A DNA stretch of 36,334 nucleotides, from positions 1-36,334 of the forward strand of contig NZ_JAETGO010000049.1 of the NCBI RefSeq assembly GCF_016765695.1, in the 5' to 3' direction. A program made the translations under genes and the position numbers. The DNA comes from Sporosalibacterium faouarense. Lineage in GTDB: Bacteria > Bacillota > Clostridia > Tissierellales > VENL01. Under the pieces are notes generated by a model. It did not search any database. It saw only the letters and a list, made by a program, of their open reading frames with translations, and was not told the origin of the DNA. This document shows positions 1-36,334 of the stretch, piece after piece; within the stretch, counting starts at the first letter, position 1, and the number at the start of each line of letters is the position of its first letter.

Positions 1-75
1 TCTACTCCACCTGAAGAGAAATCTTCTCTCCCACTTATAGAAGTGGGAGTCTTATTAAAAGATCAACTTGCTTAA
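1..75 (+). CDS. Possible 3' end of an IS605-type TnpB gene (partial, cut by window edge)
   Basis: The plus strand is open from base 1 to a TAA at 73-75, encoding 24 residues that begin STPPEEKSSLPLIEVG. This Pro/Ser/Glu-rich tail is unlike random AT-rich sequence. It resembles the C-terminal tails of IS200/IS605-family OrfB/TnpB proteins, whose last codons often run through the element's terminal hairpin. Here a perfect hairpin lies inside the same codons (28-49). The frame ends three bases before the convergent stop of the cpsD-like kinase gene. The catalytic part of any TnpB would lie outside the window, so the assignment rests on tail composition plus hairpin only. It could be a chance open frame. 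Confidence 0.4.
   Translation, partial: STPPEEKSSLPLIEVGVLLKDQLA
28..49. repeat. Perfect 9-bp-stem hairpin, IS605-end-like
   Basis: CTCCCACTT (28-36) pairs perfectly with AAGTGGGAG (41-49) across the loop ATAG. The stem is G+C-rich compared with its surroundings. Subterminal hairpins of this kind mark the ends of IS200/IS605 elements, which is an inference here. It could also act as a plus-strand terminator, because TCTTATT follows, or serve the convergent kinase gene. Confidence 0.6.
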
Positions 76-78
76 GCA

Positions 79-744
79 TTAAGAATATTGATATCTATAA
101 TATCCACTCTGCTTAATTGGCACTTTATTTAGTACTACTCCTAAAATATTTGCATTAACTTTTTCTAATAAAGCTTTAGAATTTTTAGCTTCTTCTATCG
201 AAGCCTGTCCCACTGCACAAACTAAAATGGTCCCATCAACCTTATTGGCTAAAACAGCTGCATCCGTTACCAAATTTACTGGTGGTGTATCTAGTAAAAT
301 AACATCGTAACTTTCTTTTAATTTATTTAAAAACTTCTCCATCTTTTGAGAACCTAGTATTTCAGATGGATTAGGCGGAATAATTCCCGATGATAATATT
401 TCTAGATTATCTGTTTCTGTATTCTGTATTGCTTGTTCCAACTCTATATCTTCAGTCAAGATATTAGTAAGTCCCCTTAAATTTGACAATCCAAATAGCT
501 CATGTATTCTAGGCTTTCTTAAATCACAATCTATAAGTAATACCTTCTTTCCTGTTTGTGCCATAGTTACTGCAAGATTAGCTGTAGTAGTACTTTTACC
601 TTCGGAAGGACCTGAACTAGTTACAGCAATGGTATTAACTTCCTTATCAATATTTGAAAATTGAATATTAGTCCTTAAGGTCCTATAGGCTTCAGCTGTA
701 GGAGATTTAGGATTTTTTTGTGTTATTACATTTCTATCGTTCAT
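79..744 (-). CDS. CpsD/CapB-family tyrosine kinase (BY-kinase)
   Basis: Cytoplasmic bacterial tyrosine autokinase that works with a membrane activator of the Wzz/CpsC type to control exopolysaccharide or capsule assembly. From the chosen start it has 221 residues. It shows a P-loop Walker A (GPSEGKST, about 45-52), Walker A' (VLLIDCD, 68-74), Walker B (ILLDTPP, aspartate about 152) and a C-terminal tyrosine cluster (YYRYQY) typical of the autophosphorylated tail. The frame is open to a TTG at 768, but nothing resembling an RBS precedes it. ATG 744 gives the usual N-terminus before the NPKSPTAEAYRTLRTN motif and has a GA-rich stretch upstream. The activator gene lies just upstream, so the two are co-transcribed. 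No CpsB-type phosphatase is present in the window. Confidence 0.93.
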   Translation of the reverse strand: MNDRNVITQKNPKSPTAEAYRTLRTNIQFSNIDKEVNTIAVTSSGPSEGKSTTTANLAVTMAQTGKKVLLIDCDLRKPRIHELFGLSNLRGLTNILTEDIELEQAIQNTETDNLEILSSGIIPPNPSEILGSQKMEKFLNKLKESYDVILLDTPPVNLVTDAAVLANKVDGTILVCAVGQASIEEAKNSKALLEKVNANILGVVLNKVPIKQSGYYRYQYS

Positions 745-783
745 TATATTTCTCATCCTCTCAACCAAAATAACAAGAACATT

Positions 784-1452
784 TTATCCATTAGTTTCTG
801 GTATCATTCCAATCACAGGTAATTCCAGATATTTTTCTATATCATTAGATGATTTAACCGTATTATCCATGTATTCCATTAAAAATACTAAAAATATACT
901 AATCATCCCACCTAATACTCCTGCTATAGCCATATTCAGAATAGGATTAGGCTTTACTGGAGCTGTAGGGACTTCAGCTTTATCTATAACTTGGATATTT
1001 TCTATATGCATTATATTTGCTATATGTTTTTTTAACACCACTGCAATCTCATCTGCAATTTTAGATATAAGCTCAGGCTCCCTTCCATTGACACTTATCT
1101 TAATTATCTCAGTGTCTTTCACTGAACTGACACTTATCATATTTATTAAATCTTTATGTGTCATATTCAAGCCCATATTATTTATTACTTCATTTGTAAC
1201 TATCCTGCTCTTTGTAATTTCACCATATGTAGAAACTAAGCTCTGATTTAACCTAACTTCATTTATATCTAACTTATATTCACTACCATTAGGTTGTCCT
1301 ATCATAAGAGTAGTGTATGTCTCATACTGTGACTCAAGGACAAAAAAACTCACTACCCCACTGGCAGCTACTGTTATAACTGTTATTAGAATAATAAGCC
1401 AAGCCTTTCTCCATATAATTTGCATTAACTCACGTAATTCTATTTCTTCCAT
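784..1452 (-). CDS. CpsC/Wzz-family polysaccharide co-polymerase and kinase activator
   Basis: Membrane protein of about 222 residues, the partner of the CpsD-type kinase encoded directly downstream. A hydrophobic span near residues 17-40 is followed by an extracytoplasmic domain. Then comes the proline-rich motif PTAPVKPNPILN and a second span near 170-190, leaving a short cytoplasmic tail that would activate the kinase. This is the short Gram-positive form of the Wzz family, with no long coiled coil. GGAGGTG at 1459-1465 places the start at ATG 1452. The in-frame ATG at 1467 overlaps this site and is unlikely to be used. The first 50 residues are clearly paralogous to the long Wzz protein at 20874-22238. 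Confidence 0.92.
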   Translation of the reverse strand: MEEIELRELMQIIWRKAWLIILITVITVAASGVVSFFVLESQYETYTTLMIGQPNGSEYKLDINEVRLNQSLVSTYGEITKSRIVTNEVINNMGLNMTHKDLINMISVSSVKDTEIIKISVNGREPELISKIADEIAVVLKKHIANIMHIENIQVIDKAEVPTAPVKPNPILNMAIAGVLGGMISIFLVFLMEYMDNTVKSSNDIEKYLELPVIGMIPETNG

Positions 1453-1577
1453 ATGATTCACCTCCATATTTACTATTTATATCGAATACCAATCAATAAA
1501 AATTGCATAATTCTTATAGTCCAGCATAAACTATTGGTATATACTTTATTAAGTGGTAATATAGTCCTATTTTATCA

Positions 1578-1606
1578 TTTTCATAATGTCGAAATTAGTA
1601 TATAAT
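1578..1606 (+). promoter_or_regulatory. Candidate sigma-A-type promoter of the 55-codon gene
   Basis: A perfect TATAAT lies at 1601-1606, with TTTTCA (4 of 6 to consensus) 17 bases upstream at 1578-1583. The predicted start of transcription falls just before the GGAGGTGG at 1614-1621, so the leader would be extremely short. The match is by eye only. Confidence 0.4.
1587..1593 (+). promoter_or_regulatory. Spo0A box-like heptamer TGTCGAA
   Basis: TGTCGAA is the core of the Spo0A recognition sequence known from Bacillus and Clostridium. It sits between the -35-like and -10 elements of the candidate promoter for the small gene at 1629 and is about 135 bp from the divergent cpsC-like start. In that position it could act on either gene. 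A 7-base match in AT-rich DNA can be chance. Confidence 0.35.
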
Positions 1607-1628
1607 TGTAGACGGAGGTGGTTTTTTT

Positions 1629-1796
1629 ATGATTTTTTTTAAATCCCTAGTAAAATTATGTAAAAGAAAGAAAAATAATGGATATTATGAAGCAAGTGAT
1701 ATATTAACAAGGAAAGAAAAAAATAGTATAGTAATAGCCCTAGGCACTATTTCTATACCATTATTTATATCAGCATTGTTTTTAATTATAAATTAG
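1629..1796 (+). CDS. Small single-span membrane protein, 55 residues
   Basis: ATG at 1629 is preceded by GGAGGTGG at 1614-1621 and the frame closes at TAG 1794-1796. The product begins MIFFKSLVKLCKRKKNN. It has a strongly basic N-terminal part, a short acidic-basic middle and one C-terminal hydrophobic segment (about residues 36-54) running to the stop. That makes it a likely tail-anchored membrane peptide. I do not recognise the family. It is divergent from the cpsCD pair and is one of very few plus-strand genes here. Its last 51 bases are repeated exactly next to the dehydratase gene (3377-3427 and beyond), so the 3' end belongs to the repeat bounding the AbiEi islet. A toxin-like or signalling peptide are both conceivable; neither is shown. 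Confidence 0.6.
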   Translation: MIFFKSLVKLCKRKKNNGYYEASDILTRKEKNSIVIALGTISIPLFISALFLIIN

Positions 1797-1803
1797 TAAG
1801 CTT
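1746..1803 (+). repeat. Left copy of a perfect 58-bp direct repeat
   Basis: Bases 1746-1803 are identical to 3377-3434 (constant offset 1631). Similarity continues upstream for about 18 more bases with mismatches and one indel (1728-1745 against 3358-3376). This copy contains the 3' end of the 55-codon gene and ends at AAGCTT. The two copies bracket the islet with AbiEi and two gene remnants. Confidence 0.93.
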
Positions 1804-2151
1804 CTAAAGATATTAATGACTCTAACCCATTTTTTAACAGCTTAGTTACCTTTATGTCCATAATAAAGTTGATATTATCCATTGCTAGACAATTCTACTA
1901 CAATATATTTTCTTGTAATATTTTATTCTTTCCAAATCAGATAATTATAACCTCTGCTATCTTTTCTGATAATGATTTTCAAACTCCAATTCCTAAACAT
2001 AATTTTTCCGTTTATACTTAATTATCATCTTATTATTTTATTTTTTTCGATTATGCTCGAAAAACTATTGATAATATTTTTTTCTAATTGTAGACGAACA
2101 TTAATTTGAGCAATAGCTATTCCACACCAGCATAACATACTCTATCAGCCA
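1804..2151. other. Gene-poor spacer inside the AbiEi islet
   Basis: I see no convincing gene in these 348 bases. Only short open stretches without recognisable motifs occur on either strand. One AT-rich inverted repeat is present: TTTTTCGA (2043-2050) against TCGAAAAA (2057-2064), loop TTATGC. It has no following T-tract on either strand, so a terminator role is doubtful. The 12-mer TAATTGTAGACG occurs both here (2084-2095) and just upstream of the small gene (1603-1614). Confidence 0.5.
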
Positions 2152-2748
2152 CTACAACCACACCCCTATATATGTTTGTACTTTATTTTTAATATTGAAT
2201 ACTTCGCTATATTCAAATAGTTTTCTCACATTTTTCTTTTGGTCTTTTACATAACGTTGAATTGCATTACTAAATACTTCTCTTTCTAGTTTACTTTCAT
2301 GCCTCAAGACATCACATAAGGTCCTATCACGATCGAATATTTTTACAGTTACACCTTCTATTTCAATTTTATTTATTCCAATCTCCAAAAGTTTTGGTTC
2401 TAGATAAAAAGGCTCTATTAGTGGATAACCAATATTATACTTACTCGTTCCACTATCTCTATCAACTGCTATTTGCCATGCTGATGGCATTCTATCTGTA
2501 TATCCATAGTGCATAAGTGCACTTTCGAGAAAAATAACTGCTTGAGGAAATAGTCTCGCTATAATTGTTTCTTCCGGATAATCATTATCTGATATTTCAT
2601 AATAACCGTGCTTTATTTTTGTAATAATATTTTCCTCAAGAAGCTTTTTAATTTTATAGTTTGAAAATCCTATCGCTTCTAGTTCTGATGTCTTTAGAAC
2701 TCCACCTTGCCTATTAAACTCATTATATAGAACATCTTTATTTATCAT
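2152..2748 (-). CDS. AbiEi-family type IV antitoxin / winged-helix regulator
   Basis: A 198-residue protein of the AbiEi antitoxin family. These proteins carry an N-terminal winged helix-turn-helix that represses their own operon and a C-terminal domain that counters the nucleotidyltransferase toxin AbiEii. Residues 1-55 show the wHTH pattern with KTSELEAIGFSNYKIKKLL and a basic wing ending HGYYE. The C-terminal half has the family signature IFDRDRTLCDVLRHESKL followed by an amphipathic helix. The length is normal and the C-terminus appears intact. GAGGTG precedes ATG 2748. No AbiEii-like gene follows on the minus strand, so it is an orphan here. A decayed paralog lies immediately upstream. 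Confidence 0.85.
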   Translation of the reverse strand: MINKDVLYNEFNRQGGVLKTSELEAIGFSNYKIKKLLEENIITKIKHGYYEISDNDYPEETIIARLFPQAVIFLESALMHYGYTDRMPSAWQIAVDRDSGTSKYNIGYPLIEPFYLEPKLLEIGINKIEIEGVTVKIFDRDRTLCDVLRHESKLEREVFSNAIQRYVKDQKKNVRKLFEYSEVFNIKNKVQTYIGVWL

Positions 2749-2757
2749 ATCTTCACC

Positions 2758-2778
2758 TCAGCATCCGCATTCAGCATC
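2758..2778 (-). promoter_or_regulatory. Operator-like repeats at the AbiEi start
   Basis: On the minus strand GATGCTGA occurs twice, 13 bases apart (2771-2778 and 2758-2765), directly abutting the ribosome binding site of the AbiEi gene. An overlapping CCGCA/TGCGG inverted pair (2765-2769, 2783-2787) is also present. This is a conspicuous G+C-rich patch in AT-rich DNA. AbiEi proteins are known to autoregulate through repeats near their promoters, so an operator role is a reasonable inference, not shown. Confidence 0.4.
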
Positions 2779-2851
2779 GCACTGCGGGTATTTAGTGGAA
2801 TTATATCATGTATTCATTTAAAATGCAATAATTTAACTTTCAAGGTTGATA

Positions 2852-3103
2852 TCAATTAAAAAGCTCAGCATATTTAATTAACTTAGCATAATCTGCTCCA
2901 GGAGTTTTCATATATCTTTTTACTGCTTCATTAACTAAGTCAGTATCCAGTTGCTCTTTCCTTTTTAAACAGTTACAAATGGTCCTCTCTTTATCATATA
3001 CATAGATTTGATGTCCAAAAGGCGTCTCCATAGTAACTCTACCAAGTAGATGGAGTTTCTCCGTAATGTATTTGAGAATAGCAATTGAGAATAATTCATA
3101 CTG
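2852..3103 (-). pseudogene. C-terminal remnant of a second AbiEi-family gene
   Basis: The minus strand carries an open stretch of 83 codons ending at TGA 2852-2854, with no start codon context and a stop immediately upstream (3104-3106). Its translation contains TPFGHQIYVYDKERTICNCL followed by RKEQLDTDLVNEAVKRYM and ends AKLIKYAELFN. It aligns with the C-terminal half of the intact AbiEi protein at 2152-2748 (IFDRDRTLCDVL, KLFEYSEVFN). The entire winged-helix half is missing, so this is a truncated paralog, presumably non-functional. Confidence 0.75.
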
Positions 3104-3316
3104 TCATTTTCGTTTGTATATATATCCGTATTTGCAACTTTCTTCCAAATTACTAAAACTATTATATAGACAACTTCTTTTATAGTTAATCCCCTTCAAT
3201 ATTTTATTAATCCAGTCAAGATCATATTTCCTGAAAGCTATACTATCAGCCCATTCTTTTACTTTTTCATGTTCCAGATGCTTCGGATCACTATATATTT
3301 CAAGAAATCTATATAA
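3104..3316 (-). pseudogene. Remnant of a pRiA4b ORF-3-like (IS1096 passenger) gene
   Basis: Reading leftwards from 3316 (just after an in-frame TAG at 3317-3319) to TGA 3104-3106, 70 codons give LYRFLEIYSDPKHLEHEKVK, then EWADSIAFRKYDLDWINKIL. The pattern FLEI-x-DP-x-H-x-EH-x-EWA ... YDLDWIN-x-x-L is that of the C-terminal end of the plasmid pRiA4b ORF-3 family, often found in mobile or plasmid-derived DNA. The N-terminal body is absent, although KNKSLD continues in frame upstream of the TAG. It is in the same frame as the AbiEi remnant, separated by the TGA. The family call is from memory of the motif. Confidence 0.5.
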
Positions 3317-3376
3317 CTAATCTAATGATTTGTTTTTAACTCTATACAATTAATGGCATAGTAATAGTCACTATAA

Positions 3377-3434
3377 ACTATTTCTATACCATTATTTATA
3401 TCAGCATTGTTTTTAATTATAAATTAGTAAGCTT
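3377..3434 (+). repeat. Right copy of the 58-bp direct repeat
   Basis: Identical to 1746-1803. This copy carries the last 17 codons of the 55-codon gene without its 5' half, and ends six bases before the stop codon of the convergent dehydratase gene (3440). It marks the right boundary of the AbiEi islet. Confidence 0.93.
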
Positions 3435-3439
3435 ATCTA

Positions 3440-5329
3440 TCATGCATTGCTCGTTGCAGCTATACCATCTAAGTTCTCAGGCTCCTTTATTTCCTCATCA
3501 CAAGTCTTTTCAGGAGTATATGTAGGGACTAGCTGAATAAGCATCTTCCTTATTTCATTATCTCTACCGTTCTCTGCTATTTCTCTTAATTTATTTAAAG
3601 ATTGAGTTAAGAAATCATAATCAACAAATATAGGTTTTCCGATGAAAATCTTCTCATAAATTGTTGATTCCATTCCTTCTTCGTCCAGTAATAGCTCTTC
3701 AAACAGTTTTTCTCCAGGCCTTAATCCTGTAATCTCTATTGGAATTTCAACCTCTGGCTCAAATCCAGATAGTTTTATTAAATCTCTAGCTAAGTCCATT
3801 ATCTTAACGGGCTCTCCCATATCAAGAACAAATATCTCTCCACCTCGAGCAATGGCACCTGCTTGAATAACTAGCTGTGCTGCTTCAGGTATTGTCATAA
3901 AATATCTAATAATATCTTCATGGGTAACAGTAACAGGTCCACCTTCTTCTATTTGCTTTTTAAATAGAGGTATAACACTACCATTACTCCCTAATACATT
4001 CCCAAATCTTACAGCTACAAACTCAGTTTCACTTCTCTTATCTATAGATTGAATAACCATTTCACATATTCTTTTAGTTGCTCCCATAACATTCGTAGGA
4101 TTCACAGCCTTATCTGTAGATATCATTACAAATCTCTTTACACCATACTTGTCAGATGCCTGTACAACGTTCAGTGTCCCTAGGACATTGTTCTTTATAG
4201 CTTCAGAAGGATTAGCTTCCATTAAAGGAACATGTTTGTGGGCAGCTGCATGAAAAACAACATCGGGCTTAAATCTATACATCACATCTTCAATTCTATT
4301 CTTTTCCCTTACAGATGCTATAACTGCCTCTAGTTTTAAATCTTTGTATTTTCTCTTAAGCTCATTTTGAAGATTATATGCATTATTTTCATAAATATCT
4401 AGAATTATTAGCTTAGAAGGACTAAATTTAGCAATCTGTCTACAGAGCTCAGACCCTATAGAGCCTCCTCCTCCAGTTACCATGACGACTTTATCTTCAA
4501 GATATTCACTTATCTCTGCTGTATTTAACTTGACTTCATCTCTACCTAATAAGTCTTCAATCTGTACCTCTCTAATTTTCTGTATACTAACCTTACCATC
4601 TATAAGCTCAAACATACCAGGAAGTATTTTAAGCTTACATTTTGTTCTTTTACATTCTTCAACTATTACCCTTATCTCTTTTCTAGTAGCCGAAGGAATA
4701 GCAATTATTATTTCATCAATCTTTTTCTTAATAGCAACGCTCATAATATCGTACCTTTGCCCTAATACAGGTACTCCATTTATATTCTGTCCTTCCTTTT
4801 TCATATTATCATCAATTATGGCTACAGGTTTACTTCTTAGTTCAGTATGATTCTTTAGCTCTTTTATGACCATGGCTCCTGCATCTCCGCCACCTATAAT
4901 CATAACTCTTTTTTCATCTTTTCTAACTAAGTCAGACTTCTTTACTTTTCTAAGAGCCCTATAGCTAAAACGCATACCTCCAATTAAGAATATATCTAAC
5001 ATTGTGACTAGTATATATATACTCCTAGGTAAATGTACCTGTTGGATAAATAAGTAGCTTATAACAGCTGTGTTAGCAACTATAGATCCTATTACAATCT
5101 GTCCCAATTCCTCAACACTGGCATATTCCCATAAGCTTTTATATAGTTTGAAATAGTTGAAAACTATGATTTTTAATATTGTTATAACAATGATGTTATC
5201 TAAGTAGTGATTAAAGTAATACATATCTATGTTACCATCAAACCTTAAATAAAAGGCAATACAGAATGCCAAATTAATTAATACTATGTCAATTAGAATT
5301 AAATATAGCGTTCTCATTTTCTTTTGCAT
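3440..5329 (-). CDS. Membrane-bound UDP-GlcNAc 4,6-dehydratase (EpsC/CapD/PglF family)
   Basis: A 629-residue polysaccharide biosynthesis protein. The N-terminus has about four hydrophobic spans (residues 8-120). A first nucleotide-binding fold follows (VMIIGGGDAGAMVIKEL, about 143-160), then the catalytic Rossmann domain with VTGGGGSIGSELC (about 283-295). The active-site region STDKAVNPTNVMGATK (about 400-416) has the Met-x-x-x-Lys in place of Tyr-x-x-x-Lys that is typical of this subfamily. It converts UDP-GlcNAc to the 4-keto-6-deoxy sugar, the first step towards diacetylbacillosamine-type sugars. The aminotransferase, acetyltransferase and transferase for the next steps are at 15369-17839. 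GGGGGA at 5336-5341 supports ATG 5329. The length is normal for the family. The gene ends right at the 58-bp repeat. Confidence 0.95.
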   Translation of the reverse strand: MQKKMRTLYLILIDIVLINLAFCIAFYLRFDGNIDMYYFNHYLDNIIVITILKIIVFNYFKLYKSLWEYASVEELGQIVIGSIVANTAVISYLFIQQVHLPRSIYILVTMLDIFLIGGMRFSYRALRKVKKSDLVRKDEKRVMIIGGGDAGAMVIKELKNHTELRSKPVAIIDDNMKKEGQNINGVPVLGQRYDIMSVAIKKKIDEIIIAIPSATRKEIRVIVEECKRTKCKLKILPGMFELIDGKVSIQKIREVQIEDLLGRDEVKLNTAEISEYLEDKVVMVTGGGGSIGSELCRQIAKFSPSKLIILDIYENNAYNLQNELKRKYKDLKLEAVIASVREKNRIEDVMYRFKPDVVFHAAAHKHVPLMEANPSEAIKNNVLGTLNVVQASDKYGVKRFVMISTDKAVNPTNVMGATKRICEMVIQSIDKRSETEFVAVRFGNVLGSNGSVIPLFKKQIEEGGPVTVTHEDIIRYFMTIPEAAQLVIQAGAIARGGEIFVLDMGEPVKIMDLARDLIKLSGFEPEVEIPIEITGLRPGEKLFEELLLDEEGMESTIYEKIFIGKPIFVDYDFLTQSLNKLREIAENGRDNEIRKMLIQLVPTYTPEKTCDEEIKEPENLDGIAATSNA

Positions 5330-5490
5330 ATTGAATCCCCCATTTTACCAAATAAAAATTCCATTACTTCTTAGTAATCTTAATCTTATTATTACTTATT
5401 CCATTTTTGCTCATTATATCTTTCTTAGTTGATAATATTTTTTACAATAATTATTATATCATATTACACTAGGTCTATCATCATATAACG

Positions 5491-5525
5491 AAAGGATTAT
5501 TAACTTTATCTGTTAATAATCCTTT
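5491..5525. terminator. Strong hairpin overlapping the vanZ stop codon
   Basis: A 14-bp perfect stem, AAAGGATTATTAAC (5491-5504) with its complement at 5512-5525, has a 7-base loop. The vanZ-like stop codon (5506-5508) lies in the loop, so the last codons form half of the stem. T-tracts on either side are short, so termination would be modest. It could also attenuate expression of the downstream dehydratase or protect an mRNA end. Confidence 0.6.
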
Positions 5526-5979
5526 TAGTCATTAATCTATTGATTATCAAATAAATACTAACTCCTATAGTTGCACCAAAACTATCAATAAAGACATCTT
5601 TAATTTGTGGTCCTCTCCCAGGAACAAAAGCCTGATGAAACTCATCACTTATTGCATAAGTAATACAAATAGCAAGTGATAATATTATACTTTTATAACT
5701 AGACGCTCCACTTCTCCTAAGGGCATTTATTACCAATACCCCAAGAACCAAGTATGAAAAAAAGTGCGCATTCTTTCTGATAATGTGATTTAAACTATCT
5801 ACATCAAACTTATTATCTGGATTAATTGAATCAACTTTTTCTATAACAATTTCTGTTATACCTTTACTTAGTTTATTAGATTCTTCTGCAACTTTAGAAG
5901 ACATATTGAAAATTAGTAGCATCCAAAGAAATACTGCTAACCAATAAATTATAATAACAAATTTATTTCTACTTTTCAT
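5506..5979 (-). CDS. VanZ family membrane protein
   Basis: A 157-residue integral membrane protein with about four hydrophobic spans (8-25, 72-88, 96-111, 134-150). It has the family's signatures: IRKNAHFFSYLVLG (about 66-80), then SDEFHQAFVPGRGPQIKDVFID (split here as SDEFHQAFVPGR and DVFIDSFGA, about 111-136). VanZ-like proteins are associated with cell-envelope phenotypes such as teicoplanin resistance and are common in polysaccharide clusters, but no reaction is firmly known. The start ATG 5979 lacks a strong ribosome binding site. A preceding open stretch ends across this start, so translational coupling to a degraded upstream gene is possible. Confidence 0.88.
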   Translation of the reverse strand: MKSRNKFVIIIYWLAVFLWMLLIFNMSSKVAEESNKLSKGITEIVIEKVDSINPDNKFDVDSLNHIIRKNAHFFSYLVLGVLVINALRRSGASSYKSIILSLAICITYAISDEFHQAFVPGRGPQIKDVFIDSFGATIGVSIYLIINRLMTKRIINR

Positions 5980-6331
5980 TTTTATCTACTGCTTTGGCGC
6001 AGTTCCTCTCTTCCTTTAACATCTTAATCATATTTTTTTCTCTTAAACATTCCCTTATTAATCCAAATCCTAAAGTATAATATTGTAAGTGGTTCAATTC
6101 CTATAAAGCTCTTTACGCAATAATTTGTATATACAAATCTTTTTGATGTACATAGTGAGTGTTTATTATACCTAAGATATTGTGTATCATTATTAATAAG
6201 TTGTTTTTCTCTTTTATTTCAAGCTACGGATCCAACTCTAATGATTTATAACACTGGAGCCATTGTAGCAATAAAATTTTTTAGTAAAAAAAGTATTCTC
6301 CGACTTGCTTTCTTCCTTAAAGATGGAAATT

Positions 6332-6550
6332 TCAGCTGCAACACTTGATCCCCCATTTTAGGATACTCCTCCAAGTCCAATTGTATCTCTCACTAGCTTC
6401 ATTTTATCTATACTTTCTTACATTTTGACCAAGTGCTCTATTACTCTCTATAGTACCTAGAATTTTTTCTAACAAAGCTATTTTTGTGTCTTCATAGTCT
6501 TCAAATAACGATCCATTGAAATATATATACTCAGTATCCTCATATATTTT
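6332..6550 (-). pseudogene. Decayed C-terminus of a GT4-like glycosyltransferase
   Basis: The minus-strand frame from about 6550 reads KIYEDTEYIYFNGSLFEDYE, continues through KIALLEKILGTIESNRALGQ and NVRKYR, hits TAA (6404-6406), then continues in the same frame as NEASERYNWTWRSIL before TGA at 6332-6334. The pattern of a helix, then LGxNxRKY, then ERYNW is the usual end of GT-B glycosyltransferases. No start or N-terminal part is recognisable. This is probably a gene lost from the operon. Assignment is by pattern only. Confidence 0.45.
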
Positions 6551-6646
6551 ATTGAGGCTATATTCATATTAATCAAAATGATCAAAGTTGTGTTTCGCTA
6601 TCTCACTACATTAGTGCATCCCCAGTTCATCAAATAATAATATACT

Positions 6647-6676
6647 CGCTAATCATCTGGATCCAGATGATTAGCG
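6647..6676. repeat. Perfect 30-bp palindrome
   Basis: The half-site CGCTAATCATCTGGA (6647-6661) is followed directly by its exact reverse complement (6662-6676) with no loop. The neighbouring DNA is degenerate. No T-tract follows on either strand, which argues against a simple terminator. It could be a dimer-binding site or the relic of a mobile element end. Confidence 0.7.
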
Positions 6677-7267
6677 CCCTACAATTCAGAAATACTAAAT
6701 GAAATTCTTACTTAAAGCATTCTGACAACAATATTGCAATCCAAGTAGTTCATGTATCCTTTACCAACATTAACTTTATGCTCAGTAATTAATATCTATG
6801 TATAGCAAGTCAATGAGTCTCTTACAAGATATCTCTCACCACCATTCAAGGAATCAGTTCTCCTGTATCAAAATTTACTTTTGACAATAAGGCTATCTTT
6901 TCACTTGCCTTCTATGTGACTTCTTAGTGTCCATTACTGATTTAATTGTTTACATATTTAAACAAATTTCTGTCTCTTAAACTGCTAAAGTGGCAAAAGC
7001 TATCAAGATTACTTGATGAAAAAGTAGCATAGTGTTCTTGGATATTTAGATGTCTGCATTTATTGAGTATATATCATGTTTACATCAACTAACCAAAGAC
7101 ACTAAGTTACTAGCACTTATGCAAGAGTAATAAGATAACGACAGTTAGCAATTTAACCGAAGCTGTAAGCATTAAAATTATAAATTACTGAACTTACATT
7201 CCTAGTATATGATCCCTTATCATTAATTTCTAATTATCTTAGTTTCAGGTAAATTTAGTAGACACTC

Positions 7268-8827
7268 TTACGCAGATTTCCCACCAAACTTCTTCTTAAA
7301 TAAACTAAAGAACCAGACCATCTCTTCCACTTGAAATAAGTACAGTGTTATTAAATATACTATAGCGCCTAGTGCAATAGATAATGATAGAATAATAAAC
7401 TCAATTGTTTTACTATCTGAAAATCTTTCAACAAAAGAATAATAGCTAAAGTATACAATTATAGCCATGATAAAAGAAGATAGCAATGACTTGAAGCCAC
7501 ATCTAAATATATTTGAAAAACCTAATGGCCCAACCTTCTTTCTCAATCCATAGAACAAGTAGACAGTAGTTAATGTAGTCGAAATCGATGTAGCTAATGC
7601 TAAGCCAGTATATTTCATAGGTCCAATCAAAGTGAAATTTAAAATAATATTTAATCCCACAGCAACAAAGCCATTCAGCATAGGAGTCTTAGTGTCCTGC
7701 AAAGAATAATAGGCTCTTTCCATAAAAGTTCTTAATGCCATACCTACTAGTCCCAATGAATAAAATATAAGTGCTTGTGAAGTCATCCGAGTTGCTGTCA
7801 AATCAAAAGCACCTCTTTCAAATATTAATTCTACCATAGGTCTTGCTAATATTATTATGCCTATAGTAGTAGGTATTGTTATTATTAATACTATATTCAC
7901 ACCATTTCCTACTAGTCTTTTAAAAGCATCGTAAGTTTTATAACCAGCCGCTTTAGAAAGCAATGGGAATAAAACTGTTGCAATAGCAGTTATGAAGACA
8001 GCTAATACAATACTATTTAACCGAGCAGAATAATTTAGAGCTGATATACTTCCTTCTACAAGCGTTGATGCCAAAGATCTATCTACTATTTTATTGAGAT
8101 CATTTACAGCAACGCTGACTAAAACTGGCAACACTAAATATAATATTCTCTTTATATTTGGATCTTTGAAGTTCAACCTAAATTCATAACTATATTTCAA
8201 TTTCTTAATAGATGGAAATTGAATTAATATTTGTGAAAACACTGCTAATACACTGGTAATCATCAACCCTTTTATACCTAATAGAGAAGATAAGAATATA
8301 AGAAACATAATATAGGTTAAATTAAAAGGGAACTCTGAGACTGATGATTCAATAAACATTGATTCACTTTGCAAATATCCTCTATAAATCCCAACTATTC
8401 CAGAAAAAATAATTACGGGCATACCAATTCTCATCATATTAACTGCTAAATCAAATTGCTTCCCTTCAAAACCATGCGCTAGAAGTCTAATAATTATAGG
8501 TGAAAAAGACCACCCAAATAGGACCAGTAATACTGAAATTAGAATTACAATATTTAGTAAATTATTAATATACTCCTTCTTACCTTCAGTTCCTTTATTC
8601 CTCTCTATATCGGACAATATCGGAATTAGAGTAGTGTTTAAAGATTGAGTAAACATAGAAGTAAAAAGACCGGTAGCAGCTAGAGCTATGAAAAAAGTGT
8701 CTGTTTCGATACCAGATCCGAATTTTGCGGCAATTAACATCTCTCGGATAAATCCAAGCAATTTGCTGCCTATACTAAATAATATCATTATTATAATTGA
8801 TTTTACTGTTTTACTTGAATTTTGCAA
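7268..8827 (-). CDS. MurJ/MviN-family lipid flippase
   Basis: A 519-residue, very hydrophobic protein with about 14 predicted membrane spans, normal for MurJ. The N-terminal signature GFIREMLIAAKFGSG (about 25-39) holds the conserved arginine of the central cavity. MurJ moves lipid II across the membrane. Within a glycan locus that otherwise lacks a Wzx-type flippase, this copy may instead export the undecaprenyl-linked repeat unit (inference). The start is TTG 8827, preceded by GGAGGAA at 8833-8839. No ATG lies nearby in frame before residue 14. The gene follows the Wzy-like gene by 18 bp. Confidence 0.9.
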   Translation of the reverse strand: MQNSSKTVKSIIIMILFSIGSKLLGFIREMLIAAKFGSGIETDTFFIALAATGLFTSMFTQSLNTTLIPILSDIERNKGTEGKKEYINNLLNIVILISVLLVLFGWSFSPIIIRLLAHGFEGKQFDLAVNMMRIGMPVIIFSGIVGIYRGYLQSESMFIESSVSEFPFNLTYIMFLIFLSSLLGIKGLMITSVLAVFSQILIQFPSIKKLKYSYEFRLNFKDPNIKRILYLVLPVLVSVAVNDLNKIVDRSLASTLVEGSISALNYSARLNSIVLAVFITAIATVLFPLLSKAAGYKTYDAFKRLVGNGVNIVLIITIPTTIGIIILARPMVELIFERGAFDLTATRMTSQALIFYSLGLVGMALRTFMERAYYSLQDTKTPMLNGFVAVGLNIILNFTLIGPMKYTGLALATSISTTLTTVYLFYGLRKKVGPLGFSNIFRCGFKSLLSSFIMAIIVYFSYYSFVERFSDSKTIEFIILSLSIALGAIVYLITLYLFQVEEMVWFFSLFKKKFGGKSA

Positions 8828-8845
8828 AAAAATTCCTCCGAATTA

Positions 8846-10093
8846 CTATTTTAGAATATGCTTATTTAAAGTCTTATCATCACACCTAGCTGTTGAAGTG
8901 AACTTACAACTTCTAATACTACCAATTATCAATCCCATTAAAATCCAAAATTTCATTTCGATTAAATATGAACTACTAACCATTAAGTGAATAAACCCTA
9001 GGCTGAGCCATATAAGTGTGATTTCACTTCTCAGAGTTTTTCTCTTAATTATGGTCTTAGTTATCAATAAAATAATCATCACTAGAAGAATAAAACCTAT
9101 TGGGATTCCAAAATTTCCTAATATTTCCAATATAATGTTGTGAGCGTATACTGCATCTCCGTTTAATACTCTACGATCACCAGCAATACCAAAGCCAATG
9201 ATCGGGTTCTGAACTATTTCATTAATCACTGTTCTATATATATAATTCCTACCACTTAAGTGAATGTTATCCTGCATGAACAAATATATAGTTCTGCTAT
9301 ATATTCCCCTGTCACTTAAAAATTGAAAAATTCTAGATATAATTTTGTCAAAATTTATCGCACTAATCATAGCTACAAATATTGCGCTAAAATATATAAA
9401 AAGCTTTTTATAACTCCCAACTTTATGACTTAATAAGAATTTCATAAATATAAAAAATACAATACCAAGAATCGCACCTCTTGATCCTAGTATTAAAATC
9501 ACCAGTATAGAAAGAGTAGTTATTAATAAACTCTTTATATTAAACCTATCAATTAGTTGATTTAAAAAAACTATCGTTGGTATTAACATGTAGTTTGCCA
9601 ATGGTCCGCTATAAGTACCAACATTTGCGCTTCCTCCAAGTGACTGTATCCCCAATATAATACCCGCTAGGAATATTATAAATGAAGATTTAATCATAAT
9701 AATTTTAAATATTTTAAGATTCCTAATACTCATGCTGAACACAAACATCGGTAGGCTCATTAAAAAAATTGGAATTATTAAACTTCTCATATAAATTTGG
9801 TTTTCAGGATACATCAAATAATGTACTCCAAAGATTATTATACTGACTAGATATACAATAATTAACTTAAACGAACTTCTCCTAATCACGCTTGGAAGTG
9901 TATATATAAACGACACTCCCACCAAAAGCTTTGAGAAAAATTGAATTCCAGTAGCTCCACTCGTGCCTATCACCCCTAAATTTATCAACAAAAAATACTG
10001 CAAGGTCAATATAACAAAAGGGGCTACCAATGCTACACTAATCTTCCTATCATCAAATTCGTCATATTTTATTTTCGGTCTTATTTTATTCAT
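8846..10093 (-). CDS. O-antigen ligase/polymerase family protein (Wzy-like)
   Basis: A membrane protein of about 415 residues with some ten to twelve hydrophobic spans. The conserved Wzy_C region reads SGRNYIYRTVINEIVQNPII, GFGIAGDR and then AHNIILEILGNFGIPIG (about residues 280-340), with the expected Arg in the loop and the His-Asn of AHN. It probably polymerises the lipid-linked repeat unit on the outer face of the membrane. GAGGA at 10099-10103 supports ATG 10093. The ATG at 10105 overlaps that site. It lies directly upstream of the MurJ-like flippase, which fits a polymerase-flippase pair. Confidence 0.88.
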   Translation of the reverse strand: MNKIRPKIKYDEFDDRKISVALVAPFVILTLQYFLLINLGVIGTSGATGIQFFSKLLVGVSFIYTLPSVIRRSSFKLIIVYLVSIIIFGVHYLMYPENQIYMRSLIIPIFLMSLPMFVFSMSIRNLKIFKIIMIKSSFIIFLAGIILGIQSLGGSANVGTYSGPLANYMLIPTIVFLNQLIDRFNIKSLLITTLSILVILILGSRGAILGIVFFIFMKFLLSHKVGSYKKLFIYFSAIFVAMISAINFDKIISRIFQFLSDRGIYSRTIYLFMQDNIHLSGRNYIYRTVINEIVQNPIIGFGIAGDRRVLNGDAVYAHNIILEILGNFGIPIGFILLVMIILLITKTIIKRKTLRSEITLIWLSLGFIHLMVSSSYLIEMKFWILMGLIIGSIRSCKFTSTARCDDKTLNKHILK

Positions 10094-10105
10094 ATGATTC
10101 CTCAT

Positions 10106-10533
10106 TTCATAATTATTGACTCAAGATTAAAATATATGAATCAATGAGATTGATACGTGAATATCTTTATTATTTTCGTTCAAAATTGTATTATTTTAAA
10201 GTTCTATTGTTATAGTAACAATTACTTATTACATTCAAAATAGCAAATATATAATCATTAATTATCAATAATATTTTATAACAATCTCAAGTAATGCAGT
10301 ATATATGAAATTAAATACGAAATTTCCACAGTTTGTCCTGATGTAGTTTTTTATAAAATCCTCTTGATAATTAGTAATAGTCTACTAAAATTTCGCACCG
10401 AGAAACCCATTTCGTGTGGATTTCATTGCTACATTTGGTAACCATGGTATCATATTTTAAGAGTTATAATTACCATATTATTGAACTGTTAGTTCAGTTT
10501 TTCCGAAATACCCATAATATAAAAGAATACTTA
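10106..10533. other. Gene-free gap within the polysaccharide operon
   Basis: I see no gene in this stretch of about 430 bases. The longest minus-strand fragment with a Met start (MVTKCSNEIHTKWVSRCE) ends quickly and has no recognisable family. A small hairpin, TGAACT/AGTTCA (10482-10496) followed by GTTTTT, would terminate plus-strand transcripts only. The gap may hold an internal promoter for the Wzy-MurJ genes, but no clear one is visible. Confidence 0.5.
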
Positions 10534-11853
10534 TTATAATCTCCAATAGTGATAACCTTTTTCTTCAATATGTTTCCTATCCAAAATACTTTTAACATCA
10601 ATAAGCACCTTCTCATGATTCTCAAAATCTCCGTATAAGTTATCAATATCTTCCCAACTCATTTGTTTAAAGGTATCATGAGCTACTGCTAGTACCAAGC
10701 AATCAGCATCATTTATTTCCTTAATATCTACCATATTAATACCATATTCATGTTTTGCTTCATCAGCATCAGCCTCTGGATCGACTACGATAGGTTCAAT
10801 ACCATACTCTTTAAGACTGTGAATAATATCTATTACTCTAGTGTTTCTAGTATCTGGCGTGTTTTCTTTGAATGTTAAACCTAGAACAACAACTTTAGCT
10901 TGTCTTACTACTTTGTTTGCTAATATCAATTTTTTGATTATTACATCTGCCACGAACTTACCCATACCGTCATTAATTTTTCTTCCCGATAAGATGATTT
11001 GACTATGATAACCTAGTTTTTCAGCTTCATAAACAAAATAATAAGGGTCTACACCTATACAATGTCCACCAACAAGACCTGGAGTGAAGCCAAGTGCGTT
11101 CCATTTTGTATTCATTGCTTCAACTACTTCTTTAGTATCTATTCCCATTCGATCAAATACCATTGCTAACTCATTCATGAAAGCAATGTTAATATCACGC
11201 TGGCTATTTTCAACTACTTTTGCAGCTTCTGCAACCTTTATAGATCCGGCTTTATGAACACCTACTTCTATAACTAACTCATAAATTCTAGCAATTTCAT
11301 GAAGGCTCTCATCATCCATACCTGATACAATTTTAATAATATTTTCAAGCCTATGCATCTTATCTCCAGGATTAATACGTTCAGGTGAATATCCTATTTT
11401 AAAATCTACTCCACACTTTAAACCAGATTCCTGCTCTAATATAGGAACACATATATCTTCCGTTACACCTGGATAGACAGTTGATTCGTAGACAACAATA
11501 GAACCTTTAGTTAAGTTTCGACCAACTATTCTGCTTGCTCCTTCTACTGGTGAAAGATCTGGTGTCTTATCTGAATTAATCGGTGTTGGTACTGCTACAA
11601 TATGAAATTTTGCTTCTTTAAGTTTTGTTTCATCGGAAGTAAATTCAACAGCCGTTTTCTTAATCTCATCATTTCCAACTTCATTTGTTGGGTCAATTCC
11701 AGATTTATACAAGTCGATCTTCTTTTTATTTAAATCGAATCCAATAACATTAACTTTTTTAGCAAATGCAACCGCTATTGGCATTCCAACATAACCAAGC
11801 CCTACTACTGCAATTTTCTTTTTATTATTTACAATATCCTTATATAATTTCAT
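10534..11853 (-). CDS. Nucleotide-sugar 6-dehydrogenase (WbpO/TviB-like)
   Basis: UDP-sugar dehydrogenase of about 439 residues that oxidises C6 of a UDP-N-acetylhexosamine to the uronic acid with two NAD+. Domains in order are an N-terminal NAD-binding fold with VVGLGYVGMPIAVAFAKK, a central helix region (AEAAKVVENSQRDINIAFMN), the catalytic-cysteine motif GGHCIGVDPYY (about residue 260) and a C-terminal UDP-binding fold (VVVLGLTFKENTPDTRNTR). The sequence resembles the WbpO/TviB/CapL group (UDP-GlcNAc or UDP-GalNAc) more than UDP-glucose dehydrogenases. It predicts an acidic polymer. AAAGGAAGG at 11860-11868 sets the start at ATG 11853. The longer frame to 11892 would overlap the preceding gene. 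Confidence 0.93.
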   Translation of the reverse strand: MKLYKDIVNNKKKIAVVGLGYVGMPIAVAFAKKVNVIGFDLNKKKIDLYKSGIDPTNEVGNDEIKKTAVEFTSDETKLKEAKFHIVAVPTPINSDKTPDLSPVEGASRIVGRNLTKGSIVVYESTVYPGVTEDICVPILEQESGLKCGVDFKIGYSPERINPGDKMHRLENIIKIVSGMDDESLHEIARIYELVIEVGVHKAGSIKVAEAAKVVENSQRDINIAFMNELAMVFDRMGIDTKEVVEAMNTKWNALGFTPGLVGGHCIGVDPYYFVYEAEKLGYHSQIILSGRKINDGMGKFVADVIIKKLILANKVVRQAKVVVLGLTFKENTPDTRNTRVIDIIHSLKEYGIEPIVVDPEADADEAKHEYGINMVDIKEINDADCLVLAVAHDTFKQMSWEDIDNLYGDFENHEKVLIDVKSILDRKHIEEKGYHYWRL

Positions 11854-11881
11854 ATTAAACCTTCCTTTTATTATATTGTTT

Positions 11882-12979
11882 TTAAAAATCACTTAATAAA
11901 GATTTCCATTGTGAGACTATATTATCTTTCTTCATATTTCCTGATAAGATCATAGATTTACTAGACATATTCATACGTAGATTAGGATTTCTAATCATCT
12001 CAATAATTCTATCTGCCATTTTCTCAACATCATAAGACTTTATTATAAATCCATTCATCTCATTTTCTATAAGTTCATTTGGACCGTAAGGGCAATCGAA
12101 AGCAATTACTGGAAGGTTACTTTTCTGTGCTTCAAGGATTACCATCCCAAAAGATTCACTTCTAGATGTTAAAACATAAAAGCTATAATTTTTATAGACA
12201 TCCTTCAATTTATTAGTATATCCCATCAATTTAACCTGATTTTCTAATCTGTACTTTATTATTAATTCTTGGAGATTCTCTCTTTCCTTCCCTTCACCAT
12301 ATATATGCCATTGCCAATCTGGATGATCACTTAATGCAATGCGAGCAACATCAATGGCCAAATCAAACCCTTTGATGTTCTCTAAAGCACCAGCAGATAG
12401 TATTTTTTTTGAATTTGAATTGTAGTTATTCTCTCCATTAGTTAGTTCATCAATTGTATTATAAATTTGTACTATTTTCTTTAATTTCTTATACTGTTGT
12501 AAGTAAACACTCTTAGCCTTTTTAGTAATTACGACCATTGCATCTGATTTCTCTGCTGCTATTTTTCTAATTACATACTTCAAAGAAAAAATATCTTTTT
12601 TTAATGGAATACTAGCATGGTCCCACGCAATAAGCTTGGACTTCCTATTTTCCCCAGATGCAAAATGCAAAATATAGAAAATCAATGCCGGTGCTATAAC
12701 TATATCAAATTTGTTATCATTGAAGATTCGGTTAAGTCTATAGATAATCTCAAATAACCTTAATTTCAAGTTAACTTTCTTATCAAAAATTTTGATGACT
12801 TTGACATTTTCGTTAACGTTAACAAATTCAGTATTTGATCGATCTGTCAGAGTAATTAATGTAATATCAAATTCTTTTGTTTTTGCTAATTCATTAGCTA
12901 TTAGAGCAGTTGCAGACGCAATGCCACTAATATGATGTATGCCAGTAATTACAAATGCAATACGCTTAATTAAAACCAC
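11882..12979 (-). CDS. GT4-family glycosyltransferase
   Basis: A GT-B-fold glycosyltransferase of 365 residues, presumably cytoplasmic, adding one sugar to the lipid-linked repeat unit. The N-terminal acceptor domain starts IKRIAFVITGIHHISGIASA. The C-terminal donor domain has SAGALENIKGFDLAIDVA, then SRSESFGMVILEAQ (the E-x7-E motif) and FDCPYGPNELI. Substrate cannot be read from sequence. The start shown is GTG 12979, overlapping the preceding gene by 10 bases, which suggests translational coupling. It has only a weak GAGAG upstream, so the exact start is unsure. Confidence 0.88.
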   Translation of the reverse strand: MVLIKRIAFVITGIHHISGIASATALIANELAKTKEFDITLITLTDRSNTEFVNVNENVKVIKIFDKKVNLKLRLFEIIYRLNRIFNDNKFDIVIAPALIFYILHFASGENRKSKLIAWDHASIPLKKDIFSLKYVIRKIAAEKSDAMVVITKKAKSVYLQQYKKLKKIVQIYNTIDELTNGENNYNSNSKKILSAGALENIKGFDLAIDVARIALSDHPDWQWHIYGEGKERENLQELIIKYRLENQVKLMGYTNKLKDVYKNYSFYVLTSRSESFGMVILEAQKSNLPVIAFDCPYGPNELIENEMNGFIIKSYDVEKMADRIIEMIRNPNLRMNMSSKSMILSGNMKKDNIVSQWKSLLSDF

Positions 12980-14094
12980 CTACTCTCAATCGAATTATAT
13001 ATTTTTTTATATTGTAAGGAGATTGATGTCCACTTAAATTTGTCTACTTCATCTACTGAATTTATTGATAATCGGTTATAACTATCGATAACCATTTCAA
13101 TTTTTTTAGCAATATCTTCTATATAATTTGACTGTGCAGCGTAACCAACGTCTCCATCTTTAAAATAACCATCTACACCTTGATTTTTCGTATATACAAT
13201 TGGAGTACACTGCAACAATGCCTCAATATACGATAACCCAAATGTCTCTTTATGTGACACCATTGCAAAAATATCTGCTTGCCGATATTCATGAATTAAT
13301 TCTTCTTTATTCTTTCTTGGTACTAATTCAACAAACGAATAACTTTGGAGTTCTCCTAATAATTTTTTGTAAGTGTTCTGCTTTTCTACACCACCAACAA
13401 TCCTATATTTAATATTGAATCCTTTTAAATTTAAAATTTGAATCGCTTTACAAACATTTATCTGGTTTTTGTTGTTGTTTATCCAAGCAGTTGTCAATAA
13501 TACTAGTTCATTTTTTTTATCAATTTCTTTTGGATTACTTCTATTTTCAAAATAATAATCATCAATTCCATTCGGAATGATACTAGTTTTGTTCAAAATG
13601 GTTTCTGCATATTTATCCGGAATATATTTATTAAAAAGCGTTTCTTTATGCGCTGGAGATATAAAAATAACTTTCTCTGCACTTAAAAGTATTTTAATTC
13701 CAATCTTCCTAAGATGAACCATAAATCTAAAAAATACATTTATATCAGTATTTCTGACAGTTACAATGTATGGAATTTTTTTTCTTAGATATGTTTGATA
13801 AGCTATATAACCATTTGAAAAAAGAGTATGTGCATGCAAGATATTTACATCTTTATCTGATAAATATTTTAAAAAGTCTTTAACTACCTTATTATGTTTT
13901 ATATGGAAAAAATAGCGGTCAATATTATTATAATTTAGGCTGACATCAACATAATCATCATATTTACAAGCAAATGAATTGTTGGGTCTAACAAATTTAA
14001 AGACTCGTTGTTCTACTCCTAGTTCAAATAATTTGTCAGCCAAATTCTTATAAATTGTATTACCATAATCTGAATTTATATGAATTACTTTCAT
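12970..14094 (-). CDS. GT4-family glycosyltransferase
   Basis: A 374-residue GT-B glycosyltransferase. It begins MKVIHINSDYGNTIYKNLAD. The acceptor side has NILHAHTLFSNGYIAY, followed by the linker IIPNGIDDYYF (about 190-200). The donor-binding part has the E-x7-E-type motif SHKETFGLSYIEALLQ (about 290-305) and a glycine-rich end. GAGGTAG before ATG 14094 is a good ribosome binding site. It is the middle of three consecutive GT4 genes in the repeat-unit assembly block. The donor sugar is unknown. Confidence 0.88.
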   Translation of the reverse strand: MKVIHINSDYGNTIYKNLADKLFELGVEQRVFKFVRPNNSFACKYDDYVDVSLNYNNIDRYFFHIKHNKVVKDFLKYLSDKDVNILHAHTLFSNGYIAYQTYLRKKIPYIVTVRNTDINVFFRFMVHLRKIGIKILLSAEKVIFISPAHKETLFNKYIPDKYAETILNKTSIIPNGIDDYYFENRSNPKEIDKKNELVLLTTAWINNNKNQINVCKAIQILNLKGFNIKYRIVGGVEKQNTYKKLLGELQSYSFVELVPRKNKEELIHEYRQADIFAMVSHKETFGLSYIEALLQCTPIVYTKNQGVDGYFKDGDVGYAAQSNYIEDIAKKIEMVIDSYNRLSINSVDEVDKFKWTSISLQYKKIYNSIESRWF

Positions 14095-14124
14095 TTCTCT
14101 ACCTCAAATCTATAAGCTTATTCT

Positions 14125-15372
14125 TTAGTCATGTTCCTCAATAACTTGAATTAATTCTTTGGTTAACTTTTTAAAATCAAAATTATAAGCTGCCTTTCTT
14201 GCATTTTGCCCCATCTGTTCTACTTTTTGGTCATCACTACATGCTTTGATTATTACTCTCGCTACCTCTTCAGGACTTTGCTTGGTAGCACTAACTCCGC
14301 AATTGTTCTTTTCCAGTATGCTATATCCTGTCGTATAAGTTTGTATTACACATCTACCAGCAGCTAAATATTCAAAAAACTTATTCTGACTTTGTCCATA
14401 TTTATCAAGTGAAGTGCTTGAGTTATGTAGGACATTTGCATAAGATCTTTTTAGAATTGAGGGAATCATCTTCTTCTCAACCCTACCTTTAAAAATCACA
14501 TTGTTTATCTTCTCTTTTTTACATTTCTTTTCTAACATTTCTTTTTCATCACCAGACCCATAAATTAAAAACCTAACCTGTTGATCTTTCTCTTGAATTA
14601 TTTTCGCGGCGTCTAATAAAAGCCCTAGATTATTTACTTTTCTAATGGAACCTGCGTAGACTAAGTTTTTATAGTTCTTATCCTTCAAGTCTAAATCGTC
14701 AACTTTGTATTCTTTAGAATTCTTATCAAAAGAATTGATTATTACTCCGTTACTTATGTGTTTTACTTTGTTTAAATTAATCTGTTTATCCCAACCTTGA
14801 TCTATTATATATTGACTTCCACCTTCCCAAGTCATAACAATTGAATTTGCTTTCTTATAAATCCATTTCTCGCCTTGGTATAATAACTTAGCAACCACAC
14901 TATTTTTCTTTAATGAACCATAAGCTACGATACTCTCCGGCCATAAGTCCCTAACTTCACAAATACAAGGTACACTGAGTTCTTTTGCACACCTTATGCC
15001 TGCAACTAACGTTAATGGATGTACACTTGAAGCTAAAATCACATCAGGTTTTCCATTTAATTCTGCATACCTCTTCGCAGACTTAAAAAGTCTTCTATAA
15101 AATGAAACCATATTAACTATTCTTTTTTTTCCATTACCTTTATACTTAGGTGTATTAACAAAAACAAAAGGAATATCATTCACAGAATCTGTAGAATACT
15201 GTTTTCTATTAGTATCAATATGATTATCTGAAAAATGATTTGTAGAAGCACAAAAGATTGTAGGCTTATACCCTTCTTTTATAAGATTTTCTGCAAACCA
15301 ATAATGTCTTCCAGCAAGATCAAAAAACATATTTGTCGCATAATGATTCCATATCCAAATATTCTGTCTCAT
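14125..15372 (-). CDS. GT4-family glycosyltransferase, WbuB-like
   Basis: A 415-residue glycosyltransferase of the WbuB/WcaI group. It shows the characteristic EVRDLWPESIVAYGSL (about 140-155), the hinge ISNGVIINSF, a donor domain YAGSIRKVNNLGLLLDAA, and NKFFEYLAAGRCVIQT near the end. Members often add an early sugar to a lipid-linked 4-acetamido-dideoxy sugar, which fits its place directly after the acetyltransferase and phosphoglycosyl transferase genes (inference). Its ATG overlaps the TGA of the acetyltransferase gene (ATGA, 15369-15372), and AGGAG lies upstream, so translation of the two is probably coupled. Confidence 0.9.
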   Translation of the reverse strand: MRQNIWIWNHYATNMFFDLAGRHYWFAENLIKEGYKPTIFCASTNHFSDNHIDTNRKQYSTDSVNDIPFVFVNTPKYKGNGKKRIVNMVSFYRRLFKSAKRYAELNGKPDVILASSVHPLTLVAGIRCAKELSVPCICEVRDLWPESIVAYGSLKKNSVVAKLLYQGEKWIYKKANSIVMTWEGGSQYIIDQGWDKQINLNKVKHISNGVIINSFDKNSKEYKVDDLDLKDKNYKNLVYAGSIRKVNNLGLLLDAAKIIQEKDQQVRFLIYGSGDEKEMLEKKCKKEKINNVIFKGRVEKKMIPSILKRSYANVLHNSSTSLDKYGQSQNKFFEYLAAGRCVIQTYTTGYSILEKNNCGVSATKQSPEEVARVIIKACSDDQKVEQMGQNARKAAYNFDFKKLTKELIQVIEEHD

Positions 15373-15992
15373 CTATCTACTCTCCTAGCCGGAACTCCAA
15401 TATATGTCCCAGGCACACTAATATCCTTAACCACAACAGCCCCTGCACCTACTTTGCAACGACTGCAAATGTTTACGTTATTGCTCACAATACTGCCTAT
15501 TCCTATCCAGGTTCCCTTTTCAACTCTTATAGTCCCAGCTAAGCTAGTACTAGGGGATATGTGAACATAATCTTCTATAGTATTATCGTGATCTAAACTA
15601 GCACTTGTATTGATAATACATCCTTTGCCGATTCGGCTTGAACTGTTGATTACTACTCCTGCCATTACAACAGTTCCAATACCAATTTCAACATCAGTCC
15701 CTAAAACTGCACTTGGATGAACTAAACTAACTATATTTAATCCGCCCTTTATTAACTTCTCTTGAATCTTCTCTCTCGTCGCATTGTTTCCAATAGCCAC
15801 AAAGAAATCAGCTTCACTTTTATATGTAAAAGCATCAGCAGTCCTACCTATGACTTCTAACCCCATAGATGTCTTAATAGACTCGTGATCATCGAGGAAT
15901 GCAATGCTTTGCCACCTATTCATTTTTATTGCGATGTCAGCGACAACCTTTCCTTGTCCACTGGCACCAATAATAATCAATTTGTCTTTCAT
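15369..15992 (-). CDS. Sugar N-/O-acetyltransferase, NeuD/PglD/EpsM family
   Basis: A 207-residue protein. The N-terminal Rossmann-like part begins KLIIIGASGQGKVVADIA. A left-handed beta-helix of hexapeptide repeats follows (about 95-200), containing the catalytic-histidine region SASLDHDNTIEDYVHISP and ending PGTYIGVPARRV. PglD-type enzymes acetylate UDP-4-amino-4,6-dideoxy-GlcNAc to give UDP-N,N'-diacetylbacillosamine. With the aminotransferase, dehydratase and transferase in the same locus this is the likely reaction. GAGGAGAG precedes ATG 15992. It is coupled to the next glycosyltransferase by a 4-base overlap. Confidence 0.92.
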   Translation of the reverse strand: MKDKLIIIGASGQGKVVADIAIKMNRWQSIAFLDDHESIKTSMGLEVIGRTADAFTYKSEADFFVAIGNNATREKIQEKLIKGGLNIVSLVHPSAVLGTDVEIGIGTVVMAGVVINSSSRIGKGCIINTSASLDHDNTIEDYVHISPSTSLAGTIRVEKGTWIGIGSIVSNNVNICSRCKVGAGAVVVKDISVPGTYIGVPARRVDR

Positions 15993-16040
15993 GAACAGTA
16001 CTCTCCTCTCCCAAATAATAAATGTATGATTCCATTTCTT

Positions 16041-16703
16041 TTAACTGTCTGCCTTACTTCCTCTAAACGGTTCCATCGTAACTGATGTATCTGAACTGAT
16101 GCCTTCCTTAATAAATACCTTCTTTACAGTAAGAAAGATAATCTTCCAATCACCTATAAAACTAACATTATTTACGTAATCAACATCAAGATTAAACTTA
16201 TCTTCCCAACTGATGGCATTACGCCCATTGACCTGAGCATGCCCTGAAAGACCAGGTCTCACTTTATGTCTTCTCTTTTGATGCTCATTGTATAGATCCA
16301 AGTATTGAATGAGTAAAGGTCTTGGCCCAACAATACTCATATTCCCCTTTAGAATGTTAAATAGCTCTGGTAGTTCATCTAATGATGTGGACCTTAGCAT
16401 CCTACCAAACTTAGTAAGTCTCACCGAGTCTGGAAGCAGCTCACCCTTCTCATTCTTCCCATCCGTCATTGTTCTAAACTTATACATGGTGAAAAGCTTC
16501 TCATTAAGCCCAGGTCTTTTCTGCTTAAATAAGACTGGACTACCAAGCTTGAGCCTAACAAGAATCGCGATCATTATAAGCACAGGACTTAAAACGATAA
16601 TTGCCATCAAAGACAAAACGAAATCCATTGGTCTTTTAAGAAACCTTCTATATATACTTTTATTCTGTCTTACTTCATCATCTGTTTTAACTTCACTCTG
16701 CAT
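16041..16703 (-). CDS. Monotopic phosphoglycosyl transferase (PglC/EpsL type)
   Basis: A 220-residue bacterial sugar transferase of the short form. A re-entrant membrane helix (about 25-47) follows the basic stretch YRRFLKRPMDF. The catalytic Asp-Glu dyad lies in RSTSLDELPELFN (about 104-116), followed by GNMSIVGPRPLL and RPGLSGHAQVNGRN. It starts glycan assembly by moving a sugar-1-phosphate from UDP-sugar to undecaprenyl phosphate, here probably diacetylbacillosamine. AGGTGAT precedes ATG 16703. Placement between aminotransferase and acetyltransferase genes mirrors known pgl and eps clusters. The C-terminal tail (about 200-220) is divergent. Confidence 0.94.
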   Translation of the reverse strand: MQSEVKTDDEVRQNKSIYRRFLKRPMDFVLSLMAIIVLSPVLIMIAILVRLKLGSPVLFKQKRPGLNEKLFTMYKFRTMTDGKNEKGELLPDSVRLTKFGRMLRSTSLDELPELFNILKGNMSIVGPRPLLIQYLDLYNEHQKRRHKVRPGLSGHAQVNGRNAISWEDKFNLDVDYVNNVSFIGDWKIIFLTVKKVFIKEGISSDTSVTMEPFRGSKADS

Positions 16704-16729
16704 CTATTATCACCTGCTTCTTATTTAGA

Positions 16730-17839
16730 CTATAGTCTCTTTATAATCCTACAAATTCTCTCAAGATCTTCATCTGTCATCTTTGTATCACTTGGCAAAC
16801 ACACACCATTCTCAAAAATCTTTTCACTCACAACTCCACCAACATAATCATACTCAGCAAAGAATGGCTGCATGTGCATTGGCTTCCACACAGGTCTCGA
16901 TTCAATATTCTCAGCTTCTAAAGCTTCCATAACATCTAAAGGTCTAACTCTACCCCTCAATGTTATTACACTTAGCCAATAATTTGGATCATTCCAGTCA
17001 TTGATTGGCATGAAGTTTACACCTTCAAGTTGTCCAAGTTCTCTCTTATAAAATTCAAAAATATATTTCTTTTTAATAACCCTCTGATCTAACACCTTAA
17101 GTTGCCCTCTTCCAATGCCAGCAACAACATTGCTCATACGGTAATTAAACCCTAATTCACTATGCTGGTAGTGCCTCGCTGCATCTCTTGATTGTGTGGA
17201 CCAAAACCTAACTTTCTTAATCCTCTCTTCATCATCAGAAACAAGCATACCTCCACCTGATGTTGTGATAATCTTATTGCCATTAAAACTGAACACTCCA
17301 AATTTACCAAAGGTTCCGGTGTGCTTTCCTTTATAATAAGCCCCTAAAGACTCAGCTGCATCCTCAATGACTGTAACCTTATGTCTACTGCAAATATCCA
17401 TAATCCTATCCATATCAGCAGACAAGCCATATAAATGTACAATTAAAACAACTTTTACCTTATCACCGTACTTCCTAAAGGCTACCTCTAATTCTTTAGG
17501 ATCCATATTCCATGTTTCATAATCACTGTCGATAAAGACAGGAGTAGCGTTCTGATATATGATTGGATTGGCTGTAGCAGAAAAAGTAAGGGTTGGACAA
17601 AGTACGATATCTCCTTCACCTACTCCTGCAGCTTTAAGCGCTAAATGAATAGCGCTAGTTCCTGATGAGAGAGCAGCTGCAGCTTTAGAACCTACCTTAG
17701 TAGCCAATTCATTTTCAAACTCATTTACATTTTCCCCAAGAGGAGCAATCCAATTTGTATCAAAAGCTTCCTGTACATATTCCATCTCATAGCCTTCATC
17801 ACTCATATGGGGTGATGCTAAATATATGCGTTTACTCAT
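16730..17839 (-). CDS. PLP-dependent sugar aminotransferase (DegT/PglE/EpsN family)
   Basis: A protein of about 369 residues of the DegT/DnrJ/EryC1/StrS family. It has the N-terminal YLASPHMSDEGYEMEYVQEA, the PLP-contacting SSGTSAIHLALKAAG, IEDAAESLGA (aspartate for the pyridine nitrogen) and the Schiff-base lysine in FSFNGNKIITTSGGG (about 186). PglE-type members put an amino group on C4 of the 4-keto sugar made by the dehydratase encoded at 3440-5329. ATG 17839 has GAGG and GGAGG upstream. The ATG at 17854 is in frame, but its upstream sequence is poor. It is 26 bases upstream of the phosphoglycosyl transferase gene. Confidence 0.93.
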   Translation of the reverse strand: MSKRIYLASPHMSDEGYEMEYVQEAFDTNWIAPLGENVNEFENELATKVGSKAAAALSSGTSAIHLALKAAGVGEGDIVLCPTLTFSATANPIIYQNATPVFIDSDYETWNMDPKELEVAFRKYGDKVKVVLIVHLYGLSADMDRIMDICSRHKVTVIEDAAESLGAYYKGKHTGTFGKFGVFSFNGNKIITTSGGGMLVSDDEERIKKVRFWSTQSRDAARHYQHSELGFNYRMSNVVAGIGRGQLKVLDQRVIKKKYIFEFYKRELGQLEGVNFMPINDWNDPNYWLSVITLRGRVRPLDVMEALEAENIESRPVWKPMHMQPFFAEYDYVGGVVSEKIFENGVCLPSDTKMTDEDLERICRIIKRL

Positions 17840-17867
17840 TACCTCCAACCTCATTCCATTTTTAATC

Positions 17868-20822
17868 TTATTTTGCTTCCTTAAAAACTATTGCTTCCTC
17901 TATATCAATATAACCATCGTCATTACCATTATGTTGTAATCTTAAGTATTGACTTCCTGGAGCAATATCTGAATCAGTTTTAAAATCTAATTTTAACAGT
18001 GTCCATTCATTGTCAACATTTATCTCTTTCAACCTTGCTTGCCATGTTCTTTCAGCATTGTTATCAGTTATACCAATCTCACAGCTATCTTTTTTAATTG
18101 TTCCTTTTACCTTAATAAATAATGAGTAATTAGTATTAGGTTCAAGCTTTAACCCATAAGGATAAATCATCCCATACCTTTCTCCCTCATTAGTTATTCT
18201 TATATAGTCACTTTCATCTTGCTCCATTTGCTTATGCTTAATCTGTCCTCCATCACTATTCCATTCCCTAAGCATATCAATTTTCCCATCACCATCTATA
18301 TCCAAATCAAAATAATATGCAAAGTTCAAAGCATAGTTATTGTCAATCATATATTCACTACTATCCAAATTCTCCTTATAGAATTGAATATATCCTAACT
18401 TGTATAATAAATCTTCGTTATATCTAAGTGGTTCAATTGCCTTACTATTTATTTCCTTTATTTCCTCTTTAACCTTATATGCTTCATTAATAATCTCTCT
18501 GGCCTTATCTTTATCATTTTTTTGATTTAAATAATACTTAAAAGCACTTAGATATGCATTACTCTTTTGAAGATAATTCTCCACAATCATAGGTTGAATT
18601 TCAACAGTTTCATCTACTAAACTTAAAGCTCTATCTATATATCCTATATTTAAATAAAATGAAGCTCCTACAGCTTTTATATTGGGATTATATTTCCCAA
18701 GCTCTTGTGCCTTATCCATTTCTCTAAAAGCATCATTGATATATTTTTTATCTTTAGTCTGTTGATACATATTCTTTCCTAGTGTAGCAAAGTCTGCCCT
18801 ATATTCCGTCTTATATGGGTCAAAGAGTATTGCTTTATCAAAATATTCTATAGCTTCCTCTATATTATTTTCCTCACTAGTTTTAACTGCCTTCTGAGCT
18901 AAAGCATTTCCTATCACTAAAGAAGATGAATTGATTAATAGTAATACCAATACAATCATACTAATAACCTTTATTACCTTACTTCCATCCTTTTTGTCTT
19001 CCTTCACTTCTATATATCCTGCTAAAATACCCATTAGTCCCCACAAGATAAATGTTAGTGCTGAAAGGGATAAATCAAAGTCCATAAAAGCATGACCTAG
19101 TATTAAAACAACTGTAATAAATATTGTCACTATACTTATTTTACTTTTTTCATCTTTTAAGCTATGCCATTTTTTATATGTGTAATAAACTAACAAACAA
19201 ATCATAGCTAATAATATAAGCAATCCAACAATGCCTACTTCTATCCAAACCTGTAAGAAGTAGTTATGAGCCTGAGTACTTGTATATCCATATGATTGAT
19301 ATGAAGTATATAGTCTGCTCCAGCCTCCACCGCCAGTTCCTAAAAGGAAATAATCCTTTATAACTTTTAATCCATCTCTATAGAAAGTTAATCTTCCCTG
19401 AGCACTATTATCATTTATGTTAATACTATTAATTCTAGTTATAATAGATTCTGGAATATATTTGTATTTTAGTTTAATCTCATCAATTATAGAATCCCTT
19501 TGAGTATCAATAACCGTTGCATTATCATATGTTATAGATGTTCCTGAGTAATAGTTGTCAAAATATACTCTTATACTATTGGTTTTTTCTGTAGTTACAA
19601 ATTCCAATTGTAATTGATTCTCATCTGATTTATTTATTTGTTCTGTTTTTAATTGTTCTAAATTCCCTTTATCATCTAAACTATATACTCTAACTCTTCC
19701 TATATAGGGCTGTTCCTTACTATTTTCACCACTATAATTTACTGATAATGTATATTCTCTATTTTCTTCTATATTACCAACATTCCTATATATAGTTATC
19801 CAATTATCCTTAGTCGAATTATTGCTTAGTGTCAATGGTTCAATTTGATTAAAAGCATATAATATTCCACTACCACAGATAATAACTATTACTAATATAA
19901 ATATCAGTACTTTATTTGTACTGATTTTAATCTTATTAATTTTAGGATTAATTAACACTATAAAATATGATATTACACCCATGATTATTGCAGGTAAAAT
20001 AGACATTATCCATTGTATAAAACTATTACTATCAGCTAATTGACCGAACACCATTGCAAAACCAATGCTTATTATAGAGTTAAAGAATAAAAATATTATT
20101 AACTCTAATTTCTTTTTATTTGGTATAGCAATAATATATAGTAATAAAACAAATGGTAATATTAGCCACATTCCCCTAGAGTATGTAAGTATAAATGTAA
20201 ATAGAAGCAAGCTTGAGCTGGCTCCATATAGAATTTTATTTTCTTTATTTTCTTCTGTTATAAAAAGACCAGTAGCAATTATAAATATGGCTCCTAGAAA
20301 AGATGCCAGAGTATTAGGATACTGAAATGTAGATGCTATCCTATCTCCCATTACGGCACCATTGTAGCTCCATGTTCCAATATATGACCCGATTCCAACT
20401 ATTGAAACTCCAACTGCACTGATAATTAATGTATTGAACATCCACTTTTTATTTTTTTCATCAGTTGATAAATCCCTAGCTAATAGAAAAATAAAGAAGT
20501 AATTTGCATACTTAAGCATTTCTCCTATTGCTAGTCTAGTGTCTACTGCATAGAATATTGATATAAAGTACATAAATACAATACCTATAGCAGTTATATC
20601 TATAGGTGACTGTATTAGCTTGTACTCCCTTTTCTTATATTTAGAGCCTATCCAAATTAATGCTAAGGCAAATGATAATACATGGGTAGGCATTAGTTCT
20701 TTTTCAAAGTACATACCTCTAAAGAACGGTGGGTATGCTAATAATATACAGAATAGTACTAAAACAATATTTTCAACAGATAATAAAGTTTTTTTATTAT
20801 ATTTTGCAACTTTTGTAGGCAT
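17868..20822 (-). CDS. Large O-antigen-ligase-like protein with TPR and C-terminal beta domain
   Basis: A 984-residue membrane protein, about twice the usual ligase length. The N-terminal half has some twelve hydrophobic spans, interrupted by an extracytoplasmic beta-rich insert (about 325-455). The Wzy_C signature follows (about 475-535): GRLTFYRDGLKVIKDYFLLG, TGGGGWS and QAHNYFLQVWIEVGI. After the last spans come TPR-like helical repeats (about 640-800, e.g. NNIEEAIEYFDKAILFDPYK). The C-terminal jelly-roll-like domain (about 835-984) starts with a calcium-loop-like DIDGDGKID. Polymerase, ligase to the wall, or protein O-oligosaccharyltransferase are all possible. TPR-bearing ligase-like proteins are known in Firmicutes, but the substrate is not. 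AGGAGG precedes ATG 20822. Confidence 0.85.
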   Translation of the reverse strand: MPTKVAKYNKKTLLSVENIVLVLFCILLAYPPFFRGMYFEKELMPTHVLSFALALIWIGSKYKKREYKLIQSPIDITAIGIVFMYFISIFYAVDTRLAIGEMLKYANYFFIFLLARDLSTDEKNKKWMFNTLIISAVGVSIVGIGSYIGTWSYNGAVMGDRIASTFQYPNTLASFLGAIFIIATGLFITEENKENKILYGASSSLLLFTFILTYSRGMWLILPFVLLLYIIAIPNKKKLELIIFLFFNSIISIGFAMVFGQLADSNSFIQWIMSILPAIIMGVISYFIVLINPKINKIKISTNKVLIFILVIVIICGSGILYAFNQIEPLTLSNNSTKDNWITIYRNVGNIEENREYTLSVNYSGENSKEQPYIGRVRVYSLDDKGNLEQLKTEQINKSDENQLQLEFVTTEKTNSIRVYFDNYYSGTSITYDNATVIDTQRDSIIDEIKLKYKYIPESIITRINSININDNSAQGRLTFYRDGLKVIKDYFLLGTGGGGWSRLYTSYQSYGYTSTQAHNYFLQVWIEVGIVGLLILLAMICLLVYYTYKKWHSLKDEKSKISIVTIFITVVLILGHAFMDFDLSLSALTFILWGLMGILAGYIEVKEDKKDGSKVIKVISMIVLVLLLINSSSLVIGNALAQKAVKTSEENNIEEAIEYFDKAILFDPYKTEYRADFATLGKNMYQQTKDKKYINDAFREMDKAQELGKYNPNIKAVGASFYLNIGYIDRALSLVDETVEIQPMIVENYLQKSNAYLSAFKYYLNQKNDKDKAREIINEAYKVKEEIKEINSKAIEPLRYNEDLLYKLGYIQFYKENLDSSEYMIDNNYALNFAYYFDLDIDGDGKIDMLREWNSDGGQIKHKQMEQDESDYIRITNEGERYGMIYPYGLKLEPNTNYSLFIKVKGTIKKDSCEIGITDNNAERTWQARLKEINVDNEWTLLKLDFKTDSDIAPGSQYLRLQHNGNDDGYIDIEEAIVFKEAK

Positions 20823-20873
20823 TATTGGCCTCCTAACTTATATGTTTAATATACTTTTATCCCCTTATTTGTA

Positions 20874-22238
20874 TTAAGCTTCAGCTGAGGTCTTCCAATA
20901 ATGTCTAAAGAAAGCTATAAATACTCCTAGCATTACTCCAAGAACTCCTCCTATTGCTAGATTAAGCACCTTGTTTGGACTTACTGGATTTTTAGGAACT
21001 ATGGATTTAGAAACTATAGTTATACTCGACTCTCCTACCTCTGTGGCTTCTGCTATTCTAGTAGCTTCATATTTATCTAAGAATGAATCATAGGTGCTTT
21101 GAGATAGATTTACCTTTCTTTGAATTAACTTTTCATTATGCTCTTTATCTGCTAATTCTACTTGAAGACTTTCTAACTCTTTCTTAACATCATTGATCTT
21201 ATCTTCTAGATTTTCCTTTGTCCTATTATAACTAAATTCTATATTTTCTTTTTCTTGCTTTACCCTTGCAGAATCTATTTCATATTGATCTACTTTCTCT
21301 TTAAGAGTTAAGTAAGTAGGGTTTATTTCTTCACTTTCCATTTTTATATCTGATATATCCTTTGTAGATGAGTTTGTCTCTTCCTTCACTATATCAGAAA
21401 GAGTTGAATCATCTGTAATTGACTTCTCGGTGGTAAGCTTTTCCGGCGTATTACTTAATTGAACCCTAGCACTTTGTAATTCTGCTGATATTTTATTTTC
21501 TTCCATTTCTTTATCTAAAAGTTCATCTTTATAATCTATCTCTTCTCTTGACAATCTATCTTTATAGCTATTTAGTTCACTTAGTTTTGAACCCACTTCT
21601 GCTCTAAGCTCATCTACTCCTCTAGGCTGAGCTAAAAACTCTTTTAACTCTAATAAAGCTTCATCCAACTTAGTCTTTTCCACCTCAAGCTGAGAATTTA
21701 TAAAGCTTGAATTCTGTGAAGCTTTATTCTTAGCTAAGTCAGTTATAAAGTATGTGAAGTTCTCAGTCACTGTATTAGCGATTTTTGCTGCCAATTCTGG
21801 ATCTGTATGACTAGCCTTAACGATTATCAAATTTGTATCTGCTATAGTTTGTAGACTTATCATATTAGCTAGGCTATCTACTGTTATATCTTTTTCAGCT
21901 AAATTTAGCTCCTCAATGGTTTTTAACAGTATCTGTGAATTTTTTATCTGCTCCTTATAGGTTTGAAGAGTCATTATTGGATATGATGAAAATGAATTTA
22001 AAATCCCATCTATGTTTTCAGATTGGATATCCATATTAGATAATTTATCGGTTGCTAAAGAAGCCATCATTGTTGTTTTAGCTTCATATTTTGGCTCTAT
22101 TATAAAAAAACTAAAAACAGCCGAAGCTAGTACACATATAACGGTTATTATTGCGATCATTTTCCATCCATCAAGTAAGGTTTCAATTAACTCTCTTAAA
22201 CTTATTTCATCATAATCTCTCTGATTTATTTGCTCCAT
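20874..22238 (-). CDS. Wzz/GumC-family chain-length regulator with long coiled coil
   Basis: First gene of the polysaccharide operon. A 454-residue protein with a membrane span at about 28-50 and a Wzz domain. A long charged coiled coil follows (about 180-400, rich in Glu/Lys/Leu/Ser), interrupted by a Ser/Thr-rich patch. Then come the proline motif VPKNPVSPNKVLNLA and a second span (about 425-446), leaving a short basic tail. It lacks a fused kinase domain; the CpsD-type kinase is encoded at the far end of the locus. It is paralogous to the short CpsC-like protein (ISLRELIETL against IELRELMQII). AGGAGGAG precedes ATG 22238. Confidence 0.93.
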   Translation of the reverse strand: MEQINQRDYDEISLRELIETLLDGWKMIAIITVICVLASAVFSFFIIEPKYEAKTTMMASLATDKLSNMDIQSENIDGILNSFSSYPIMTLQTYKEQIKNSQILLKTIEELNLAEKDITVDSLANMISLQTIADTNLIIVKASHTDPELAAKIANTVTENFTYFITDLAKNKASQNSSFINSQLEVEKTKLDEALLELKEFLAQPRGVDELRAEVGSKLSELNSYKDRLSREEIDYKDELLDKEMEENKISAELQSARVQLSNTPEKLTTEKSITDDSTLSDIVKEETNSSTKDISDIKMESEEINPTYLTLKEKVDQYEIDSARVKQEKENIEFSYNRTKENLEDKINDVKKELESLQVELADKEHNEKLIQRKVNLSQSTYDSFLDKYEATRIAEATEVGESSITIVSKSIVPKNPVSPNKVLNLAIGGVLGVMLGVFIAFFRHYWKTSAEA

Positions 22239-22328
22239 CTCTTTCTCTCCTCCTAATTTATATGAGAACTCCTAATATAACTCCACTTCTACATTCTAAC
22301 ATAAATTCCTTCGCTAAAAAATATCTAA

Positions 22329-22346
22329 TTTTGTCACATTTTGTCA
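22329..22346 (-). promoter_or_regulatory. Tandem TTTTGTCA repeats upstream of the polysaccharide operon
   Basis: TTTTGTCA occurs at 22329-22336 and again at 22339-22346, ten bases apart, about one helical turn, so a protein could bind both on one face. Each copy extends to a one-mismatch version of the Spo0A box (TTTGTCGAA). The pair lies about 90-110 bases upstream of the first start codon and downstream of the candidate promoter at 22369-22396. Repression is the simpler reading if that promoter is used. Confidence 0.4.
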
Positions 22347-22368
22347 TATTCTCAAGTTTGTTTACATT

Positions 22369-22396
22369 AATATATTTTATATATATTCTATATCAA
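22369..22396 (-). promoter_or_regulatory. Candidate promoter of the polysaccharide operon
   Basis: On the minus strand TTGATA (22391-22396) and TATATT (22369-22374) are separated by 16 bases, each close to the sigma-A consensus. The intergenic region 22239-22579 is shared with the divergent YibE/F gene. For the latter a TATAAT at 22529-22534 is visible, but without a good -35. Many promoter-like strings occur in such AT-rich DNA. Confidence 0.35.
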
Positions 22397-22579
22397 CTTT
22401 ATATATGATGCACTAATTATTATACTAATTAAGTATACCAAAAATTGCCTTAAATTTAAACCTGTCTAGGGTACTAAAACTATTTAATTTTTTTAAAAAA
22501 GAGGGTCATAAAAAATACATTTTAAAAATATAATATATAAACTGTTATTGGGACAAGCATTTTAACAAAGGAGGTCCTT

Positions 22580-23698
22580 ATGAAAAAAGATACTATTATC
22601 ATAGTTTTATTGGCCATTATTTTATCAATTGCATCTATTACTTCTTCAAATTTATTCAAGGAAAAAAATAATGGCAATTATGAGTTTGAAAAAGCTAAAG
22701 TATTGCAAATTAATCAAGATAAAACAGAAGAAGATAATGTATTGCCTAATTCCTATTTAGGTTATCAGGATATTAAGGTTAAAATTCTATCAGGGGAGCA
22801 CGAAGGAGAAGTTTTTAATATTAGAAATTCATTAAGTAGATTATATAATGTCCGTACTAAAGAAAATATGACTATAATAGTTCGATTATTTGTTAAAGAC
22901 GATATACTACAAAATGTGATTGTGTTTAATTACAGCAGAGAAATTATCATTTTTTCATTAATAGCTTTATTCTTTATTGTATTAATCTTATTTGGAAGAA
23001 AAGAAGGAGTAAAGTCTATTATCTCATTGGTGTTTACGTCTATTGTAGTAGTTTTTTTTATGCTTCCTATGATTTTTAGGGGATATGACCCCGTTCCTAT
23101 AGCTATCATAACAGTAAGTGTGGCAACTATGATAACTTTACCCCTTATAGCTGGATGCACTAGAAAGTCACTTGCTGCAATATTGGGGACAATAGTGGGT
23201 ATTATTATAGCTGGTATTATATCCTATATAGCAGGTAATCTAGCCCATCTTTCTGGAGTCACTATGGAAGAAGCTGAGGAATTGATATATTTGGCTGGAG
23301 ATGTGGGATTAAAGGTTAAGGGTCTTATGTTTGCAGGAATCTTGATTGCTAGTCTAGGAGCTGTTATGGATGTGGCTATGTCAATAGCATCATCTATATT
23401 TGAAGTGCATAATAATAATCCTAAGCTAAGTAGCAAAGAGCTATTTACTTCTGGTATGAATGTAGGTCGAGATGTGATGGGAACAATGTCTAATACTTTA
23501 ATATTAGCCTTTGCAGGGGGTTCTCTAAATGTTATGATACTTATTGTAGCCTATCAAATGCCTTATAATCAATTAATCAACTTAGATTTAGTAGGTACAG
23601 AGCTTATTCAAGGCTTGGCTGGAAGTATTGGCATAGTATTGACAGTACCATTTACTGCACTAATATCTTCAGTGTTATCAAAGAATAGATTAGATTAA
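22580..23698 (+). CDS. YibE/F-family integral membrane protein
   Basis: A 372-residue protein. An N-terminal span (about 5-23) leads to a small extracytoplasmic beta domain (about 38-115). About seven further hydrophobic spans follow from residue 122 to the end. The conserved region GDVGLKVKGLMFAGILIASL, GAVMDVAMSIASSIFEV and SGMNVGRDVMGTMSNTLILA identifies YibE/F. The family is widespread in Gram-positives and has no settled function; transport has been suggested. GGAGGTCC precedes ATG 22580. It is one of only two plausible complete plus-strand genes and stands divergent from the polysaccharide operon. A strong bidirectional hairpin follows it. Confidence 0.9.
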   Translation: MKKDTIIIVLLAIILSIASITSSNLFKEKNNGNYEFEKAKVLQINQDKTEEDNVLPNSYLGYQDIKVKILSGEHEGEVFNIRNSLSRLYNVRTKENMTIIVRLFVKDDILQNVIVFNYSREIIIFSLIALFFIVLILFGRKEGVKSIISLVFTSIVVVFFMLPMIFRGYDPVPIAIITVSVATMITLPLIAGCTRKSLAAILGTIVGIIIAGIISYIAGNLAHLSGVTMEEAEELIYLAGDVGLKVKGLMFAGILIASLGAVMDVAMSIASSIFEVHNNNPKLSSKELFTSGMNVGRDVMGTMSNTLILAFAGGSLNVMILIVAYQMPYNQLINLDLVGTELIQGLAGSIGIVLTVPFTALISSVLSKNRLD

Positions 23699-23812
23699 TA
23701 TTTCTAGTAATAAAATGATAAAATTGCAACTCGGATGAAATCTTATATGAATTTATTTAAACTATATTATTTAATTTACTAAGTTAAATGATTGACATAT
23801 AAAATTCTCTAA

Positions 23813-23846
23813 AAAATAACCTGGAGAACTATCTCCAGGTTATTTT
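23813..23846. terminator. Bidirectional terminator between yibE/F-like and SLH genes
   Basis: A perfect 15-bp stem, AAAATAACCTGGAGA (23813-23827) against its complement (23832-23846), closes on the 4-base loop ACTA. The minus strand reads into TTATTTTTT, a good T-tract for the SLH-protein gene, which ends 10 bases before it. The plus strand reads TTATTTTAATT for the YibE/F gene. Confidence 0.9.
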
Positions 23847-23856
23847 AATTAGTATC

Positions 23857-26073
23857 TTATATTTCATCAAGTAAATCTAGTAGCCTATATATAACTACTG
23901 CTGATTGGGCTCTAGTTGCTTTTTCTTGAGGTCCGAATGTTCCATCTCCTAGGCCTTTGATTAGCCCCTTATTTGCAGCTAAGGTTACTTCTTCCTTAGC
24001 CCAGTCTGAAATTTCATCTTTATCATTAAAGCCTAAATCTTTTACTGTATATATTTCTTCTGGCTTTACATATTTTAGTGCTCTAATCAACATTACAGCC
24101 ATTTGCTCTCTGGTTATTTCTCCATTTGGATTGAATTTACCGTCATGTCCTGTTACTATTCCTAAACTAGCAGCTATTTCAACTGGCTCTTGATACCAGT
24201 CTCCCTGGTTAACGTCGCTAAAGTTTACACTGTTATCATCCATCTCTAAATCTAATGCTTCTACTATAAGCTTAGCAAAGGCTGCTCTTGTAATATTAGC
24301 TCTTGGAGCATAACTTTCTTCGTCTATTCCATTAATTATATGTCTTGCTGACAGGACTTCTATTTGTCTTTGAGCCCAAGATATATCTGCTATGTCATTG
24401 AACGTTCTTCTATATTCAATTGCAGTATATTTGCTGAAATGGTCTACAATAAACTCTATCTCTCCATCTTTAGTCACCCTACCACCTATATACTCCCAAA
24501 TCTGTAACGCCTCATTATAGTAGTAGATTCCTAATCTCTGTGGATCTATTACTTTACTTGGATCGTACTCCATTGTGATTGTAAGTGGTTTATTAACTTC
24601 TACATTTTGAGTAGTCTCTCCTAATATACTGGTAATACTAAAGTCAAATATATATGCTGCAGGATGAAAATCATCTCCTAGCTGAGATATAATATTTTCT
24701 TTTTCATCTTCACTTAACTTCTTAATATTAAATGATAATTGTGATTCTTGCTGAGCTTTTAATGAATCTGGCTCTATTACTATACTTACATCGTCGACTT
24801 TTATTTCTAATGCTGTATTATTTTCACTTCCTAATTTTAAAAGCTTTGAGCTCATATTCACCGATGTTTGACTAGAGTTTGAGTCCGTTGATGCATCAAT
24901 TGTTACTTTTCCATTGCTATTATCTTGTATTTGATCCATAACTCCATTATTGTCTACAACAAAGTTTGTAGTTATATTGCCTTGTGAGTCAGTAGTTATT
25001 GTTGCTGTCCCCTGTTGGGTAACTACTTTTTCTTCCTCCTGATTTGATTCTTCAGGTTCTTGGGATTTATCAGAGTTAGAATCTTTTGGATCTGTTGGAC
25101 TTGGTGTATGTCCTCCAGTAGAACGTTTTTCAACAGTTACATTAAATGTTCCACTTATGTCTCCAATACTTGCAGTTATTACTACACTTCCTTTTCCTTT
25201 ACCAGTTACCAATCCAGAACTACTAACTGTTGCTATACTGTCATCTGAACTTGACCATATAATATTTGATAGCTCTTGATTTGATGCATCAGAACCATCA
25301 CTCATCTTACCGTCAACTGTTAACTGTATAGTGTTATTTACCTTTATTTTATTCTTATTAGCTGTGATTGATAGACTTTCTAGCTCAATGTTTATATCTT
25401 CATTCCTTATATTAAAGTCTACTATCTTCTCTGCTTCATAGCATTTAAGCTCTATATGATATGTTCCAGTCTTAGCGGTTTCAGACAGTCTAAACTTAAC
25501 ATTAAATCTCCCTTCACTATTGGTTGTATATTGTTCAATATCGTATATTGCCTTACCGTCGTCATTTTTTACAACCATAGTTACTGGTGCATTTGAAAGC
25601 GGATTTTCATCAAGATATATTCTTCCTGTTCCTGTTATATACTCATCAATGTCATAATCTTCTTTAGTTAAGTTAAATTCCATAGTATGAACTTTATTTG
25701 TATTATCTTCACTTACGCTAAAATTTACTGTCTTTTCTGCCTCATAGGATTTAAGTTCAATATAGTATGTTCCATCTTTTGCTGATTCTGACATTCTAAA
25801 TTTGATACTGAATTCCCCTTCACTATTAGTTTTGTATTGTTCAATATCATATATTGCTTTTCCACTATCATTTCTTACAACCATAGTCACCGGTGAGTTT
25901 GAAAGGGGTGAACCATTGAAATATACAGTCCCTGTTCCCATTATATATTCATCAATGCTATAGTCTGTTTTGTCTAAACTAAATTCCATGGTATGATTTC
26001 CATCTGCAAAGGTTGGAACTCCAGCACTTAGAATCATTACTGTTAATAATAAATAAGCTAGTATCTTCTTCAT
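23857..26073 (-). CDS. SLH-anchored surface protein with duplicated N-terminal domain and Big_2 domain
   Basis: A 738-residue exported protein. The signal peptide is about residues 1-24 (KKILAYLLLTVMILSAG, then PTFADG). Two near-identical beta domains of about 102 residues follow (about 29-130 and 131-228), each starting HTMEF and sharing SPVTMVV/APVTMVV and AIYDIEQY. Next is a bacterial Ig-like Big_2 domain (about 232-318, with WSSSDDSIATVSSSGLVTGK). After a Pro/Ser/Glu linker (about 320-350) comes a beta-rich region, then three SLH domains (about 557-738; RANITRAAFAKLIVEAL, GEITREQMAVMLIRAL, KATRAQSAVVIYRLL). SLH domains bind pyruvylated wall polysaccharide. AGGAGGAGGAG precedes ATG 26073. 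It lies downstream of the 1724-residue gene across a hairpin. Confidence 0.92.
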   Translation of the reverse strand: MKKILAYLLLTVMILSAGVPTFADGNHTMEFSLDKTDYSIDEYIMGTGTVYFNGSPLSNSPVTMVVRNDSGKAIYDIEQYKTNSEGEFSIKFRMSESAKDGTYYIELKSYEAEKTVNFSVSEDNTNKVHTMEFNLTKEDYDIDEYITGTGRIYLDENPLSNAPVTMVVKNDDGKAIYDIEQYTTNSEGRFNVKFRLSETAKTGTYHIELKCYEAEKIVDFNIRNEDINIELESLSITANKNKIKVNNTIQLTVDGKMSDGSDASNQELSNIIWSSSDDSIATVSSSGLVTGKGKGSVVITASIGDISGTFNVTVEKRSTGGHTPSPTDPKDSNSDKSQEPEESNQEEEKVVTQQGTATITTDSQGNITTNFVVDNNGVMDQIQDNSNGKVTIDASTDSNSSQTSVNMSSKLLKLGSENNTALEIKVDDVSIVIEPDSLKAQQESQLSFNIKKLSEDEKENIISQLGDDFHPAAYIFDFSITSILGETTQNVEVNKPLTITMEYDPSKVIDPQRLGIYYYNEALQIWEYIGGRVTKDGEIEFIVDHFSKYTAIEYRRTFNDIADISWAQRQIEVLSARHIINGIDEESYAPRANITRAAFAKLIVEALDLEMDDNSVNFSDVNQGDWYQEPVEIAASLGIVTGHDGKFNPNGEITREQMAVMLIRALKYVKPEEIYTVKDLGFNDKDEISDWAKEEVTLAANKGLIKGLGDGTFGPQEKATRAQSAVVIYRLLDLLDEI
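25390..25990 (-). repeat. Tandem coding repeat (two ~306-bp units) in the SLH protein gene
   Basis: Two consecutive units of about 102 codons encode the duplicated N-terminal domains. The DNA is also similar (for example the codons for AIYDIEQY and YEAEK recur in phase), so the duplication is fairly recent or is kept similar by recombination. Boundaries are approximate and were set from the HTMEF starts. Confidence 0.75.
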
Positions 26074-26112
26074 TTCTCCTCCTCCTATCCATCTATTTAG
26101 TATAATAGTTTA

Positions 26113-26137
26113 GTGAAAAGGGACAAGCCCTTTTCAC
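26113..26137. terminator. Hairpin between the two surface-protein genes
   Basis: A 10-bp perfect stem, GTGAAAAGGG (26113-26122) and CCCTTTTCAC (26128-26137), with loop ACAAG begins one base beyond the stop codon of the 1724-residue gene. The following minus-strand sequence has no strong T-tract (ACTAAACTATTATAC). Partial termination or mRNA protection is as likely as full termination. A TATACT-like -10 for the SLH gene lies just after it. Confidence 0.6.
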
Positions 26138-26138
26138 C

Positions 26139-29100
26139 TTATTCTACTGTAAATTCAAAGGTTCCAACTTCTGATAGAGGAGTTCTATCGGTTAAGTCAC
26201 TCCATAAATATACCTTGGCAGTATGGGTTCCTTTACTTACACCATTAACCTTAAATCCTAAGGATAAGGACCTTACTTCTTCAGCATCAAGGTCTACCCC
26301 ATTTACAAATCCAATTGCATAGGTTCTATCTTCAGAATCAACTAACTTAATAATAACTGTACCTGAAATAGCTTCATCTATTATATTAGTAAGCTCTGTA
26401 TTTACCATAACCACATCTTCTTCTTCGAAATTTTCAGTAAGATTACCGTTTATGTCAGAAGTATTAACTGATGGAATTTCAACTGGATAATCAACTTCCT
26501 CTAGTTTAACTATTTCAGTAGTATTTCTTACTCTAATTCTATGGCCTTCTGGGTCTTGAGATGCCAATCCTATTGCACTTACATTGTCTCCTACCTCTAT
26601 TGATGGATCCCATTTACCAAGAGTTTCAGAATTACCTGTTCCATCTCCGATATATCCATTTACGTAAACCCTTGCTTCACCAGAGCCATCATCTAGATAC
26701 AATGAATTTTCGGTCATCCTAGTTACAGTTCCTTGAACCTTAACAAGCCAACCTTCATTTTCCTCGAGCATACTATCTCCCGTAGTCATAGTCTTAGGAT
26801 CTACTAATGTTATTTCATCATCTAGAATAACAACATCATTATTTTCATTTTCTACTGAAAGTTCGGCGTCACCATCATATTGATCAACAACTCCTGTTAT
26901 CCTAACCTTAGTTCCAAGGGGTAGTGGAGTGGCTGATACACCAAATACCGTTATACCACCAGTTTCATCTTGAACATAAATTACTTCAAAGAATGAATTT
27001 TTTGGAGTAACAGCTTCAGATTGGGCAGTTACTCTACCTATAATACTAAATTTTTCACCTAAATGGTCTGGAATACCATCGTTGTCTTTATCTTCTCTTA
27101 CTTTTGCTATAGTCTTTAACTCAACTTCTTTTGGCTGAACCATCCAATTTATTATATTTTCAGTAATCTGTCTATTTGAATACATATCATCGGATGATGC
27201 TGTTTCAAAGTCTGAGAAGAAAATGCTTCCAGCTACTATGATTCTAGCTCCATTTGATAACTCTTCAGCACCAATTACTTTTACATCTCCCATAGTAACT
27301 GGTACGTTATCTCCTTGATAATCTGAATCTAAGGTTTCAGTAGTTTCATGTCCTTTTACTAGCCAATCTATAGCTTCATCGCTTCCTCCATCCTTTGTGA
27401 TGACAGAACATCCGCTATAGAAGCTATACGTTGTGCCTTCAGGTACATTTTCAGCCAAGTTATACTTTGTAGATTCATATTTATCAAAGTATAATCTATA
27501 TGGTTGACCACCATTGGTAGTGTCGTCTACTACTTCGTCATCATTAACCCTTAGGTTAGTTCCTACAGCTTCTAATATCTTATTTAGCTGAACTCCATTG
27601 CTATATTCTCCTGTTCCATCCTTATAGTCAGCCCTAGAAGCAACGATTAATGGTCCGCCATTATCAGTGTATTCCTTTATAGCTGCTACTTCTGAATCGG
27701 TATATAAAGATTTAGTTAAGTCATAGTCTGGGTCATCAGTACTTTGTGGGTCTGTTATAATTAATAATTGTGCATTCTCTAAATCTTCCGATGTAAGCTC
27801 ATCTTTATTTTCGACTAACATAAATTTATTTTCTTTAAATATATCTTTTAATGTTTCATATTTCCCTGCATAGTACCCACTTATATATGCATTGTAATGT
27901 CCTGTATCTAAAACTATCTTAGTTACATCTTCAGGATCGGCATATGTAACAGATGTACTACTGTGGAATACCTTATCAACTCCATCAATATTTATAGTTG
28001 TCTGAGCATAAATATTATACTCTCCTACCTCATCAGAGGTCCATTCCATCGTTGCTAATCCTGTAGAGCCCGATGTAATAGTTCCGACTGTGGATTCTCC
28101 TATTTTATTATCTGTTTCAATTGAATCTTTATAGAATTCAACCTTAATATCATTTATCATATTTGGACCATTGTTATATACTGTTGCATTAATTTCAATT
28201 GGCTTATTTACTATTTGTGGGTCTTGGGATACTTCTACTTTTGATATACCAACTGGTGTTACTTCATCGGTCCAGACTGGAGCTGTTACTGCTATATCTT
28301 TATCTCCTTGGTCCACTCTAACGTAGTAGTAGCTGTATTGTGGGTCTAGCTCAAGCTCCCAAATAGCTTCATTATTTTCAAAAGTCTTTGAAGCCACTTC
28401 TACTCCACCATTTGATATAATTGAAACTTTGCCTATTTCATCTGTTTCATCTGGGTCATTAATTTCTATAGATATATCTAGTGATTCTGGATCATCTAAA
28501 GTAGTTCCCATAATATTACCATTCACCTTATATATAATCTCAAGATTCTTATCCTCCGTTGCGTAGAACCTTAGGTTACGAATGCCATCGTAGATATTTG
28601 ACCTAGTTAATTCAGGCGCAAGTACTACTGTTCTAGCATCATTTGAGGTTATCCATTGTCCTTTATGATTATCTTGGTTGTTAGATGGTCCTAAATGCCA
28701 TCCTTTGTCTAGTGCTCTAGTATAATAATCGTAACTTGGGAAGTATCCACTTCCTCTGATAGGTCCTTCACCATTTCCTACTTCTATAAGGTGTACAACA
28801 TTGTCTGCTGATTCACTGTAAAAACTAAAATCAGCAAAATCACCAAAGGTTTTTCCTGGGTGATTTAGTTGTGATAATGAATCAGTGTCTGCAGCAATAT
28901 GCTCATAATATGCAGGCAAATCCATATTACTATTAGTTCTTGATGAGAACCAAGGTGTATTAAAGGTATTGATATGACCCCATCCACCTGTACTTCCGCT
29001 CCAAGTCATTTCAAAGCCTGCTAAAGCCACGAATTCTCCATCTGAATTATAGGAATCTGCAACTGTATGCATTTCCTTCCATTCGTCACTGGTAGACTGA

Positions 29101-31313
29101 CTCACATTTGTGATGTTTTCATTAGCTCTATCAGATTCATTATCAAACCAGTTAGAGTGATCTGTTACTGCAAAGAAATCTGCTTGCCCTTCATCCCTTG
29201 CCCAAGAATAAGCATCATCTAAACTACCTTGACCATCGGATACATTTGTATGGCTATGAAGCTGTCCATAATAGAAGTTATATTCTTCTTCACCTATGTT
29301 AAATGTCCATGTGAATGAGGTGTCATTTCCTACAGTATCACTTACTTCTACTGTTACTTCATGGGCTCCTAATTCTAGATCTTGCTCAGGATAATAGGAT
29401 ACACTGTCTTCTTTTACAGTGGCTCCCGTGGTTACATCTATTCCATCCAATAATATCTTAACCGTATCAGTATCTATTCCAGATAGGTCATTAAACTCTG
29501 CCCTTATACCTGGTTTAGTTTCAGTATCAAGTAAAACTTCATCATCAGATGGTATTACAGTCGTAATCTCAGGACCTGAAATATCATCATCTGTTATTGT
29601 TACTTCATAAGGAGTGTTAGTGTCCTCTGGAGATGTTATGGTATTAGTTCCATCAGTAGCTTCGATATAATATGCTATACCATCTGTGGATAGTTGATCT
29701 TTTGATATCATTGCACTATATTCTCCATCGGATAGATTCATATCTATAGTTTCATATTCTGTAGTTCCTGTTACTTTGTAATAGAGCTTAACATTTGAAA
29801 CTTGCCTATCATCTGTAACTGATGCTTTAATTTCAAGGTCTTGACCTATATTCCCTTCTGTTACTGCTATATGAGTAATAACTGGTGCTTCTGTATCTGG
29901 TCCTAAGTCAGTTTTTGTAACATCATCAGCTTTTCTTACATATAGCTGATAGTCATTAAACTGAGATACTATAGCTACCACATCTACTTTATCTCCCTCA
30001 GTTATATCTGTTAATTCTGGTATCCTGTATACGTTCACACTATTACCGAGATCATCACTAAGAGATGTGTTGCCGGATGTGTTTATTGCCCCTATTGTCA
30101 CATTTGACACTTTTACTAGTTCACCCTCATATTCTTCACCTATTTGATCTATCGTTATTTCTTGTGGTTCGGGTAAAGGATTTGCTGAGGATATCTTTTC
30201 TACTGTATAATTTTTTAGCTCAAGTAATCCATTATATTCTGTAACTGTACCTGTTACCTTTACTAAATCACCTTCTGCTATCTCTATATCATCTGATTGG
30301 TTGTATAAATTAATCCCTGCTGTTTCGTCTTGGATATATACATTGCCACTGGCCGAGGTTATTATCCCTTCAACTGTAACTATGGTATTAGAAGGTTCCT
30401 GTCTAGCCTGAATTATGGTCATTTCTTCTATTAAGCTATACTCAAATTCTGAAATGTCACTATCTTCTAAGCCATCCTTACTAGCATAGGTTTTTATAGT
30501 CAAAGGCTCATTAACTGCTATAGGGCTGTTGTCGTTAAATACTTCATAGGATACATCATTATTACCATCTGCATATACCGCATAATATACTGTAGCATCC
30601 TCCGTATCAGTGGATAACATAATCTCTGTTCCTTTTTGTACTTGTCCAGCCATAGGTGATGCAGTAACATTTTCAACTTTCTCTGGTACTGGCTCTTCGT
30701 CACCAAATCCATCCATAGTATGACTACCTAAGTATGTGAAGGTATCCTTAGGATAAACATCCCATTCAGCTGTCGGGTCGAATGGATTACTAGAGTCAGT
30801 ATCTCCTGATACTACACTACTCTTTCGAACTAATGTGTGGTCTTTTGCTTCCTCGTTAGTTCCCCACCCGTCACCCGGGTCTACTCCAACTTGACCAAAC
30901 ACATCTATAATTTGTCCATTATTTTTAAGTATTAATGTGTCATCTCCATTAAAGTTTGCAACTCCACTAGTTGCATTTGATATACTCTTCATTTCATCGT
31001 TAGCAGAGCTATTTACAATAATGTAAACATTACCACTTTCAAGACTACCATCTAAAGTCGTAGTACTACCTGCCGAGGTATTGCCATTACTGTAAAGCTC
31101 TACAGTATATTGAGATAAATCAACATCACTGCCTGTACCATTAAATATTTCTATACCTTTATTGTTACTACTACCTTCTATATACTCTGAGAAAAATAAA
31201 TCTGTGGCACTTGCCGCATTTACTCTATCTGGTATACTTAATCCAATTAAATTAGTTAAAATCATTGTTATAACTAATAACAGATTTAACCCTTTGGATA
31301 TTTTTCTATTCAA
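26139..31313 (-). CDS. Giant secreted multidomain protein: lamin-tail, OB-folds, PHP-type metallohydrolase
   Basis: A 1724-residue exported protein with a signal peptide of about 1-34 ending VNAAS. Domains in order are: lamin-tail (about 36-200, FFSEYIEGSSNNKGIEIFN); a chitobiase/FN3-like domain (about 210-295); two OB-fold-like units (about 299-470, VYIQDETAGINLY); two Ig-like domains (about 475-675). A PHP/CehA-like metallohydrolase follows (about 679-960) with HSHTNVSDG, VTDHSNW, QLNHPG and QDNHKG as probable metal ligands. Then come a CARDB-like domain (about 1020-1115), a class-I-amidotransferase-like/DUF4350-type domain (about 1126-1390), a calcium loop DKDNDGIPD, two more OB-folds and a C-terminal Ig-like domain. 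There is no SLH domain or LPxTG motif. Its role is probably extracellular phosphoester hydrolysis. The start is TTG 31313 with AGGAGGG six bases before it. Confidence 0.87.
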   Translation of the reverse strand: MNRKISKGLNLLLVITMILTNLIGLSIPDRVNAASATDLFFSEYIEGSSNNKGIEIFNGTGSDVDLSQYTVELYSNGNTSAGSTTTLDGSLESGNVYIIVNSSANDEMKSISNATSGVANFNGDDTLILKNNGQIIDVFGQVGVDPGDGWGTNEEAKDHTLVRKSSVVSGDTDSSNPFDPTAEWDVYPKDTFTYLGSHTMDGFGDEEPVPEKVENVTASPMAGQVQKGTEIMLSTDTEDATVYYAVYADGNNDVSYEVFNDNSPIAVNEPLTIKTYASKDGLEDSDISEFEYSLIEEMTIIQARQEPSNTIVTVEGIITSASGNVYIQDETAGINLYNQSDDIEIAEGDLVKVTGTVTEYNGLLELKNYTVEKISSANPLPEPQEITIDQIGEEYEGELVKVSNVTIGAINTSGNTSLSDDLGNSVNVYRIPELTDITEGDKVDVVAIVSQFNDYQLYVRKADDVTKTDLGPDTEAPVITHIAVTEGNIGQDLEIKASVTDDRQVSNVKLYYKVTGTTEYETIDMNLSDGEYSAMISKDQLSTDGIAYYIEATDGTNTITSPEDTNTPYEVTITDDDISGPEITTVIPSDDEVLLDTETKPGIRAEFNDLSGIDTDTVKILLDGIDVTTGATVKEDSVSYYPEQDLELGAHEVTVEVSDTVGNDTSFTWTFNIGEEEYNFYYGQLHSHTNVSDGQGSLDDAYSWARDEGQADFFAVTDHSNWFDNESDRANENITNVSQSTSDEWKEMHTVADSYNSDGEFVALAGFEMTWSGSTGGWGHINTFNTPWFSSRTNSNMDLPAYYEHIAADTDSLSQLNHPGKTFGDFADFSFYSESADNVVHLIEVGNGEGPIRGSGYFPSYDYYTRALDKGWHLGPSNNQDNHKGQWITSNDARTVVLAPELTRSNIYDGIRNLRFYATEDKNLEIIYKVNGNIMGTTLDDPESLDISIEINDPDETDEIGKVSIISNGGVEVASKTFENNEAIWELELDPQYSYYYVRVDQGDKDIAVTAPVWTDEVTPVGISKVEVSQDPQIVNKPIEINATVYNNGPNMINDIKVEFYKDSIETDNKIGESTVGTITSGSTGLATMEWTSDEVGEYNIYAQTTINIDGVDKVFHSSTSVTYADPEDVTKIVLDTGHYNAYISGYYAGKYETLKDIFKENKFMLVENKDELTSEDLENAQLLIITDPQSTDDPDYDLTKSLYTDSEVAAIKEYTDNGGPLIVASRADYKDGTGEYSNGVQLNKILEAVGTNLRVNDDEVVDDTTNGGQPYRLYFDKYESTKYNLAENVPEGTTYSFYSGCSVITKDGGSDEAIDWLVKGHETTETLDSDYQGDNVPVTMGDVKVIGAEELSNGARIIVAGSIFFSDFETASSDDMYSNRQITENIINWMVQPKEVELKTIAKVREDKDNDGIPDHLGEKFSIIGRVTAQSEAVTPKNSFFEVIYVQDETGGITVFGVSATPLPLGTKVRITGVVDQYDGDAELSVENENNDVVILDDEITLVDPKTMTTGDSMLEENEGWLVKVQGTVTRMTENSLYLDDGSGEARVYVNGYIGDGTGNSETLGKWDPSIEVGDNVSAIGLASQDPEGHRIRVRNTTEIVKLEEVDYPVEIPSVNTSDINGNLTENFEEEDVVMVNTELTNIIDEAISGTVIIKLVDSEDRTYAIGFVNGVDLDAEEVRSLSLGFKVNGVSKGTHTAKVYLWSDLTDRTPLSEVGTFEFTVE

Positions 31314-31596
31314 TTTTAACCCTCCTATCTTTCATTATAAAACTGATTAAAGTAAATTTTATTCGTAAGTACCTTTTTAGTTTTCCTTGCTTTATCCGTG
31401 AATCTGTTTCTCTAAGATATTCTTTTTTTAGTAAGTTTACTTTTTTATTTTATTATTTATCATTAGTGAAATTTCTTAAAATCCTTTGTTATTTCACCAT
31501 ACTATTCCTCCCTTTGTACAAGTTTTATTCTTAATATGTCTATGCCTTTAAAAAAGTTATATTACTATTCTCTTATCCTTTGCTTTTATAAATATA
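31314..31596. other. Long AT-rich 5' leader/intergenic region before the giant gene
   Basis: No gene is seen here. On the minus strand a good ribosome binding site (GGGAGG, about 31512) is followed by a tiny ATG-GTG-AAA-TAA frame (about 31497-31506), which could be a leader minicistron or chance. Purine-rich sequence fills the remainder up to the AGGAGGG of the giant gene. I did not find a riboswitch that fits a known consensus. Confidence 0.35.
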
Positions 31597-31642
31597 AAAA
31601 GGTAATAGCTAGAAAATCAGTATTTTCTAACTATTACCTTTT
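31597..31642. terminator. Strong terminator downstream of fabZ
   Basis: AAAAGGTAATAG (31597-31608) pairs with CTATTACCTTTT (31631-31642). After one C/A mismatch, TAGAAAAT (31610-31617) pairs with ATTTTCTA (31622-31629), loop CAGT. The minus strand continues into TTTTTATATTT. It separates the fabZ/flagellar block from the surface-protein genes. Confidence 0.9.
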
Positions 31643-31685
31643 CTTTATTATTATAAGCTTTAATAATATTTTGCGTTTTTATATT

Positions 31686-32117
31686 CTATTCTTGATCAAC
31701 TAACCCAAACATTAATGTACCTTTACATGCTACTTGTCCATCTACATAGGCAATTGCACTGGCCTTTCCTATTCCTCTTCTCATAGTAATAAGCTCAACT
31801 TCCATTCTAAGGGTATCTCCTGGTCTGACTTGTTTCTTAAATCTCACTTTATCAATTCCAGTAAACACACCTAGCTTACCTTTATTCTCTTCCATAGTCA
31901 TTACTGTAACTGCTCCTACCTGTGCCATTGCTTCGACTATAAGCACTCCTGGCATAAGTGGATTTCCTGGAAAGTGACCTTGAAAGAAAGGTTCATTTAT
32001 TGTTACATTCTTAATCCCTACAGCTTTCTTCCCTTCTTCTATTTCAATTATCTTATCCACTAGTAAGAATGGGTATCTGTGAGGTATTAGCTTTTGTATC
32101 TCCATGCTATTTAGCAT
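31686..32117 (-). CDS. fabZ: 3-hydroxyacyl-ACP dehydratase FabZ
   Basis: A hot-dog-fold dehydratase of about 143 residues in type II fatty acid synthesis, removing water from (3R)-hydroxyacyl-ACP. The catalytic histidine lies in [20 protein letters not shown] (about 49-68), with the catalytic glutamate in VLIVEAMAQ. The family N-terminus [17 protein letters not shown] and the length are normal. GGAG nine bases before ATG 32117 sets the start. The frame extends to a TTG at 32126, which abuts the GGAG and cannot use it. FabZ next to FlhO/FlhP-type flagellar genes is also seen in B. subtilis. Confidence 0.96.
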
Positions 32118-32144
32118 ATGTATCAACTCCTTATCTTTTTCTGT

Positions 32145-32579
32145 TTATTCTACGTTTTCAAGTTTTTTGCTAATTTCAATTATTCCTGTATTATTTAAAA
32201 TAGTTTTTATAGCAAGATAATTCACATCAATCTGCAACTTATCAATTTTATTTTCTATGTTATTCAGTCTATCATTAGTGACCTCTTTACTGTCATATAA
32301 TCCCCTGATTTTATCGCTTATTTCCTCTTCAATCTTTATTTCTAATCTCTTGATTGATTGGCCATTAGCTTTGATACCTTCAGCATTAGCTTTAATTGCT
32401 TTTCTATTCTCTTTGATTGCTTCGGTGTTAGCTTCAATTGCTTTCCTATTTTCTTTGATTTCCTTAGTATTCGTCTCGATTTTCTCTCTATTCTGCTGTA
32501 TTTCACTTTTAAGTTCTTTTCTTGTACCTTGCAATTCTAAGTATATTTTCTCTAGTAGGTCAAAGGTTTTGTCTTCCAT
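32145..32579 (-). CDS. Coiled-coil protein with heptad-like Asn/Ile repeats, unknown function
   Basis: A 144-residue, highly charged protein without a signal or membrane span. From about residue 30 to 75 it repeats a seven-residue unit of the type I-x-x-N-x-x-A/E (TNTKEIKENRKAIEANTEAI and following copies such as AIKANAEGIKANGQSI). This predicts a trimeric or dimeric coiled coil. A second helical region follows (IENKIDKLQIDVNYLAIK). Such repeats occur in hypothetical proteins and tail-fibre-like stalks of clostridia. I do not recognise a function. GGGGTGATGG precedes ATG 32579. It lies 28 bp upstream of fabZ. Confidence 0.7.
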   Translation of the reverse strand: MEDKTFDLLEKIYLELQGTRKELKSEIQQNREKIETNTKEIKENRKAIEANTEAIKENRKAIKANAEGIKANGQSIKRLEIKIEEEISDKIRGLYDSKEVTNDRLNNIENKIDKLQIDVNYLAIKTILNNTGIIEISKKLENVE

Positions 32580-32679
32580 ACCATCACCCCATTTGTTTTA
32601 TAACTTTATCATATCATATAATTAGAGTTTGTACTTATTCTACATTTTTTGAAAGTTAAAAATATTTAACATCATTCTT

Positions 32680-33603
32680 TTAAAGATTGGTGATAGCATA
32701 TATTATTAGAGGTATAGTTCCTATACTTAATAGTGTTGTCAAAAATATCCCCTGTGATGCAAGCCTATAGTCAGAATCATATTTTCTAGCAAATATTGCT
32801 GCATTAGCCGCTGCTGGCATACTGCTTAATATGATAAGAATGCTGGAAATCATCTCTGGTATATTCATAAATTTAAATATAAATATTAGGGATAAAGGAA
32901 TTAAGATTAGTCTAATAATAGAGATAATAAACAATCTAGCATTTCCTAACATTTCTTTAAATTTAGCATCTCCTAATAATGATCCAACTAGCATCATAGC
33001 TAAAGGTGTTGTAGTATCCCCTATAAGCTCTAACGGTCTATAAATAACATATGGAAGTTCTATTGAAAATATAAAGAGACTAAATCCAATTAATACTGAT
33101 ATAATCCCTGGATTAATTAGCATTTTAAAATTTATCTTTTTATCTTTTTCTTGACTTATAAATATTATCCCCAATGTCCATAACAAAATATTGAATAAAA
33201 GATTAGATATGGCTCCATAGAATACGGCTATTTCACCGAATACAGATAATAATATAGGGTACCCCATAAACCCTACATTAGGAAATATAACTAAAAATTG
33301 ATATACTCCTTTTTGTGGATTCTCAGCGTGAAATAACTTCATAAAAATTACCGAAACCAATATCATAAATATATACATAAAAGAACCATATAAAAGAATT
33401 TTCAAACTATTATCAAGTATTTCCTTTGAAAATTCATAGTTCATTGCCGTTATTAACAATGCAGGAAGAGTAACATATATTATTAAGCCAGTAAGTCCCT
33501 TTCCTAATTCATCAGTTATAATTTTAAACTTCTTTAGTGCAAAACCTATTACTATCAATATGAATAATACTGTTACTTGCTGTAATACTACAGTGAATTC
33601 CAT
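32680..33603 (-). CDS. AEC-family (auxin efflux carrier-like) transporter
   Basis: A protein of about 307 residues with some ten hydrophobic spans, arranged as two similar halves. It starts EFTVVLQQVTVLFILIVIGF. Family features are GLIIYVTLPALLITAM in the first half, PNVGFMGYPILLSVFG in the middle and SSMPAAANAAIFARKYD in the second half. Bacterial members export or exchange small organic anions such as malate or malonate; the substrate here is unknown. AAGGAGGAA places the start at ATG 33603. The in-frame ATG 33627 lies before this site and is unlikely. Confidence 0.9.
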   Translation of the reverse strand: MEFTVVLQQVTVLFILIVIGFALKKFKIITDELGKGLTGLIIYVTLPALLITAMNYEFSKEILDNSLKILLYGSFMYIFMILVSVIFMKLFHAENPQKGVYQFLVIFPNVGFMGYPILLSVFGEIAVFYGAISNLLFNILLWTLGIIFISQEKDKKINFKMLINPGIISVLIGFSLFIFSIELPYVIYRPLELIGDTTTPLAMMLVGSLLGDAKFKEMLGNARLFIISIIRLILIPLSLIFIFKFMNIPEMISSILIILSSMPAAANAAIFARKYDSDYRLASQGIFLTTLLSIGTIPLIIYAITNL

Positions 33604-33687
33604 GATTTTTTCCTCCTTTACTACCATGTACAGTATACTATATATAGTATTATGATTACAATATTAAGTGTATAATTGCAACAAAAA

Positions 33688-33708
33688 AGAGAAGGTTATT
33701 CCTTCTCT
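33688..33708 (-). terminator. Terminator after the rod-binding protein gene
   Basis: AGAGAAGG (33688-33695) pairs with CCTTCTCT (33701-33708) across TTATT. On the minus strand the stem runs directly into TTTTTTG. The stop codon of the rod-binding gene (33707-33709) overlaps the stem, so the transcript ends almost at the stop. Confidence 0.9.
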
Positions 33709-34057
33709 AAAGATTCCCTCTATTCTGTTTCATTTGCTGATATATTATCTTTGCTAATCCAATGCCTTGATTCTGACTTTGAGAGATATTCTTAGCTATT
33801 TCTTGGTCATACATATCTTCAAATATTTCTTCCCCTTGACTCTTCTCAACAAGACCGCCTTCTGGCACAGTTGCTCGCATTTGCTTAAGCATCATATGAA
33901 CAAAGATTGATTCAAACTCTTGACAAGCCTTCATAAGATGCTTATCTTCCTTGGCATTCTCCAATTTCTTCTTAAGATTTTCTGTGCTATTTTTATTGGA
34001 CTGAGCGTTTGTCTTATCTACAATATTTCCTATATTTACATTCCCAATTCCAGGCAT
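33707..34057 (-). CDS. Rod-binding (FlgJ N-terminal-like) flagellar protein
   Basis: A 116-residue protein corresponding to the FlgJ N-terminal rod-binding domain only; the muramidase domain of proteobacterial FlgJ is absent, as is usual in Firmicutes. The family region is ACQEFESIFVHMMLKQMRAT (about 45-64), then GEEIFEDMYDQEIAKNIS and GIGLAKIIYQQM. It probably helps assemble or cap the flagellar rod beneath the wall. AGAGGTGAT precedes ATG 34057. It follows the FlgG-like gene in the same direction after 124 bases. Confidence 0.9.
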   Translation of the reverse strand: MPGIGNVNIGNIVDKTNAQSNKNSTENLKKKLENAKEDKHLMKACQEFESIFVHMMLKQMRATVPEGGLVEKSQGEEIFEDMYDQEIAKNISQSQNQGIGLAKIIYQQMKQNRGNL

Positions 34058-34181
34058 GAAATCACCTCTCTTGTTTTCCTAACCTTTTTCCCAGATTATG
34101 TATTATAATTATAAAACACTAGGTAATGATTATTATAATTCAACTAGAAATCTTACTGGTATTTTATATTATAATTTCTTA

Positions 34182-34979
34182 CTATCTTTTCAAATTATTA
34201 GCCCCTTGAAGCATTTCATCAGCAGCTTGTATAGTTTTTGAGCTAGTTTCGTATGCCCTTTGAGCAGAAATCATTTTAATCATTTCATCTACCACCTGAA
34301 CATTAGACATTTCTAGATACCCTTGAAGTATACTACTATCCATCTCGTCGGCATCTATAGCTATCTCTTCTCCTGATGCCTCTGTAGCTTTATAAAGGTT
34401 TCTACCTTCGCTAAGAAGTCCTTCTGAGTTCATGAAATCTACTATTTTAAGTCTTCCTAGTTCGACAGTTTCATCATCTTCATCCTTGGCAGTTATATAG
34501 CCTTGCTCATCTATTGACAAATCCTTCATTTCTTGATCTATAACTATAGTATTATCGTCTTCATCTAGTACAAAATGTCCATCTGATGTTACCAATGAAG
34601 CTTCATCACCATCTATACTTAGCTTAAAGCTCCCATCTCTAGTATATCGAGCTTCTCCATTAGGCATTAACACAGCGAAAAATCCTGGACCGTCTAAGGC
34701 TAAATCTAAAGTATTTTGTGTTTCCATTACACTCCCAGTCTTAAAATCTCTAGTAGTTGCTGACGCCATAACTCCATGACCTACTTCAAGATTTACAGGT
34801 CTACCTTGTTCATCATTGAGATTAGATTTTCTCATAGTTTCATATAAAAGGTCTTTAAACTCAAGTCTTTGAGTCTTATAGCCTGTAGTATTTACATTTG
34901 CTAAATTATTCGAAATAGTATCTATATTTAATTGTTGCCCCTTCATTCCTGTTGCTGCAGTCCATAGCGAACGAATCAT
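34182..34979 (-). CDS. Flagellar basal-body rod protein FlgG-like (FlhP type)
   Basis: A distal-rod protein of about 265 residues. The N-terminal rod signature SNNLANVNTTGYKTQRLEFK (about 24-43) and the C-terminal SNVQVVDEMIKMISAQRAYE (about 227-246) are the FlgE/F/G family motifs. The central beta domain has LDGPGFFAVLMPNG and YTRDGSFKLSIDG. The length agrees with B. subtilis FlhP/FlgG. GGAG eight to nine bases before ATG 34979 sets the start. The frame extends to a TTG at 34997 that precedes the site. The paralog upstream (35068-36141) would be the FlhO-type partner. Confidence 0.93.
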   Translation of the reverse strand: MIRSLWTAATGMKGQQLNIDTISNNLANVNTTGYKTQRLEFKDLLYETMRKSNLNDEQGRPVNLEVGHGVMASATTRDFKTGSVMETQNTLDLALDGPGFFAVLMPNGEARYTRDGSFKLSIDGDEASLVTSDGHFVLDEDDNTIVIDQEMKDLSIDEQGYITAKDEDDETVELGRLKIVDFMNSEGLLSEGRNLYKATEASGEEIAIDADEMDSSILQGYLEMSNVQVVDEMIKMISAQRAYETSSKTIQAADEMLQGANNLKR

Positions 34980-35067
34980 CTTAATTGCTCCTTTCAAGTT
35001 TAAGTAACTTTATACTTCTAATACAAGTCACTTATATTATCGACAGCATTTATTCTTTCTTTAGTAT

Positions 35068-36141
35068 TTAAATTTTTGCAATTTCATTTATAGCTTTTCC
35101 AAGCATTTCATCATGGGATCTAATGATTTTTTGATTTGATTCATAATTTCTCATAAGTGTGATCATTTTCACCATTTCTTTAATGGTATCTACATTTGAA
35201 CCTTCTAAATAACCCCTTATAACTTGTCCATTAAATTCCGATTCTTGAGGCTCTACACCTTCTTCTAGCTTATATAAGTTATTTCCCTGTTTTCTTAAGT
35301 CTTCAATATTATCTAGAGTAACAATATCTAGAGAGTCGATTGCCTCTCCGTTATTAATAATTTGTCCTTTTTCATTTATGGTAAAATCGTCGCCCTCAGC
35401 AACAATAGATCCATATTGACCTAATACAAAATATCCTTCTGTAGTGATCAATTCACCATTTTCATTTAATGTGAATGAGCCGTCTCTAGTATACATGTCT
35501 CCTTGAGGAGTATGTACTTTGAAAAATCCGTCTCCTTTTAAGGCAAAATCAAGCTGATTTCCAGTCTGTCTTAAATCACCTTGGATAAAATTAGTTGCAA
35601 CTCTATCAAGTCTAACTCCGCCACTGGTAGTACCGATAACATTTGGAAGAGGAAAGCTAACAAGATTATCCATAACTTGTCCGTTAGATACTACTCTACC
35701 ATCTTGTGTAATTTCAATATTACTATCTTCAACCCTTATCCTGCCATTTTGTCCTAGTACATAGTTTTCTCCCTGTGTTTTTATTTTGCCGTTATTATCC
35801 TTGAAATAAGTCCTTAAGTATCCATCATCATCAACTACAAAGTTCATTTCTCGATTATGACTTATACCTTCAGGGGTTTCAATTTTAAAATAACCTGAAT
35901 TAATCGATAGAGAATATACATCACCATTTTGTGTAACTTCTACTCCTTTAAAAGGTGTTGTTCTATTTCCAGATAAACCATCATTAATTTTAGATAATAA
36001 AACCTCAGGAAATGATTGGGATATTACTACGTCTTTCTTATATCCAGTAGTATTAATATTAGCGATATTATTTGATACAGCATCGAGTCTTTTTTGATTC
36101 AATAATAGGGCTGTTGTAGATGAATACAATCCGTTATTCAT
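35068..36141 (-). CDS. Flagellar hook-basal body protein, FlgF/FlhO-like, with long insert
   Basis: A protein of about 357 residues of the FlgE/F/G family, longer than the usual FlgF/FlgG (around 250-280) by an N-terminal beta insert. It has the N-terminal LDAVSNNIANINTTGYKKDV, a first beta region (about 60-165) with INSGYFKIETPEG, a second with LKGDGFFKVHTPQGDMYTRD, and the C-terminal EGSNVDTIKEMVKMITLMRN. The two beta regions look alike (DGRVVSNGQVMDNL and KGQIINNGEAIDSL), suggesting internal duplication. GGAG at a good distance sets ATG 36141; the GTG at 36150 overlaps the ribosome binding site. Confidence 0.9.
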   Translation of the reverse strand: MNNGLYSSTTALLLNQKRLDAVSNNIANINTTGYKKDVVISQSFPEVLLSKINDGLSGNRTTPFKGVEVTQNGDVYSLSINSGYFKIETPEGISHNREMNFVVDDDGYLRTYFKDNNGKIKTQGENYVLGQNGRIRVEDSNIEITQDGRVVSNGQVMDNLVSFPLPNVIGTTSGGVRLDRVATNFIQGDLRQTGNQLDFALKGDGFFKVHTPQGDMYTRDGSFTLNENGELITTEGYFVLGQYGSIVAEGDDFTINEKGQIINNGEAIDSLDIVTLDNIEDLRKQGNNLYKLEEGVEPQESEFNGQVIRGYLEGSNVDTIKEMVKMITLMRNYESNQKIIRSHDEMLGKAINEIAKI

Positions 36142-36208
36142 AAAAGGCACTCCTTTATATTATATAGATGTAATTAATGTCAAATTATGTCTAACTATCT
36201 TATTTTTA

Positions 36209-36237
36209 ATTCTATTTGGTATAAGTATTAATGTCAA
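36209..36237 (-). promoter_or_regulatory. Sigma-A-type promoter for the flagellar rod genes
   Basis: On the minus strand a perfect TTGACA (36232-36237) is 17 bases from TAGAAT (36209-36214), about 70 bases before ATG 36141. TTGACATTAAT recurs at 36173-36183, but with poor spacing to a -10. This is the best promoter by eye in the window. It implies that the rod genes here can be read apart from the gene at the window edge. Confidence 0.65.
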
Positions 36238-36273
36238 TCCTAATTTATTACCATTTATATATTTTTTCTTGAC

Positions 36274-36334
36274 TTAAAAGCCTCTTTGTCTTTCAGTTTC
36301 ACCAGTAGTTCCATTCTCAAGGACATCAATCCAA
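36274..36334 (-). CDS. 3' end of an unidentified gene (partial, cut by window edge)
   Basis: The minus-strand frame from the window edge to TAA 36274-36276 encodes WIDVLENGTTGETERQRGF. Its position just upstream of the FlhO/FlhP-like genes would suit mbl or a sporulation gene by analogy with B. subtilis, but the tail does not look like an MreB/Mbl end. I cannot assign it. Confidence 0.45.
   Translation of the reverse strand, partial: WIDVLENGTTGETERQRGF

Follow-up and report, generated by a model that had tools for sequence, protein, structure and literature searches.

The described proteins closest to the one analysed here are glycan ligases for S-layer proteins, either predicted or supported by a mutant. 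WsfB of Paenibacillus alvei, a putative S-layer O-oligosaccharyltransferase encoded in an S-layer glycan locus, joins a Wzy_C domain to a C-terminal TPR region (PMC2943079). WsaB of Geobacillus stearothermophilus is a putative ligase from a locus with rml and Wzm/Wzt genes; it is described without a TPR region of its own, a separate TPR gene being located upstream (PMC2943079). In C. difficile Ox247, the ligase gene orf19 lies in a locus with rml genes and an ABC exporter, and its mutant loses the glycan of the SlpA S-layer, with incomplete complementation (PMC6254364). Two other enzymes provide points of comparison. PglL has R224, R298 and H349 in common with WaaL, whereas Q178, N180, G316, G318, H400, E404 and P406 are its own (PMC3643930), and the arabinosyltransferase EmbC carries an outside subdomain resembling a carbohydrate-binding module (CBM) that is needed for activity and helps in acceptor binding (PMC3044687).

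We analysed a 36,334-nucleotide stretch of DNA from Sporosalibacterium faouarense (hereafter the window) that encodes a protein of comparable layout, here called the ligase. Like WsfB, it has a Wzy_C domain followed by a C-terminal TPR region, the latter recognised by fold, but it also carries CBM-like domains, whereas the description of WsfB in PMC2943079 mentions none. The setting described for WsaB, a Wzy_C ligase amid rml and Wzm/Wzt genes, recurs around many short members of the family defined below, as does that of Orf19; the window does not have the layout of G. stearothermophilus and carries a MurJ/Wzy/Wzz-type set. The likeness to WsfB, WsaB and Orf19 is one of fold, domains and gene company, and we suggest that the ligase may work like an S-layer O-oligosaccharyltransferase, not that it is a member of the WsfB kind.

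Domains, fold and predicted active site of the ligase

The gene is a genuine open reading frame of 984 codons from ATG to the end of the frame on the minus strand (17868..20822), for which the first-pass annotation had given no strand, and AGGAGG is found six bases ahead of the start. We located the following parts of its 984-residue product:

19464..19847, minus strand: insert, a CBM-like jelly roll (residues 326-453, about), in an outward loop directly ahead of the catalytic loop
18441..18923, minus strand: TPR region (residues about 634-794, also given as about 635-828), from the structure model and fold comparison
18276..18302, minus strand: DxDxDG loop DIDGDGKID (residues 841-849), directly preceding the C-terminal CBM
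17871..18269, minus strand: C-terminal CBM_4_9 (residues about 852-984), from Pfam

At E 0.01, Wzy_C and CBM_4_9 were the only Pfam families matched. The Wzy_C match (E 1.1e-13, 51.7 bits against a curated cut-off of 31.7, best stretch 468-538) recurred in all 42 proteins scanned at this threshold, the ligase included. PglL_A (PF15864) was not matched in the ligase at E 0.01 and was absent among the 25 of 41 families listed for the 42 proteins; a search with that model, described in PMC3643930, found Gram-negative homologues only. The AlphaFold2 model of the full protein, built with 12 sequences, has a mean pLDDT of 78.4 and a pTM of 0.65, with pLDDT below 50 in the linker before the CBM (821-885) and in parts of the catalytic loop (467-476 and 512-518). 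In VIA-align its top row was WaaL (7tpg; Z 21.7, rmsd 4.4, 372 of 403 residues, model residues 13-605), and TPR proteins followed well below. The Foldseek list for the whole model consisted mostly of TPR proteins. The Wzy_C core proposed from sequence is thus borne out by the Pfam match and the WaaL fold. The ligase shares with WaaL the fold of the membrane core and an equivalent arginine and histidine, but the 403-residue WaaL chain has neither TPR nor CBM, and the lipid A-core, the acceptor of WaaL, is not expected in these cells.

Model helices, read together with lysine-rich stretches (61-72, 119-130, 190-196, 233-238, 296-304, 547-560 and 606-618), would place the N terminus inside and P32-G36, Q167/N170, S215-R216, the insert, R463-H519, H577-D581, the TPR region and the CBM outside. 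This topology would bring the conserved polar residues and every added domain onto one face, beside the active site. Among 100 aligned proteins, Q167, N170, S215, R477, G495, G497, H519 and D581 are present in all, R216 and H577 in 99 and R463 in 94. For a profile of the catalytic half, the top PDB row was 7tpg at E 0.14, which is not significant when taken alone; the alignment, likewise weak by itself, sets R477 on R265 of WaaL and H519 on the histidine of its AHN motif. From motif and alignment, we expect R477, R216 and H519 to hold the diphosphate and to act in catalysis. The steps from R298 to G316 in PglL and from R477 to G495 in the ligase are both 18, and those from H400 to E404 and from H577 to D581 are both 4; several other spacings differ, the ligase has Q-x-x-N where PglL has Q-x-N, and an aspartate stands in place of E404.

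Modelled alone with 48 sequences, the insert forms nine strands with a pLDDT of 95.8 and a pTM of 0.89, in agreement with the beta-rich insert noted earlier. Its best Foldseek rows were CBM16 modules (2zez, E 1.4e-5; 2zey, TM 0.65), closely followed by a hyaluronan-binding module and CBM4-2, and VIA-align paired it with the porphyran-binding module 8xmz (Z 11.2, rmsd 2.4, 101 residues) and with CBM16 2zey (Z 10.3, rmsd 3.0, 107 residues). In sequence comparison the insert falls below the CBM_4_9 cut-off (21.2 bits against 25.9, E 3.9e-4), CBM_4_9 matches 11 of 48 inserts at E 1, and a profile of the insert found nothing convincing among PDB sequences. We consider the insert a second CBM-like jelly roll by its modelled fold, with putative sugar binding. 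The suggestion that insert and C-terminal CBM are copies of one domain was rejected, HHalign giving probabilities of only 11 and 40 and leaving a common origin unsupported.

The TPR-like repeats of the first-pass annotation are clear by fold and in relatives, although no Pfam TPR family matched the ligase at E 0.01. The region gave weak matches to PDB sequences (E 0.025), but it aligned with 5fzq_B over 105 residues (Z 16.0, rmsd 2.1, VIA-align), and TPR_8 is present in 30 of the 42 proteins scanned. The jelly-roll or carbohydrate-binding-like domain that had been proposed for the C terminus is CBM_4_9, which matches residues 852-954 at E 7.6e-11 with 43 bits against a curated cut-off of 25.9; at E 0.01 Pfam finds the family in 12 of the 42 proteins, and a custom profile sees the domain in 26 of them. 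The pattern D.[DN].[DN]G..[DN] of the preceding loop was found in 25 of 53 tails with the CBM and in 0 of 47 without (the latter including one uncertain protein, L054), as compared with 7 of 2650 tails after shuffling, and the 53 CBM-bearing proteins have it at no other place. The first and ninth aspartates of the loop are kept in 52 and 50 of the 53 tails. We take this DxDxDG loop to be of the kind that binds calcium, and a predicted calcium loop fits the earlier description of the domain as calcium dependent.

In the two domains, tryptophan is not strongly kept at any position, occurring at two insert positions in 23/48 and 20/48 sequences and at one tail position in 32/53, and the lists for the insert also hold other beta-sandwiches (phage tailspikes, meprin, insecticidal toxins), several of them tied within Z 1. 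Both observations would suit domains that bind no sugar and serve for docking or as a scaffold, for example towards Wzz or an acceptor protein, an arrangement compatible with any enzymatic role and one that we regard as a distinct possibility, if short of probable. Against it, the best Foldseek rows for the insert are carbohydrate-binding modules, and such modules differ in their binding residues according to the sugar. A sugar-holding function has a parallel in EmbC, another membrane glycosyltransferase described with an outside lectin-like CBM, though of a different GT-C class with a different donor and acceptor; by analogy, the twin domains of the ligase may hold a long donor chain or the acceptor.

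Domain and neighbour patterns in the family

The family is spread across Clostridia, with 43 of 291 genomes of the window's class matching at 1e-30, its own genome included. A scan of GTDB genomes gave 133 relatives, of which the best 80 were kept, representing 78 loci with titles from Clostridia and other Bacillota. Two titles are odd and perhaps mislabelled, an archaeal bin (L075) and 'Lutibacter sp. B2' (L030). After leaving out cut frames, proteins with no N-terminal core or no TPR match, a duplicate of the window (L103) and identical cores, we classified 100 distinct proteins, the window's included: 52 with both insert and CBM (long forms), 40 with neither (short forms), 6 with the insert only, 1 with the CBM only and 1 uncertain. 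The uncertain protein, L054, was not counted for the CBM because its frame ends at 809 residues while the tblastn match runs further. The classes are clean, since the forms overlap neither in the spacing of the two core halves (128-159 residues if the insert is present, 3-57 if not) nor in tail length (161-199 residues with the CBM, 13-103 without); lengths may be slightly long, the ORF caller taking the first start codon. The C-terminal domain is kept in 53 and the insert in 59 of the 100 proteins, which argues that the architecture is not a chance product, and the proposed order of Wzy_C core, insert, TPR region and C-terminal domain holds by domain matches and folds. Insert and CBM do not form an unbreakable pair, as six proteins of one clade have only the insert and L065 has only the CBM. 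Each domain needs five changes on the tree, and some long (L025, L027-L032) and short forms (L067, L068, L070, L076) share the same chromosomal place downstream of flagellar rod genes and fabZ.

In the window, the ligase gene is accompanied by the following genes:

79..1467, minus strand: CpsC-type (Wzz, GNVR) and CpsD-type (P-loop ATPase) pair
3440..5329, minus strand: PglF/CapD-type nucleotide-sugar dehydratase (Polysacc_synt_2)
7268..8827, minus strand: MurJ/MatE-family flippase candidate
8846..10105, minus strand: ordinary Wzy_C polymerase candidate, 419 residues
10534..11892, minus strand: TviB-like nucleotide-sugar dehydrogenase
11882..15372, minus strand: three GT4-type glycosyltransferases
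15369..15992, minus strand: PglD/NeuD-type acetyltransferase
16041..16703, minus strand: PglC-type sugar-phosphate transferase (Bac_transf, 220 residues)
16730..17854, minus strand: DegT/LegC-type aminotransferase, 13 bases downstream of the ligase
20874..22238, minus strand: Wzz/GNVR chain-length protein, 454 residues, 51 bases upstream of the ligase
23857..26073, minus strand: exported protein with three SLH repeats, candidate acceptor

A search of the ligase against plasmids gave no match.

Gene company differs between the forms. Among the 78 of 100 proteins with 1 kb available on both sides, Wzz adjoins the ligase in 32 of 45 long, 4 of 27 short and 2 of 5 insert-only forms; it is overlooked where a small ORF intervenes (L009, as seen in L137) or where a CpsC-CpsD pair stands in its place (L045, L047, L049). 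For the 53 proteins with 7 kb downstream, Wzm and Wzt are nearby in 3/27 long, 12/25 short and 1/1 CBM-only loci, with one further long locus (L135, from genome G009) also having both. PglC is nearby in 17 of 27 long and 2 of 25 short loci, so the co-occurrence with PglC-type enzymes, whose fixity the first-pass annotation had put up for checking, is common without being fixed. Fisher tests gave 6e-6 for Wzz and 0.005 for the ABC exporter, values that ignore relatedness; tests on independent pairs of the tree had 2 and 3 starred pairs, too few to reach significance, and the tree-aware comparison of insert and Wzz gave no support, with the same direction in 0.7 and the opposite in 0.4 pairs on average. 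The presence of rmlA alone does not separate the forms (7/35 long, 9/27 short). Pfam confirmed RmlA-, B-, C- and D-type proteins, ABC2_membrane and ABC_tran with Wzt_C in L067, and transporter parts in L077 and L084; the custom PglF_CapD profile is loose and also takes RmlB and RmlD. None of nine sought partner genes was found in eight short loci, some of them with short flanks (L081, L085, L089, L092, L094, L095, L100, L101), nor in the long locus L053.

Ligation or polymerisation, and the probable acceptor

In ABC-exporter S-layer systems as described for G. stearothermophilus (PMC2943079) and C. difficile (PMC6254364), the glycan chain is finished inside, and a Wzy_C protein there would have no polymer to build. 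The occurrence of the family in such loci, together with the separate Wzy in the window, thus argues for ligation rather than polymerisation. In a crude count over the available stretch, no other ORF with at least eight hydrophobic segments turned up in 9 of the 12 short ABC loci or in any of the 3 long ones, the same count giving 9 for the window's Wzy and 11 for MurJ. The exceptions with another strongly polytopic ORF are the short loci L015, L016 and L086, the last encoding a second, distant Wzy_C-like protein.

The alternative, that the ligase is itself a Wzy polymerase making a long polymer with Wzz as partner and the CBM arms as a processivity clamp, appears distinctly unlikely to us. 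Wzy polymerases do belong to the same superfamily, and the adjacency of Wzz in 32 of 45 long loci counts against ligation in so far as it also suits a polymerase. However, family members, long forms included, occur in ABC-exporter loci without an adjacent Wzz: none of the three long ABC loci has one, although the sequence of one of these stops 319 bases upstream. The separate Wzy candidates of the window and of further long loci point the same way. The second, ordinary Wzy reported for this locus is the 419-residue protein at 8846-10105, so the ligase is not the sole Wzy_C protein there, and other loci are mixed in this respect. A separate Wzy_C protein is found near the ligase in four of nine long-form genomes (the window, G001, G011 and, under the cut-off, G013) and also in L038, L043 and, under the cut-off, L061. 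The other five of the nine, one with a contig ending there, have no second Wzy_C match near the ligase, which would suit a polymerase. Of ten polytopic neighbours scanned in Pfam, Wzy_C was matched in two over and one under the cut-off, one was a flippase and one PMT-like; the five that matched no family likewise leave room for polymerisation by the ligase.

A further question is what would receive the glycan. The ligase fold with its conserved sites could serve a ligase of the wall or of a secondary cell-wall polymer, whose CBM arms would hold a wall glycan as acceptor while the enzyme joins new polymer to it. Wall glycopolymers are usually attached by LytR-CpsA-Psr proteins, and genes for these were found in all 12 genomes searched, with two elsewhere in the window's own genome. 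The S-layer systems studied are described as using protein acceptors. Given these points, we judge a wall ligase unlikely, even if CBM-like domains could bind wall glycan and the CBM-like subdomain of EmbC helps to bind a glycan acceptor (PMC3044687). Of the two roles offered by the first-pass annotation, an oligosaccharyltransferase or a wall ligase, transfer by ligation is favoured over polymerisation by the ABC loci, the separate Wzy and the precedents, and the wall is the less favoured destination.

For a protein acceptor, the window offers one candidate. Wzz and a YibE/F gene separate the ligase from the SLH gene, which lies 3 kb upstream; the annotation had placed exported SLH proteins, in the plural, nearby, but the larger exported protein at 26139-31313 has no SLH match (Pfam, E 0.01). 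A fixed association of the family with SLH proteins did not emerge: using a custom profile loose enough to match an L054 protein without SLH, SLH genes were found within the available stretch in 11 of 27 long and 10 of 25 short loci. Pfam was run on the genes flagged by the profile, except for the adjacent one in L099, and it confirmed an SLH protein immediately next to the ligase in 8 of 78 loci. The window's own genome has 43 SLH domain matches in 4.12 Mb, a density at which adjacency by chance would seldom be expected, although several of these eight loci are closely related. In near relatives (L025-L031 and L138, with L139 at the same place as L025), fabZ, Wzz and the ligase follow one another directly and no SLH gene stands among them, which suggests that the SLH, LTD and YibE/F genes were added in the window. 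The window's SLH protein, whose gene is missing from this place in close relatives, is a candidate acceptor only.

Our preferred reading, which we hold to be somewhat better than evenly supported, is a ligase with the Wzy_C/WaaL fold that transfers glycan en bloc, resembles S-layer O-oligosaccharyltransferases, most likely acts on an exported surface protein and bears twin CBM arms. Judging by gene families, PglC would start the glycan with a diNAcBac-like sugar, the GT4 enzymes would extend it, and the MurJ-type protein would flip it for polymerisation by the separate 419-residue Wzy under the control of Wzz/CpsCD. The ligase would then take the finished, undecaprenyl-diphosphate-linked glycan at the outer membrane face and pass it to the acceptor, most likely at a side-chain hydroxyl of a surface protein that the cell exports. 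The TPR region and the two CBM-like domains, outside by the active site, would most likely serve to hold either this long glycan or the acceptor. We also entertain, as a rather doubtful extension, a modular ligase family whose enzyme works with either export route, alongside Wzm/Wzt in some loci and Wzy/Wzz in others. Its lectin clamp, two-armed and loaded with calcium, with one CBM ahead of the catalytic loop and the other behind the TPR region, would then be present mainly where the glycan is a long Wzy-made polymer, the arms holding or measuring the chain before its transfer to the surface protein.

To our knowledge, little is known about how Wzy-made polymers could be placed on surface proteins in Gram-positive cells. 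The ligase is ordinary in its likely chemistry and unusual in its build, a variant of the WaaL/O-oligosaccharyltransferase kind; in the texts covered by a search of the open-licence PMC literature, we found no description of carbohydrate-binding domains fused to a Wzy_C protein. Makers of glycoconjugates would be interested in a ligase that brings its own arms for holding glycan, and because long and short forms exist in nature, some of them at the same chromosomal position, the role of each added domain can be tested.

Genes between fabZ and Wzz

In several close relatives fabZ, Wzz and the ligase follow one another uninterrupted, whereas in the window further genes lie in between. The fabZ–Wzz interval (window 22580-31313) holds a YibE/F gene, the SLH protein and, in addition, an exported protein of 1724 aa with matches to LTD, OB-fold and DUF3604.

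Within 22580-31313, plus strand: YibE/F gene, between fabZ and Wzz

Elsewhere in the family, subtilase-type proteins with SLH repeats are immediate neighbours of the ligase at two loci (L048:3918-9569 and L062:13076-17374).

Domain forms and record titles in the ligase family

Proteins of the family f39 clade (loci L115-L118, L120 and L121; 804-831 aa) retain the CBM-like insert, and the C-terminal CBM is absent. For the Moorella short forms (L094, L100 and L101; 831-838 aa), none of the glycan genes searched for was seen in the available flanking stretch. The members in L030, titled Lutibacter, and L075, titled as an archaeal bin, are close to clostridial ones, and both record titles may be wrong.

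Chain-length pairs and Wzy_C copies

A CpsC/CpsD-type pair lies immediately upstream of the ligase in L045, L047 and L049, and genome G000 carries two additional Wzy_C proteins of ~410 aa at other places (C39 and C60). Inside the glycan locus of the window, a 198-aa protein (2152-2748) has an AbiEi antitoxin-type match at its N-terminus (7.2e-6). At the end of this locus distant from the ligase, CpsC-type and CpsD-type proteins (window 79-1467) form a second chain-length pair, and the locus therefore totals two Wzz-family and two Wzy_C proteins.
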